A stretch of 46,988 nucleotides of DNA from a virus: the IMG/VR virus record IMGVR_UViG_3300043434_000826, positions 1-46,988 of that record; one strand, 5' to 3'. A model generated the notes under the pieces. The model was given only the letters and a program-made list of their open reading frames with translations. It did not search any database and had not been told where the DNA came from. The position numbers and the translations under genes are program-made. Positions within the stretch are counted from its first letter, which is position 1. Every line of letters begins with the position of its first letter. This document shows, piece after piece, positions 1 to 46,988 of the stretch.

Positions 1-421
1 GTTTTTTATATTTTTTAGGAATGTCAATTAGAAATGCTTGGCATTGCCCTTTCGTCTCAAATGAGTGGGGGAGGTTGAAATCAAAAATAACACCCTCTCC
101 TTTATTCAAATAACATTCATTGATTCTTTTACCATTCCATGCAAAAAGCTTACCATGTCCAGAAATCATCAAACAGAGCGTCATCGCTGATTTTGGGGAA
201 AGATTATCAGTATGCATTCCTACATTACCAAAAGCATAAATACCTTGTTCGTAAACTCTAGGTCTTTTGATTCCGCGATTTTTCAAAAAATCCCGAACAA
301 AATCCTTCACCTTGATCGAGCCACTAAGAGGATCGACTTCTCCATGATCAAGCTTTCTTTTATAATCAATTTTAAAGCTAAGGATTTTTTGTATTTCTTC
401 TGTTGATATTTGAATTTTCAT
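1..421 (-). CDS. Partial 2OG-Fe(II) oxygenase-like or cupin-like protein
   Basis: The gene runs off the left edge, so only about the first 140 residues are visible. It starts at ATG 421, which shares one base with the stop of the upstream gene (TAATG overlap), so the two are probably translationally coupled. His70-x-Asp72 and His119 sit in a predicted beta-rich context (GMHTD and LPHSFET), the spacing expected of the iron-binding triad of 2-oxoglutarate/Fe(II) dioxygenases. A cupin metal site would look similar. The C-terminal Arg that would bind 2-oxoglutarate is not visible. The substrate is unknown. Confidence 0.5.
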   Translation of the reverse strand, partial: MKIQISTEEIQKILSFKIDYKRKLDHGEVDPLSGSIKVKDFVRDFLKNRGIKRPRVYEQGIYAFGNVGMHTDNLSPKSAMTLCLMISGHGKLFAWNGKRINECYLNKGEGVIFDFNLPHSFETKGQCQAFLIDIPKKYKK

Positions 422-684
422 TATTCGATATTCTGCGTAATTTCACATTTTTCAACTCTATCCAAATCCACCAATTCATTCGTAATCAAATAATCAACGA
501 TATGCTTGATCAACTTAACGTCAATTTTTTTAAATTCGCCATCAAACGATCCACGAATGGTTCCAGTCAACCTATCTAAAAGAAATTTACGTTTATCAAT
601 GACCTTGATAACTTCTCGATAATCTTCAATAGTATGTGACTGACCACCACTATTCAACAATTTATAATACAATGTTTTGTTCAT
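421..684 (-). CDS. Hypothetical protein, 87 aa
   Basis: This is a small soluble protein of unknown function. Its N-terminus (YYK, then GGQSHTIEDYR) resembles that of the 77-aa protein at 11906-12139 (YYK, then GGQTWTLGDYR), so the two are probably distant paralogs. It overlaps the next minus-strand gene by one base and lies in the same minus-strand run as 706-1104. Confidence 0.65.
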   Translation of the reverse strand: MNKTLYYKLLNSGGQSHTIEDYREVIKVIDKRKFLLDRLTGTIRGSFDGEFKKIDVKLIKHIVDYLITNELVDLDRVEKCEITQNIE

Positions 685-705
685 AACTTGATTATGACCT
701 AGTTT

Positions 706-1104
706 TTAATAACGAATATCTCCAAGTCTATCCCAGCATTTTTTGCCTCTGGTTTTAGCATTGATAAAGACCGTTCTTTTGACATTTTTGCCATACCATT
801 TGTCGAAATCCTCTTTCGTTTGAACAAATTCGTTTGGCGTTTCCCATTCATCAGTTTTGAGCCTTTCTTGGATTTTAGCTTCCAACATCTCTTGAACATC
901 GGGAGGAATTTCCCATGTTTTATTTTGCTGTTTCCAATCCATTTCAATTCTAAACCGAACAAACTCTTCAGACTCTTTTACTAAGATATTTTCCACGAGG
1001 TCAAAGTTCATCCAGTCGTCAACAAACCCGTTCCAAAGTTTGATTTCGGGGTTTCCTTTGATTTGTTGAAGTTTTTTTATTAATTTATTTTTTGTCATTT
1101 TCAA
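706..1104 (-). CDS. Hypothetical protein, 132 aa
   Basis: Unknown function. It is rich in Lys, Glu and Trp with a predicted helical N-terminus (MTKNKLIKKLQQIKGNPEIKLW), like other small phage proteins that open with a short helix followed by a strand. The start overlaps the stop of the upstream gene by 4 nt (ATGA); an internal Met two codons later is also possible. The 87-aa reading frame at 699-962 is an antiparallel-frame shadow and is not called. Confidence 0.65.
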   Translation of the reverse strand: MKMTKNKLIKKLQQIKGNPEIKLWNGFVDDWMNFDLVENILVKESEEFVRFRIEMDWKQQNKTWEIPPDVQEMLEAKIQERLKTDEWETPNEFVQTKEDFDKWYGKNVKRTVFINAKTRGKKCWDRLGDIRY

Positions 1105-1334
1105 TTGATTTTATTTGTTTCGAACCACTCGTCGAGTGTCAGAATTTCTGGATCATAACACAGCATACCTTTTTCAAATTTTTCTCCAAGGAAGAAAAAA
1201 GGATCTTTTTTTTCATAGAGTGTAAAAAAATCAACAAAAGCTTGCTCTTGACTAGGGTATTCAAACGGTAGATGTTCGTGTCCACAATAAGCACCTCCAT
1301 CATCCCAAAAGTATCGTAAAATTAGTTTTTGCAT
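1101..1334 (-). CDS. Hypothetical protein, 77 aa
   Basis: Acidic, aromatic-rich small protein with no recognised domain. It starts one base after the stop of the 307-aa gene upstream and overlaps the next gene by 4 nt, so it belongs to the operon driven by the promoter at 2281-2309. Confidence 0.65.
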   Translation of the reverse strand: MQKLILRYFWDDGGAYCGHEHLPFEYPSQEQAFVDFFTLYEKKDPFFFLGEKFEKGMLCYDPEILTLDEWFETNKIN

Positions 1335-1335
1335 A

Positions 1336-2259
1336 TTAGTATTTCCATCTCCAAGTCAAATCACAATGATCGCGAGGAACGTATTTGTTTCGCTCATCAT
1401 ATTCTTCCTTCTCTTTGGCGAGTTGTTTAAAGACTTCCTCAAACGCATCGTGATCAACATGATCTTTCAGAGCATCGAAAATCTCCTCTTTAGAATCAAC
1501 TGCTCGTCTGCCCATGCAGCGAAGAGTGTATAGGATTTTTATATTGGTTTCGATGTCTGAATTGCATTTGAATTGGATGTCTACCCACATATCCATCAAA
1601 ACTTCAGCGTTGGTGCTTTCATCGACATTGAAATTATGATGTAAATACATGCTTCTGATTGTTTTTACAAGGATGTCTTCATCATCATAAATATCCACGC
1701 ACTTGTTGAGAATTCTGCTCATGAGATACGCGCTCAGATACTTGTTATTTTTAGAAATAATAGCAAACAAATCTCCTTGCAGGTTAGAAATAACATTTTT
1801 AATAGGAGTCAAGCTCTCAGACATTTCATCAGTATACCGATTCGCGGCATAAAGAAACGATTCAACCCACTTCCAAACATTAACTACTCCTCTTCCGTTA
1901 ACAACAGAATGTGAGATGAGATTTTCGATTTGAATAGCGTTTTCTAAAACATCAGGTTTATGCTCAAAAACATAATCTTGCCCTTTTCTTTTTTGCTTTT
2001 CAAAACGCAAATCTTCCATGTGCGCTTCAAAAGCAGTTGAAATCAGATCGCAGCCATTAAAAGAGTCGCTATCAAAGCTGCCGCCATATATCCAAAATGC
2101 AGGATCGCCTGTTTGATTCAATAAAGCAGGAAACAACTTGCCTTCATATTTTTTCAGCCTTTCTGTTTGGTAATCGTTTTGAAGATGACGAAGCTCGTCT
2201 TCAATATGATGAATAGCCCACACGATTTTTTTGTATCTCTCTTGATTTGATAGTCCCAT
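1336..2259 (-). CDS. Hypothetical protein, 307 aa
   Basis: The first gene after the promoter at 2281-2309, with a 21-nt leader lacking a Shine-Dalgarno sequence. The sequence is soluble, strongly helical and rich in Glu, Asp and Lys, with no motif I recognise. The region between about residues 60 and 110 contains a Gly-Gly-rich turn (WIYGGSFDSDSFNG). It heads an operon of four to five small genes running to the left edge. Confidence 0.7.
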   Translation of the reverse strand: MGLSNQERYKKIVWAIHHIEDELRHLQNDYQTERLKKYEGKLFPALLNQTGDPAFWIYGGSFDSDSFNGCDLISTAFEAHMEDLRFEKQKRKGQDYVFEHKPDVLENAIQIENLISHSVVNGRGVVNVWKWVESFLYAANRYTDEMSESLTPIKNVISNLQGDLFAIISKNNKYLSAYLMSRILNKCVDIYDDEDILVKTIRSMYLHHNFNVDESTNAEVLMDMWVDIQFKCNSDIETNIKILYTLRCMGRRAVDSKEEIFDALKDHVDHDAFEEVFKQLAKEKEEYDERNKYVPRDHCDLTWRWKY

Positions 2260-2280
2260 ATTGTTATTAGTTGCTGACCA

Positions 2281-2309
2281 AAAGTAGCATTTTCTGTGAG
2301 GCTTGTCAA
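2281..2309 (-). promoter_or_regulatory. Sigma-70-type promoter for 2259 operon
   Basis: Reading the minus strand: TTGACA (2309-2304), 17-bp spacer, TACTTT (2286-2281). It lies directly after the terminator at 2311-2351 and 21 nt before the ATG at 2259. Confidence 0.75.
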
Positions 2310-2310
2310 C

Positions 2311-2351
2311 AAAAAAAACCGAGCCAGAGTGTTTTATTTCTCTGACTCGGT
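2311..2351 (-). terminator. Intrinsic terminator after the holin-like gene
   Basis: A 12-bp stem with one mismatch (ACCGAG.CAGAG pairing with CTCTG.CTCGGT), followed on the minus strand by eight U. It ends the rIIA-rIIB-holin-like transcript just before a fresh promoter. Confidence 0.85.
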
Positions 2352-2375
2352 GGGATTTTAAATGTTTTTTAAGTG

Positions 2376-2573
2376 TTATTTTTGCTTAGCTTTACCAAAG
2401 TTCAAAGCAACAATATCAATTACTTTGTAAACTTTTGACCAAACACTGCCAGCTTTAGGTGTTGGAGTGATAGCCGCAACAGCAGAGGCCAATGTTACAG
2501 CGCTAGTGACTACTGGAAACCATGGATAAGCTTTAGCAACTTCCAAAACAAGGGGAATGATTACTTCTGTCAT
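2376..2573 (-). CDS. Small membrane protein, holin-like, 65 aa
   Basis: One or two hydrophobic segments (about residues 4-12 and 20-37) are followed by a basic tail (VYKVIDIVALNFGKAKQK). Size and layout resemble small phage inner-membrane proteins often annotated as holins. It is the last gene before the terminator at 2311-2351 and lies downstream of rIIA and rIIB, proteins that in T4 influence lysis timing. No endolysin is visible nearby, so the holin role is inferred. Confidence 0.6.
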   Translation of the reverse strand: MTEVIIPLVLEVAKAYPWFPVVTSAVTLASAVAAITPTPKAGSVWSKVYKVIDIVALNFGKAKQK

Positions 2574-2598
2574 GTCTATTTTTACACTTAAAAATTGA

Positions 2599-2853
2599 TT
2601 AAATAGGATTTTTTTTCATTATGACAGTCGCGAAGGGAATTCGCTTGCTATATTCAGAATAAGAAATAGGGGTTTCTATAGTGATTCCATCATCTTCTCT
2701 AAATCCATCGGGATCGAGAATGATAGTGTCATCAAGCTTCGCCCACTCTATTGCTGTCTTTTTCGCAAAAGCTTTATCCCAATTTTCGCGACCTTCTTTT
2801 GAAAGAACTTTGCTCTTTATTTCGTCGTTTGTAATGTTGTTGCGTGTTGCCAT
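2599..2853 (-). CDS. Hypothetical protein, 84 aa
   Basis: Unknown soluble, charged protein. It lies between rIIB and the holin-like gene on the same strand, preceded by a hairpin at 2867-2886. The plus-strand reading frame at 2681-2941 across it is a shadow. Confidence 0.6.
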   Translation of the reverse strand: MATRNNITNDEIKSKVLSKEGRENWDKAFAKKTAIEWAKLDDTIILDPDGFREDDGITIETPISYSEYSKRIPFATVIMKKNPI

Positions 2854-2866
2854 AAATAAAGTTTTT

Positions 2867-2886
2867 GAGGGGGCTTTCGCCCCCTC
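2867..2886. other. Stable GC hairpin between rIIB and 84-aa gene
   Basis: A perfect 8-bp stem GAGGGGGC/GCCCCCTC with a 4-nt loop. It has no U-run on either strand, so it is more likely an mRNA stability or processing element than a complete terminator. A near-identical GGGGGC hairpin recurs near 36090. Confidence 0.5.
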
Positions 2887-2892
2887 TGGTAA

Positions 2893-3906
2893 TCAACTCA
2901 AATCAACCATTTTCTTTTCTCCCACAAAGAACCAAAGATAGCCAAGAGCATTGACAGCGTCAGTAATCTCTGCCATGCTGGGGCAATCTGGAGAGAAGCA
3001 GCTTTGAATTGCGCGGAAAGAAACTTCTTGAACTCCCTGATCACGCTTACGACTCAAGTAGCGCTCAACTCGACGAATTACTTCGCTGCGATTGCCAACC
3101 TCTTCTTTAAAAGCAGGACTCTCCAAAGCGGTTCCGTTATCATCTGTAGCAGCGGCATTGATTTCAACTTCGACTTCCGATACGACAGTGTAAGCGCAGC
3201 AGCGCAGTTTTTGACAGTCGTAATCAGAAGGAACGCTGACAACATCTTTTGGATTAATCTTTACGACAACCATTTTGCCGCGAGACCAATTACGAGCGTA
3301 ATCCCACGAACCAGCGTGAATACCAAACGAGCAGTGATTCTCGCGATTGTCGTCTACACAATTGCGCTGCACTTCAATATGCTCACCTACGCCATTGTAG
3401 ATTTGCCCTTTGCTGTTTACAGTGCCTTGCAATACTTTAGTTTCCAGATTTCCAGAAACAGAATAGAAATCTTCTTGAAGACCACGATACGCCAAGAAGC
3501 AACCATCTTCTGTGATAGGAAGCTCTTTGTAGGAAAGGAAATCATACAATTCTCGCACCGAATTATACGATGGATTTTGTTTGAGATTTTCCCAAAACTT
3601 CTCCAATAGAGTGACTGGTAGGTTCTGTTCAATCAAAGAAAACACTTTTTGCGCCAATGGTGCAGGAAGCAGTTCTCCATGATAAGATACTTCTCGGGTG
3701 TTAGAATTCAATTGAAATCCTTTGGATTGAATGTCGCGGTTTACGTCTGCCGCTTCCAGAGCTTTGTTGATTGCGTCCTCTTGTTGATCAGATGGCAAGC
3801 GTAGAGCTGCGATAATCGCCGCATATTTGGGATCTGAACTAGCAAACTTTTGCGGTTTGTTGTTCATAAATAGGACGATTCCTGTTTGGTTAATGATATA
3901 CTTCAT
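2893..3906 (-). CDS. rIIB: RIIB-like protein
   Basis: Recognised as a homolog of the T4 rIIB family. In the middle it has NPSYNSVRELYDFL, then LPITEDGCFLAYRGL, then RNCVDD and CSFGIHAGSWDYA, then VVVKINPKDVVSVPSDYDCQKLR, the usual family order. The C-terminal third (about residues 255-337) resembles a helical DNA-binding-like extension (SEVIRRVERYLSRKRDQGVQEVSFRAI, shortened here). In T4, RIIA and RIIB act together at the membrane in lysis inhibition and exclusion resistance. It lies 58 nt downstream of rIIA on the same strand. The start is ATG 3906, with no Shine-Dalgarno. Confidence 0.9.
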   Translation of the reverse strand: MKYIINQTGIVLFMNNKPQKFASSDPKYAAIIAALRLPSDQQEDAINKALEAADVNRDIQSKGFQLNSNTREVSYHGELLPAPLAQKVFSLIEQNLPVTLLEKFWENLKQNPSYNSVRELYDFLSYKELPITEDGCFLAYRGLQEDFYSVSGNLETKVLQGTVNSKGQIYNGVGEHIEVQRNCVDDNRENHCSFGIHAGSWDYARNWSRGKMVVVKINPKDVVSVPSDYDCQKLRCCAYTVVSEVEVEINAAATDDNGTALESPAFKEEVGNRSEVIRRVERYLSRKRDQGVQEVSFRAIQSCFSPDCPSMAEITDAVNALGYLWFFVGEKKMVDLS

Positions 3907-3964
3907 AGATTGTTAAGTTGCGTTGCGCTTTTAATGTATTGTTGTTTTGGTATTTTGTCAAGGA

Positions 3965-5902
3965 TTATTTTGCAGCTTTGATGAATTTTCTTACATCTTG
4001 ACGGCTGGGTTGAAAGTAGTAACTGTTCAAAGTTAAATCTGCAAATGTCGCAACTAGTTCATTTTTATTGTTTTTTAAATCAATAATAATCTTTTCAATC
4101 TTGTCGAGACGGTTTTTGATTTTTGAGCAATATGGATTTGCGCTAATTTTGTCATTCAAAGTTCTTTTTGATTTACTACTTAAAAAGCTTCGATACTTGT
4201 CAAGCTTTTTGCTCAGTTTCGCGACTTCGGTGTTTTTACTGTCTTCTTTTTTTCTTAAATCAGAAATCAAATCGACAATATCTTTATCTTTGCTTGAAAC
4301 ATAGCCAAGAGTAATCAGAGCTTTTCGCAAATTCACTGACGAAAATGTAAACTTATCTACAAAACCTTTGTCACGAATGAGAATTTTGTCAATATTTCGC
4401 AGAGAATTTGAAGCGAAAACTTTTGACAAAAACTGTTTAGCTTCATCTTCTGTATGTGAGGCATCCCAATACAAATTGTGCAACTCTAGGGCTGACACGC
4501 GCATATTTCCACCTCTGTAGCCACGACAATAAACCGTATATTTACCATCGTCTAGTGATCCTTTACCTTGTTTTGGATAAATGGAGCTTACTGCGCGAAA
4601 TACTAAATCGGAATCAACTTGATACTGGCTAATTGCTGCGCAAACATACTCCATGCTTTGCTTTGTGCAATACAACACAGATTTGTTGTTTATTTTGCAC
4701 CAATCTTCGATTCTGCGAACCTGCTCGCCACGGTGATGATAAGAATCAGAAACAAGAAGAACCAATTTACGACCATTGTGTTCAGCCAGAGGATTGTTGG
4801 GATTGAGGTTGCCAATTTTCGCCAAAGACAATGCTACTTTCGATGGCACAAATGCATTATTTTTTAATTTAAAATAAGAAGTCTGATTGCGTTTGTTCAC
4901 GCACAAATCAGAAAGGGTCAACTTACCCAATGATTCTTTTTGTTGATTAATAAACTCTTCGAGAATAGCTTCGCACTTGGCAATACCGTTGGTGAACTTT
5001 GCAGTCTCGCGGAAAAACTCTCGCGAAATAGGCACTTCAAAAAATCCAACAGGAACATCAATCTGAATAGCTGTAACTGGCGAACACTGATCTTCAAAAC
5101 AAAAACCTTTGAAGCTGCCTGGGGTCTGATACTTTACGCCACCCATTGTAATGACAAAAAGTTGCGAGCTAATCAAACCACTTTCAAAAGAATAGAATCG
5201 AATACCGTCTTTTTCTAAGATTAATGTTTTGTTATTGTTTTTGTAGACACCGTTTATAGTATTACCGCTATCGTCGATCACTTCAATGTTTGCCAAAGTA
5301 GCATAATCTGCCATTGCTTGAGCATAAACTACAAACGTGCTAGTATCACTACTATTGACGCGATCTTCTTTGATGTCAATCTCCACCAACAAACCGCTTT
5401 CGTTTGTGGGTTCTTGCGACATTTCAATCACTTGACCGATAGATGCACCAGATTCGTCGCCACCAAGAACGCACGAATACACTGTCTTTGTGCCATTATA
5501 GAAAGAGGTAACGTAAAAAACGTCTTGATAGCAATGACCTGCTTTTGCACCTACACCGAAGCCGCCGATAGGCTGATCGCTGTTTGATTTTGTGGAGCGA
5601 AAGTATTTACCAAACACGTTGCGAATACCGTTGTCGTCCAAACCATTAGCAAAGTCACGAACAAAGAAGCGACCTTCTTTTACGCCAGTTTGAACTGGAC
5701 GCTCGATACCGTGTTTCAGATGCTCATCGACAGCATTGCTAACCCATTCACGAACAACAGCGAGAATTTTGTCGGTGTAGATATTGTCGCGGAAGATTTG
5801 GCAAGCTTGCTTCATGCCTTCCAAGTCCATGTCCATGCTGGACACTTGCGAAGATTCAATTCCTTGTGTGAAGATTGGTGATGTATTCAGTTGCGTTTTC
5901 AT
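3965..5902 (-). CDS. rIIA: RIIA-like GHKL-ATPase-fold protein
   Basis: Homolog of the T4 rIIA family, with an N-terminal GHKL (Hsp90/histidine-kinase-like) ATP-binding fold: an N-box (REWVSNAVDEH), a G1-like box (DFANGLDDNG) and a G2 box (GGFGVGAKAGH) within the first 130 residues. A coiled-coil stretch lies at about residues 535-610. I start it at ATG 5902 (645 aa), not at the longer frame beginning at 5944, because a strong promoter sits at 5913-5941 and the spacer GCCCCCGAC before ATG 5902 matches other units. It is transcribed with rIIB and two small genes to the terminator at 2311-2351. Confidence 0.9.
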   Translation of the reverse strand: MKTQLNTSPIFTQGIESSQVSSMDMDLEGMKQACQIFRDNIYTDKILAVVREWVSNAVDEHLKHGIERPVQTGVKEGRFFVRDFANGLDDNGIRNVFGKYFRSTKSNSDQPIGGFGVGAKAGHCYQDVFYVTSFYNGTKTVYSCVLGGDESGASIGQVIEMSQEPTNESGLLVEIDIKEDRVNSSDTSTFVVYAQAMADYATLANIEVIDDSGNTINGVYKNNNKTLILEKDGIRFYSFESGLISSQLFVITMGGVKYQTPGSFKGFCFEDQCSPVTAIQIDVPVGFFEVPISREFFRETAKFTNGIAKCEAILEEFINQQKESLGKLTLSDLCVNKRNQTSYFKLKNNAFVPSKVALSLAKIGNLNPNNPLAEHNGRKLVLLVSDSYHHRGEQVRRIEDWCKINNKSVLYCTKQSMEYVCAAISQYQVDSDLVFRAVSSIYPKQGKGSLDDGKYTVYCRGYRGGNMRVSALELHNLYWDASHTEDEAKQFLSKVFASNSLRNIDKILIRDKGFVDKFTFSSVNLRKALITLGYVSSKDKDIVDLISDLRKKEDSKNTEVAKLSKKLDKYRSFLSSKSKRTLNDKISANPYCSKIKNRLDKIEKIIIDLKNNKNELVATFADLTLNSYYFQPSRQDVRKFIKAAK

Positions 5903-5912
5903 GTCGGGGGCA

Positions 5913-5941
5913 ATAGTAATCAGAAAAATAGATAATGTCAA
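5913..5941 (-). promoter_or_regulatory. rIIA promoter
   Basis: TTGACA, 17-bp spacer, TACTAT; the ATG follows 10 nt after the -10, giving a predicted leader of only a few nt. Divergent from the promoter at 5979-6006. Confidence 0.8.
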
Positions 5942-5978
5942 CAAGTTTTTTGAAAAAATTTTCGCGGCAAGATTTTTG

Positions 5979-6006
5979 TTGACAAACAGCTACGAAATGT
6001 TACTCT
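5979..6006 (+). promoter_or_regulatory. Promoter of nucleotidyltransferase-like gene
   Basis: TTGACA, 16-bp spacer, TACTCT; ATG 9 nt after the -10. It fits the fixed-spacing pattern seen throughout the window. Confidence 0.75.
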
Positions 6007-6015
6007 GTGTGCCAC

Positions 6016-6669
6016 ATGAAAATTCCTTTGTCTCATTTTCGCAGAAGCCGCTTAAACAAAATGGCTCCACTATGGCTTTTGGACATATTTCGATATGGCT
6101 GTTTTGTTGCTGGCGGATCAACTCGCTCGCTACTCAATCAAGAGGAGGTCGCCGATTTTGACGTTTTCTTTACGCATGAACCTATGACAGTCGAACTGAT
6201 TGAATCATTCGACGCTGTAGATTTCGGCTCGGCATCTGGCAATGTAGAAAAAAAGATTACTTATTCTCCTGCTGTTCACGCTATTCGCGAAAGACTCAAA
6301 CAAGAAAAATACAAACTAGTTTTTTCATGTCCAGAGGGAAAGCTGTTCACCTACAAACAAGGAGATATTAAAATACAATTAATTCTCGAATGTTGGGGAA
6401 CTCCCCAAGAAGTTATTGGGGGATTTGATTTCAACGCTACATGCGCAGCACTCGATGATGAATTTTTCTACTTCTCTCGCGAGTTTATCAAAGACGTAAA
6501 AACAAAAAAACTTTCGATTAATACGGTGACATATCCCGCCGCAACAATCAAGCGTCTAATCAAATACAAAGATAAAGGTTACGATATTAACGGAGCAATT
6601 GTAGAGTTTATGGAGAATATTTCGGGGCAAGTGTTTGATCGAGAAATGCTGCGCCTTTATATTGATTAA
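6016..6669 (+). CDS. Nucleotidyltransferase-fold protein
   Basis: 217 aa. The motif CFVAGGSTRSLL followed by ADFDVFF (about residues 29-53) matches the GG/S and D-x-D signature of the DNA polymerase beta-type nucleotidyltransferase superfamily, as in tRNA nucleotidyltransferases and minimal phage homologs. The two Asp of DFDVF would bind metal. The rest lacks an RNA-binding domain I recognise, so the substrate is unknown. The ATG at 6016 is preferred over an in-frame GTG at 6007 because it sits 9 nt after the -10 box. It is the first gene of the plus-strand block. Confidence 0.7.
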   Translation: MKIPLSHFRRSRLNKMAPLWLLDIFRYGCFVAGGSTRSLLNQEEVADFDVFFTHEPMTVELIESFDAVDFGSASGNVEKKITYSPAVHAIRERLKQEKYKLVFSCPEGKLFTYKQGDIKIQLILECWGTPQEVIGGFDFNATCAALDDEFFYFSREFIKDVKTKKLSINTVTYPAATIKRLIKYKDKGYDINGAIVEFMENISGQVFDREMLRLYID

Positions 6670-6677
6670 AAAAACCC

Positions 6678-6705
6678 TTGACAACAGCGCTATTTAAGCT
6701 ACCAT
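6678..6705 (+). promoter_or_regulatory. Promoter of uvdE-like gene
   Basis: TTGACA, 16-bp spacer, TACCAT, then 6 nt (CAGCGC) and ATG. A start site 7 nt after the -10 would be the A of the ATG, giving a truly leaderless message. Confidence 0.75.
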
Positions 6706-6711
6706 CAGCGC

Positions 6712-7626
6712 ATGAAATTAGGACTCGTATGCATCAGTGAAATCCTCAAGAAGAAAGACAAGTCTCTTGCCTTTAAAACCATGACGCGCAAACGCTTTCT
6801 GGAGCTAGATCGAGACGCTGCGCTTGTAGAGCTTTCGTCGCGTATTCTACACAACTGCAAACTAACCAAACAAATTGTTTTGCATTGTGCGGCAAATGGT
6901 ATCGCGCATTATCGTATCTCTAGTTGCCTTGCTCCATTGATTACAGATTCCTCGCTCAACATCTCTTATAGCGATTTGCCAGACATGCCAGTGATTGAGT
7001 CGGCATTGGCAGATGTTGGCGCAACAGCACAACGTAGTGGCGTTTCCATCTCTACACATCCTGATTGCTTCAACGTGCTTGCGTCATACAATCCAGATGT
7101 TGTTGATCGTAGTATTAAAGAACTTAATCACCAAGCTTACATGTTGGATTTGATGGGTCTGCCGCAAAACTATTCCGCGCCAATGTGCCTTCACCTCAAT
7201 CTTTCGCCCGACTTCAAGCGAGAAACTCTCGCCAGTTATGTTGATCGTTTTGTTTCGGCGCTGTTCTCTTGCTCGCCATCGGTTCAGAATCGCTTGGTAT
7301 TGGAGAACGAGGACAGCGGCTTTTGGAATTGTAAGAATCTTTACGATTTATTTGGCAAGTTAGTTCCATTGGTTTTTGATAACCTACATGACTCTTGTAA
7401 TCGTTCTGACGCAGATCAGTCCATGCTTCTTAATTTGTTCAAGTCTACGTGGGGTTCTTATGTGCCTGTAATGCACTGGAGCGAAGGTTTGCCTGATAAG
7501 TCTCGTAGTCATGCTGAGTTCGCTACTCACGTTCCTAGTGTCGTTGCAGCTAACAAAGATTGCGTGTGGGAGTTTGAACTCAAAGGCAAAGACTTGGCAA
7601 TCCTGCAAGTTTTGAATAATCAATAA
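6712..7626 (+). CDS. uvdE: UV-damage endonuclease (UvdE/UvsE family)
   Basis: 304 aa, the usual length of the TIM-barrel UVDE family, which nicks DNA 5' of UV photoproducts in a metal-dependent reaction. Family motifs appear in order: LGLVCIS at the N-terminus, FKTMTRKRF, AHYRISSCLAPL (usually YRISS.L.P), SISTHPDCFNVLAS (usually S.HPgqf.vL), MCLHLNLS (usually v.H.g), RLVLENEDSGFWN (the metal-site Glu), PLVFDNLHDSC and MHWSEG. Two positions differ from the usual form: HPD in place of HPG, and LHLNL in place of the HPGG-like segment. A DNA-repair role is likely. Confidence 0.85.
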   Translation: MKLGLVCISEILKKKDKSLAFKTMTRKRFLELDRDAALVELSSRILHNCKLTKQIVLHCAANGIAHYRISSCLAPLITDSSLNISYSDLPDMPVIESALADVGATAQRSGVSISTHPDCFNVLASYNPDVVDRSIKELNHQAYMLDLMGLPQNYSAPMCLHLNLSPDFKRETLASYVDRFVSALFSCSPSVQNRLVLENEDSGFWNCKNLYDLFGKLVPLVFDNLHDSCNRSDADQSMLLNLFKSTWGSYVPVMHWSEGLPDKSRSHAEFATHVPSVVAANKDCVWEFELKGKDLAILQVLNNQ

Positions 7627-7640
7627 AAAACATTAACAAT

Positions 7641-8072
7641 ATGAGTAAACTATACGTATCAGAATATAAAACAATCTCCAAATGGCAAGCTGATCGCGGA
7701 GAGTGTTCAGGTTGTTGGATTCAGCGGTTATTTAGCTCCAAAAAAGAACGAGATTTTTTCTTTGAAGATAAGTTTTATACCCTTGACTGGTATAACTCGC
7801 TGCTGACCAAATACAAAGAAACATTGAAACTCGACAATTTAAAATTACTGGTCGCGCGTAAAGATTACGAGTGGGAGAAACAATTCGATAGCAAAAATTG
7901 GAAAAAGGGAATGAAAAATCATATCATTACTTTGCACGAAAATGAAAAATTCATTGTAAAATCTCCCTCTGAATATGCAGTGTATACATACGACACCCCA
8001 AAAGAAGCTTGGGAAAGAATGAAAAAAATTCTTCCGAATCATTCGACAATTTATTCTGTCGTTTCTGATTAA
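7641..8072 (+). CDS. Hypothetical protein, 143 aa
   Basis: Unknown. It is rich in Trp, Tyr and Lys, with a Cys pair near the N-terminus (GECSGCW). It lies 14 nt after the uvdE-like gene, preceded by an A-rich leader typical of internal operon genes here. The stop lies just before the promoter at 8080-8108. Confidence 0.65.
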   Translation: MSKLYVSEYKTISKWQADRGECSGCWIQRLFSSKKERDFFFEDKFYTLDWYNSLLTKYKETLKLDNLKLLVARKDYEWEKQFDSKNWKKGMKNHIITLHENEKFIVKSPSEYAVYTYDTPKEAWERMKKILPNHSTIYSVVSD

Positions 8073-8079
8073 AAACATC

Positions 8080-8108
8080 TTGACAACACCCACAAAACAA
8101 CATACATT
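8080..8108 (+). promoter_or_regulatory. Promoter of 8120 operon
   Basis: TTGACA, 17-bp spacer, TACATT; ATG 11 nt after the -10 with a TCTCCGC-type spacer. Confidence 0.75.
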
Positions 8109-8119
8109 TCTCCGCAGCG

Positions 8120-8488
8120 ATGAAACTTGACGATTACATTTTACGATTTGCCAAAGAAGACGAATGTATTTTGGGAGAATCTCTTTTGGAATACGCTTTT
8201 CCTGGAGAGGGTAGAGGTTGCTATTCAAACTTCAAATTGCGCGATTCATTCATTCCTTTCCCCGAAGGGTTTGATAAATACGCTCCTATGTTGTTGGGCG
8301 AATTATATTTATACATCGAAGAATGCACCGATGAAGAAAGAGAAAGTATTCATTGTTTTATTGATTCAGAAACAAATCTCAAAGTCGCATGGGCTTGGGA
8401 TGGTGACGGTCATTTAATTTTCGAAGGCGATGACTTTTGTATTGAAAACCCTGATATTAAAAAATCCTCAAGATGGCGCAAAGCATGA
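8120..8488 (+). CDS. Hypothetical acidic protein, 122 aa
   Basis: Acidic, with a beta-rich centre and the motif WAWDGDGHLIFEG near the C-terminus. No family recognised. It begins the operon that continues into the CoaB/aldolase-like fusion. Its stop overlaps the ATG at 8485. Confidence 0.65.
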   Translation: MKLDDYILRFAKEDECILGESLLEYAFPGEGRGCYSNFKLRDSFIPFPEGFDKYAPMLLGELYLYIEECTDEERESIHCFIDSETNLKVAWAWDGDGHLIFEGDDFCIENPDIKKSSRWRKA

Positions 8489-8679
8489 AAACATACACAT
8501 TCGAACAATTAGTAGAATATATCCGCAGTTGGTCATGGGCAGATTCTGACATGCAAGCTTTAACTCTCTGTGAAATAGGATCAATGCTAGCGAATGCATC
8601 GAGCCAATTCGAGTGTAGTCAAGACGGCTTCGAAGCTCGCTGCGAATATAAACAAAAACAACAAGAAGAGAAACAATAA
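8485..8679 (+). CDS. Hypothetical protein, 64 aa
   Basis: Small protein with a helical N-terminus and a Gln/Lys/Glu-rich tail. I choose ATG 8485, which overlaps the preceding stop as ATGA, over the in-frame ATG at 8473. Unknown function. Confidence 0.55.
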   Translation: MKTYTFEQLVEYIRSWSWADSDMQALTLCEIGSMLANASSQFECSQDGFEARCEYKQKQQEEKQ

Positions 8680-8682
8680 AAA

Positions 8683-9939
8683 ATGAAAAATTACAATAAA
8701 AAAATTCACATCATTGGAGGCGGCACTGTTGCGCATAGCAGCTGTCATCTTGGCTTGTGCGCTCCAGCTTTTGGCACAACTGCGAGAAAATTGGAAAAGT
8801 TTTGCAAAGAGCGATTTGACACAATGGATGTTGAGATGCATCTAACAGCAATGGCTGGAGGCAAGCATGATTTGCAAAGTCCCAACGATCTTAAAAAATT
8901 AGCAGAAAGCATTGTAGCTGACGCTGCTACAAAAATTGTTATTTGGTGTCCTGCTGTATGTGATTTTAATCTGATTGTTGAAGCTCCAGAATTGCGTGAA
9001 GGAGAAAATCCAAAATATGCTGGACGGCTGAATTCTCACAACACTTATGATGCACAGTTGGTTCCTAACAAAGATAAAGTTGTTGATGTTTTTAGAAAAG
9101 AAAGAAAAGATCTCACGCTAGTAGCATTCAAAACAACATGCGGCGCTTCAAAACAGGAGATGTATGAAAAAGGACTGGCACTTTGCAAGAAAAGCTCCTG
9201 CAATCTTGTGCTGGTTAATGATACAAAAACTCGTTGGAACATGATTGTCACTCCCGAAGAAGCGGCATATCATGAAACAAATGACAGAGATGAAGTGCTT
9301 AGAAATTTGGTTGACATGGTGTTTTATCGTTCGCAGCTAACATTCACACGATCAACTGTTGTTGAAGGTAAGCCTGTGCCATGGAGTGATGAGCGAGTAC
9401 CAGAGTCTTTGCGATTAGCTGTTGAGCATTGCATTAAGCATGATGCCTATAAGCCATTTGGTGATTCAACAGTTGGACACTTTGCTGTGAAACTTTCTGA
9501 TAGCGAATTTTTGACATCAATCAGAAAATCCAACTTTAACAAACTATCAGAAGTTGGGTTGGTTTATGTTAAGAGCGATTCGCCTGATACGGTGCTGGCA
9601 TACGGCGCAAAGCCAAGTGTTGGCGGTCAAAGTCAAAGAATTATTTTTAGAGATCACGCTGGCTTTGATTGTGTGCTGCACTTTCATTCGCCGCTTCGTG
9701 AAGATCATGTTGATGACATACCACTTAAATCTCAAAGAGAAGTTGAGTGTGGCTCGCATCAATGCGGTCAGCAAACAAGCGATGGTCTAAAGCAATTTGG
9801 CAATCTAAAAGCTGTTATGCTTGACAATCATGGACCGAACATTATTTTTCCACGAGACATTGATCCGCAAGAGGTGATTGATTTTGTTGATAGAAATTTT
9901 GACTTATCGAAAAAAACAGGAGGATATAACATAAAATGA
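8683..9939 (+). CDS. CoaB-like flavoprotein domain fused to class II aldolase-like domain
   Basis: 418 aa in two parts. Residues about 1-215 resemble the CoaB/Dfp phosphopantothenoylcysteine synthetase fold: an N-terminal GGGTVAH loop, the AGGKHDLQSPNDL segment, IVIWCPAVCDF, LTLVAFKTTCGAS, and LVLVNDTKTRWNMIVTPEEA. Residues about 235-410 resemble the class II aldolase/adducin fold, with a zinc-type LHFHSP and a later DNHGP in the expected order. In bacteria CoaB makes a coenzyme A intermediate, and class II aldolases cleave sugar phosphates. The combined substrate is unknown. The start is 3 nt after the previous stop; the end overlaps the next ATG. Confidence 0.7.
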   Translation: MKNYNKKIHIIGGGTVAHSSCHLGLCAPAFGTTARKLEKFCKERFDTMDVEMHLTAMAGGKHDLQSPNDLKKLAESIVADAATKIVIWCPAVCDFNLIVEAPELREGENPKYAGRLNSHNTYDAQLVPNKDKVVDVFRKERKDLTLVAFKTTCGASKQEMYEKGLALCKKSSCNLVLVNDTKTRWNMIVTPEEAAYHETNDRDEVLRNLVDMVFYRSQLTFTRSTVVEGKPVPWSDERVPESLRLAVEHCIKHDAYKPFGDSTVGHFAVKLSDSEFLTSIRKSNFNKLSEVGLVYVKSDSPDTVLAYGAKPSVGGQSQRIIFRDHAGFDCVLHFHSPLREDHVDDIPLKSQREVECGSHQCGQQTSDGLKQFGNLKAVMLDNHGPNIIFPRDIDPQEVIDFVDRNFDLSKKTGGYNIK

Positions 9940-10064
9940 ATAAACGTGAACAATACGCTATCGGTCAGCATGATCTTTGCTGCGAGTATCTTGGAATTGG
10001 CAACAGTCATGAAGATCATTGCGACACAGCCATGGATAGATCGACTATCAGAACTAACTATTAA
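9936..10064 (+). CDS. Hypothetical small protein, 42 aa
   Basis: ATGA overlap with the end of the fusion gene and a clean stop before the next leader support it. The His/Cys-rich centre (HDLCCEYLGIGNSHEDHC) could bind a metal. Function unknown. Confidence 0.55.
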   Translation: MNKREQYAIGQHDLCCEYLGIGNSHEDHCDTAMDRSTIRTNY

Positions 10065-10074
10065 GAAATAAAAA

Positions 10075-10269
10075 ATGAATAAAAATACAAATATCTCACT
10101 AGGCAACAGCTGGTTTTTTCTAGCGCTAACTTTAATTTTTATTGCACTCAAACTCACTAATCAAATTGATTGGTCATGGTGGGCAGTTACAAGCTTGCTT
10201 TGGGGGCCAGTTTTGTTAGTGTTTTTAGGCTTGATTTTAATGACACTGTTCGTATTGTTGATTGGATGA
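10075..10269 (+). CDS. Small two-helix membrane protein, 64 aa
   Basis: Two hydrophobic segments (about residues 12-28 and 36-62) joined by a short DWSWW turn. It starts after an A-rich leader and overlaps the next gene (ATGA). Function unknown; possibly an inner-membrane protein. Confidence 0.65.
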   Translation: MNKNTNISLGNSWFFLALTLIFIALKLTNQIDWSWWAVTSLLWGPVLLVFLGLILMTLFVLLIG

Positions 10270-10475
10270 AAGAAGAACGATTAGGTATTGAACAGTCTCT
10301 TGCAACAAACTTAGATGCTATCGACTGGAGTAACCTTGTTATGCAAAACAACGCTTCACTAACCTATTCGTTTTTGGAAAGAGAAAATTTCTCTATTGAA
10401 TTTGAAAATCGTGATGCTTTACTTGAAGCATTGTGTCAACGAGTATTTGGTGCAAAACCAATTTTTAAACAATAA
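10266..10475 (+). CDS. Hypothetical protein, 69 aa
   Basis: I place the start at ATG 10266, overlapping the preceding stop; the longer frame from 10170 would read through the membrane-protein gene. Soluble and acidic. Unknown function. Confidence 0.6.
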   Translation: MKEERLGIEQSLATNLDAIDWSNLVMQNNASLTYSFLERENFSIEFENRDALLEALCQRVFGAKPIFKQ

Positions 10476-10481
10476 AAAAAT

Positions 10482-10961
10482 ATGGAATTCCTAAAAGAAT
10501 GCTTAGAAAAAGACTGGCTACCAGTCGTCGAACAATTTCCCAAAATATTTCTTGAACCATCAGAATATGTTCAAGGAGTTTATGACAATTTTTATAATGT
10601 CGAAGGAATCGCGCAAGATGATTTAGTCAATTTGCGCTATGGCTTTGAACATGGTATCGGTTGGAAAGATATTGTCATTGGCTTTTGCCAAGATATGCAA
10701 GCTCTTGCTGACAAAGCTGCCGCAGAAGGTCACACCTTCCAATACAAAGGATGTATCATCAAAGAAAAATTCGGTCAATTCACTCCTCAAGGTGATTTGG
10801 AAAAGAGTGATGGCGCATGGGAAATCTATCGCGATGAGTATTACGATATTTGTCGCAAATGGGAAGAAAAGTCCTTGACAGTCTGCGAGGTCTGTGGTAA
10901 AGATGGGAAGTTGCGCGGCACTGGATGGTGGAAAACGCGCTGCGATGAACATAAAAAATAA
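10482..10961 (+). CDS. Hypothetical protein with C-terminal zinc-ribbon-like motif, 159 aa
   Basis: Mostly helical, with a C-terminal CEVCGKDGKLRGTGWWKTRCDEH segment arranged as C-x2-C...C-x2-H, a plausible single zinc site. Such tails are common in small phage proteins. It follows the 69-aa gene by 6 nt. Confidence 0.65.
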   Translation: MEFLKECLEKDWLPVVEQFPKIFLEPSEYVQGVYDNFYNVEGIAQDDLVNLRYGFEHGIGWKDIVIGFCQDMQALADKAAAEGHTFQYKGCIIKEKFGQFTPQGDLEKSDGAWEIYRDEYYDICRKWEEKSLTVCEVCGKDGKLRGTGWWKTRCDEHKK

Positions 10962-11121
10962 TAATGAGTTGTTGATGGTCGTAAAATGGAACCAAAAACA
11001 TGCAGCTTTTCGTTGTTCAGTAAAGAATTTAGACGGTTGGATGCCCATGCTTCAAGAATTAATTAATGAATTTGAAATAATCGGTAACATCTTTGAAAAT
11101 AATGAACTTTTGAAACAATGA
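10945..11121 (+). CDS. Hypothetical protein, 58 aa
   Basis: Start uncertain. ATG 10945 overlaps the previous gene by 17 nt; ATG 10975 (MVVKWNQK) would remove the overlap. The stop overlaps the next ATG (ATGA). Unknown function. Confidence 0.5.
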   Translation: MNIKNNNELLMVVKWNQKHAAFRCSVKNLDGWMPMLQELINEFEIIGNIFENNELLKQ

Positions 11122-11336
11122 CAAAACCAAAAGACATCATCACCTTTGGAAAATTCAAAGGCAAAACCTTTGACGAGATTGCCGACATCGAACCATCGTA
11201 TATTTTGTGGTTATCAGAGAATATTGAAGAAATCAAATTCCCCCAAAAATGGTTAGAAGCTATTGAGCAAGATGTCCGAGAAGCCGAAGATGTTTTATTA
11301 GAAGCTTATTGGGATTGGTATGCTAGATACAATTAA
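11118..11336 (+). CDS. DUF3820-like (QSregVF_b-like) small protein
   Basis: 72 aa. The opening ITFGKFKGKTFDEIADIEPSYILWL (given in part) has the FGK-x-KG, then I/V-x-x-I-D-P-x-Y-x-x-W-L layout of the DUF3820 family, found in phages and bacteria next to exonuclease-like genes. Biochemical role not established. Coupled to the previous gene by an ATGA overlap. Confidence 0.65.
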   Translation: MTKPKDIITFGKFKGKTFDEIADIEPSYILWLSENIEEIKFPQKWLEAIEQDVREAEDVLLEAYWDWYARYN

Positions 11337-11345
11337 ACAATAAAA

Positions 11346-11633
11346 ATGAAACACACCAAAACAACTGAAATCCCAGCGCAAACCCTCGAAAAAGTCTCGC
11401 ATTATACTTGCGATATATGTGGCGAAAAATCCGATGATTCTGGCAATTGGAATACAGAATTTTACGAAAAAAGAACAACAGAAGTAAGTTGTAGCATCGG
11501 CGCGAACTATCCAAGTAGCGGTTATTCCACAGTCTTCTCATACGATATTTGTTGCGATTGCTTTAACAATAAACTTGTGCCATGGTTTGAATCACAAAAA
11601 ATAAAACCGCGTATTGAAGAAACAGATTGGTAA
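11346..11633 (+). CDS. Zinc-finger-like hypothetical protein, 95 aa
   Basis: Two CxxC pairs (YTCDICGEK and YDICCDCF) could form one zinc knuckle, separated by a beta-rich segment. Probably a small nucleic-acid or protein-binding module; no specific role can be assigned. Preceded by an A-rich leader. Confidence 0.6.
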   Translation: MKHTKTTEIPAQTLEKVSHYTCDICGEKSDDSGNWNTEFYEKRTTEVSCSIGANYPSSGYSTVFSYDICCDCFNNKLVPWFESQKIKPRIEETDW

Positions 11634-11634
11634 A

Positions 11635-11868
11635 ATGAAACCCTCACAACTCCGTAAAAAAGAAGACCTACAATTAGCAATCTCCACTATGCGCCAAAAC
11701 AATTTCGCGCCTTATGAAGAGAAGTTTAATCCTTTCGCTGATGGCATTCGCAAAGAAAGATTCGAGCGATACTATCGCCGCGAACAACAAAGCTTTTTGC
11801 GCGTAGATCGCGACTGGAAAGACCTCTGTGAAGTTTACGGTTTTCCCTACGAAAGACCAACAGAATGA
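11635..11868 (+). CDS. Hypothetical basic protein, 77 aa
   Basis: Arg/Lys-rich (ERYYRREQQSFLRVDRDWK) with no recognised domain. I start it at ATG 11635, one base after the previous stop; an ATG at 11614 lies inside the upstream gene. Confidence 0.55.
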   Translation: MKPSQLRKKEDLQLAISTMRQNNFAPYEEKFNPFADGIRKERFERYYRREQQSFLRVDRDWKDLCEVYGFPYERPTE

Positions 11869-11905
11869 TTACTATTATTTGGTGCTTTATTTCTGATTAA
11901 CAAAC

Positions 11906-12139
11906 ATGAAACACAAATACTATTACTACAAATACTCTGACGATGGAGGGCAAACATGGACACTGGGCGATTATCGCCGCTATTTGATGTCAATCATGGA
12001 ATTAGTAAGAGAGTGTCCCTATCGTTCTCGCATTTTTAATCAAAATGATGAACAAATCAGCGATGAAGAAATCAGCGAAACGCTTGAGCAGATGAAAACA
12101 ATGGAAACGATTCTTGGGAAAGATACAATTCACTGGTAG
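11906..12139 (+). CDS. Hypothetical protein, 77 aa, paralog-like to 421-684
   Basis: The opening KYYYYKYSDDGGQTWTLGDY resembles the N-terminus of the minus-strand protein at 421-684 (YYK, GGQ, T-I/L-x-DYR). Helical, acidic C-terminus. Unknown function. Confidence 0.6.
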   Translation: MKHKYYYYKYSDDGGQTWTLGDYRRYLMSIMELVRECPYRSRIFNQNDEQISDEEISETLEQMKTMETILGKDTIHW

Positions 12140-12151
12140 AAAAACACAAAA

Positions 12152-12457
12152 ATGAAACAATTAACACAATATCGAAAACATGGTAATGATTTTTTATTGA
12201 TTAAAAGATCGGGCAACGTAGCAATTTTTCAAGAAAAGCAATACAACAGCTACGAAGTAATCCTCATTCAATCGCATAATGGGCGCGAAATTATGGGCAA
12301 CGTCATTCCTCCCGCAGAGTTTGCGCCCAACGATGAATTATGGGGATCAAAAGGATGGACTTACACAACCGAAGCTGATGCGTTGAAAAAATTCGACGAA
12401 TTGTGCAAAATTAGCTTGACAGCTCCCGCGAAAACAGCTACAGTTCCTGCGACATGA
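12152..12457 (+). CDS. Hypothetical protein, 101 aa
   Basis: Beta-rich N-terminal half with an Ala/Thr-rich tail. It resembles small phage proteins of the type YEVILI..HNGREIMG, but no named family is recognised. Overlaps the next gene by 4 nt. Confidence 0.6.
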   Translation: MKQLTQYRKHGNDFLLIKRSGNVAIFQEKQYNSYEVILIQSHNGREIMGNVIPPAEFAPNDELWGSKGWTYTTEADALKKFDELCKISLTAPAKTATVPAT

Positions 12458-12762
12458 AACACTCTCCTTCTCCTTGGCGAAAATTTGAACACTCTTGGCA
12501 TTCGACCAGTATCGCTGACAGCAATGGCAACATCATCTGCTCTTTGTCGATTTACGACGAAGCCACAGAAGAAAATCAACAAGAGCTAGAAACACAAATG
12601 GATGCAAATGCTAATCTTATTAAAGCTGCACCAGAATTGCTTGAAAACCTTAATGTCATACTTGAGTGTTTAAGACTAGGCTACAATGCTAATGAATGCG
12701 TTAATGAAATAGAAAACGCAATAGCAGTTATCGCCAAAGCAACCAATCAAAAGAATCAATAA
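12454..12762 (+). CDS. Common small phage protein (HSPSPW-type), 102 aa
   Basis: The layout H-x-P-x-P-W near the N-terminus, I-x-D-x-x-G-x-I in the middle and ANANLIKAAPELLE later is a familiar pattern of short phage and prophage proteins of unknown function. Starts inside the previous stop (ATGA). Confidence 0.65.
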   Translation: MKHSPSPWRKFEHSWHSTSIADSNGNIICSLSIYDEATEENQQELETQMDANANLIKAAPELLENLNVILECLRLGYNANECVNEIENAIAVIAKATNQKNQ

Positions 12763-12765
12763 TAA

Positions 12766-13227
12766 ATGAAACTTTTGGGAAAAACAGACGGTGAAAAATT
12801 CATCGCATCGCTTCATCATTACCATTGTGTTGCTCATGGAGATCTGATGATGGATGGAGGTCAACCTCATACGAATTGTTATAGCGGTTGCAATCGCTTT
12901 TCAATGGACGGTCAGACTGTGTGGTTTGAATTTAACGCTGATTTTGCTGAGATTTATAACAGATATAGCGTAGGAGAAATTAACGGCGTATGGGATGTAA
13001 AACAAGGTAGAATACTACCTCCCGAAGAGTATCCAGACGTTGATGATATTAACGTGAAAGCGGAAAATTTTATTTGGGGAACTTTTGGTAAAGATCCTAA
13101 ATCTCCTTTTAAATTTGTTCTTCTCAAGAATTGTGAGACAGATCACTTGCAAAATATTCTGGCAAATGTGAAGTATATCCAACTAGAGACAAAAAAAGTA
13201 ATTGAACATATTTTAAAAAGTTCTTGA
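12766..13227 (+). CDS. Hypothetical protein, 153 aa
   Basis: Soluble, with His/Cys-rich stretches (HHYHCVAHGD and HTNCYSGCNRF) that might bind a metal. No family recognised. Its last codons contain the TTGACA of the promoter for the RNA at 13261. Confidence 0.6.
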   Translation: MKLLGKTDGEKFIASLHHYHCVAHGDLMMDGGQPHTNCYSGCNRFSMDGQTVWFEFNADFAEIYNRYSVGEINGVWDVKQGRILPPEEYPDVDDINVKAENFIWGTFGKDPKSPFKFVLLKNCETDHLQNILANVKYIQLETKKVIEHILKSS

Positions 13228-13252
13228 CAAACACTCAACAATAGATTATAAA
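13224..13252 (+). promoter_or_regulatory. Promoter of putative structured RNA
   Basis: TTGACA, 17-bp spacer, TATAAA, the best-matched promoter in the tRNA region. A start site 8-9 nt after the -10 falls on G13261, the first base of the predicted RNA terminal stem. The -35 overlaps the stop codon of the upstream gene. Confidence 0.8.
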
Positions 13253-13260
13253 TCCCTTGC

Positions 13261-13437
13261 GGGGTCTGTTTCATGACAGGACGACTACAGTAGTGCGCAT
13301 CGTCGAGGTTGCTACATCTCACCCTCTCAATGGTCTGCGGCTGAAAAGCTAAGATACCCTCTGCCCGATTAGACGTAATCTAATCCGCCATGGTTGAAGC
13401 TTCACAATGCCGATCATGACAGGCCACCCAATTTTTA
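13261..13437 (+). ncRNA. Putative structured RNA A, about 170 nt
   Basis: No credible reading frame. The ends can pair: GGG, CTGT and CATGA at 13261-13276 with TCATG, ACAG and CCC at 13414-13429, separated by small internal loops. Inside are a GACG...CGTC stem capped by ACTACAGTAGT, and a perfect 7-bp hairpin GATTAGA/TCTAATC (13367-13385). AATTTTTAAATC follows the closing stem and may end the transcript. It does not look like tRNA, tmRNA, RNase P, SRP or 6S RNA to me. It shares the 10-mer GTAGTGCGCA with RNA B at 14696-14881. Confidence 0.6.
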
Positions 13438-13577
13438 AATCAAAAAAATAGAAAACCTTCAATAAAAGGTGTATAATAATTCAGATGACCAATTATCCCA
13501 CAAATAAACAACCACAAAACACATCCACTAGGATGCGGTAAAGGTTTTTTGTTTGATTGATTGTCTGATAAAACCCA
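13438..13577. other. Intergenic stretch before the tRNA cluster
   Basis: AT-rich, with a possible -10 (TATAAT near 13471) but no good -35. A small hairpin (CATCC/GGATG near 13527) is followed by a short T-run. An 18-codon frame at 13485 is too short to call. The minus-strand frame 13440-13622 looks spurious. Confidence 0.4.
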
Positions 13578-13604
13578 CCTCATCCTAACACGATGAGGTT
13601 TTTT
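13578..13604 (+). terminator. Intrinsic terminator upstream of tRNA-Asn
   Basis: CCTCATC/GATGAGG, a 7-bp stem (8 with the flanking A-T) with a 7-nt loop followed by six T. It would separate RNA A from the tRNA cluster. Confidence 0.75.
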
Positions 13605-13616
13605 ATTGTTTAAAAT

Positions 13617-13691
13617 TCCCAAGTAGCTCAGTGGTAGAGCAAGCGGCTGTTAACCGCTGGGTCGTAGGTTCGAATCCTACCTTGGGAGCCA
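13617..13691 (+). tRNA. tRNA-Asn (GTT)
   Basis: Canonical cloverleaf: acceptor TCCCAAG/CTTGGGA, D-arm GCTC/GAGC, anticodon loop CTGTTAA, T-arm GTAGG-TTCGAAT-CCTAC, discriminator G and encoded CCA. Confidence 0.95.
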
Positions 13692-13693
13692 AT

Positions 13694-13765
13694 GTTCGCA
13701 TAGTGAAGCGGTTATCACTCTGAGCTTTCTACTCAGCATCATGGATTCGAATTCCATTGCGAATG
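13694..13765 (+). tRNA. tRNA-Glu (TTC)
   Basis: Acceptor GTTCGCA/TGCGAAT, D-stem GTGA/TCAC, anticodon stem CTGAG/CTCAG with loop CTTTCTA, T-arm ATGGA-TTCGAAT-TCCAT. CCA is not encoded. Confidence 0.9.
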
Positions 13766-13775
13766 CTTTTATTAC

Positions 13776-13860
13776 GGGTAGGTAAAGCCAGCGGCTCTGG
13801 CAGCGAGACTGTAAATTTCGTCCTTTTGGGGGAGTGGATCGACACCACATCTGCCCACCA
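13776..13860 (+). tRNA. tRNA-Tyr (GTA)
   Basis: Acceptor GGGTAGG/TCTGCCC with G-U pairs, anticodon stem CGAGA/TTTCG with loop CTGTAAA, long variable arm, discriminator A and encoded CCA. The T-loop (ATCGACA) lacks T54, a mild deviation. Confidence 0.88.
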
Positions 13861-13863
13861 CAT

Positions 13864-13938
13864 CTTAGCGTAGCGCAATGGTAGCGCACCGACTTTGGGA
13901 GTCGGGGGTTGCAGATTCGAGTTCTGCCGCTGAGACCA
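13864..13938 (+). tRNA. tRNA-Pro (TGG)
   Basis: Acceptor CTTAGCG/CGCTGAG, D-stem GCGC/GCGC, anticodon stem CCGAC/GTCGG with loop TTTGGGA, T-arm GCAGA-TTCGAGT-TCTGC, discriminator A and encoded CCA. Confidence 0.93.
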
Positions 13939-13941
13939 AAT

Positions 13942-14015
13942 TGGCGATTAGCATAATGGCAATGCCATCGACTTTGACTCGATTTATGAAAGTTCGATTC
14001 TTTCATCGCCTGCCA
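13942..14015 (+). tRNA. tRNA-Gln (TTG)
   Basis: Anticodon stem ATCGA/TCGAT with loop CTTTGAC, D-stem GCAT/ATGC, T-arm GAAAG-TTCGATT-CTTTC, discriminator G and encoded CCA. The first acceptor pair is a T-T mismatch; the other six pair. Weak 1:72 pairs are typical of tRNA-Gln. Confidence 0.9.
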
Positions 14016-14051
14016 TTTGTTCACAAAAAGTAAACAATTGTAAGAAAAAAC

Positions 14052-14080
14052 TTGACAATCTATTTTACAAACGCTATTCT
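14052..14080 (+). promoter_or_regulatory. Promoter of 14089 gene
   Basis: TTGACA, 17-bp spacer, TATTCT, then TCTCGCGC and ATG, an 8-nt gap. Confidence 0.8.
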
Positions 14081-14088
14081 TCTCGCGC

Positions 14089-14493
14089 ATGAAAGCATAT
14101 CAACAAATTTTGGATAAAGCAAATCGCGACCGTTACAAAAAAGTCGGCAACAAATACGTTCTCTGCAACGACTTCGATGCCTACGAAGGACTAGAAAAAG
14201 GCTTCTGGTTGGTGCAAGTGCGCGAAGGTTCTACCTCGATCAAGAAGATGGTTTATCCTGCGAACGCAGAAATCGCCGCCGCCGCGAAATTAAAAGAAGA
14301 AAAACTTGTTGATGTTATTCGTGAGGCTTCCGAAGCTCGACCAAGCAAACGTCCCATCTCTCCAGAGGCTCTTGCCGACTGGAAAGCTTTTGTGGCAAAA
14401 CATGGGCAAGAGTTTTCGACTCTTGAATATCCTTCGTGGCAAGAGAATGCCGAAAAAATCATCAAAATACTTCTTGACAAAGAAGACTATTAA
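14089..14493 (+). CDS. Hypothetical protein, 134 aa
   Basis: Lys/Glu/Ala-rich, mostly helical after residue 60, with no recognised family. The start is fixed by the promoter 8 nt upstream. Its last codons contain the -35 of the next promoter. Confidence 0.7.
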   Translation: MKAYQQILDKANRDRYKKVGNKYVLCNDFDAYEGLEKGFWLVQVREGSTSIKKMVYPANAEIAAAAKLKEEKLVDVIREASEARPSKRPISPEALADWKAFVAKHGQEFSTLEYPSWQENAEKIIKILLDKEDY

Positions 14494-14502
14494 TCTTACA
14501 TT
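14474..14502 (+). promoter_or_regulatory. Promoter of 14525 gene
   Basis: TTGACA inside the end of the upstream gene, 17-bp spacer, TACATT. ATG 22 nt after the -10, so this unit has a longer leader. It may also drive RNA B. Confidence 0.7.
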
Positions 14503-14524
14503 AACTCCGCAAACAATAACACTT

Positions 14525-14689
14525 ATGGCCAACAAAAATACACGACAAGCAAATCGCGCTGGTTTCGCTAGCAAAAAAGACCAAAACAACAACGGCACAA
14601 AAGTATTCAAAGGCAGTTGCTGTGATACTAGCTGGGATGCTCCTGCTAGCAAACATCGCAGCCGCAAAGTTTACAAAAAACCACAATAA
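14525..14689 (+). CDS. Small basic protein, 54 aa
   Basis: Very basic (MANKNTRQANRAGFASKKD... then SKHRSRKVYKKPQ) with a central CC pair. Probably a nucleic-acid-binding peptide, but this is inferred from charge only. I use ATG 14525; the longer frame from 14306 is a shadow of the upstream gene. Confidence 0.6.
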   Translation: MANKNTRQANRAGFASKKDQNNNGTKVFKGSCCDTSWDAPASKHRSRKVYKKPQ

Positions 14690-14695
14690 AAAGCT

Positions 14696-14881
14696 TTCGC
14701 TTCGGCAGTATCAATACATTGCCAGACCCCCGCTCTACTATTCACTTAGCATCGGGACTGGCGGGATCGAGACATGGAGCCTTCGGGTGCGTGGATAAAG
14801 TCAGTAATGACAGGCAGTAATTCCATCCTCCCTACGAACTCGGATATTGAAAAGGTAGTGCGCAGACCGTTCCGAAGCGAA
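14696..14881 (+). ncRNA. Putative structured RNA B, 186 nt
   Basis: A perfect 10-bp closing stem (TTCGCTTCGG at 14696-14705 with CCGAAGCGAA at 14872-14881) encloses several hairpins: GCCAG.CCC/GGG.CTGGC (14721-14762), GTCA-GTAA-TGAC with a GNRA loop (14800-14811) and CTAC/GTAG near the 3' side. No conserved reading frame; an ATG at 14774 reads through it only as part of a longer frame. It shares GTAGTGCGCA and TGACAGG with RNA A, and both are followed by AATTTTTAA(A)TC. No known RNA class recognised. Confidence 0.6.
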
Positions 14882-14905
14882 TTTTTAATCAATAAAAATA
14901 CTAAT

Positions 14906-15133
14906 ATGGAAACAGTTGAAACATTTACGCCAGAGATTAACTTGCGTAATTGGGGCGGTAATCCTCATGCGGAAATGGTAACTAGTAGCTCTGGCGAATG
15001 GGTGCGCTACTCCGACTATAAAGAAGCCATTCTCACTCTCAAATCCTTGTTGGAACTTCATGACACTGGAAGTTGGGAAGGTGAAGACCCCACAGACTTG
15101 GCTAGAAATGTAATTGAAAAATCAAATATTTAA
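14906..15133 (+). CDS. Hypothetical protein, 75 aa
   Basis: Start at ATG 14906 after an A-rich leader; the in-frame ATG at 14774 would extend through structured RNA B and is rejected. A small acidic protein with a central SSGEWVRYSDYKEAI stretch, seen in many phage proteins of unknown function. Confidence 0.65.
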   Translation: METVETFTPEINLRNWGGNPHAEMVTSSSGEWVRYSDYKEAILTLKSLLELHDTGSWEGEDPTDLARNVIEKSNI

Positions 15134-15134
15134 C

Positions 15135-15323
15135 ATGAAAATTAAACAAAACTTAGAAACATATACTAATGACTTTTGGTATGATCTTTTCGATGGCGGT
15201 TATCTGAAACCAGAAGAAGTTCTGGAAGATGATGTTGATATTAATGCGGTGTCGAATGCTGTAAAAGTATTAAAAGCATTCCGCAGTGCTTGTGAAGAAC
15301 AAATTGAAGACTTCATCCAATGA
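15135..15323 (+). CDS. Hypothetical protein, 62 aa
   Basis: Acidic helical protein starting one base after the previous stop and overlapping the next gene by 4 nt. Unknown function. Confidence 0.6.
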   Translation: MKIKQNLETYTNDFWYDLFDGGYLKPEEVLEDDVDINAVSNAVKVLKAFRSACEEQIEDFIQ

Positions 15324-15550
15324 GATTTATCTACGAAAAACAAACAGAAAATAAAGAGCTAACTCTCAAAGACGTTGAAGAAAACCAATTCTTCGTGTGT
15401 GCAGATGGTTATTTGTGCCAGAAAGTATATGAATGCGGATATAATACTATTGCTGACGATGAAGGTGGTCCAAGCTGTTCTCATTTAACGTGTGAGGCAG
15501 ATATGCCCATTAAACGCCTTTTGCCAATCGTCGAGAAGATTGAATTTTAA
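15320..15550 (+). CDS. Hypothetical protein, 76 aa
   Basis: Contains four scattered Cys (FFVCADGYLCQ and CSHLTC) and a beta-rich core. No family recognised. ATGA overlap with the previous gene. Confidence 0.6.
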   Translation: MRFIYEKQTENKELTLKDVEENQFFVCADGYLCQKVYECGYNTIADDEGGPSCSHLTCEADMPIKRLLPIVEKIEF

Positions 15551-15562
15551 TCAATAAAAAAT

Positions 15563-15859
15563 ATGTTCCTAGAAATCGCCAAATACCTTGCTCTTCACAA
15601 AATCGAAGTTACTCTAAACTTTAACCCCAAAAAGAATCAATACTATTGGGACTTGAATACCCAAGCAAAATCCGACCTTCTTTTATACGAAGATTTGACT
15701 CTGGAAGGTCGTTACGGCTACACTTCCAAGCTGGATCATGACACAATCGAAGACAATATTCAAACACTTTGTTACGAAGTTTTACGCTGCAAACATGGCA
15801 GAGATTATATTTCTTGTGCTTGGAGCGATCTTTGCAGATTTTACAAAATTTCATCTTGA
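15563..15859 (+). CDS. Hypothetical protein, 98 aa
   Basis: Mixed alpha/beta protein of unknown function. Its final codons contain part of the next promoter (TTGACA at 15856-15861). Confidence 0.6.
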   Translation: MFLEIAKYLALHKIEVTLNFNPKKNQYYWDLNTQAKSDLLLYEDLTLEGRYGYTSKLDHDTIEDNIQTLCYEVLRCKHGRDYISCAWSDLCRFYKISS

Positions 15860-15884
15860 CATTATCTATTCTATTGATTAACTT
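15856..15884 (+). promoter_or_regulatory. Promoter of 15894 gene
   Basis: TTGACA, 17-bp spacer, TAACTT, then TTCCCCGAC (9 nt) and ATG: a textbook example of the window's fixed-spacing promoter. Confidence 0.85.
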
Positions 15885-15893
15885 TTCCCCGAC

Positions 15894-16184
15894 ATGACAA
15901 CAAAAGCAGTAATTGATATTAAATACTACAGCTCAGATGAAGAATTTGTTAAAGAGCTTGTTTATAAACTTAACACAGTATTTGATCGTAATTCTATTTT
16001 TAACACCAACGCTTGGGGTGGAGGATTCTCGACAACTAATTTTCGCTATGATGATCGTTATATTTATTGCGATCTTATGAGCGATTTTTTAAATTCCGAT
16101 TCTATTGTTTATCAAACGTCCGAAGCTTATATTCGCGGAGTAATTGTAGGTTATCTTCAAGCTAATTGTTTGGAGATTCTGTAA
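15894..16184 (+). CDS. Hypothetical protein, 96 aa
   Basis: Mixed alpha/beta with a GGGFSTTNFRYDDRYIY centre. No family recognised. The start is fixed by the promoter 9 nt upstream. Stop lies 7 nt before the next -35. Confidence 0.65.
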   Translation: MTTKAVIDIKYYSSDEEFVKELVYKLNTVFDRNSIFNTNAWGGGFSTTNFRYDDRYIYCDLMSDFLNSDSIVYQTSEAYIRGVIVGYLQANCLEIL

Positions 16185-16191
16185 AAACTTC

Positions 16192-16220
16192 TTGACATTG
16201 TTCATTCTATTGATTAATTT
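16192..16220 (+). promoter_or_regulatory. Promoter of 16242 operon
   Basis: TTGACA, 17-bp spacer, TAATTT. A CTCGCCAC spacer follows, but the usual ATG position reads ATA; the ATG used is 13 nt further on, at 16242. The 20 bases from the end of the -35 closely resemble those of the promoter at 15856, suggesting duplication. Confidence 0.75.
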
Positions 16221-16241
16221 CTCGCCACATAAAACAACAAT

Positions 16242-16439
16242 ATGGAAACATCCTATCGAATCTACGAAGTCAAAGAAGACCCAATATACATTTACGATGT
16301 CAATCATTGGCCTCAAACAGTGCTTTATGAAGTGGGAGGCTACAATAGCACACTGAAAGAAGCGGAGACTTATGTTGCGATGCAACTCGAACACAGCCCC
16401 AGCAAAACATACACAATCCTCCCAATTTACCAACGCTAA
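16242..16439 (+). CDS. Hypothetical protein, 65 aa
   Basis: Tyr-rich, beta-rich small protein. Unknown function. Followed within 8 nt by the next gene. Confidence 0.6.
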   Translation: METSYRIYEVKEDPIYIYDVNHWPQTVLYEVGGYNSTLKEAETYVAMQLEHSPSKTYTILPIYQR

Positions 16440-16446
16440 TTAAATC

Positions 16447-16839
16447 ATGAAACGATCAGTTTTATTAAAAAAGCGTAAAAAATCCCTAAATCGTCAAGTA
16501 GCTATTCGTAAAGCTTTTGATAATGTGTGGGATAATGGACAAAACTTGACTCTTTCGTCTGCTTTATCAATCATTACGCCGCTTCTCCCAATCTTCAAAA
16601 AGGAGCTTCGCTACATCAAATTCCTCAACAAACTCAATAAGGAAGAATGTGATGACCGTTCAGGCGAAGAAACGTATGGATATGAATCAGAGCGATCTGT
16701 TTTGTGTGATTTGATTTACATTAGTGATCGGTGGATTTGCGAGTTTCGCCTACAGTGGTTGATTGATCTGATTGAGAAACACAATAATGGAACTCTTGTG
16801 CCAAACTTTATTCAGAAAACTGATTCATCTGATGATTAA
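16447..16839 (+). CDS. Hypothetical protein, 130 aa
   Basis: Basic N-terminus (MKRSVLLKKRKKSLNRQ) and a helical body. No family recognised. Overlaps the next gene by 8 nt. Confidence 0.6.
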   Translation: MKRSVLLKKRKKSLNRQVAIRKAFDNVWDNGQNLTLSSALSIITPLLPIFKKELRYIKFLNKLNKEECDDRSGEETYGYESERSVLCDLIYISDRWICEFRLQWLIDLIEKHNNGTLVPNFIQKTDSSDD

Positions 16840-17326
16840 AACATACACAGCTCCAATCACTCATCTTGAAGACGATGAGGTGTTTGCATTTGGAGCAAAC
16901 GAACAAGGCTTCCATGCTGGTGGAGCCGCAGGATATGCGTCTTTTGGGGTAACAGGCAATGTTTGGCGCTCCTACAACTATCACGAACTTCCCGATGGCT
17001 GGAAAGGCAAGTGGAACGTCAAAGGCAAAATTGGTCCACAGCAAGGCACAGAGGGCAAATCATTCGCACTCGTCACTGTAACAAGACCTGGGGCAAGAAA
17101 AAGTATCAAAGTTGACTTTACTCCACTTTTTGAATGTTGTCGCCGCAATCCTCATTGGAAATTTTACTACGCGCAATCGGGAGAAAAAGGATTAAACGGT
17201 TGGAGTCCAGAAGAAATGGCGCAATTTGTCGTGAACGCTGGAGAGATACCCGATAATTTGTATTTTGACGCCACTTTCGCGCCATTTATTAAAAAACAAC
17301 TTGACAAATCACAAAAAATCTCGTAA
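16832..17326 (+). CDS. Macro-domain-like phage protein (A1S_2505-like)
   Basis: 164 aa. The segment VFAFGANEQGFHAGGAAGYA (residues 17-36) matches the phage form of the macro-like fold (FVFGSN..G.HG.GAA), and a later QQGTEGKSFALVTV resembles the G-x-SYAIPT strand. The C-terminal part (FTPLFECCRRNPHWKFYYAQSG) fits the usual helix plus beta strand. Macro domains bind or hydrolyse ADP-ribose derivatives, but catalysis here is unproven. I start it at ATG 16832; the longer frame at 16772 is inside the upstream gene. Confidence 0.65.
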   Translation: MIKTYTAPITHLEDDEVFAFGANEQGFHAGGAAGYASFGVTGNVWRSYNYHELPDGWKGKWNVKGKIGPQQGTEGKSFALVTVTRPGARKSIKVDFTPLFECCRRNPHWKFYYAQSGEKGLNGWSPEEMAQFVVNAGEIPDNLYFDATFAPFIKKQLDKSQKIS

Positions 17327-17329
17327 ATT
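17301..17329 (+). promoter_or_regulatory. Promoter of 17344 operon
   Basis: TTGACA within the end of the macro-like gene, 17-bp spacer, TAAATT, GTCGCCAC spacer; ATG 14 nt after the -10. Confidence 0.75.
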
Positions 17330-17343
17330 GTCGCCACAATAGT

Positions 17344-17652
17344 ATGAAACAAAACGAAGAAATCAAACCTGAAAGACGAAGACGACTCCATGGCAAAGAT
17401 CGTCGCCCTCAAAATGGAGACTTCTCAGACTACGAAGTGCGCTGCATGGTAGCCAGCTATTGCCGCGACATTACAGTTGGGATGACAGGCTGGGGCGTTC
17501 CCTTCACTGTGTGGGTGGAACTGAAAGGTCTTGCGAAATTCGAGAACGGTTCTCTCCACAAGCTAGAGAAACCTACTTGTGAATGTGAAATGTGTGATGG
17601 ACGCAGAGCAGCTCATGAAGAACTTGAGGTATGTCTTAAAAATAAACAATAA
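17344..17652 (+). CDS. Hypothetical protein with zinc-knuckle-like tail, 102 aa
   Basis: Basic N-terminus (PERRRRLHGKDRRPQ) and a C-terminal CECEMCDGRRAAHEE segment that could bind zinc. No family recognised. Confidence 0.6.
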   Translation: MKQNEEIKPERRRRLHGKDRRPQNGDFSDYEVRCMVASYCRDITVGMTGWGVPFTVWVELKGLAKFENGSLHKLEKPTCECEMCDGRRAAHEELEVCLKNKQ

Positions 17653-17655
17653 AAA

Positions 17656-17901
17656 ATGAATAAAAAAGAAATACCACTGACAAAAAAGCAACTAGAACAG
17701 TTAGGTTTTACTGCCACAGAGAAACAGTTTAAAACAAAAACAAAAGTAGAAATCGAATATGACCATTGGGCAAATGGTTACATTGATACGTTTTATCATT
17801 ACCCTTCTTTTCAAGAAATTGTAGATCGCATTGTAAGCAACGCCAGTAAAGATCAACGTGAAGAAATAAAAGAAAAAATAACAAACAAATTATTCCAATA
17901 A
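17656..17901 (+). CDS. Hypothetical protein, 81 aa
   Basis: Lys-rich helical protein with a Tyr-rich centre. Starts 3 nt after the previous stop. Unknown function. Confidence 0.55.
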   Translation: MNKKEIPLTKKQLEQLGFTATEKQFKTKTKVEIEYDHWANGYIDTFYHYPSFQEIVDRIVSNASKDQREEIKEKITNKLFQ

Positions 17902-17904
17902 TAT

Positions 17905-18222
17905 ATGGTTTACAATCACAAAACACACGACGAACGCAATCTCGCTGAATACTATCCAGATGGATTCAACTGGGAAGACGAAATGACACTTGAGTATCTT
18001 ATTGATGCACTTCAACAAACGCTAAAGAATGCCTATGCTGATGGAATGGAAGTAGAAGATACTAGTTTCAAATGGTATAAAAATGATGGATATATGGATA
18101 TTGATGGTTTATTTCCATACACTGAAGAAGAGATTGAAAAAATTAGAATTGATGAAGAGAAGCGACAAGAATGGAGAAAAGAATATCTTAGAAAAGAATT
18201 AGAGAAACTAGAAGGAAAATAA
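17905..18222 (+). CDS. Hypothetical acidic protein, 105 aa
   Basis: Strongly acidic N-terminal two thirds with a charged coiled-coil-like C-terminus (IDEEKRQEWRKEYLRKELE). Unknown function. Separated by one base from the HAD-like gene. Confidence 0.6.
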   Translation: MVYNHKTHDERNLAEYYPDGFNWEDEMTLEYLIDALQQTLKNAYADGMEVEDTSFKWYKNDGYMDIDGLFPYTEEEIEKIRIDEEKRQEWRKEYLRKELEKLEGK

Positions 18223-18223
18223 A

Positions 18224-18787
18224 ATGAAACTATTCTGGGACATCGACGAAACACTAATTCACTCTCGCACTTATATTCACGAAAAATATAAACACACAAT
18301 CATCGTTGATGTTTATGATGAACTCTACTATACGTGTGTCAGACCATGTGCAAAATACGTGATTGACTACAGCCGCGAAGTATTCGGGGCAGATAACGTC
18401 TATATCCTCACCGCTGCGGCAGAACTGTATGCACAGCGCATCAATAAACAAGCAGGTTGGGGGTTTCCTGATTCTTACATCATCGGGCGCGAAACAACTG
18501 AGCGTTATTGTATCAAGATGCCCAGTTTATATGGCAGTCAAACTCTTGTAACAGAGCATCCATTGGCGAATAAAAATAACCTTTTAATTGACAATCTGCG
18601 CCCAGAATGGAATACAGAGAAGACTTCCTTGATGTTGATTAATCCTCAAAAAAATTACTTGACAGTAGAAGAGTATCGTGGTAATAATCTTGACGACGAC
18701 ATTTTCAGAGACACAGTGATCCATTTCATGGACGATGCGATCAACAGATATGCCGACAACCTAATCCAAGAAACACAAAAGAAATGA
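18224..18787 (+). CDS. HAD-superfamily phosphatase-like protein (FCP/NLI-type)
   Basis: 187 aa. The opening MKLFWDIDETLIHSRTY gives the catalytic D-x-D-x-T motif (Asp6, Asp8, Thr10), where Asp6 would form the phospho-aspartate. Downstream RPCAKYVIDYSREVFGADNVYILTAA resembles the motif II region, and LLIDNLRPEW a motif III/IV region. Similar phage proteins are called FCP1-like or NLI-interacting phosphatases. The substrate is unknown. Coupled to the next gene by an ATGA overlap. Confidence 0.75.
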   Translation: MKLFWDIDETLIHSRTYIHEKYKHTIIVDVYDELYYTCVRPCAKYVIDYSREVFGADNVYILTAAAELYAQRINKQAGWGFPDSYIIGRETTERYCIKMPSLYGSQTLVTEHPLANKNNLLIDNLRPEWNTEKTSLMLINPQKNYLTVEEYRGNNLDDDIFRDTVIHFMDDAINRYADNLIQETQKK

Positions 18788-19113
18788 AAATCGGAGACGA
18801 AATCGTATGTATTGACAACTGCTACGCTAGAGAGCTTGTAGATGGTGGGAAATATCGCATTGTTGATATTGATAATGACGGCTATCTTCAAGTTCAAACC
18901 GCTGAAGATTCTCAAACCCTGCCACATTATTACGATGCTGATAGATTCGAGCCAGTTAATACCCAAGAGATTGTAGTTAGTTTCGGCGGCATCAAGATTC
19001 GACTATATCAAGATCGTTCTGTTTTGTTTGCTGGAGAGATTGGAACTAATCCATGCTCTGATGAAGAGATTGATGATTTGATTGATGCTCTTATTGCAAT
19101 GCGTAATCAGTAA
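18784..19113 (+). CDS. Hypothetical SH3/KOW-like protein, 109 aa
   Basis: The first half (GDEIVCIDN... GGKYRIVDID... YLQVQ) resembles small SH3-like barrel proteins common in phages; the second half is acidic and helical. Role unknown. Coupled to the HAD-like gene. Confidence 0.55.
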   Translation: MKIGDEIVCIDNCYARELVDGGKYRIVDIDNDGYLQVQTAEDSQTLPHYYDADRFEPVNTQEIVVSFGGIKIRLYQDRSVLFAGEIGTNPCSDEEIDDLIDALIAMRNQ

Positions 19114-19133
19114 TTTTTAATCAATAAAAACAA

Positions 19134-19382
19134 ATGATCATAGTACCCACTCCCAAAACTAACGCTTTAAAAAAAAAGCATCAATACAGTGGCGATCCAG
19201 CATTTGGCGAAGCTCTTGATTTATGTTTCGCTTTAGAAATGGAACTCGAATCAGTTAAAAGAGATTTGGAATTTCGTCGCGAATTGTATAAGCATTTAGA
19301 TCATCTTTATGATAACCTATATGAGGAAGCAAAAACCCTCAAGGAAATCAATCGTAAACTCATTGACAAACTTAACAATTAA
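19134..19382 (+). CDS. Hypothetical coiled-coil protein, 82 aa
   Basis: Residues about 28-80 form a likely long helix or coiled coil (ALEMELESVKRDLEFRRELY and onward). Leader AATTTTTAATCAATAAAAA precedes it. Unknown function. Confidence 0.6.
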   Translation: MIIVPTPKTNALKKKHQYSGDPAFGEALDLCFALEMELESVKRDLEFRRELYKHLDHLYDNLYEEAKTLKEINRKLIDKLNN

Positions 19383-19394
19383 AAACAATAAAAA

Positions 19395-19460
19395 ATGACA
19401 ATCGCACTGCTTACCAAAGAAGGATTGATTGTGGATGGTAAGATTCCAAAAAATAAATAA
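19395..19460 (+). CDS. Possible micro-protein, 21 aa
   Basis: Clean ATG-to-TAA frame (MTIALLTKEGLIVDGKIPKNK) between two genes, with the usual AATAAAAA leader and 2 nt from the next gene. Could equally be a leader peptide or a remnant. Confidence 0.4.
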   Translation: MTIALLTKEGLIVDGKIPKNK

Positions 19461-19462
19461 AA

Positions 19463-19756
19463 ATGATAACAAACATCTCCATAGACGAAATCAAAACAAA
19501 ATACCGCGACAATCATGGCTTCGCGTTTATTTGCCAGCATCCTGTTTCAAATGGCGCGATTCAAAGACTTGCAGATACACTGATTTCTGCTGGCGTTACA
19601 ACAGAGATGCCGCTTGTTGTCACAAGAGTAGATTCTTTCGCGACAATTTTCATCTACAATAGATTCGATGCGCCAACATTCTTTGCTCGCGCTCAGATTT
19701 TTGAGCAGATGATGGGAGTAGCAAGAGTAGTTCCTTTTTTGGAGTATCTAAAATAA
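19463..19756 (+). CDS. Hypothetical protein, 97 aa
   Basis: Mixed alpha/beta. No family recognised. It ends 7 nt before the composite tRNA-like gene. Confidence 0.6.
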   Translation: MITNISIDEIKTKYRDNHGFAFICQHPVSNGAIQRLADTLISAGVTTEMPLVVTRVDSFATIFIYNRFDAPTFFARAQIFEQMMGVARVVPFLEYLK

Positions 19757-19763
19757 CAATTTT

Positions 19764-19917
19764 GAGCGTGTGGCGGAATTAGACGCAGTGGGTTCGACTC
19801 CCACATCCTCTATTTAGGGGATACGAGAAACGGACGAGACTAACAGGTGAGAGTCCAATGCTTCCATTTCGGGGGCAGCGTTAGTCATGCAGGTAATCAA
19901 TCCTGCCACGCTCGCCA
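19764..19917 (+). tRNA. Composite tRNA-like gene, 154 nt
   Basis: The outer ends look like a tRNA: 7-bp acceptor GAGCGTG/CACGCTC, discriminator G, CCA, and a Leu-type D-region (GGCGGAATT then AGACGC). The 3' arm GCAGG/CCTGC has an 8-nt loop lacking TTC. Inside lies a perfectly canonical T-arm (GTGGG-TTCGACT-CCCAC, 19788-19804) followed at once by ATCCTCT, which pairs 7 bp with AGGGGAT only 4 nt later, the topology of a permuted tRNA. A further 7-bp stem GACTAAC/GTTAGTC lies at 19838-19886. No clear anticodon can be assigned. Confidence 0.55.
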
Positions 19918-19937
19918 ATTAAAAATAATAAAAAACA

Positions 19938-20165
19938 ATGAACTCATACTACGAACCACTAATGATTCAAATCCCCGAACAAGACCTAAGAAACATTCTT
20001 GATTGCTTAGAGTCGGGATTAGAAAGCTCACAAGAACTACTGATACAACACGATGTTAATTTCGGGCGCACAACCAAAAAAAACAAAATGCTCGCTGAAA
20101 TGATGCAGTCAGAAATTGAACGCACAAAAACAGCTATTAAACAATTAGAATCATCACTGCCATGA
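19938..20165 (+). CDS. Hypothetical helical protein, 75 aa
   Basis: Predicted mostly helical, with Gln- and Glu-rich repeats. Starts after an A-rich leader; the stop overlaps the next ATG. Unknown function. Confidence 0.6.
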   Translation: MNSYYEPLMIQIPEQDLRNILDCLESGLESSQELLIQHDVNFGRTTKKNKMLAEMMQSEIERTKTAIKQLESSLP

Positions 20166-20440
20166 GTAACATAAAAAGCAACATAGACAGAGTCTACAAA
20201 TTAGAGCGTGACATTTATCCATGCAGCAACGAACATGCAATGGATAGTTTCCGAGGTCTAAGTCTTATGCTATCAGGAGAATTGGATATTGCTATTGTAG
20301 TATTGAAAGCTTTGCTTGACAAAGTTACAGATATTCGCGGAATTGATATGGAGGCGTATGCCGCTGAAGAAATTGAAGCAGCAAAACATGTAATCAACAA
20401 AATAAAAGAAAAATACAATGAGCGAAACACCATGTTCTGA
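20162..20440 (+). CDS. Hypothetical helical protein, 92 aa
   Basis: Helical, with a mid-protein hydrophobic helix (LDIAIVVLKALLDKV). Overlaps genes on both sides. Unknown function. Confidence 0.6.
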   Translation: MSNIKSNIDRVYKLERDIYPCSNEHAMDSFRGLSLMLSGELDIAIVVLKALLDKVTDIRGIDMEAYAAEEIEAAKHVINKIKEKYNERNTMF

Positions 20441-20651
20441 TCCATATAACATAAGTGGCACATTCCACACAGTAGGATACAACATAGCTGTCCAACTACA
20501 AACGAACAATCCAACCACCCAAGATCGAGCTGGTCAATTGTTCGTAGAGAAGCAAACACTCATGAATGGAAAGAGCTTTAATCAAAACATTGCATGTATG
20601 CTCAGACGATTAGCAGATTCTGTAGAATTTAACTGGGAGAATAAAGTGTGA
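20418..20651 (+). CDS. Hypothetical protein, 77 aa
   Basis: Overlaps the previous gene by 23 nt. The C-terminal helix FNQNIACMLRRLADSVE suggests a small globular fold. Unknown function. Confidence 0.55.
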   Translation: MSETPCSDPYNISGTFHTVGYNIAVQLQTNNPTTQDRAGQLFVEKQTLMNGKSFNQNIACMLRRLADSVEFNWENKV

Positions 20652-21136
20652 GGTTTTTCGGGGCAAGTAGTAATTTCAAATAATTTCCAAACGAAAAGCC
20701 CCAAAACAAATCGTTTGTGAATTATAAAAAAGCGTTTGGATTGTTTGTTTCTATTGTTTAAGAGACATTTTGACGCAGGTGTTTGAACAAGTGCGACATT
20801 TTGTCACAGCGTATTCTGAGCATGCTTTTCTATGGTAAAAACGTAGGAGAAAGAGAAGCCAAATTACGAACGATATTCGCTTAAATAAGGAGGCTGCGAT
20901 CTACACCTCGAAAACGCTGAAACCATTGAGTATCAATGGCTTTTCGACTTTTCCTACCACTCTCCCTATACCAATAAACATAAGAGAATATATAGGGATA
21001 AACATAGAGAAAGAGACAAAAGAAACAGCGTGTTGGAATAATATAAGGAAAGAGGGGAGGGTGGGGGTGGATTCGCTGAATTAAAACTCTTTTTTATTAC
21101 TTTTTCCCAATTTTTCCCAATTTTTCCTTTTTTTTC
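20652..21136. other. 485-bp intergenic region with repeated motifs
   Basis: No credible gene; the minus-strand frame at 20966-21205 looks like low-complexity noise. It holds one operator-like dyad (20791-20808) and a degenerate copy at 20762-20777, the first AATTACGAAC element (20860-20890) and a CCATTGA/TCAATGG hairpin (20923-20939) resembling half of the 83-nt repeat. A purine-rich then pyrimidine-rich tract (about 20990-21136) precedes the next promoter. A regulatory or origin-like region is possible. Confidence 0.5.
20791..20808. promoter_or_regulatory. Operator-like dyad 1
   Basis: GTGCGACATTTTGTCACA, an imperfect palindrome of TGyGACA arms around TTT. Recurs at 21255-21272 and 22083-22100. 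Confidence 0.45.
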
Positions 21137-21165
21137 TTGACATATCCTTATATAACGCATACTAT
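21137..21165 (+). promoter_or_regulatory. Promoter of 21172 gene
   Basis: TTGACA, 17-bp spacer, TACTAT, TGGCGC (6 nt) and ATG: predicted leaderless. Confidence 0.82.
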
Positions 21166-21171
21166 TGGCGC

Positions 21172-21429
21172 ATGAAGAAGATTTTAGCTTTCGTATTCGT
21201 TGCATTCCCTACGGGAATGATTCTAAGCGTGCTGCTTTCAGTTATTTTAGCTGTTGTGACATTTTGTCGCACCTTTGCAGACTACTGGACATACGTTTTG
21301 AACCAGTTCTTTCCTAGATACAACCCATCGACAGAGCTAGAAGAATACGCACAAAAAGAGTCTGATGTGTGGAGCAAGCATATTGCGCGTATGCAAGAAA
21401 AACAAAAAGAAAATGCGAAAAAAAACTAA
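21172..21429 (+). CDS. Single-pass membrane protein, 85 aa
   Basis: Basic MKK start, one long hydrophobic segment (residues about 4-31), then a charged helical cytoplasmic-type domain ending in Lys. The operator-like dyad at 21255-21272 lies in its coding sequence. Function unknown; possibly a phage inner-membrane protein. Confidence 0.7.
   Translation: MKKILAFVFVAFPTGMILSVLLSVILAVVTFCRTFADYWTYVLNQFFPRYNPSTELEEYAQKESDVWSKHIARMQEKQKENAKKN
21255..21272. promoter_or_regulatory. Operator-like dyad 2 (inside a gene)
   Basis: TGTGACATTTTGTCGCAC, identical to the copy at 22083-22100, but here within the membrane-protein gene. Confidence 0.4.
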
Positions 21430-21447
21430 CTAAAATTACGAAACAAA

Positions 21448-21702
21448 ATGATCGAAATAAACAAAACAGAAGAACTTATCTCCGCTTATAAACAATTCAT
21501 TAATAACCTTAGTAAAATTCAAGAGGCTTCATATAGAGAACTTGTTGAAAAGATACCATTGATGGATATAGACGGCGAGGACTTTTTGTTCGATTACGTC
21601 TTTAATTTTTCCAGCAAAGAGTTTCCTACCTTTTCTGATTACATGAAGCGATTCAATCCTGTTCATGCAAGCACGATTTGTGAATCACAAGAAGGCAAAT
21701 AA
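21448..21702 (+). CDS. Hypothetical protein, 84 aa
   Basis: Acidic, Phe-rich. Preceded by AAATTACGAAACAAA, a 5' half of the local repeat. No family recognised. Confidence 0.6.
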   Translation: MIEINKTEELISAYKQFINNLSKIQEASYRELVEKIPLMDIDGEDFLFDYVFNFSSKEFPTFSDYMKRFNPVHASTICESQEGK

Positions 21703-21741
21703 ATTGCCCCAAATTACGAACAACATTTTCCTAAATAAACA

Positions 21742-21945
21742 ATGAATAATAATACTGAAATTACGAACGACATTGCGCTAAATAACACTGAGTCTAAATA
21801 CTCTCAAGAAGACATTATGTGGGAGGCGCGGCGACAAAAGAACAAAAAGCTTTATCATTTTATGCGGCGACTGCTTGGTCGTGGTAAGCACTGGCTTCAG
21901 CAAGAACAACTGCCGAAGTCGCGACAGTTGGGTGGCGGCAAATAA
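21742..21945 (+). CDS. Hypothetical protein, 67 aa
   Basis: Asn/Thr-rich N-terminus (encoded partly by a copy of the AATTACGAAC element) and a basic C-terminal half (RRLLGRGKHWLQQEQLPK). Unknown function. Confidence 0.55.
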   Translation: MNNNTEITNDIALNNTESKYSQEDIMWEARRQKNKKLYHFMRRLLGRGKHWLQQEQLPKSRQLGGGK

Positions 21946-21954
21946 ACACAAGCA

Positions 21955-22056
21955 ATGACTGATAGAAACATAGCAATATTATCATTAATAATTAATACTG
22001 TGACTGCTTTAGCTGCTATAACGAATATTCTGATTAGGATATTTTGCGCAATCTAA
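21955..22056 (+). CDS. Single-pass membrane micro-protein, 33 aa
   Basis: ATG to TAA with one hydrophobic segment covering most of its length (NIAILSLIINTVTALAAI). Starts 9 nt after the previous stop. Reality rests on the open frame and context only. Confidence 0.5.
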   Translation: MTDRNIAILSLIINTVTALAAITNILIRIFCAI

Positions 22057-22082
22057 AGATCTCTTTGCTTCGGTAAGGGGGG

Positions 22083-22100
22083 TGTGACATTTTGTCGCAC
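22083..22100. promoter_or_regulatory. Operator-like dyad 3
   Basis: TGTGACATTTTGTCGCAC between the micro-protein and the two adjacent AATTACGAA elements upstream of the gene at 22170. Confidence 0.45.
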
Positions 22101-22169
22101 CTCCAATTACGAATGATTTTCAGCCAAATATAAAAAACCAAATTACGAACGATTTTTCCCTAAATAAAC

Positions 22170-22613
22170 ATGAGTGATAATATACACCGAGGCAGCGACT
22201 TTAATGACTTTTTAAACAAAGAAATTGCGAAAGAATCGGGGCCAAATAAACAAAAATGGTTATGCGATAAGATCGGCGGCGATTGGCTAGACAAGGATTG
22301 CATCATCGAAATTACCTTGATCGAATGTCTGCGGCACTATGTAGAAGTCGAAAAAGGATTAAAAAATCCCGCAGATTACCAAGAAGAAATTGCGAAAGGT
22401 TTAATCGGAAATAAACGGTTAGCTAAGCTCCAGGAGGTATACGATGATCTTTCTTCTGCTTACGAATACATCATCACCAAATATGATAAACGAAATGAAG
22501 GCATGAAGGATCTTACTGTGAGACAAATGCTCGAAGCCGCAGACAAAAAACAAAAAGAAATAGATGATGTGGTTGCTAAGATCTGGAAGCATCGCAAAGA
22601 AATGTGGACTTAA
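22170..22613 (+). CDS. Hypothetical protein, 147 aa
   Basis: Helical, charged protein with no recognised family. Directly preceded by a full AATTACGAAC...TAAATAAAC element, so it may share regulation with 21742. Last gene of this sub-block. Confidence 0.65.
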   Translation: MSDNIHRGSDFNDFLNKEIAKESGPNKQKWLCDKIGGDWLDKDCIIEITLIECLRHYVEVEKGLKNPADYQEEIAKGLIGNKRLAKLQEVYDDLSSAYEYIITKYDKRNEGMKDLTVRQMLEAADKKQKEIDDVVAKIWKHRKEMWT

Positions 22614-22677
22614 AACGATTTTTAAATGGCGGCGGGAATATTATTTTTCCTGTTGATTAAAAATTAGAAAAAAATAC

Positions 22678-22707
22678 TTGACACATGGGTAGTGGGTATG
22701 CTACTTT
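22678..22707 (+). promoter_or_regulatory. Promoter of 22717 operon
   Basis: TTGACA, 18-bp spacer, TACTTT, then CGCGGCGAC (9 nt) and ATG. Confidence 0.8.
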
Positions 22708-22716
22708 CGCGGCGAC

Positions 22717-22962
22717 ATGAACTCAGACAATACAAAACGTGGCAAAGGCAGACCCAGCGGATCTAATTCTTTTGTAAAGATGCGCCTGTGTGATCTGGAG
22801 AAATTGGTTGGCAGCATGGCAGTTGTTCCTGTGTCGAAGGTGTGGCTGCGCGAAAATGGTATCGAACTGTTGGAGCCGCAAATCAAAATCGCACCTGTCG
22901 CTCCTGCCGCAGAAGAAACAGAAGAAAAGATTCAATTCTCTTTAACTACATTTGAAGACTAA
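22717..22962 (+). CDS. AT-hook-like small protein, 81 aa
   Basis: N-terminal KRGKGRPSGS resembles an AT-hook (R-G-R-P core), suggesting minor-groove DNA binding. Ala/Pro/Glu-rich C-terminus. The start is fixed by the promoter 9 nt upstream. Confidence 0.6.
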   Translation: MNSDNTKRGKGRPSGSNSFVKMRLCDLEKLVGSMAVVPVSKVWLRENGIELLEPQIKIAPVAPAAEETEEKIQFSLTTFED

Positions 22963-22963
22963 T

Positions 22964-23176
22964 ATGAGAGCATACTACACACTATCATCACCAGCAGTTT
23001 ACGACTCTTTGGAAGTTCGCCCTTATGATGACTTGGTTTTTTCCATCTATGGTCATATCGAAGGAGAAGGCTTTGAGTGTATCGGCGATTTTAATTCGTT
23101 CGATGCGGCTTGCAGCGTAGCAGAAAAACTTGGCGGCAAATTAGTCAAAAAAATTCTTGACACTGACCACAATTAA
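22964..23176 (+). CDS. Hypothetical protein, 70 aa
   Basis: I use ATG 22964, one base after the previous stop, in place of an ATG at 22952 inside the upstream gene. Beta-rich with a C-terminal Gly-Gly-Lys-Leu segment. Its end overlaps the -35 of the next promoter. Confidence 0.6.
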   Translation: MRAYYTLSSPAVYDSLEVRPYDDLVFSIYGHIEGEGFECIGDFNSFDAACSVAEKLGGKLVKKILDTDHN

Positions 23177-23185
23177 CCTCACACT
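23157..23185 (+). promoter_or_regulatory. Promoter of 23215 gene
   Basis: TTGACA, 17-bp spacer, CACACT (weak -10), CTCCCCGC spacer; ATG 29 nt after the -10, preceded by an ACTACTACTAC-type leader. Confidence 0.55.
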
Positions 23186-23214
23186 CTCCCCGCAACACTA
23201 ACTACTACTACATT

Positions 23215-23403
23215 ATGCTACACATTTGCCAAGGATACTTCCTAACCGATAAACAAGAAATCAAAGACGTTATCATTTCTGATGGCTCTTGGAATGGGAG
23301 CTGTGACGATGACGATATTTTCTACTACACTGACGGTGAGCCTGTAGAAGGTTTTCATGACGATTTCTTTATTACTCATGCTGAGCCGATGAAAATTGCT
23401 TAA
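23215..23403 (+). CDS. Hypothetical acidic protein, 62 aa
   Basis: Very acidic (SCDDDDIFYYTDGEPVEG). Unknown function. Leader contains CTACTACTACA just before the ATG. Confidence 0.6.
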   Translation: MLHICQGYFLTDKQEIKDVIISDGSWNGSCDDDDIFYYTDGEPVEGFHDDFFITHAEPMKIA

Positions 23404-23410
23404 AAACATC

Positions 23411-23439
23411 TTGACATCGCCCCCAAAGTAAGCAATACT
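23411..23439 (+). promoter_or_regulatory. Orphan promoter running into HNH gene 3' end
   Basis: TTGACA, 17-bp spacer, AATACT, then a C-rich spacer. No plus-strand gene follows: the next sequence is the 3' end of the minus-strand HNH gene. It may be the displaced promoter of a lost gene or of the RuvB-like gene. Confidence 0.5.
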
Positions 23440-23458
23440 TCTCCCCCCCCCACCAATA

Positions 23459-24085
23459 CTAATATTTCCCACTTTTACTCATATTGTCTTTTGCCCACAA
23501 GGGCTGTAGATTAGTATAATGAAAGCAGGTTTTTATTTCTTCGGGGTCTGTTAAGTCAAATGAGCAGCGTGGTTTAATATGGTCGATATGCCAACAGTCA
23601 GAATGATCACCATTGGGATTGCCATAATTTTCCCAAGTCATGCCGTCTAAAAACAAAGATTCTAAATAAAGTTTTAGCTCTGGCATGGAGCATCCTATTA
23701 ACTCCATAGTTCGTTGAGATTTCGCGCCCAATAAAAAACCATAAATTCTCTGTCTCAAAGCTTTACGCAAACGAATTTGAGGATTTGACCTGTTCTTTCT
23801 TCGGTTATTTGCTAACCGAGACTTAACTGATTCTTTATTGTTTTCATACCACTCTCTATTTTGAGCGTTTTTCTTTTCTTTGTTACGTTCAAACCAAGAG
23901 CGATGAGCCAACTTCTGCTTTTCTTTATTTGCATCTCTATACGATTGAAAGTAATCGGGATTAGCTTCCATCCATTTCTTCTTTTTTAATTGACAGCATT
24001 CTTTGCAAGAGTATTGGGTTTTATAAAACTCACTAATGTCTTTTGCTTTTTTACAACTTGCACACCAACGACAATTATTTTGCAT
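23459..24085 (-). CDS. HNH endonuclease
   Basis: 208 aa from ATG 24085. N-terminal Cys pairs (CRWCASCKK, later CKECC) suggest a zinc ribbon, then a long basic helical region. The C-terminal HNH core reads SDCWHIDHIKPRC, then FDL, HYTNLQPLWAKDN and SKSGKY, the standard layout of free-standing phage HNH homing-type nucleases. Longer starts (24157, 24235) would run through the plus-strand promoter at 24108-24135, so 24085 is preferred. It is the only minus-strand gene in the 6-27 kb plus block, which fits insertion as a mobile gene. Confidence 0.8.
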   Translation of the reverse strand: MQNNCRWCASCKKAKDISEFYKTQYSCKECCQLKKKKWMEANPDYFQSYRDANKEKQKLAHRSWFERNKEKKNAQNREWYENNKESVKSRLANNRRKNRSNPQIRLRKALRQRIYGFLLGAKSQRTMELIGCSMPELKLYLESLFLDGMTWENYGNPNGDHSDCWHIDHIKPRCSFDLTDPEEIKTCFHYTNLQPLWAKDNMSKSGKY

Positions 24086-24107
24086 CAAAAATTCTTTCTC
24101 TTTTTTG

Positions 24108-24135
24108 TTGACAATCTGCCCCGATATTGTAAAAC
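24108..24135 (+). promoter_or_regulatory. Promoter of RuvB-like gene
   Basis: TTGACA, 16-bp spacer, TAAAAC. A leader of about 60 nt ends in ACTACTAACTATTCG before ATG 24200. Confidence 0.6.
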
Positions 24136-24199
24136 TTTCCTTGTCGAAGTAACTCATACTTCTTATTACACTTAAAACACTAAAACTACTAACTATTCG

Positions 24200-25111
24200 A
24201 TGAAAATGTTTGAAAACATGATTGGTCAACCTCACATCAAATCAACTCTTCAATTCTATGTTGAGGCTGCGCAAAACGGCGGTGTTATTCCTCCTGTGCT
24301 TTTGACTGGGGCGCGTGGACTTGGTAAGACAGAATTTGCCAGAGAGTTCAGCAAACTTCTTAAAAAACCAATTTTGGAAATTAACTGCTCGACGATCAAA
24401 AACAATCGTCAATTCTTTGAGCAGATTTTCATCCCTATTGTCATGAACAATGACATTGTTTTGATTTTTGACGAATGCCACGCACTCCCCAAAGACTTGC
24501 AAAATGCGTTTCTGACAGTATTCAACGTGGAGAAAGGTTTCCGCAAGAACTTTGAATGGGACGGTAGCTCTATGGAGTTCGACTTCTCCCGCCAAAGCTA
24601 TCTGTTCGCTACAACCGAACCAGACAAAATCTTCGCTCCTCTGAAAGACCGCTTTGAAGAGATTGACTTCCGCCCCTACTCCTCCGATGAGATGGCGCAG
24701 ATTCTCCAGAGCCGTGCTGACTGGGTAGAGTTTCAAGGTGACGTTATTGACGAGATTGTTCCAACACTTCGCGGCAATGCTCGTAGCGCAGTTAAACGTG
24801 CAAAACAAATCTGTCTCTACTGTGAGGGCAAAAACAATCATAAGTTCGGGCAAGACGAATGGAAAGAATTGTGCGATAAGCTTGGCATTACTGCTGATGG
24901 CTTGTCAAACTCTGAGATCCAGATTCTTTCTGTGCTTAAACAGCGCGGTCCTTGCACTTTGGCTATGTTGTCAGCGGCAACTGGTTTCTCAAGGACTGCA
25001 TTGCAACGCGACATTGAGATGCACTTGCTGCGTAAAAATCTCATGCGCATCGAGGGCAAACGCGAAATCACAGGCGCAGGTATCAAAGCCCTAGAAAAAC
25101 TTTCTGTGTAA
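24200..25111 (+). CDS. RuvB-like Holliday-junction ATPase
   Basis: 303 aa. Walker A GARGLGKTEF (residues 37-46) and Walker B LIFDECH (88-94, with DECH in place of RuvB DEIH), then an ATTEPDK sensor-1 region and LRGNARSAVKRAKQ sensor-2-like helix. The C-terminal NSEIQILSVLKQRGP then ATGFSRTALQRDIEMHLLRK is a winged helix like that of RuvB. It probably remodels recombination or replication intermediates. Clamp-loader and other AAA+ proteins are alternatives, but the C-terminal winged helix favours RuvB. Confidence 0.8.
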   Translation: MKMFENMIGQPHIKSTLQFYVEAAQNGGVIPPVLLTGARGLGKTEFAREFSKLLKKPILEINCSTIKNNRQFFEQIFIPIVMNNDIVLIFDECHALPKDLQNAFLTVFNVEKGFRKNFEWDGSSMEFDFSRQSYLFATTEPDKIFAPLKDRFEEIDFRPYSSDEMAQILQSRADWVEFQGDVIDEIVPTLRGNARSAVKRAKQICLYCEGKNNHKFGQDEWKELCDKLGITADGLSNSEIQILSVLKQRGPCTLAMLSAATGFSRTALQRDIEMHLLRKNLMRIEGKREITGAGIKALEKLSV

Positions 25112-25124
25112 TGGTGTAGTAAGC

Positions 25125-25152
25125 GAGGGAGCAGAGTGGTGTCTGCTCCCTC
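25125..25152. other. Strong hairpin after RuvB-like gene
   Basis: A perfect 11-bp stem GAGGGAGCAGA/TCTGCTCCCTC with a 6-nt loop; no U-run follows. A transcript-stability or weak termination element. Confidence 0.55.
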
Positions 25153-25186
25153 CAAACGCCAAATTCTTTTTAGACAAATAAACAAT

Positions 25187-25375
25187 ATGGAAATACATAT
25201 TCCCGAATACATTCGTGAGACATTAAATAAAAGTCCGAACGCTAGTCCATCAAATAATATCATCGTCACGCAAATAGACGAAAAGATTTATTCGGCAAGG
25301 TGGAACCTACAACCCAATAGAATGGAACTCGACCAACTATGGGAAGTTAATTGCGAAAAAGAACTCGCGAAATAA
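25187..25375 (+). CDS. Hypothetical protein, 62 aa
   Basis: Start at ATG 25187 after AAATAAACAAT; the frame from 25136 runs through the hairpin and is rejected. Unknown function. Confidence 0.55.
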   Translation: MEIHIPEYIRETLNKSPNASPSNNIIVTQIDEKIYSARWNLQPNRMELDQLWEVNCEKELAK

Positions 25376-25383
25376 CAAATAAA

Positions 25384-25457
25384 GCGCTTGTAACTTAGCG
25401 GTCTAAAGTATTCGACTCATAATCGAGGAATCACTGGTTCGAATCCAGTCGGGCGCA
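25384..25457 (+). tRNA. tRNA with CAT anticodon (Met or Ile2)
   Basis: Acceptor GCGCTTG/CGGGCGC (two G-U), D-stem ACTT/AAGT, anticodon stem TTCGA/TCGAG with loop CTCATAA, T-arm ACTGG-TTCGAAT-CCAGT, discriminator A. CCA not encoded. Elongator Met versus lysidine-modified Ile cannot be decided by eye. Confidence 0.88.
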
Positions 25458-25464
25458 CTTTTTA

Positions 25465-25555
25465 GGGGAAATGGCAGAGTGGTCTAATGCGCTCGACTTG
25501 AAATCGAGAGTGGGTTAAAAGCTCACCGTGGGTTCGAATCCTACTTTCCCCGCCA
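25465..25555 (+). tRNA. tRNA-Ser (TGA)
   Basis: Acceptor GGGGAAA/TTTCCCC, anticodon stem CTCGA/TCGAG with loop CTTGAAA, long variable arm, canonical T-loop, discriminator G and encoded CCA. Class II tRNA of 91 nt. Confidence 0.93.
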
Positions 25556-25571
25556 ACCAAATCAAACAAAC

Positions 25572-25645
25572 TTTTCTGTAGCTTAATGGGACAAAGCGAC
25601 TGTAGTAATATTCAGTAGATGTAGGTTCGAATCCTACCAGAAAAA
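25572..25645 (+). tRNA. tRNA with unusual anticodon arm, identity unclear
   Basis: Acceptor TTTTCTG/CAGAAAA, D-stem GCTT/AAGC and T-arm GTAGG-TTCGAAT-CCTAC are normal. The anticodon arm has only ACTG/CAGT paired around TAGTAATATT, giving a 10-nt loop, or 8 nt if a T-T mismatch is allowed. No T33 followed by an obvious anticodon; AAT (Ile) or TAA (Leu) are possible readings. CCA not encoded. Confidence 0.6.
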
Positions 25646-25657
25646 CCTCAAATAAAT

Positions 25658-25735
25658 GAGGGGGTATCGGAACTGCCTTCTAAGCAGTAGCACCGTAAGG
25701 GATCAATGCTGGTTCGAATCCAGTTCCCCTCACCA
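25658..25735 (+). tRNA. tRNA-Arg (TCT) lacking a D-arm
   Basis: Acceptor GAGGGGG/TCCCCTC, anticodon stem ACTGC/GCAGT with loop CTTCTAA, T-arm GCTGG-TTCGAAT-CCAGT, discriminator A and encoded CCA are all good. Only seven bases (TATCGGA) separate acceptor and anticodon stems, so no D-stem forms. A 19-nt variable region contains ACCGTAAGGG, whose CCG could pair with the CGG of the short linker. Confidence 0.7.
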
Positions 25736-25757
25736 ATTTTTAATCAAAAAAAAAATG

Positions 25758-25785
25758 TTGACAACTTCCCGAAATTTGCTACATT
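25758..25785 (+). promoter_or_regulatory. Promoter of 25808 gene
   Basis: TTGACA, 16-bp spacer, TACATT, TCTCCCGC spacer; ATG 22 nt after the -10. Confidence 0.75.
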
Positions 25786-25807
25786 TCTCCCGCACCCAAT
25801 TACTGCT

Positions 25808-26347
25808 ATGACTAACGAAGACCTTATCCAAATCGAACAAAGCCTCGACAACGCCGCCAATGAACTGCTTGATGCCGTCTACGCATCAAAAGAACTGCGC
25901 GAACAATACGAACAGTTTTCGGCTCATTTGAATCTCGCGATTCACAGTGCGTCTTTGCCCGTAAAGCAGAAAACAAAAAAAGAAATTCTGGAAGAAGCTT
26001 TTCAATACTACGCCGCCGATCCTTCTCGCAGAGCAACTAACGCAGAGGGCAGTTGCAGATACCTTATGGAAGACGGTCGCAAATGTGCCGTTGGTCACTG
26101 CTTAATCGAAGGAAAGAAAATTTGCTTTGGCGGTATGCAAAAAGACCCTATCTTTGCAGAGATTCAAGCGAATCAAATCGACAATCTCGACTCTCATTTG
26201 TTGCCAGAGTATCGGGGACATAGTGTTGATTTCTGGCAAGAGCTTCAATACTGGCACGATAACTGTCTGAACTTTACAGAAACAGGCTTATCTGAAGAGG
26301 GGCAACATAGAGCAAACAATCTTTTGGAAAGATTTGCTGACAAATAA
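25808..26347 (+). CDS. Hypothetical protein with phage CxY...CAVGH motif, 179 aa
   Basis: The middle segment GSCRYLMEDGRKCAVGHCL is a recurring Cys-containing motif in small phage proteins of unknown role. Helical N-terminus. I use ATG 25808; the longer frame from 25706 would overlap the tRNA-Arg gene. Confidence 0.7.
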   Translation: MTNEDLIQIEQSLDNAANELLDAVYASKELREQYEQFSAHLNLAIHSASLPVKQKTKKEILEEAFQYYAADPSRRATNAEGSCRYLMEDGRKCAVGHCLIEGKKICFGGMQKDPIFAEIQANQIDNLDSHLLPEYRGHSVDFWQELQYWHDNCLNFTETGLSEEGQHRANNLLERFADK

Positions 26348-26392
26348 CTTGACACAATCCCCAAAACAAACAACAATACTTCCTCACCTCTT

Positions 26393-26650
26393 ATGATTAC
26401 ATCAGAACAACTACTAGAAAATCGCAGCATCACAGAACCCACGGTCGCAACCCTCATCTTGGAAGTGCCATGGAATGAAACATCGTTCGGAAACATTCAG
26501 CGTATTCTTGCTGATACCGTAGAAAATGAAGTCTTCGATAACGTGGACATTCTCGACTATGAGCCAATCTCATACGACAGCGAAAAACAAACCTTTCAAA
26601 TCAAATACACTCTTGGGGTAATTGACCTACTGGAAACCATCGGAGCATAA
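26393..26650 (+). CDS. Hypothetical acidic protein, 85 aa
   Basis: Beta-rich, acidic. A TTGACA at 26349 lies 44 nt upstream, with AATACT at 26375 spaced too far (20 bp) to be a firm promoter. Unknown function. Confidence 0.6.
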   Translation: MITSEQLLENRSITEPTVATLILEVPWNETSFGNIQRILADTVENEVFDNVDILDYEPISYDSEKQTFQIKYTLGVIDLLETIGA

Positions 26651-26668
26651 TTCTAACACCAAAACAAA

Positions 26669-26809
26669 ATGAAACAAATAAAACAATTGTTCTTTCGTAT
26701 CTTCTCCCGCCGCAAGCCTGTCTATGGCGCGAAAATCTTTCAACAGCGTAGCTGGCTGGCTAAAAAAGTCGATGACGCTTTGTGGGATCGCTATCACAAC
26801 GTCAATTAA
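26669..26809 (+). CDS. Small basic protein, 46 aa
   Basis: MKQIKQLFFRIFSRRKPVYG then QQRSWLAKKVDDALWDRYH. ATG after ACACCAAAACAAA, clean TAA. Basic and probably helical. Unknown function. Confidence 0.55.
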   Translation: MKQIKQLFFRIFSRRKPVYGAKIFQQRSWLAKKVDDALWDRYHNVN

Positions 26810-26826
26810 AAATACAAAAAAACACC

Positions 26827-26855
26827 TTGACAAACGCCACAAAAAATCCTACATT
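26827..26855 (+). promoter_or_regulatory. Promoter of 26895 gene
   Basis: TTGACA, 17-bp spacer, TACATT, TCTCCCGCC spacer; ATG 39 nt after the -10 with an (ACT)n leader. Confidence 0.75.
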
Positions 26856-26894
26856 TCTCCCGCCCCCCACTACTACTACTAACTAACTACTACT

Positions 26895-27392
26895 ATGCCC
26901 AATTACTGTTTCAACAAACTAACCGTAACAAACTCCACTCCAAAACTCGAAGCCTTTCTTAAAGAGCATGGCTTGTCGTTCGAGGCTATCGTCAAACCAG
27001 AGCGTCCTGAGAATGATGAAAATGGTTTTGCTACTATTGGTGCACAAACTTCTGCTTGGGGAACTAAGTGGGATTTGACTGAGGAAGAAGCAAAAGAAAC
27101 TGCCGAATCTCTTTTGAATGGTGGCTCATGCTTTTTTGATACTGCATGGTCGCCGCCTAGTGAGGCTATTCGCGCACTGAGTGAGTTGACAGGCGCATCG
27201 TTTCTTCTTGCTTACTTTGAGCCAGGATGCTGGTTCTGGGGCGCAGAGGTTATGGAAGATGGCTGCATCGCAACCGAGTTCGATGGCAATGAGACTAAAG
27301 AACAGCTCAAAGAGTTTCTAGTAGAATACATGGACTACGATGAGGAAGATGCGAACGAACACGCTGGCTTAAACGAAGAAGACGACGAGTAA
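26895..27392 (+). CDS. YubB ferredoxin-like (DUF1281/Api92-like) protein
   Basis: 165 aa. MPNYCFNKLTVT at the N-terminus, TSAWGTKWD in the middle, CFFDTAWSPPSEAIRALS, and a C-terminal FEPGCWFWGAEV match the order typical of the phage/plasmid Api92-like family with a ferredoxin-like fold. Molecular function not established. Acidic tail. Last gene of the plus-strand block before the terminator. Confidence 0.75.
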   Translation: MPNYCFNKLTVTNSTPKLEAFLKEHGLSFEAIVKPERPENDENGFATIGAQTSAWGTKWDLTEEEAKETAESLLNGGSCFFDTAWSPPSEAIRALSELTGASFLLAYFEPGCWFWGAEVMEDGCIATEFDGNETKEQLKEFLVEYMDYDEEDANEHAGLNEEDDE

Positions 27393-27427
27393 ATCAGCAA
27401 ACTCCAAATAAGATAACGACAAATAAG

Positions 27428-27455
27428 CGCACTGGGAAACTGGTGCGTTTTTTTT
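27428..27455 (+). terminator. Intrinsic terminator of the plus-strand accessory block
   Basis: 8-bp stem CGCACTGG/CTGGTGCG (two G-U) with a GAAA tetraloop, followed by eight T. It separates the plus block from the converging minus-strand array. Confidence 0.88.
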
Positions 27456-27561
27456 ATTATGCCCCCGATTTAATCAAATAAGGCTAAATAAGGAATGAAT
27501 GTGCCTAAATAAGCGATAGGAAGTAATTTATGACGTATTGCGTATTGAATAGAGACATGAA
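27456..27561. other. AT-rich spacer with CTAAATAAG repeats
   Basis: No gene seen. Contains AAATAAGG (27477), CTAAATAAGG (27484) and CTAAATAAGC (27505), resembling the 3' part of the AATTACGAAC...TAAATAA element. Leads into the first 83-nt repeat. Confidence 0.4.
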
Positions 27562-27644
27562 TAAACTGTTGGAAATCAAGCACTTACAGCAAAATGACCC
27601 CTACGGGGTCTGATCCGTGTAAGTCGTTCATTATCAACAACTTA
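27562..27644 (+). repeat. 83-nt palindromic element, copy R1
   Basis: Core GACCCC-TAC-GGGGTC flanked by CACTTAC/GTAAGTCG arms and terminal TTG...CAA hairpins. The 5' hairpin is degenerate. Downstream of the minus-strand gene 27791-28051. Confidence 0.85.
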
Positions 27645-27657
27645 TAACAAGCAATCG

Positions 27658-27740
27658 TAAACCTTTGAGTTTCAACAACTTACAGCGAAACGACCCCGTA
27701 GGGGTCGCGTGGGTGTAAGTCGTTGATTATCAACAACTTA
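27658..27740 (+). repeat. 83-nt palindromic element, copy R2
   Basis: Core GACCCC-GTA-GGGGTC (loop reversed relative to R1), in tandem with R1 at 96-nt spacing. A CCCTACCCC/GGGGTAGGG hairpin follows at 27753-27778. Confidence 0.85.
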
Positions 27741-27790
27741 CGAAGACGATTTGCCCTACCCCCCGCTAAGGGGTAGGGCGTGCCATGTCA

Positions 27791-28051
27791 TCACTTACCG
27801 TTAGAAAGGTCTAGCATGTCTTCAGCCAAGATTGAGATGAGTTCTTCAGTGTATGTGTAGGGATCATCGCCGCAGCTTTCAGCGTGTTTTTCAATCGCAT
27901 CCCATAGCATAATGCGGGGGCGGTTCTCGTCGTCCTCGTCAACCAAGGCGCAGCAGAGTTGGTCTGCCGTTAAATCGGGAACTTGTGAAAGAAAGTGTCC
28001 AGCGGCACGGAGATAGATAGCGGCATTTTTCGGGTCGTTTAGGTCTGTCAT
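27791..28051 (-). CDS. Hypothetical protein, 86 aa
   Basis: Acidic helical protein (QLCCALVDEDDENRPRIMLW). No family recognised. Last unit of the minus-strand array; single-gene transcription unit with its own promoter, followed by R2 and R1. Confidence 0.65.
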   Translation of the reverse strand: MTDLNDPKNAAIYLRAAGHFLSQVPDLTADQLCCALVDEDDENRPRIMLWDAIEKHAESCGDDPYTYTEELISILAEDMLDLSNGK

Positions 28052-28060
28052 ATCGGGGAA

Positions 28061-28088
28061 AGGTTAGTTGTTTTGAGAGAGTGGTCAA
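28061..28088 (-). promoter_or_regulatory. Promoter of 28051 gene
   Basis: TTGACC, 16-bp spacer, TAACCT, TTCCCCGAT (9 nt), ATG. Confidence 0.78.
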
Positions 28089-28091
28089 GGT

Positions 28092-28151
28092 TTATTTTAA
28101 CGCAATTAAAAACAACAGCAGCGCGAGTAGTAAGATTTGCCAAATGGTCAT
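28092..28151 (-). CDS. Micro membrane peptide, 19 aa
   Basis: MTIWQILLLALLLFLIALK: almost entirely hydrophobic, directly downstream of the GP88-like gene (6 nt gap). A similar 18-aa peptide follows the second GP88-like gene at 34243-34299, which argues for a real two-gene unit. Confidence 0.55.
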   Translation of the reverse strand: MTIWQILLLALLLFLIALK

Positions 28152-28157
28152 GCTGGT

Positions 28158-28877
28158 TCAATCACAAAGTCCGAAGAATTTTTGAGACTCTACAACAAAA
28201 CCCGAAGAATCTTTTTTCGCTTTGCCTTTTTCGACAAGTCCGACGATGACGTTTTGAGGGTCAAGAAAGCGGAGGTCACTTTCGTCACCGCTAACGACAC
28301 GATACCCTTTCCACGTTGGAGGAAGCGAGCCACGGAAAACCACGGCGACATTTCCGCCACTGGCAAGAACAGCATCGACAAGTTTTTCGTTAGACTCAGA
28401 ACGGGAGAATGTCAGATCATAGTTCGATGGCAATTTTTCATCAAGAAAAGCAGTCATTCGAGATACGCTTTTTGTGTAGTCGTAGAATTGAACGTCAGGG
28501 AACAAATCAAAAACAGTTTTGCCGTTCAGTGTGATTTTTTCCCAAGGTAGATCGCTTGTCAGATTCAAACGAAAGCAGGGAGTAAGTTTTTTCTTTTCTG
28601 CCGATTTCACAGCAGCAGCGATTTCTTTCACAAGTTGAGCCATGAATAAAGCCTTGTCTTGAAAGAAGAATTTTGTTTTTGCGATACGTGCAGCTTGCAC
28701 AGTGGAGAAAACGCCATGCCCAGCGGTATTGAGACAAGCAGCAGCACAGCCAGTGCTAGCGTTTTGACAAGTATTGAAGCCCGACAAGTTAGAAGGCGCG
28801 AGGTGAACGCCGAACGTCTGGAAGCCAAGAGCTTCTCCTTTTTTGATTTTGGTATTTGATGTAGTTAGCAATTTCAT
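28158..28877 (-). CDS. GP88-like protein, copy 1
   Basis: 239 aa. Matches the phage gene product 88 family: an N-terminal KLLTTSNTKIKKGE, LSGFNTC, GCAAACLNTAGHG, RIAKTKFFF, FMAQLVKEI, FRLNLTSDLPWEK, and LFPDVQFYDYTK in order. Family function is not established; conserved Cys residues suggest a metal cluster. A second copy lies at 34315-35010. Followed by a 19-aa hydrophobic peptide. Confidence 0.75.
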   Translation of the reverse strand: MKLLTTSNTKIKKGEALGFQTFGVHLAPSNLSGFNTCQNASTGCAAACLNTAGHGVFSTVQAARIAKTKFFFQDKALFMAQLVKEIAAAVKSAEKKKLTPCFRLNLTSDLPWEKITLNGKTVFDLFPDVQFYDYTKSVSRMTAFLDEKLPSNYDLTFSRSESNEKLVDAVLASGGNVAVVFRGSLPPTWKGYRVVSGDESDLRFLDPQNVIVGLVEKGKAKKDSSGFVVESQKFFGLCD

Positions 28878-28885
28878 GCGGAGAA

Positions 28886-28914
28886 AAGTTAGTTGTTTCG
28901 GGGGGAGTTGTCAA
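28886..28914 (-). promoter_or_regulatory. Promoter of GP88-like copy 1
   Basis: TTGACA, 17-bp spacer, TAACTT, TTCTCCGC (8 nt), ATG. Confidence 0.85.
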
Positions 28915-28918
28915 GAAT

Positions 28919-29275
28919 TTACCACCAAGAATAGTAAAAAACTTTCTTGCCCTCCTTGATAGCTTGGCGAGCCACAACAATAAAGTCGAGAGTTTGTTTT
29001 TTGTAGTAGTCATCGCCGCGAGAATCCGAGCCGAAAAAGAAGCCTTTTGTTTCTGGCAATTCATCAGCAAGAACAGCTTGCTCCAAGCGTTCAAGATGTT
29101 TTGCGTTCAATTGCAAAGGAATGCAGTTGAAAGATGGATCATCTTTATGGCGGCGAGGGCAACCCCTTTCTTCCCATAGCTTTTCCATCCAACCATGAAG
29201 CGCGTTATGTTTGCGCCAATAACCTATTTCTTGTTTTTCTTTTCCTTGCTTTGCGTAGAGATACATGTCCAGTCC
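28919..29275 (-). CDS. Phage protein of the MGLDMYLYAK type, 118 aa
   Basis: The opening MGLDMYLYAK then YWRKHNALHGWMEKL is a recognisable small phage family of unknown function. I use ATG 29275 after CACTACTACT, not the TTG-started longer frame. The gene has an unusually long leader for this array, carrying a 7-codon upstream frame. Confidence 0.7.
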   Translation of the reverse strand, partial: GLDMYLYAKQGKEKQEIGYWRKHNALHGWMEKLWEERGCPRRHKDDPSFNCIPLQLNAKHLERLEQAVLADELPETKGFFFGSDSRGDDYYKKQTLDFIVVARQAIKEGKKVFYYSWW

Positions 29276-29297
29276 CATAGTAGTAGTGAGGTGATAG

Positions 29298-29321
29298 TTA
29301 GTTGTGAAGTGCGCCAATCAT
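29298..29321 (-). CDS. Possible 7-codon leader peptide (MIGALHN)
   Basis: Its ATG lies 13 nt after the -10, close to where array genes normally start, while the real gene starts 46 nt further on. It may be a remnant start or a regulatory uORF. Confidence 0.35.
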   Translation of the reverse strand: MIGALHN

Positions 29322-29334
29322 CGGCGACACGCAA

Positions 29335-29362
29335 AAGATAGCATTTCGGCGGGAATTGTCAA
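29335..29362 (-). promoter_or_regulatory. Promoter of 29275 gene
   Basis: TTGACA, 16-bp spacer, TATCTT, TTGCGTGTCGCCG then the uORF ATG. Confidence 0.75.
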
Positions 29363-29474
29363 TATGTTTTTTGTATTTTTTCACAATTATTTTTGTGCGA
29401 TTGTGCGAAAAAAGTTCTTGACAGACTCTAACGAAAAACCTCTAACAGATTTTTACCTACGGCAGCAATCGCCA

Positions 29475-29557
29475 TAAACCGTTGGTTTTCAACAACTTAC
29501 AGCAAAATGACCCCTTCGGGGTCGCGTCGATGTAAGTCGTTGATTTTCAACAACTTA
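29475..29557 (+). repeat. 83-nt palindromic element, copy R3
   Basis: Core GACCCC-TTC-GGGGTC. Has the upstream companion: a TTGACA at 29418 exactly 57 nt before the element, and CTCTAAC/CTCTAAC copies between. Confidence 0.88.
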
Positions 29558-29570
29558 TGAGAATCCCCCA

Positions 29571-29621
29571 CTAGAAGTAAGCTGTTTCCAGTCGGGGCAT
29601 GGAGGCCCTTGTCCTTCTAGC
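29571..29621 (-). other. Hairpin-flanked spacer after 29631-29768
   Basis: CTAGAAG (29571-29577) pairs with CTTCTAG (about 29614-29620) around a GC-rich insert. No U-run. Possible 3' structure of the upstream operon. Confidence 0.4.
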
Positions 29622-29630
29622 GAGGGAAAA

Positions 29631-29768
29631 CTATTTCTTTTGTTCTTCGTCTATTTGTTTCTTACCATCACGACGAACAAGTTTGTTTTGTGCGCGTTTT
29701 CTGTCGCGTAGGTGTTTCCACCACTCGACAGTTTTCACAGATCCTTTTGATTTACTTGATGAAGCCAT
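29631..29768 (-). CDS. Small basic protein, 45 aa
   Basis: MASSSKSKGSVKTVEWWKHL then RDRKRAQNKLVRRDGKKQ. Very basic, 17-nt overlap with the upstream gene. Likely nucleic-acid binding by charge only. Confidence 0.55.
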   Translation of the reverse strand: MASSSKSKGSVKTVEWWKHLRDRKRAQNKLVRRDGKKQIDEEQKK

Positions 29769-29979
29769 GAAAGCGTTTTTGATATTCTTCCCATTTCTGA
29801 TGAAAAAGATTGTTTTCTTCTCCGTTTAACGGTTCCACATTGTCAGGGTTCCACTTGCTACGCATCCAGCGAGAGTTAAATCCACTATCCATGCAAGAAG
29901 TCCAAAAGACTTTGTGTTGATTCCCGTCTTTCTCGACAATAGTTGAACGGTTAGATTTGAGTCTGTAAAGTTGTTTCAT
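29752..29979 (-). CDS. Hypothetical protein, 75 aa
   Basis: Trp-rich, basic N-terminus, with a central CMDSGFNSRWMRSKW. No family recognised. ATGA overlap with the upstream small gene. Confidence 0.6.
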   Translation of the reverse strand: MKQLYRLKSNRSTIVEKDGNQHKVFWTSCMDSGFNSRWMRSKWNPDNVEPLNGEENNLFHQKWEEYQKRFHGFIK

Positions 29980-30110
29980 TTTCTACAAGCTTTTTTGTTT
30001 GATTCTTTCTTGCGGTCTTTGAATGAGAAGCAAGGCGGGGCGACAGGATGACGGACTAGGTTGCGCATGTCAAGAGAATTTTGCGCAAGTTGTTTCTTTT
30101 TTGTTTTCAT
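29976..30110 (-). CDS. Small basic protein, 44 aa
   Basis: ATGA overlaps at both ends tie it into the SprT-like operon. Lys/Arg-rich with two Cys. Unknown function. Confidence 0.6.
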   Translation of the reverse strand: MKTKKKQLAQNSLDMRNLVRHPVAPPCFSFKDRKKESNKKACRK

Positions 30111-30457
30111 GCATAAATGTATTTTGGAAGTGGAATGCGAGTTCTAGCAGGGATACCCATTTCTTTACACACAGCGGCGAAATCTTCTCCATGTAAAATG
30201 CGGCGACCGTTCTTTCTCAGAAAGCGATTGCCATTCCGCTTGAACTGAATGAAGTGCGCAATCTCATGCTTCAAGACCTCATCGAATAGCTTGAATGAAA
30301 CAAGAATAATTTTGTTGAGTTTGATTTTGTCTTGCGATACGTAGGCAAGACCGAGAAAGTTTTGTCCGTTCATCCATTCGATTTTGAGGTGAGACATTCC
30401 CCACTGTTTCAAGGTCATGCGGATGTATTGAGTGATTTCTGTAGTGGTGGCAAACAT
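30107..30457 (-). CDS. SprT-like zinc metallopeptidase
   Basis: 116 aa. HEIAH at residues 64-68 gives the H-E-x-x-H zinc site, with a third His at about residue 89 (LHGEDF), the spacing of SprT/WSS1-like proteases, followed by MGIPA. Bacterial SprT function is unclear; eukaryotic SPRTN cleaves DNA-protein crosslinks. First gene of a four-gene operon with three small basic proteins. Confidence 0.8.
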   Translation of the reverse strand: MFATTTEITQYIRMTLKQWGMSHLKIEWMNGQNFLGLAYVSQDKIKLNKIILVSFKLFDEVLKHEIAHFIQFKRNGNRFLRKNGRRILHGEDFAAVCKEMGIPARTRIPLPKYIYA

Positions 30458-30466
30458 GGCGGCGAA

Positions 30467-30495
30467 AGTATTATGTTTTTCGGGGGGAGTGTCAA
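30467..30495 (-). promoter_or_regulatory. Promoter of SprT-like operon
   Basis: TTGACA, 17-bp spacer, AATACT, TTCGCCGCC (9 nt), ATG. Confidence 0.8.
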
Positions 30496-30505
30496 GAATT
30501 TTTAA

Positions 30506-30862
30506 TCAACGAGCAGCAAAAACTTTTTTACCATTTAAGATCACTTCTTCTGCGAGAAAGATGTCTGAACCTTGGCACTGAAACCGATCTGCCTCATAAG
30601 GATTGTATCTAACAGAAAGAAAAGGCTTGTTAGACTGAATGCCAGAAACTAACGTGCCAATGATGAATGCGTGAACATTCTTTCTTTTTTGTTTAAGAAC
30701 ACGCTGGCGACCCGCTTCTGATACTTTGAACTGCACGTTTCTAACGTAAGCATCTTCCAGATGCGCAACGACTTTCCAACGCCCATTTACTTTTGTCTGA
30801 ACAGACAGCTTTTTCTTGTGGAGATTGAAATAGATGCGAACGATTTGATTTAGTGGCAACAT
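30506..30862 (-). CDS. Hypothetical protein, 118 aa
   Basis: Beta-rich N-terminal half with a basic VKQKRKNVHAFIIGTLV-like centre (KQKRKNVHAFIIGTLV in the sequence). I use ATG 30862 because the promoter spacing fixes it; the longer frame from 30880 overlaps the -10. No family recognised. Confidence 0.65.
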   Translation of the reverse strand: MLPLNQIVRIYFNLHKKKLSVQTKVNGRWKVVAHLEDAYVRNVQFKVSEAGRQRVLKQKRKNVHAFIIGTLVSGIQSNKPFLSVRYNPYEADRFQCQGSDIFLAEEVILNGKKVFAAR

Positions 30863-30871
30863 GGCGAGAGA

Positions 30872-30900
30872 AAAATGCACTTTCTGCGGCTATTTGTCAA
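30872..30900 (-). promoter_or_regulatory. Promoter of 30862 gene
   Basis: TTGACA, 17-bp spacer, CATTTT, TCTCTCGCC (9 nt), ATG. Confidence 0.75.
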
Positions 30901-31003
30901 CAAGTTTCTGCAAATAAAAATCAAATAAATAGTAAATAAATAGTAAATAAATAACCGTTAAATAACCGTGCGGGGGGATTTGGGAGTAAATTTTGAATCT
31001 TCA
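30901..31003. other. AT-rich spacer with TAAATAG repeats
   Basis: Contains AAATAAATAG and two tandem copies of GTTAAATAACC-like sequence (near 30940-30970). No gene seen. Precedes the triple 83-nt repeat. Confidence 0.4.
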
Positions 31004-31086
31004 TAAACCGTTGAGTATCAACGACTTACGCCAAAACGACCCCTACGGGGTCTGATCCGTGTAAGTGCTTGATTATCAACAACTTA
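31004..31086 (+). repeat. 83-nt palindromic element, copy R4
   Basis: Core GACCCC-TAC-GGGGTC. First of three tandem copies with a 96-nt period. Confidence 0.9.
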
Positions 31087-31099
31087 TGACGAAGAGTCG

Positions 31100-31182
31100 T
31101 AAGCCGTTGAGTATCAACGACTTACGCCAAAACGACCCCTACGGGGTCTGATCCGTGTAAGTGCTTGATTATCAACAACTTA
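31100..31182 (+). repeat. 83-nt palindromic element, copy R5
   Basis: Identical to R4 except one base near the start (TAAGCC versus TAAACC), so it is a recent tandem duplicate. Confidence 0.9.
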
Positions 31183-31195
31183 TGACGAAGAGTCG

Positions 31196-31278
31196 TAAGC
31201 CGTTGAGTTTCAACAACTTACGGCAAAACGACCCCGTAGGGGTCGCATCGGTGTAAGTCGTTCATTATCAACAACTTA
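31196..31278 (+). repeat. 83-nt palindromic element, copy R6
   Basis: Core GACCCC-GTA-GGGGTC, i.e. the reversed loop relative to R4 and R5, at the same 96-nt period. Confidence 0.88.
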
Positions 31279-31328
31279 CGACGATTGGCTTTGTGCGATT
31301 ATGTCAAGACTTTTTTTTGAAAATGTTG

Positions 31329-31358
31329 GGGAGCGGCTAAACCAAAAACCGCTCCCCT
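31329..31358. other. Hairpin after 31383 gene
   Basis: GGGGAGCGG/CCGCTCCCC, 9-bp perfect stem with a 12-nt A-rich loop. A U-run is lacking on the minus strand; likely 3' structure of the 31383-31613 message. Confidence 0.5.
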
Positions 31359-31382
31359 TGTATGTCAACCACCGAAAAATTG

Positions 31383-31613
31383 TTAGACTTCGAAACCCTC
31401 CTCTTCTAACAGTTCTATCACAGCATCTTGCGCGATGCTGTAAAGTTCAGAAACGAGAGCGTTTTCCTCTCCCTCTTCTTCAATGTATTCTTCCATCTCA
31501 TCAAGACCATACATGACGCAGGGAAGATCGGGCAAGTCAGAGAGGCAAAGACCCGACAAGTCGATGCAAGCGGCGTTCATGATAGTGAGGCATTTTTTAC
31601 GTGTGTTATTCAT
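31383..31613 (-). CDS. Hypothetical acidic protein, 76 aa
   Basis: Strongly acidic C-terminal two thirds (EMEEYIEEEGEENALVSELY) with four Cys near the N-terminus. Anti-restriction or mimic roles are imaginable for acidic phage proteins but there is no evidence. The gene's promoter lies inside the end of the upstream gene. Confidence 0.65.
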   Translation of the reverse strand: MNNTRKKCLTIMNAACIDLSGLCLSDLPDLPCVMYGLDEMEEYIEEEGEENALVSELYSIAQDAVIELLEEEGFEV

Positions 31614-31622
31614 GGCAAGAAA

Positions 31623-31651
31623 ATGTTAGTTGTTTTGAGGTGAGTTGTCAA
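31623..31651 (-). promoter_or_regulatory. Promoter of 31613 gene
   Basis: TTGACA, 17-bp spacer, TAACAT, TTTCTTGCC (9 nt), ATG. Overlaps the last codons of the gene ending at 31626. Confidence 0.82.
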
Positions 31652-31859
31652 CAAGTTTTTTGACATATTGTTTTGTGGCTTGATGCGCGGCAGAACTTAA
31701 ACAGCAATCGACATTAAAAAAACGGTTTTTGTAATTCAAATTGGCGTAGCAGATAAATTTTTCGCTTTCTGTTCCAAAATTTTCAGCGAGCAAAACACAG
31801 TTTTCGGCGTGGCAATTGTTTTCTTCGTTTTGCAAGTATTCTTTTAAGAGTTTGTTCAT
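31626..31859 (-). CDS. Hypothetical protein, 77 aa
   Basis: Asn/Cys-rich (NEENNCHAENCVLL, DCCLSSAAHQ). No family recognised. Its C-terminal codons double as the promoter of the next gene. Confidence 0.62.
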   Translation of the reverse strand: MNKLLKEYLQNEENNCHAENCVLLAENFGTESEKFICYANLNYKNRFFNVDCCLSSAAHQATKQYVKKLVDNSPQNN

Positions 31860-31868
31860 GGCGGCGAT

Positions 31869-31897
31869 ATGTTAGTTGTTTTGGGGCAGATTGTCAA
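31869..31897 (-). promoter_or_regulatory. Promoter of 31859 gene
   Basis: TTGACA, 17-bp spacer, TAACAT, ATCGCCGCC (9 nt), ATG. Confidence 0.82.
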
Positions 31898-31900
31898 GAT

Positions 31901-32092
31901 TTATTTTGCTTCAATCACTCGCATTTCATCGCTGCGTAATGCGTGACCGTAGAACATACGCAGCATTTTACACGCTTCCTCTTGCGTATCGTATTGATAC
32001 GGTGCAGACGATGGAGTTTGACGGATTGACTTCCAGATTTTTTTTGTGGGGTCTTGCGGGTCTTGGATTTTTATTTGCATTTCATATTTCAT
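31901..32092 (-). CDS. Hypothetical protein, 63 aa
   Basis: MKYEMQIKIQDPQDPTKK then an AYQYDTQEEACKMLRMF-like helix (APYQYDTQEEACKMLRMF). Resembles small phage proteins of a beta-alpha type; no name assigned. Confidence 0.62.
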   Translation of the reverse strand: MKYEMQIKIQDPQDPTKKIWKSIRQTPSSAPYQYDTQEEACKMLRMFYGHALRSDEMRVIEAK

Positions 32093-32101
32093 GGCGGGGA
32101 A

Positions 32102-32130
32102 AGAGTAACAGTAAAAACCAATCGGCGCAA
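32102..32130 (-). promoter_or_regulatory. Promoter of 32092 gene
   Basis: TTGCGC, 17-bp spacer, TACTCT, TTCCCCGCC (9 nt), ATG. Confidence 0.78.
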
Positions 32131-32241
32131 GTATTTTTTTTGATTATTTTCTAAAAAAAGTTTGTCATACGTGCAAAAAACACTTGACAAAAGTCTAACG
32201 GAAAACGCTTTTTTTACTTGTTAGGAGCCTAACAACCTGCG

Positions 32242-32324
32242 TAAACCATTGATTTTCAATCACTTACGGCAAAACGACCCCGAAGGGGTCGCGTCGATGT
32301 AAGTCGTTGAGTATCAACGACTTA
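32242..32324 (+). repeat. 83-nt palindromic element, copy R7
   Basis: Core GACCCC-GAA-GGGGTC. Companion TTGACA at 32184, 58 nt upstream, with GTCTAAC and GTTAGG...CCTAAC between. Confidence 0.9.
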
Positions 32325-32379
32325 TGACGATTCGCGATGTGTAAGCCAACCCCTTTCGGGGCTGGCTGTGTGTTTTCCG

Positions 32380-32529
32380 TTAGACGAACTCCAGAGTGCC
32401 TAACGGAACTTCATCCTCACGCCCATCCTCAAAGCGGATGAGGGCGCGATTTCCAACTGGAGTATTGACAACTTCGACAAGCTCAACTTCTGAGCCACAG
32501 TAAATGACGGTTTCGATTTCTTCAATCAT
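32380..32529 (-). CDS. Hypothetical SH3-like small protein, 49 aa
   Basis: MIEEIETVIYCGSEVELVEV then GNRALIRFEDGREDEVPLGTL reads as a compact five-strand barrel. I use ATG 32529, fixed by the promoter 9 nt upstream; the frame from 32592 runs through it. An AGCC..CCCC/GGGG..GGCT hairpin follows at 32343-32369. Confidence 0.65.
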   Translation of the reverse strand: MIEEIETVIYCGSEVELVEVVNTPVGNRALIRFEDGREDEVPLGTLEFV

Positions 32530-32538
32530 GGCGAGAGA

Positions 32539-32567
32539 AAGATAGTTTATTTTTGCGGATAAGTCAA
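32539..32567 (-). promoter_or_regulatory. Promoter of 32529 gene
   Basis: TTGACT, 17-bp spacer, TATCTT, TCTCTCGCC (9 nt), ATG. Confidence 0.8.
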
Positions 32568-32637
32568 CAAGTTTTTTTACTTTTTTTTGCATTTTGAGGG
32601 GAGCGGCGAAACAAAAAGCCGCCCCCCTCTGCCATGC

Positions 32638-32934
32638 TCAATCCACCACGATTGAAAATTGTTTTTCAATGCCGCCGCATTTGAAATGCGTAACCTTTTC
32701 AGGCATAAAACTAAAGTATGTATCACGATTGCGATTCACGGCAAACATGTAGCCTTGCTGACGAAGAGCGGTGGTCGCTGGCGAGCCAGTTCCTTTAACC
32801 AGCTTTGAAAAGCGGTCTTTTGCGTTAATGGTGCGCATCGTTCCATCTTTCTTTTGGAAAGTGATAGAAAAGAAACGTCCTTTTGTTGCGTCGATGAGTT
32901 GTGCGATTTCGGATTGTGTTGCGGTGTGTTGCAT
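32638..32934 (-). CDS. SH3 beta-barrel-fold-like phage protein, 98 aa
   Basis: The segment TKGRFFSITFQKKDGTMRTI then a K-G-x-G stretch matches small phage proteins annotated as SH3-beta-barrel fold-containing (GK-F-x-V-x-F-x-K-K-D-G-T-x-R-x-M). Binding partner unknown. A GAGGGG.GCGGC hairpin follows at 32596-32632. The ATG lies 34 nt after the -10, an exception to the fixed spacing. Confidence 0.65.
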   Translation of the reverse strand: MQHTATQSEIAQLIDATKGRFFSITFQKKDGTMRTINAKDRFSKLVKGTGSPATTALRQQGYMFAVNRNRDTYFSFMPEKVTHFKCGGIEKQFSIVVD

Positions 32935-32968
32935 AGTTTTGTTTTGTTTGTTGTTAGTAGGCGAGAGA

Positions 32969-32998
32969 AAGTTAGTTGTTTTGGGGGGGGGTTGTCAA
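32969..32998 (-). promoter_or_regulatory. Promoter of 32934 gene
   Basis: TTGACA, 18-bp spacer containing a nine-C run, TAACTT, TCTCTCGCC. The usual ATG position reads TAC, and the gene starts 25 nt later. Confidence 0.78.
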
Positions 32999-33006
32999 GA
33001 TTTTTT

Positions 33007-33186
33007 TTAATTGTTTTTGATGTAGTTTTGAATGTGGGCGAGAGCGTAGCAAGTAGCTCCAAAAACAAAAAAGCAGATAGCGTCAAAGACTTCACTTTTG
33101 CCCCGATAGATGGCGAAAGCGCAGAAGCTGAAAATTGGAGATAGGGTGAGTAAGGCGGAACCGACGATGGTGGCGATGTGTTTCAT
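33007..33186 (-). CDS. Small membrane protein, 59 aa
   Basis: Two hydrophobic segments (about residues 4-26 and 36-50) joined by a YRGKSEVF loop. ATG 33186 after CACTCCATC-type leader, TAA at 33007. Supported by its own promoter at 33210-33238. Confidence 0.65.
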   Translation of the reverse strand: MKHIATIVGSALLTLSPIFSFCAFAIYRGKSEVFDAICFFVFGATCYALAHIQNYIKNN

Positions 33187-33209
33187 GATGGAGTATTGGT
33201 TGCGGGGAA

Positions 33210-33238
33210 AGAATAGTTTATTTTTGCAGTATTGTCAA
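33210..33238 (-). promoter_or_regulatory. Promoter of 33186 gene
   Basis: TTGACA, 17-bp spacer, TATTCT, TTCCCCGC; ATG 23 nt after the -10. Confidence 0.78.
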
Positions 33239-33246
33239 CAAGTTTT

Positions 33247-33480
33247 TTATGCAAGTGCGCGTTTTGCGCGAAAAGTTTTCAACAGTCTTGCCGCCTCTTT
33301 GCGAGAAACAAAAACCGCCACAGCCATATTTGCGCCGCCGAAAACGACAAGCTCCTCATGAGATTTGAAACGGCGCGAGCGTGTCATCTCGAAAAGGTCA
33401 CAATCGTATTTTGTGCGTTCTGCGGTGCGAGTAGTGGTGAATTTTCCGTTTGAGTTTGTCTTGATGAATTGGTATGTCAT
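33247..33480 (-). CDS. Hypothetical basic protein, 77 aa
   Basis: MTYQFIKTNSNGKFTTTRTA then TRSRRFKSHEELVVFGGA. Basic, mixed fold; no family recognised. Start fixed by the promoter 9 nt upstream; the 110-aa frame from 33579 is rejected because it crosses the promoter. Confidence 0.65.
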   Translation of the reverse strand: MTYQFIKTNSNGKFTTTRTAERTKYDCDLFEMTRSRRFKSHEELVVFGGANMAVAVFVSRKEAARLLKTFRAKRALA

Positions 33481-33489
33481 GGCGAGGAA

Positions 33490-33518
33490 AGAATACTCTT
33501 TTTTGCGCGGATAGTCAA
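33490..33518 (-). promoter_or_regulatory. Promoter of 33480 gene
   Basis: TTGACT, 17-bp spacer, TATTCT, TTCCTCGCC (9 nt), ATG. Confidence 0.82.
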
Positions 33519-33629
33519 CATTTTTTTTTGATTTATTTTCCGAAAAAAGTTTGTCATACTTGTAAAAAACGCTTGACAAAAGTCTAACGAAAAACGCTTT
33601 TTTGACTTGTTAGATAGCCTCGACACGAA

Positions 33630-33712
33630 TAAACCGTTGATTTTCAACAACTTACAGCAAAACGACCCCTTCGGGGTCGCCTCGACGTAAGTCGTTGATT
33701 TTCAACGACTTA
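33630..33712 (+). repeat. 83-nt palindromic element, copy R8
   Basis: Core GACCCC-TTC-GGGGTC. Companion TTGACA at 33573, exactly 57 nt upstream; the flank is nearly identical to that of R7 for about 60 nt further. Confidence 0.9.
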
Positions 33713-33744
33713 TGACGATAAGCAACAAAACAGTTGTCGAGTTT

Positions 33745-33969
33745 TTAGTCGCGCAACTGCACAAATTGCAAGCATTTCCAACCGACCCAACCTTTGCCAT
33801 CATTGAAAACAGCTGTCTTTTCATCCCAGTAAGAAAAGATGCCGCGATTGGTATTGACTCCAGGCTTGAGTTGAGCGGCAATCTCTTCGCGCATCTCTTC
33901 GAGATCAGCTTCGATTTCCTTGCTGCGTGTGATTTGGTATGAGGGGCAGTGTGAATGGGGATGTCGCAT
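33745..33969 (-). CDS. Hypothetical protein, 74 aa
   Basis: His/Cys-rich start (MRHPHSHCPSYQ) that could bind a metal, a coiled-coil-like EIEADLEEMREEIAAQL, and a Trp-rich C-terminus. No family recognised. Confidence 0.62.
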   Translation of the reverse strand: MRHPHSHCPSYQITRSKEIEADLEEMREEIAAQLKPGVNTNRGIFSYWDEKTAVFNDGKGWVGWKCLQFVQLRD

Positions 33970-33978
33970 AACGAGAAA

Positions 33979-34007
33979 AGTTTAACCTAGAACCAACAAA
34001 AACACAA
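33979..34007 (-). promoter_or_regulatory. Promoter of 33969 gene
   Basis: TTGTGT, 17-bp spacer, TAAACT, TTTCTCGTT (9 nt), ATG. Confidence 0.72.
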
Positions 34008-34118
34008 GAACTTTTTTCTATTTTTCGCAAAAAAGTTTTTTCAGAAAAGCGCGTTTTTTTCTTGACAAGAGTCTAACGAAAACCACTTTTTAAGCCGTTT
34101 GGACTCTAACGGCTTGCG

Positions 34119-34201
34119 TAAATCGTTGATTTTCAACAACTTACGGCAAAACGACCCCGAAGGGGTCGCGTCGATGTAAGTCGTTGATTTTCAACAACTT
34201 A
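34119..34201 (+). repeat. 83-nt palindromic element, copy R9
   Basis: Core GACCCC-GAA-GGGGTC. Companion TTGACA at 34062, exactly 57 nt upstream; an AAGCCGTT/AACGGCTT 8-bp hairpin lies between. Confidence 0.9.
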
Positions 34202-34242
34202 TTGAGGCAATCGACGCGCCACTTTGTCAAGCTTTTTTTTAT

Positions 34243-34299
34243 TTATTTTCGGTCTGCCAGCAGGAACAAAAGCACCGCAACAATCAAGAAAAAAATCAT
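34243..34299 (-). CDS. Micro membrane peptide, 18 aa
   Basis: MIFFLIVAVLLFLLADRK, analogous in position and character to the 19-aa peptide after GP88 copy 1. Fifteen nt after the GP88 copy 2 stop. Confidence 0.55.
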   Translation of the reverse strand: MIFFLIVAVLLFLLADRK

Positions 34300-34314
34300 T
34301 TTTTTCGTTAGGTG

Positions 34315-35010
34315 TTAGTGTTCGATCACAAAGCCGCTTTCATCTTTCTTTGCCTTGCCTTTCTCGACAAGTCCGATGATGTTTCCCGAACCATCGAGAA
34401 AGCGCAAATCTGTATCATCGCCATTGACGACTTGCACTCCCAAGTATTGAGAGGGAAGAGACTTGCGAAAAACCATTGCAACATTGCCGCCCGATTTAAG
34501 AATTGATTCAGCTATTGCGCCGTTAGTCTCCGAACGTGAGAAAGTCAAGTGATAATTTTTTGGCATTTCACCAGCAAGAAAAGCCGTCATGCGTTCGGGG
34601 CTTTTGGTGTAATCGTAAAACCAGCACTGCGGAAACATGTCAAAGATATTGCGCCCGTTCAATTTGATTTTTTCCCATGGCAAGTCACTTGTGAGATTCA
34701 AGCGGAAAGTTGCGACCATGCCATTTTTTTGAGCGGATTTGATAGCAGAAGAGATTTCTTTAATGAGCTGCGCCATGAATGACGCTTTATCTTTGAAAAA
34801 CAATTTTGTTTTTTCAATTCTTGCGCGTTGCACGTTGGAATAGACTCCCATACCAGCGGTATTGAGACAAGCGGCGGCACATCCTGGAGATGCGTCTTTA
34901 CAGACGTTGAAACCTGATAGACTAGCGGGGGCAAGGTGAATGCCGAAAGTTTTGTAACCGTGTTTTTCACCTTTTCGGATTTTTGTATTGGCGGTAGTAA
35001 GTAATTTCAT
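34315..35010 (-). CDS. GP88-like protein, copy 2
   Basis: 231 aa, clearly homologous over its full length to 28158-28877 (shared LTTxNTKIxKGE, THLAPxxLSGFN-type, GCAAACLNTAG, TKLFF/TKFFF, RLNLTSDLPWEKI, LFP.x.FYDYTKS). Slightly shorter at the C-terminus. Function unknown. Followed by an 18-aa hydrophobic peptide as in copy 1. Confidence 0.75.
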   Translation of the reverse strand: MKLLTTANTKIRKGEKHGYKTFGIHLAPASLSGFNVCKDASPGCAAACLNTAGMGVYSNVQRARIEKTKLFFKDKASFMAQLIKEISSAIKSAQKNGMVATFRLNLTSDLPWEKIKLNGRNIFDMFPQCWFYDYTKSPERMTAFLAGEMPKNYHLTFSRSETNGAIAESILKSGGNVAMVFRKSLPSQYLGVQVVNGDDTDLRFLDGSGNIIGLVEKGKAKKDESGFVIEH

Positions 35011-35019
35011 GACGGGGAA

Positions 35020-35047
35020 AAGTTAGCAGATTGAGGGATTTTGTCAA
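35020..35047 (-). promoter_or_regulatory. Promoter of GP88-like copy 2
   Basis: TTGACA, 16-bp spacer, TAACTT, TTCCCCGTC (9 nt), ATG. Confidence 0.84.
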
Positions 35048-35056
35048 TAGTTTTTT

Positions 35057-35230
35057 TTATTGTTTTTCTAAAGTATCGGAAAGCATGACAAGCAAGCCCA
35101 TCGAACCAACAAAGCAAGCAATGCAAGCAACGTGAACATGCGTTTCGCAAGATTGCGCTCCCGTGATGATTGCGAAAGCGGCAACGGAAAGAATAAGGGC
35201 GGTGAGTGTAAAGATAGCAAAGTATTTCAT
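35057..35230 (-). CDS. Small membrane protein, 57 aa
   Basis: Two hydrophobic segments (about residues 4-20 and 32-50) with several Cys and His between (SCETHVHVACIACF). Start at ATG 35230 from promoter spacing; ATG 35239 is rejected. Function unknown. Confidence 0.65.
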   Translation of the reverse strand: MKYFAIFTLTALILSVAAFAIITGAQSCETHVHVACIACFVGSMGLLVMLSDTLEKQ

Positions 35231-35239
35231 GACGCGCAA

Positions 35240-35268
35240 AGAGTAGCATTTCAGAGACTAACGCGCAA
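35240..35268 (-). promoter_or_regulatory. Promoter of 35230 gene
   Basis: TTGCGC, 17-bp spacer, TACTCT, TTGCGCGTC (9 nt), ATG. Confidence 0.78.
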
Positions 35269-35378
35269 GTATTTTTTTCTATTTTTTATTTATTTTTTTT
35301 GTGTTATGGCTTATTTTTTTCTTGACAAAAGCCTAACGAAAACCGTTTTTTGACTTGTTAGAAGTCTAACAATCTGCG

Positions 35379-35461
35379 TAAACCGTTGATTTTCAACAAC
35401 TTACGGCAAAACGACCCCGAAGGGGTCGCGTCGATGTAAGTCGTTGATTTTCAACAACTTA
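35379..35461 (+). repeat. 83-nt palindromic element, copy R10
   Basis: Core GACCCC-GAA-GGGGTC; almost identical to R9. Companion TTGACA at 35322, exactly 57 nt upstream, with a perfect TTGTTAGA/TCTAACAA hairpin between. Confidence 0.9.
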
Positions 35462-35496
35462 TGACGATTGTGTTTTTTGTTGTTTTTTTTCTTGAC

Positions 35497-35527
35497 AGGG
35501 GAGCCGATCTTGCGACCGACTCCCCCG
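35497..35527. other. Hairpin after 35534 gene
   Basis: GGGGAGCCG pairs with CGACTCCCC (one G-U) around a 9-nt loop. No U-run on the minus strand; TTGACA on the plus strand directly abuts it. Confidence 0.45.
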
Positions 35528-35533
35528 CTGTTG

Positions 35534-35785
35534 TCAGACCACAAGGTCAATACCAGCAAGATGCAAGTTGCGGTATTTGCTTTCGCCATTGTCGTCTACA
35601 TCTAACGCTTTCACGGTGACATAACGCTTGCCATTCTTGGCAAAGGCGACATTTTCAACCGCTTCAATTTTCAGGACGCGAACGCCGTCAGCTTTCAGCT
35701 TTGACTTTTCCGCAAAGTAGCGAACGGTTTTGTTGACGAGGGCGGAAACGAGTTTTTCAGTTGGTGTATTGTAGTCGAAGAACAT
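35534..35785 (-). CDS. Hypothetical protein, 83 aa
   Basis: Helical N-terminus then a beta-rich C-terminus (RYVTVKALDVDDNGESKYRN, in part). No family recognised. Single-gene unit. Confidence 0.65.
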   Translation of the reverse strand: MFFDYNTPTEKLVSALVNKTVRYFAEKSKLKADGVRVLKIEAVENVAFAKNGKRYVTVKALDVDDNGESKYRNLHLAGIDLVV

Positions 35786-35794
35786 AACGAGGAA

Positions 35795-35823
35795 AAGATA
35801 AAGGATTTTTGCGAGTTTGTCAA
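35795..35823 (-). promoter_or_regulatory. Promoter of 35785 gene
   Basis: TTGACA, 17-bp spacer, TATCTT, TTCCTCGTT (9 nt), ATG. Confidence 0.82.
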
Positions 35824-35836
35824 TTATTTTTTTTGA

Positions 35837-36025
35837 TTATTTCAACAAAGCAGCAATGCTCGAAAGCTCAAAAAACAATCCTAAGCAACAAATCACTCCC
35901 AGACTAGCAAGAACATGATGAATGCTTTCGCTAGAATTGATTCCTAAGCAAAAGCAGAGAATCATAAGAGCAATGAGCAACAAAGAACAAGAAAACAAAA
36001 GAACAAACTGAGTGAAGCTTCTCAT
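35837..36025 (-). CDS. Small two-helix membrane protein, 62 aa
   Basis: Two hydrophobic segments (about residues 6-27 and 38-60) separated by NSSESIHH. ATG 36025 is set by the promoter; the longer frame crosses it. Function unknown. Confidence 0.65.
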   Translation of the reverse strand: MRSFTQFVLLFSCSLLLIALMILCFCLGINSSESIHHVLASLGVICCLGLFFELSSIAALLK

Positions 36026-36034
36026 GACGGGGAA

Positions 36035-36064
36035 AGTGTAAGGTTTTTTTTGTGTGTAAGTCAA
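36035..36064 (-). promoter_or_regulatory. Promoter of 36025 gene
   Basis: TTGACT, 18-bp spacer, TACACT, TTCCCCGTC (9 nt), ATG. Confidence 0.78.
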
Positions 36065-36116
36065 CAATTTTTTTTTGATTTTTTTGTGGGGGCTTTCGCC
36101 CCCGTTAGACTTTGCT

Positions 36117-36386
36117 TCAGTCTTGATACGATTGCGCAATTTCTAACGCATGGAGCAAAGCAATTTTTGCCTCATGCTCTTCTTCCTCACAAAGCTCATA
36201 ATCCGAGCCATCTTCTAACGTGGAAGAAAGAATCTCAAAACTATCAACAGGCGGCGTATCATAGTCGCCAAAATCGGAAAAGAAATGACCCTCGACGCAA
36301 ACGTCGAAAGAACCAATGACGTTAAACTTGTCATCGAATTGCTCAATGGTGATAAAGGCGGTGACGGTGTGTGATGAACTGGACAT
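36117..36386 (-). CDS. Hypothetical acidic protein, 89 aa
   Basis: Acidic (DYDTPPVDSFEIL, EDGSDYELCEEEE). I use ATG 36386, 6 nt after the -10; the 175-aa frame from 36644 runs through low-complexity sequence. First unit of the minus-strand array. A GGGGGC/GCCCCC hairpin follows at about 36088-36103. Confidence 0.65.
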   Translation of the reverse strand: MSSSSHTVTAFITIEQFDDKFNVIGSFDVCVEGHFFSDFGDYDTPPVDSFEILSSTLEDGSDYELCEEEEHEAKIALLHALEIAQSYQD

Positions 36387-36392
36387 GCGCAA

Positions 36393-36421
36393 ATGGTAAT
36401 GCAAAAACAGGTGAAGCGCAA
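36393..36421 (-). promoter_or_regulatory. Promoter of 36386 gene
   Basis: TTGCGC, 17-bp spacer, TACCAT, TTGCGC (6 nt), ATG: predicted leaderless. Confidence 0.75.
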
Positions 36422-36677
36422 GAACTTTTTTCGTGTTTTGTGAAGATTTTTTTTGTGTCATGCGAGAAGAAAACGGTTGACAACCACCCCCCCATTTCTC
36501 AAAAAAATTGTTAGACGCTTCTGCGCTGCGCGGGGGGGGGATACTTTCCTCATTCTCCCAACACAAACGCAAACAAACCACACACCCTCCCCCCATTTCT
36601 CGGGCGCGATTGCGCCAACACAGAAAAACCCCAAAAAACTTCAAAAAAAAATCCCAGACCCTGTTTTCACAAAACCT
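36422..36677. other. Divergent intergenic region between array and late module
   Basis: No gene seen. Contains two copies of CCCCCCATTTCTC (about 36488 and 36590), a run of nine G near 36531, GCGCTGCGCGG, and a TTGACA at 36478 without a matching -10. A compositional boundary between two transcription directions. Confidence 0.45.
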
Positions 36678-36706
36678 TTTATAAACACAAAAAAAATGTG
36701 TAATAA
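36678..36706 (+). promoter_or_regulatory. Putative late promoter 1
   Basis: TTTATA, 17-bp spacer, TAATAA, ACAGAG (6 nt), ATG. Its GTGTAATA context matches the promoter at 44557-44584. Confidence 0.55.
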
Positions 36707-36712
36707 ACAGAG

Positions 36713-37561
36713 ATGTCTATCATACGCTACGAAAATATTAGAATCTCTATGCCCCGAAACAGTTTTGGAGCAACTGGATCGTTTGTAGCGCTAGCAACAG
36801 ATGTGAAGATTTCTAACGCCGCGAAACTAGCTAGGCAGTCTTATCTTGCCCCAAATCTAATTCCTGATATGAGAGTAGGAGGCAATGCAGACACAAAGCT
36901 TTCTTTTTCTTACCCTGTTTGCAACAAGCTTCTCAATGATAATTTGGCGCAAAACTCTTTTAATTTCGCATCTGGCGTGTTTGCGAATGATCTTACTGGA
37001 TTCAACAGTGTAGATCTTACTGTTGGCGATAGAATCTTTAGCGGTTGTTATCTCGACGATTTTTCAATCGACATTGCGCCGTTTCAACCAGTGATGATGA
37101 ATGTGAACTTTACATGCACAATTCCTCCCCATGGATTACCTTTTGTTTCGGGGCAAGCGCTGTCTCCAATAGAAACATCCAAGAAAGTTGCGTATGGTCA
37201 CTTTGCAGAAGTTTCGGGGACAACAAACTACTCTGCGCCAATTCAATCGAATGTGTCTTATTCTATGAGCTTCAAGAGAACATATTCTTATGCTGTTTCA
37301 AAAAGATTTCCCAACAGCGTGTTTCTTGATGAGGTAAACAAACAAGTAAACATTAAATCGACAAACATCAATCAGTTCATCAACGAGTCAGGAGCTTTCG
37401 GGGCAATGAACATCAATCTAAAAAACGAACTCGGGGAACTTGTTTTGCCGCAAAACACTCTTTTTGTTTCAACAGAAGCTAGGCTCAGCGCTCAAAATCT
37501 ATCTGCCCAGCCTGGAAATATTTTAACCGCAGACGTAACTATTGACGAAGCTGTTCTATAA
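36713..37561 (+). CDS. Putative virion structural protein (tail tube-like), 282 aa
   Basis: Beta-rich, with repeated Ser/Asn/Phe-rich strands and few charged helices, as in phage tail tube or other virion proteins. It opens the late module just before PhoH, sigma-like, terminase and portal genes. No specific motif, so tail tube is a guess; other capsid or decoration proteins are possible. Confidence 0.5.
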   Translation: MSIIRYENIRISMPRNSFGATGSFVALATDVKISNAAKLARQSYLAPNLIPDMRVGGNADTKLSFSYPVCNKLLNDNLAQNSFNFASGVFANDLTGFNSVDLTVGDRIFSGCYLDDFSIDIAPFQPVMMNVNFTCTIPPHGLPFVSGQALSPIETSKKVAYGHFAEVSGTTNYSAPIQSNVSYSMSFKRTYSYAVSKRFPNSVFLDEVNKQVNIKSTNINQFINESGAFGAMNINLKNELGELVLPQNTLFVSTEARLSAQNLSAQPGNILTADVTIDEAVL

Positions 37562-37580
37562 ATAGGTGTAAAAGATACAA

Positions 37581-38312
37581 ATGCCTAAAAAAAGATTTAG
37601 TCAGTCGGACTCGGTTGAGATTCAGTTGAATCAAGCGAGCAAAATCAAAACTAAAAAAAAGAACTTCAAGTTCACCCCAAAACAAGTTCAATTACTTGGG
37701 ATGCTTTTAGACCCCGAAAATAAAATCATTTTTATATCTGGAGCAGCGGGAACTTCTAAGACATACATGGCGCTTTATGCAGCTATCGAGATGATGTCAG
37801 AAGACAGCAACAAGCAGCTTCTTTATATTCGTAGCATTATCGAAAGTGCTGATAAAGGATTAGGTAGCTTACCTGGTGATATTTCTGAGAAGTTCGATCC
37901 GTTCCTGATGCCTCTCTATGATAAGCTTGAGGAGATTGTTGTGCCGCAAGATATGGCGCATCTTAAATCAACAGGAAGAATCAGTGCCGTGCCTATCAAC
38001 TTTTTGCGTGGCGCAAGTTGGACTGACAAAATTATTGTCGCGGATGAAGCTCAAAACTTTTCCGCCAAAGAACTTATTACTTTGATTACCCGAATTGGCG
38101 AAGGTTCCAAGATTATTATCTGCGGCGATGCTATGCAAAGCGATATTGGTAAGCTGAAAACAGGTTTCTCGCCCATGATGGGAATTTTCAATGATGAAGA
38201 AAGTAAGCAAAAAGGAATTCAAACATTCGTGTTTACTAAAGATGATATTGTTCGCAGTGAAATCTTGAAATTCATTGTCAAAAAACTCGAAGACGGCGAC
38301 TTTCATGTGTAA
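37581..38312 (+). CDS. phoH: PhoH-like ATPase
   Basis: 243 aa. Central FISGAAGTSKTYMALYAA (Walker A region, about residues 51-68) and KIIVADEAQNFSAKEL (Walker B with DEAQN, about 150-165), then GDAMQSDIG. This is the PhoH family ATPase core frequent in large phages. It may act in RNA or phosphate-related metabolism; the role is not settled. Confidence 0.85.
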   Translation: MPKKRFSQSDSVEIQLNQASKIKTKKKNFKFTPKQVQLLGMLLDPENKIIFISGAAGTSKTYMALYAAIEMMSEDSNKQLLYIRSIIESADKGLGSLPGDISEKFDPFLMPLYDKLEEIVVPQDMAHLKSTGRISAVPINFLRGASWTDKIIVADEAQNFSAKELITLITRIGEGSKIIICGDAMQSDIGKLKTGFSPMMGIFNDEESKQKGIQTFVFTKDDIVRSEILKFIVKKLEDGDFHV

Positions 38313-38321
38313 ATAAAGGTG

Positions 38322-38376
38322 CAGGGTTACACAACGCACGCAGCGAAATGCCGATTGATATAACGTGTATTCCCTG
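38322..38376. other. Possible RNA hairpin after phoH
   Basis: CAGGG and ACAC at the 5' side pair with GTGT and CCCTG at the 3' side around a 30-nt loop; a T-run follows 15 nt later. Could be a weak terminator or a leader structure. Confidence 0.35.
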
Positions 38377-38431
38377 TATCTTCGTGTCTATTTTTTTGTT
38401 GAAAAATCAATAAAAAAACGCATCATTATGT

Positions 38432-38812
38432 ATGAGCGCTATATATTGTTCTGAATGCGGCAAAAAGCATGAGTATAATCTCGCCAAGCCCAACTTCTGC
38501 TCTTCCTGCGGCACGCCATTTAGTCCCGTTAAAAAGAAGATGAAAGAAAAAGAAGAGGAAATGGATGACGACGACGAAGAAGAAGACGACGAGGAAGATG
38601 ATGATGAAGATGACGGAGAATCTTATTCTAATTCTCGATCAGTTCCATCTATCAGAAAGTTCCAAGTAGATATTGAAGCATCGTCTCAATACAACACTTT
38701 CTCGCTTGGTTCTATCCTTGGCTCAGAAGCTAATCCTGCGCCAAAAACAGCTGCCTCTTCGAGAAGAAAAGGCGCAAAAACCCTAGAAGACTTTAAACAA
38801 AGCAAAAAATAA
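38432..38812 (+). CDS. Zinc-ribbon protein with acidic linker, 126 aa
   Basis: N-terminal zinc ribbon (CSECGKKHEY then FCSSCGTPF), a run of about 20 Asp/Glu (residues about 44-65), then a basic tail. It could bridge to RNA polymerase or DNA machinery, but no partner is known. Directly followed by the sigma-like gene. Confidence 0.7.
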   Translation: MSAIYCSECGKKHEYNLAKPNFCSSCGTPFSPVKKKMKEKEEEMDDDDEEEDDEEDDDEDDGESYSNSRSVPSIRKFQVDIEASSQYNTFSLGSILGSEANPAPKTAASSRRKGAKTLEDFKQSKK

Positions 38813-39502
38813 GTGGAAGAACCTCGCATAAAGACATACGAAGAGTGTTATCATATAATTGACTCTGTTGTTTCAAAATATCAGAACAAGTGGCGGCTTA
38901 ACGCTATCAACTGGTTCGATTTTGAAGACGTAGCGCAAATCATCAAAACCCATATCTTCAAAAAATGGGATATGTGGGATCAAAGCAGACCGCTTGAGCC
39001 TTGGGTTTCAAGAATTGCCTCGCACCAAATCAAAAACATTGTGCGCAACAATTACACCAATTACGTGAAGCCTTGTATGTCTTGTCCTCACAACATGGGC
39101 GACAACTTATGCTCTCTTACTTCCTCTGGCGAACAAAATTCTTCATGCTCGATGTATGCAAAATGGGCAAAGTCAAAAAGACAAGGCTATGGAGTCAAAA
39201 TGCCGCTTGCTATGGAAAATCATCAGCAAGAAATAGATTCTTTCACAGATTCTGGCGTAGACTTCACAAGTGTTATAGATCGTCTCAACAGCATACTTAA
39301 AAAAGAACTTTCTGCTGAGCATTATAAAGTTTACATGATGTTGTTTTTTGAAAATGCATCGGAAGATGATGTAGCTCAATACATGGGCTACAAAACATCA
39401 GAAAAAAACCGAGCAGCAGGATACAAACAAATCAAAAACCTAAAAAAAATGCTCAAAGAGAAAGTCCAAGAAATTATTGAGAAAAACGATATAGTTCTAT
39501 GA
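38813..39502 (+). CDS. RNA polymerase sigma-like factor
   Basis: 229 aa from GTG 38813, immediately after the previous stop. Residues about 33-80 (FDFEDVAQIIKTHIFKKWDMWD, then LEPWVSRIASHQIKNIVRNNY) resemble sigma-70 region 2 (DLxQExx..., WLxxIAxN). Residues about 170-215 form a helix-turn-helix like region 4. A Cys-rich insert (CMSCPHNMGDNLC, then CSMY) is unusual. It may direct late transcription, as T4 gp55 does, which would fit the TAATAA/TAATAT promoters of this module. Confidence 0.75.
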   Translation: MEEPRIKTYEECYHIIDSVVSKYQNKWRLNAINWFDFEDVAQIIKTHIFKKWDMWDQSRPLEPWVSRIASHQIKNIVRNNYTNYVKPCMSCPHNMGDNLCSLTSSGEQNSSCSMYAKWAKSKRQGYGVKMPLAMENHQQEIDSFTDSGVDFTSVIDRLNSILKKELSAEHYKVYMMLFFENASEDDVAQYMGYKTSEKNRAAGYKQIKNLKKMLKEKVQEIIEKNDIVL

Positions 39503-40551
39503 ATTTAACAGAAGACCAAAAACAAAAAATCCAAGAAGTTTTTAGTAAAACGCCAGATCTCAACGAGATCGTGCGAGTTGTTTTCGAAAATCCAGAACTT
39601 GACGGAAGATCTAAAGAAGGGCGCTTAGTTAGAGCGTATATGATTTCTGCGGGAATGAAGTTTAATACTGCTCGCCGCGAAAAAAAAGAAGACATATCGT
39701 TTTCAGAGCAACAAAGAGAGTTTATCATAGATCAAGCCAACAAAGGCTTGTCTTCTCTAGCTATTGCAGAGCTACTCTTTCCGAAAAAAGAGGTTAAGCC
39801 TCTGTCGATGGAACAACGGGCTGTTCACGCAATAATCAAGGAGCTGAATCCAGACTATTCTCCCTCGGAGGATGTCGAGGCGACTCTTTCGAGTTATGTC
39901 GCGCCAAAAGCATTTGGGCGAGTCCTCAAAAAAATTAATGATGCAACTGGGCATACATTTGAGGAGGAGAAGATTAATAGACAGCTCCGTATTTGTGTGG
40001 AGAAACTAGGAATCAATCTTAACAATTCACGTTTCGTTAAGATTATGAATAACTATACGTCCAAAGACGATAGGGAGCTTTTTGAGCAAGAATTCATTCG
40101 CCTAACATGGGATAAGCCAGATCTTACGTCTGACGAAATTAACCTATACATGAACGTGTGCAAAGAAATCATCAATCTTGAGGTGATTAGTAAGCATTTG
40201 AATAAGCTAAACGATATGTTCGACATTGCTAACGATCAAGAAGAGATGAGCGTTAGACTTGCGGAGATTATTAAAGCAAAAAGCGGTGAATATCATCAAT
40301 GCGAAACTCGAATCGAAAACTTGACAAAAAAACTACAGGGAGATAGAGCTTCAAGGATGCAGAGCAAGCAAAAAGAAAACGCTTCTCTATTGGCTCTTGT
40401 TCAATTCTTCCAAGACGAAGAAGAAAGAAACAATATGGTCAAAATTGCAGAAATGCAAAAAGAACTTGTCGCTGAAGAAGCTAATAGACTCGAAGGAATG
40501 GATGAGTGGAAAGCTCGTATTCTTGGAATTTCAAAAGAACATGTCATTTAA
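39499..40551 (+). CDS. Hypothetical protein, 350 aa (possible small terminase)
   Basis: Helical, charged protein; residues about 75-110 (FIIDQANKGLSSLAIAELLFP) could be a helix-turn-helix. Its position before the nuclease and large terminase would fit a small-terminase-like role, but this is inference. ATGA overlap with the sigma-like gene. Confidence 0.6.
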   Translation: MNLTEDQKQKIQEVFSKTPDLNEIVRVVFENPELDGRSKEGRLVRAYMISAGMKFNTARREKKEDISFSEQQREFIIDQANKGLSSLAIAELLFPKKEVKPLSMEQRAVHAIIKELNPDYSPSEDVEATLSSYVAPKAFGRVLKKINDATGHTFEEEKINRQLRICVEKLGINLNNSRFVKIMNNYTSKDDRELFEQEFIRLTWDKPDLTSDEINLYMNVCKEIINLEVISKHLNKLNDMFDIANDQEEMSVRLAEIIKAKSGEYHQCETRIENLTKKLQGDRASRMQSKQKENASLLALVQFFQDEEERNNMVKIAEMQKELVAEEANRLEGMDEWKARILGISKEHVI

Positions 40552-41473
40552 CTGTAAAGAATGCAGAGAGTCATTCGACTCGCTAAAAAGCCTTCATCAT
40601 CATATCAAAAAACACGATATGGTTTTGGGGGATTACTATGTAAAAAATTATCCGCGCTACAACAAGCTTACTGGTTGCCAAATCCAATTCAAAAATTATG
40701 AAGACTACTTTGAAAGAGATTTCGCCAGCTATGATCAACTAGTAGAATGGTGTGACGTAGCAGACCAAGAAGAAGTTAAAGAATACATTATTTATTTGCT
40801 TAAAAAACGCATAGAAAAAAAGGATTTAGACTATGGACCATGCACGACAGAGCTATATACCTCAGAACTGCCGCCACTAAGAGTCTATAAGCGTATTTTC
40901 GGCAGTTATAAAACAGCTTGTGACCTTTGTGGCGTAAAACCAATGCTTGGCGCAAACCTTCCAAAAGAATTCCACAAAGACTATCGAGATGTTAAGATAT
41001 TTATTGACACTAGAGAGCAGCAACCACTCAAATTTAAGAATTCAGCTCCGCTAAAACTAGATATTGGAGATTACTGCGTAACAAGAGAAAACTTCCAATA
41101 CACTTATGTAGACAGAAAATCGTTTAATGACTTTTGCGGCACTCTATCCACAGAATACAAGCGATTTGTAAGAGAGTTGGAGAGATGCAGACAATCAAAT
41201 TCTTTTTTGTTTATTGTAGTGGAGAGCAATCTTTACAAACTGCGTGATCTGAATAGGTATGCACCTAAAAAATTCAACTTAGACTTCATTTTCCACAATA
41301 TGAAGCAGTTACAAAGAGATTACCGCGATTGTTGTCAGTTTGTTTTCGCTGGTAATAGAAGCAGCAGTCAAATACTGATACCAAAGCTATTGATGCTTGG
41401 TCCTAAAATGTGGAATGTGGATGTTCAATACTTTTTGGACATTGGAGAAATGAACTACTTTGATATTAAATAA
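40541..41473 (+). CDS. ERCC4-type nuclease with N-terminal zinc finger
   Basis: 310 aa. The start is ATG 40541 (MSFNCKECRESF); the longer frame from 40397 lies inside the upstream gene. N-terminal CKECRESFDSLKSLHHHIKKH is a C2H2-like finger. Residues about 160-250 have VKIFIDTREQQPL, KLDIGDYCV, YVDRKSFNDF and FVRELERC, the ERCC4/XPF-Mus81 nuclease core (D-x-R-E-Q, GDY, V-D-R-K). Probably a DNA repair, recombination or packaging-linked structure-specific nuclease. Confidence 0.8.
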   Translation: MSFNCKECRESFDSLKSLHHHIKKHDMVLGDYYVKNYPRYNKLTGCQIQFKNYEDYFERDFASYDQLVEWCDVADQEEVKEYIIYLLKKRIEKKDLDYGPCTTELYTSELPPLRVYKRIFGSYKTACDLCGVKPMLGANLPKEFHKDYRDVKIFIDTREQQPLKFKNSAPLKLDIGDYCVTRENFQYTYVDRKSFNDFCGTLSTEYKRFVRELERCRQSNSFLFIVVESNLYKLRDLNRYAPKKFNLDFIFHNMKQLQRDYRDCCQFVFAGNRSSSQILIPKLLMLGPKMWNVDVQYFLDIGEMNYFDIK

Positions 41474-41475
41474 AT

Positions 41476-44400
41476 ATGGCTTGGGAAAAAGGACATCAAA
41501 TATTGCATAAGAAATTCGACAAGATCAACGAAGAGATCTTGAATACAAAAGGATTTCTTGAAGAAGAAAAGGCTAAAGTTCTCTTGTATAAATTCTTAAA
41601 AGAGAATCCATCTTTCACTTCTGAACTTATTTCAGGAGTTTCATTGTTCCCTTTCCAACACATGGCAATTAAAGCGATGATGGAGACAGATTACTTCTTG
41701 GGGATATGGTGTCTTTCGGAAGATGAATATGTACTAACTGAAAATGGGTTCAAAAAAATTAAAGATATTCAAGTTGGTGAAATGGTTCGTTCTCGCGAGC
41801 AGCTCAATTTAGTCACAGACAAAAGAATTAACCCCCTGGAAGATGGACTAGAAATAACCCTGAAATCTGGCGATTCATTTAAGGCTAAAATTGGACATAA
41901 AACTCTTATTTTCAGAGATTTTCAGTTTCAATTCGAAGAGATTCAAAACATTAAAGAAGGAGACGTTGTTCCAGTAAAATTGGGAACAGATGTCTGGGGA
42001 AACCAGGATATTTTTAAAGATTTTAATTTCAAAAACAAGCAGCACTTATTCTACTGGCTGGGATATGTTTTGGGCGATGGTTATATCAATCAAGATGGAG
42101 TTCACTATTGCTCGGAAAATTATGAAATTCAAGAAGCGATCTTGAAATTTACACAAGCTAATGATTTTAAAATGTATGCTCGTCAACGCAGCGCTAATTT
42201 AAATTTCTACGAGTATTCAGTATTTAATCGAGAATTGGTTAAAGCATTAGAATCAATAGGTTGGGATAAATCTCTAAAATCAAAAGATAAACTAATCTGT
42301 GATCAAATCTTAGCCGCAGAAAAAGGAAATCTATGCGCTTTAATTGGTGGATTATTTGATGCGGATGGATATGCATCTTTTCAACCAAACAATAGTAAAG
42401 TGGGATTAAAAAACACATCTCTTCAATTATTGCGTCAAGTAAAAATGCTTTTAAATAACTTGGGAGTTGAATCTAATTTGAGGCTTTCTGGGCAAAACAA
42501 TGATGTGCCTTATTATGATCTAGTATTAACAAATGACGCTTCTAGCTTAAAGAAATTTCAAGAAGAAATAGACTTTATTGTTTCTCATAAAAAATCCAAT
42601 CTTCAAAAAATCATTGATAGATCTAGCTCAAGAAACTACCAAAATAAACTGATTCCAAGATTTGGACAATTACTAAAAAAAGAAGGTTCACGCGAAAAGC
42701 TCTGTGGGAAAAAGGGGCAATGGGGAATAGATTTTTCTCAAAATGAATTGGATAATCTCCAGGATTTGTCAGAAGATACTAAATATATTATTGATTCAAT
42801 TAAAGAAGAAAGGGTTGCGTTTTCTGTGGTAAAAACCATTGCGCCTTGCCAAGTAAGATCAGTAGATATTACTGTAGAAAATGAAGAGTGCTATATCGGC
42901 AATGGTATTGTGCATCATAATTCGAGGGGCCTTTCCAAGTCTTTCACAACTGGTATTTTTGCCGCGATGGACGCTATTTTGAACCAAGGTGTCTATATTG
43001 GCATTATATCAAAGTCTTTCCGTCAGAGTCGAATGATCTTTAACAAGATTGAAGAGATTGCTAAGAGTCCAAAGGCAGCGTTCTTATCGCAATGCATTAC
43101 AAGAGTAAGCAAATCAAATGACCAATGGGTAATGGAGATTGGTCGCAGTAAAATCATCGCACTTCCTCTTGGTGACGGTGAAAAACTAAGGGGTTTCCGC
43201 TTCCAAAGAATGATTATCGACGAGCTTCTTTTGATGCCAGAGAAAATTATTAACGAAGTTATTCTTCCGTTCTTGGCCGTTGTAGAAAACCCTACAGAGC
43301 GCCAGAAGATTTATGATTTGGAAACAAAGATGATTGCGGCAGGAAAGATGAAAGAAGAAGACCGCCACAAATGGCCACATAACAAGATTATTGGATTGTC
43401 TTCTGCGTCTTATAAGTTCGAATATCTGTATAAGCTTTATCAGCAATACGAAAACCTCATTCTCAATCCATCTAAACAAGATAATGCTCATAGGGTTATT
43501 ATGCACTTGAGCTACGATTGTGCGCCAAAACAATTGTATGATCAAAACCTGTTGGATCAATCGAAAGCTACTATGAGCGAAGCTCAGTTTGAACGAGAGT
43601 TTGGCTCTGTCTTTACAGATGATAGCTCTGGATACTTTAAGGTCAGTAAAATGGCAGCTTGCACCATTCCTGATGGCGAAGGTCAATCTGTGGAAGTGAT
43701 CGGCGACAAAAACGCTGAGTATATTTTGTCTTTTGACCCATCTTGGTCTGAAAGCGAAGGTTCTGACGACTTTGCAATGCACGTAATTAAGCTAAATGCT
43801 GATAAGCGATCTGGAACGATAGTTCATTCTTATGCATTAGCTGGCGCAAACCTCAAAAAACATATTGTATACTTTCACTACCTGTATACTCATTTCAATA
43901 TTACAATGATTGTTGGTGACTACAACGGCGGCGTTCAGTTTATCAACTCATGCAATGAAAGTGAGATCTTTAAAAAGGCTGGAATACAAATTCAATGTAT
44001 TGATGTTGATTTCGACGATCCTCAAAACTACGCAGTCGATCTTCGTATTGCTCGTAACCAATACAATGTAGAATCAAAGAAAATATGTATTCTCAGAAAG
44101 CCTAGCTCTCAATGGATTCGCAGCGCAAATGAAATGCTACAAGCAGCCTTCGACCATAAAAAGATTTGGTTCGCTGGCGCTGCTCTTGATGACGATTATT
44201 CGCGCCAAAAAGCAGCGGTAATACCTATCGACGAGCTTTCTTTCTCGCGATACAATGATGATGTAGATTCTTACGCTAAACAAATCGACTTGATCGAGCA
44301 CTTGAAGGCTACAGTTGATACCACAAAAGTCCAATGTGCTTTGATTCAAGTTTCTACTACCACAAACGGCTCGCAATCTTTTGATTTGCCGCACAATCTT

Positions 44401-44547
44401 AAAAAGCAGCGCAATGCTGATAAAGCAAGAAAAGACTCTTACTCAGCTCTTGTTCTTGGCAATTGGATGATGAACATATATTTCGATATGATGGCTACTC
44501 CGACTGAAAATGTCCAAGCAACATTTGTCCCAATGTTTGTTGATTAA
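41476..44547 (+). CDS. terL: Terminase large subunit with intein
   Basis: 1023 aa precursor. Residues 79-482 (nt 41710-42921) form an intein; after splicing the 619-aa terminase joins GIW to SRGLSKSF, a Walker A variant. Later GFRFQRMIIDELLLMPEKI holds a Walker B, and ILSFDPSWSESEGSDD with VGDYNGGVQFIN fit the C-terminal RNase H-like nuclease. The enzyme drives ATP-dependent DNA packaging and cuts concatemers. It starts 2 nt after the ERCC4-type gene. Confidence 0.88.
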   Translation: MAWEKGHQILHKKFDKINEEILNTKGFLEEEKAKVLLYKFLKENPSFTSELISGVSLFPFQHMAIKAMMETDYFLGIWCLSEDEYVLTENGFKKIKDIQVGEMVRSREQLNLVTDKRINPLEDGLEITLKSGDSFKAKIGHKTLIFRDFQFQFEEIQNIKEGDVVPVKLGTDVWGNQDIFKDFNFKNKQHLFYWLGYVLGDGYINQDGVHYCSENYEIQEAILKFTQANDFKMYARQRSANLNFYEYSVFNRELVKALESIGWDKSLKSKDKLICDQILAAEKGNLCALIGGLFDADGYASFQPNNSKVGLKNTSLQLLRQVKMLLNNLGVESNLRLSGQNNDVPYYDLVLTNDASSLKKFQEEIDFIVSHKKSNLQKIIDRSSSRNYQNKLIPRFGQLLKKEGSREKLCGKKGQWGIDFSQNELDNLQDLSEDTKYIIDSIKEERVAFSVVKTIAPCQVRSVDITVENEECYIGNGIVHHNSRGLSKSFTTGIFAAMDAILNQGVYIGIISKSFRQSRMIFNKIEEIAKSPKAAFLSQCITRVSKSNDQWVMEIGRSKIIALPLGDGEKLRGFRFQRMIIDELLLMPEKIINEVILPFLAVVENPTERQKIYDLETKMIAAGKMKEEDRHKWPHNKIIGLSSASYKFEYLYKLYQQYENLILNPSKQDNAHRVIMHLSYDCAPKQLYDQNLLDQSKATMSEAQFEREFGSVFTDDSSGYFKVSKMAACTIPDGEGQSVEVIGDKNAEYILSFDPSWSESEGSDDFAMHVIKLNADKRSGTIVHSYALAGANLKKHIVYFHYLYTHFNITMIVGDYNGGVQFINSCNESEIFKKAGIQIQCIDVDFDDPQNYAVDLRIARNQYNVESKKICILRKPSSQWIRSANEMLQAAFDHKKIWFAGAALDDDYSRQKAAVIPIDELSFSRYNDDVDSYAKQIDLIEHLKATVDTTKVQCALIQVSTTTNGSQSFDLPHNLKKQRNADKARKDSYSALVLGNWMMNIYFDMMATPTENVQATFVPMFVD
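41710..42921 (+). mobile_element. LAGLIDADG intein in terminase
   Basis: 404 residues. Starts with Cys (CLSEDEYVLTENGFKKIKDI, block A), block B with GHKTL, DOD endonuclease motifs LGYVLGDGY and IGGLFDADGYA, block F and G ending IVHHN, followed by Ser as +1. All splicing residues look intact, and two LAGLIDADG motifs are present, so it may be an active homing element. It interrupts the ATP-binding P-loop. Confidence 0.9.
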
Positions 44548-44556
44548 CTTTTAAAG

Positions 44557-44584
44557 TTAACTTTTGCACTTTTTCGTGTAATAT
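44557..44584 (+). promoter_or_regulatory. Putative late promoter 2
   Basis: TTAACT, 16-bp spacer, TAATAT, AGAGTA (6 nt), ATG of the portal gene. Shares GTGTAATA and AGAG with the promoter at 36678. Confidence 0.55.
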
Positions 44585-44590
44585 AGAGTA

Positions 44591-46591
44591 ATGGAAAAGC
44601 GACATTATAACAAGAAGTCAGACTACTGGAAAAAGTTCGACAATAAACAAATCCCAATCATGACTTCTAGTCAAAATGACTACGAGCCAGAGCTATGCGG
44701 TGAGCCATTTTATGTTTCTGAAGCTTCTGTTGGCGTATCTTTTGCAAATGATGATTATTCGAGAGTAGAAAGCTCTTCTCGTAGCGGAAGCCGTAAAAAC
44801 AGAGCTGCATTTACACGCACACACGACCGCTTTAGCAGCATCCGCAATGGTCTTTTGCCATATAGTTATGCTATGGATGGAGTCAATGTGCGAGAAGCTA
44901 TTGAACTATGCCAAAAAGCGTATGCTAATGTCGCCGTTTTTCGCAATTCTATAGACGTTATGTCGGAATTTGCCAATACAGAGCTGTATTTGGATGGGGG
45001 AACGAAAAAAAGCCGTGATTTTTTTGAGCTGTGGTTTAAAAAGATTAAAATTTGGCATTTGAAAGATCAATTTTTTAGAGAATTCTACAGAAGCGGCAAT
45101 ATTTTCTTTTATAGAGTAGACGGACAGATTCAAACAAGCGATTATGCCCCTCTTGTTCAGAAAATTTCAGAAGAACGCCCAACATCGAGCAAAATTCCAA
45201 TTCGTTATATCCTCCTGAATCCTTTTGACATTGTCGCAAAAAGAGGTTCTAGCTTTGAAACGGGAGCTTATGAGAAAATTTTGTCAGAATATGAGTTGGC
45301 TCGACTACAAAACCCAGTTTCCGATGAAGATCGAGAAACATTCAATGGTTTGCCGCAAAATGTTAAAGAAGACATTCAAAAAGGCGCTTATTATCAGAAT
45401 GGTCTAAAAATCAAACTAGATCCAAACAAGATTATTTTTGTTTTTTACAAGAAACAAGACTACGAACCATTCGCTATTCCTTTTGGCTATCCTGTATTGG
45501 AAGACATTAATGCCAAACTTGAACTGAAGAAGATGGATCAAGCTATTACTCGCACTGTCGAGAATGTAATTTTATTGATTACTATGGGAGCTGAGCCTGA
45601 CAAAGGTGGAATTAATCAGAACAATCTGATTGCGATGCAAAAGCTTTTTAAAAATGAAAGTGTTGGCAGGGTTCTTGTTTCCGATTATACTACAAAAGCA
45701 GATTTCGTTATTCCAGACTTAAACAAGGTTCTTGGTCCAGAAAAATATAAAGTCCTCAATGAAGATATTAAACAAGGTCTTCAAAATATCATTGTTGGTG
45801 AAGAAAAGTATAGCTCTACAGAAGTCAAGGCTGAGATCTTTTTGGATAGATTAAAAGAATCGAGAAACGCTTTCTTGAACGAGTTTTTGCAGCCCGAAAT
45901 TAAAAGAATTTCTAAAGCCTTGGGATTGAAAAAGTATCCTACGGCAAAATTTAGAGATATTGACATTAGAGATAAGACACAACTTATGCGAGTGACTACC
46001 AGACTCATGGAGCTTGGCGTTATCACCCCACAACAAGGAATGGAAATGTTTCATACTGGCGAATTTCCAAAAGCAGAAGACATTGCTCCATCTCAAGAAG
46101 AATTTATTTCTCAAAGAAAAGACGGATTCTACAATCCGATTGTTGGTGGCATTCCAACAATTTCTCCACCAGCCCCAAAAACTCCAAAAGACGCTGGACC
46201 AATCAACACTACTCCAAAGGTTGCTGGAAGACCAGAGGGAACCACGGGTATACCATTGGCTAAGGCAAACTTTTCCGTTAAAAATATTCGCGGCGTAGTA
46301 AATAAGATTGAAGAGCTTCAAACTTCTGTGGCGAGCAGCTTAAAATCTAACTTGTCTATTGATGAACTATCAGATAATCAAAAAGAGATGGTCAACAAAC
46401 TTTGTGAAAGCATTGTTGTCTCAAGTGACATGGAAAATTGGAATGATGTTGCAATTTCTTGTGTAAACAACTTCGAAACTATATCTTCTTTGCACACGAA
46501 GCCCGAAGTTCTTGAAACTGCGGCAGAATTTGAAATCGAAGACGATTATTCAGCAGCTTTGCTGTACCATTCCAACAAATTTTCTAAATGA
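44591..46591 (+). CDS. Portal protein
   Basis: 666 aa. Position right after the large terminase, and sequence features such as SRSGSRKNRAAFTRTHDRF (N-terminal), YANVAVFRNSIDVM, ERPTSSKIPIRYILLNPFDI, YEPFAIPFGYPVLEDI and a long helical region with a proline-rich C-terminus, match the phage portal family. Portal rings carry the DNA through the capsid vertex. The C-terminus (about residues 510-560) is Pro/Thr-rich, perhaps a flexible tail. Confidence 0.8.
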   Translation: MEKRHYNKKSDYWKKFDNKQIPIMTSSQNDYEPELCGEPFYVSEASVGVSFANDDYSRVESSSRSGSRKNRAAFTRTHDRFSSIRNGLLPYSYAMDGVNVREAIELCQKAYANVAVFRNSIDVMSEFANTELYLDGGTKKSRDFFELWFKKIKIWHLKDQFFREFYRSGNIFFYRVDGQIQTSDYAPLVQKISEERPTSSKIPIRYILLNPFDIVAKRGSSFETGAYEKILSEYELARLQNPVSDEDRETFNGLPQNVKEDIQKGAYYQNGLKIKLDPNKIIFVFYKKQDYEPFAIPFGYPVLEDINAKLELKKMDQAITRTVENVILLITMGAEPDKGGINQNNLIAMQKLFKNESVGRVLVSDYTTKADFVIPDLNKVLGPEKYKVLNEDIKQGLQNIIVGEEKYSSTEVKAEIFLDRLKESRNAFLNEFLQPEIKRISKALGLKKYPTAKFRDIDIRDKTQLMRVTTRLMELGVITPQQGMEMFHTGEFPKAEDIAPSQEEFISQRKDGFYNPIVGGIPTISPPAPKTPKDAGPINTTPKVAGRPEGTTGIPLAKANFSVKNIRGVVNKIEELQTSVASSLKSNLSIDELSDNQKEMVNKLCESIVVSSDMENWNDVAISCVNNFETISSLHTKPEVLETAAEFEIEDDYSAALLYHSNKFSK

Positions 46592-46988
46592 AAAAAAATT
46601 ACTTGTATAAAACCTCTTTTGATGTTCCAATTCTTGCTTATGCAAAAGAAGAGGAGTCGTTTATCTCAAAAGCTTCTTTAAGCAACCTAAAAGAACTGCT
46701 TCCAAAAGATATAGACTTTTCTCAGAATATAGATTTGCTGGGCGTGGCGTTTAACGCAGCCGTAGTAAACCAATTCAACAAGAATGATGATGGAATCGAC
46801 TCGGCTTTAGCCACAAAAGTTGTCAATAATTTCATTCACAAGCCTACTAACATTGAACACAATAAAGAAAAGATTGTTGGTCATATTATCAACGCTGGAT
46901 TTAGCGAATATAACAATAGCAATAAAATTATCTCTATAGATGAGGCTAGAGAAATGACAGATCCATACAATATTGCTTTGGGGGCTGT
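46588..46988 (+). CDS. Prohead protease-like protein, partial
   Basis: Runs off the right edge (about 133 residues visible). Starts with an ATGA overlap with the portal stop. NNFIHKPTNIEHNKEKIVGHII resembles the catalytic His region of phage prohead maturation proteases (PVN-x-x-H...GxV). The Ser and remaining core lie outside the window. Confidence 0.65.
   Translation, partial: MKKNYLYKTSFDVPILAYAKEEESFISKASLSNLKELLPKDIDFSQNIDLLGVAFNAAVVNQFNKNDDGIDSALATKVVNNFIHKPTNIEHNKEKIVGHIINAGFSEYNNSNKIISIDEAREMTDPYNIALGA

Follow-up and report, generated by a model that had tools for sequence, protein, structure and literature searches.

The window, a 46,988-base IMG/VR virus record analysed over its whole length, belongs to a large phage encoding rIIA, rIIB, PhoH, a sigma factor and a terminase. 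Small minus-strand genes, many preceded by a promoter of their own a few bases ahead of the start codon, form a block that meets a convergent plus-strand gene at its left end and is bordered at its right end by F2 (36713–37561, plus strand), which in relatives is the array region's right-hand limit, and by a PhoH-like gene adjoining the array (37581–38312, plus strand; phrog_170, E 6e-63). F8, a conserved 350-aa clade marker, is encoded at 39499–40551 (plus strand).

Ten copies of an 83-nt element occupy this block, at 27562–27644 (copy 1), 27658–27740 (copy 2), 29475–29557 (copy 3), 31004–31086 (copy 4), 31100–31182 (copy 5), 31196–31278 (copy 6), 32242–32324 (copy 7), 33630–33712 (copy 8), 34119–34201 (copy 9) and 35379–35461 (copy 10); all are assigned to the minus strand, the sense of the surrounding gene block. 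The sequence-only reading had reported ten copies at these starts, each of exactly 83 nt and all in one orientation, and software alignment without gaps confirmed starts, lengths (with no variation) and orientation, with a mean column identity of 85%. Copies 4, 5 and 6 form a tandem array of 96-nt units, and copies 1 and 2 are likewise spaced 96 nt apart; copy 2 shares 96% identity with its positional counterpart in G005. With up to two mismatches allowed, the GACCCC-NNN-GGGGTC core occurs ten times against 0.17 expected, ten was reached in no shuffle, and the ten copies are not explained by chance. No further copy was found in the whole record.

The layout of a copy is TAAnnnGTTGA-NNN-TCAACnACTTA, a 33-nt centre and TAAGTnGTTGA-NNN-TCAACnACTTA; the whole element is therefore a single imperfect palindrome. 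From the sequence and the half-site profile, copy 10, used as the reference, was divided into a first 25-nt palindrome (35379–35403) with half-sites TAAACCGTTGA and TCAACAACTTA flanking TTT, a 33-nt centre (35404–35436) containing GACCCC-GAA-GGGGTC, and a second 25-nt palindrome (35437–35461), TAAGTCGTTGA-TTT-TCAACAACTTA. The 3-nt loop of the core is seen both ways round among the copies (TTC/GAA, TAC/GTA).

All ten copies lie 3' of a minus-strand gene, and eight lie additionally 5' of the next one. The earlier placement between minus-strand units holds for these eight; the pair at 27562 and 27658 is found at the convergent end, past the last minus-strand gene. The next start codon is 148–149 nt away for four copies and 141 nt for one, and the distance to the preceding gene varies from 32 to 296 nt. 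On the next-gene side, copy 10 is adjoined by a repeated flank (35314–35378; CTTGACA..CTAACG..TCTAACA) of the 149-nt repeat family D1, related forms of which adjoin copies 3, 7, 8, 9 and 10.

The element in related viruses

Relatives were gathered by a scan with the core and then by single-palindrome scans, which yielded many more matches at the least. A sequence profile without structure gave 479 elements in 136 loci among the matches listed. Their shared plan is two 25-nt palindromes of the form TAASTCNTTGA-NNN-TCAANGASTTA flanking a centre rich in GC (about 90%), so that the family half-site TAASTCNTTGA is arranged 11-3-11 in each palindrome. The end consensus over 1520 half-sites is TAASTCG/CGASTTA. 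In several relatives of the 83-nt class the outer arms have decayed and ACTTAC-8-GACCCC-3-GGGGTC-8-GTAAGT is kept.

Element length is constant inside one virus and different across viruses: 333 of 357 copies match the modal length of their locus, and the lengths across loci are 66/67, 73–77 and 83 nt. The length constraint proposed from the window is real in this sense, and the fixed 83 nt is not peculiar to the window virus, since other viruses fix other lengths. Arm conservation was 0.81 within and 0.78 between viruses; likeness of the centre was 0.72 within a virus versus 0.56 between viruses.

Within larger contigs the copies are grouped in a 7–10 kb region of small genes beside PhoH. By position, 302 elements were counted in 600 tandem gaps, 48 in 62 convergent gaps and 24 in 99 divergent gaps, where a single gap may hold more than one element; only nine of 422 lie inside genes. 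Their orientation follows the genes loosely (79 to 20).

A bait search with F8, blind to the element, gave 346 contigs encoding an F8 relative, the best 80 of which were examined. Elements were found upstream of F8 in 25 of the 27 loci reaching at least 6 kb upstream and downstream of it in none of the 47 loci that extend 3 kb or more in that direction; these locus counts are not independent, because some loci overlap or are near-identical. Conversely, F8 is encoded by all 21 array carriers tested and is absent from two contigs in which one palindrome stands isolated. The two element-free loci among the 27, L208 and L210, contain instead a different repeat, ATTTTTAT-(19 nt, GC-rich)-ATAAAAAT, unrelated in sequence and alike in plan, with inverted arms flanking a GC-rich centre of fixed length. 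The predicted structure of F8 is helical (pTM 0.44), with helices that could form HTH-like units, and the model gave no significant match in the PDB. The link between F8 and the element is one of co-occurrence only, and F8 is used as a clade marker.

The sequence-only reading had proposed a search for relatives, which uncovered this large family, and knew of no described family of the form. That still stands: an Rfam search of the window returned tRNAs as sole matches, no match to the element was found in GenBank phages, where the terminase gave distant matches only, and the tests for a RAYT-linked REP (no PF01797 in ten carriers) and for an intrinsic terminator (scan at shuffle level, see below) were negative. 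A host origin was considered and rejected: a genome scan gave 24 stretches in which the palindrome is single, in some cases adjoining tRNA genes; of the genomes concerned, nine were checked and contain 0–3 matches each and no phage-like array. Single palindrome matches also occur, isolated, on plasmids (IncP, IncW).

The likeness of the centre within a virus and the 96-nt tandems of the window would suit a selfish, MITE-like repeat spreading inside the phage genome with no role for the phage. We regard this as highly improbable, as the element is almost never inside genes, is limited to one region, is found in 25 of 27 clade loci, has arms conserved clade-wide and is not accompanied by a Y1 transposase in the ten carriers searched.

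Half-site pairing, folding and adjacent signals

Three overlapping hairpins had been proposed as the structure of the element. Among 380 distinct elements, the arms show Watson–Crick pairing at the rate given by the pooled column at nine of 11 positions; for positions 4 and 7 the slight excess (0.58 versus 0.46 and 0.51 versus 0.46 expected, respectively) may have its source in seeds picked for complementarity. A2, A3 and T9 of the half-site are nearly invariant, and pairing at positions 4 and 7 reaches only 50–60%. Conservation peaks at A2A3/T9, and the G/C positions 4 and 7 are the least conserved, opposite to what a stem requires. Pairing inside one copy showed no excess over pairing between arms of different copies of the same genome (z 1.3 and −1.2), and half-sites in the same direction, which are unable to pair, are correlated between genomes about as much as pairable ones. 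The covariation check suggested earlier was negative in 18 close copies of the window family, for the three-hairpin fold and for a single long hairpin alike.

Wobble pairs gave no general bias in the whole family (248 GU versus 320 AC on the sense strand, which is approximate because gene calls were mechanical). In the window family 29 GU versus two AC were counted on the minus strand; this bias reflects few independent sites in copies sharing ancestry, and it was rejected as evidence for RNA since it is reversed in L019, of the same length class (two GU versus 15 AC).

These results bear on a reading in which the element is transcribed at the 3' end of a module and its RNA, as three hairpins or one long one, terminates or shields the upstream module's mRNA, like a terminator or a BIME. 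Its position 3' of modules, the convergent end included, agrees with this, as do the wobble counts of the window family, the good folding of every window copy, strongest for the minus strand (−31 to −52 kcal/mol), and the (G/A)TTTT that in most copies follows GACCCC-NNN-GGGGTC when read along the minus strand. In the wider family, however, shuffled sequences fold as well as the GC centre (mean z −0.2), and no T-run follows this centre; covariation is absent and the wobble bias of L019 is opposite. As an intrinsic terminator the element fails: two of the ten copies pass a simple scan, which gave 11 sites versus 11.9 in shuffles, and in relatives an ordinary terminator already adjoins many copies. 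We consider a transcribed 3' element not very likely. The three-hairpin RNA reading is unsupported because the tests of arm pairing, wobble, covariation and centre folding were negative, and these count against RNA hairpins as the conserved feature: the arms behave as independent half-sites. Overall, the earlier observation is confirmed and its interpretation partly supported.

The flanks are asymmetric. In the wider family the next-gene side is conserved to about 90 nt and the opposite flank no further than 15 nt. On the next-gene side, a TTGAC hexamer aimed at the element occurs in 85 of 282 tandem copies (about 30%), and one reading away from it in 23–27 of 282 (about 10%). Promoters resembling TTGACA-17-TATAGA lie 31–36 nt ahead of the element in several viruses and are aimed into it. 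Such promoters and the one-sided flank would be expected of a small RNA gene, whose adjoining promoter drives a 75–83 nt RNA, present in several copies per virus and acting on a host or phage factor. This is very unlikely: inward hexamers are seen in about 30% of copies, so that a promoter into every copy was discarded, wobble pairs favour no consistent strand, and the unrelated sequence occupying the same region in L208 and L210 counts against a specific RNA, which would not allow such replacement.

Gain and loss of modules

Module order is common to the relatives, and whole modules, consisting of genes and one element, differ between them (for example F16 and F32). One junction falls at an element flank: L073 is without one module and one element of L079, its left flank matching that of element 7 and its element matching element 8, which suggests, from the sequences compared, repeat-to-repeat recombination. 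Other breakpoints of gain and loss lie away from elements, for example at a short repeat around F52, and cassette exchange driven by the element was rejected as the sole explanation.

Tyrosine recombinase (PF00589) was absent from ten carriers of 104–200 kb, in a search whose control was positive in 14 of 14 genomes. The same ten carriers gave no integrase or integron integrase (IntI), no serine recombinase, no Y1 (RAYT) transposase (PF01797), an enzyme that the host may encode instead, and no ParB (PF02195). A parS partition site and a REP/BIME mobilized by RAYT were dismissed for lack of ParB and PF01797, respectively, in these carriers. Integron attC sites are imperfect palindromes that follow each cassette-like module, are alike within a genome and differ between genomes. 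The arrays here are similar in that one imperfect palindrome follows each cassette-like module; unlike attC, the half-site ends are not R boxes (RYYYAAC/GTTRRRY) and no carrier tested has an integron integrase, and an attC array was rejected.

The elements might still serve mainly in the gain, loss and exchange of modules, whether by homologous recombination (the proposal made for PeSLs) or through an unrecognised site-specific enzyme. The variable modules, the L073 junction, the restriction of copies to one variable region and the deletions between palindromes in Cluster O phages (PMC4351075) are in keeping with this. A recombination cassette boundary is nevertheless unlikely as the main role: the ten carriers lack tyrosine and serine recombinases and the Y1 transposase, several breakpoints are elsewhere, shared modules largely keep their order, and homology needs less than the strict length and half-site conservation observed.

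A candidate boundary site and its nearest analogues

The architecture of the element, the behaviour of its half-sites, its intergenic placement, its genome-fixed length and its link to one clade are established. On these sequence features we tentatively favour a double-stranded DNA site that would be bound by a protein and would form the boundary between separately promoted modules, with the copies also providing homology; among the options listed by the sequence-only reading, a protein-binding site is the best fit. Four copies of the 11-bp half-site TAASTCNTTGA would make two inverted pairs flanking a GC-rich spacer fixed in each virus. A putative binder, probably a phage-encoded dimer, would occupy both palindromes at the boundaries of small-gene modules, and the bound site would limit read-through into the next module as well as antisense transcription from the opposite direction. 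Because the copies are alike, they could act as homology for the loss or exchange of whole modules, and exchange among them would keep length and centre uniform per genome. We infer that the protein exists and binds, that transcription is affected and that recombination homogenises the copies; recombination between copies we take to be a consequence of the boundary role.

The independence of the half-sites, the negative covariation and general wobble results, the arms being conserved alike within and between viruses, the constant length within a locus, the rarity of elements in genes, the association with F8 and the L073 junction favour the protein-bound DNA site. Against it, the wobble counts of the window family would suit RNA, the spacing between the two palindromes (about 41, 50 and 58 bp) is no whole number of helical turns, and the inward TTGAC found in about 30% of tandem copies is what a small RNA gene might show as well. 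Genes are also gained and lost away from elements.

The closest analogues, within the parts of the literature covered, are the palindromes of Cluster O and Cluster K mycobacteriophages and the PeSLs of T4, with stoperators also near. Cluster O palindromes are of 17 bp, TGTTCGG-NNN-CCGAACA (PMC4351075). Like the present element they are clade-specific and dispersed, with a free 3-nt centre and many intergenic sites; their orientation is not tied firmly to transcription, and deletions arise by recombination between copies (PMC4351075). They differ in being single, genome-wide and about one-third inside genes, whereas 25-bp palindromes are paired here around a GC-rich spacer in one region. Their sequence is unrelated to that of the present element, whose half-site is TAASTCNTTGA and for which no similar phage record was found. 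The ESAS of Cluster K (PMC3203893) are similarly two inverted copies around a spacer, with a subcluster-dependent consensus and a tie to intergenic regions. ESAS adjoin a 13-bp SAS at the start codon and have a variable spacer of 4–13 bp (PMC3203893); here, in contrast, each virus fixes its spacer, and in the window about 150 nt separate the element from the next start.

In T4-type phages, PeSLs (Arbiol 2010; Comeau 2014), as covered in PMC4503421, are repeated intergenic modules in variable regions of large myoviruses and are linked to module shuffling, as may apply here. A PeSL combines an early promoter with a stem-loop; for the present element a hairpin constraint is unsupported, promoter-like hexamers stand on the next-gene side of part of the copies, and one junction lies at an element flank and others elsewhere.

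Cluster A stoperators are likewise numerous intergenic sites, thought to block transcription on protein binding. They belong to temperate phages possessing a repressor; the carriers searched here yielded no integrase. Stoperators are asymmetric, of 13 bp and oriented with transcription (PMC3203893, PMC4351075); the present site is palindromic, of 25 bp and paired, and follows gene orientation loosely, and was not assigned to them. No description of the element was found in the open-licence literature, and as far as the covered portion of that literature extends, no near system shares its combination of sequence, paired palindromes and genome-fixed GC-rich spacer.

A further, decidedly unlikely suggestion is that the system is genome-keyed: in one clade of large phages, the length and centre that each lineage gives to the shared double-palindrome site would match its own binding factor. 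If true, the modules of one phage would be insulated and exchanged through sites less readable to a rival co-resident in the cell.

The element is a simple DNA signature marking a large uncultured phage clade (346 F8-encoding contigs). Its per-genome length and conserved half-site pose a testable puzzle: what reads the sites, and what keeps their spacing uniform. Should the sites prove to be boundaries, they would illustrate how phages separate and swap many independently promoted small genes.

Palindromes and repeats in other loci

Two close phage relatives that carry the clade marker protein F8 and lack the double-palindrome element contain a 35-nt repeat, ATTTTTAT-(19 nt, GC-rich)-ATAAAAAT (L208:418-5777 and L210:1416-6184). 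It occupies the same region as the element array of other relatives and is often flanked by TCTAACAG. The same repeat is also carried by L039, L150 and L229.

A single palindrome, TAAGTGGTTGA-NNN-TCAACCACTTA, adjoins an apparent tRNA gene in seven loci (L085, L088, L091, L092, L094, L103 and L106) from Bacteroidota and one further MAG; it may serve there as a terminator or mark a site of integration. One IncP and one IncW plasmid have an element-type palindrome each, in the transfer/mobilization region (L285:2501-2530 and L286:2501-2533).

F8, the terminase and other window genes

F8, the conserved clade protein, is encoded upstream of the terminase at 39499-40551. Its predicted helices comprise an N-terminal HTH-like set and long C-terminal helices; with weak matches only, it could be a small terminase. 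In the 1023-aa protein encoded at 41476-44547, the first half has matches to helicase and the second half to terminase large subunit.

Genes for a UvdE-like UV endonuclease and a RuvB-like AAA protein were located at 6712-7626 and 24200-25111, respectively, and two tRNA clusters at 13617-14015 and 25384-25732, one of which includes a tRNA whose anticodon is unclear.

Genes, flanks and promoters of the array region

Two diverged members of one family (28158-28877 and 34315-35010) lie in the array region; both match phrog_1617 and the second additionally matches Pfam GP88 (PF17338).

In the stretch separating the element from a TTGACA hexamer, TCTAACA motifs were found at window 35328-35378 and in element flanks of relatives (L039, L141, L150 and L055); in the relatives they recur with an 11-bp period. 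These motifs are possibly an operator. Many minus-strand genes within 28048-35823 are preceded by a TTGACA-17-TAnnnT promoter ending 10-15 nt 5' of the start codon, and the mRNAs of these genes would therefore be nearly leaderless.
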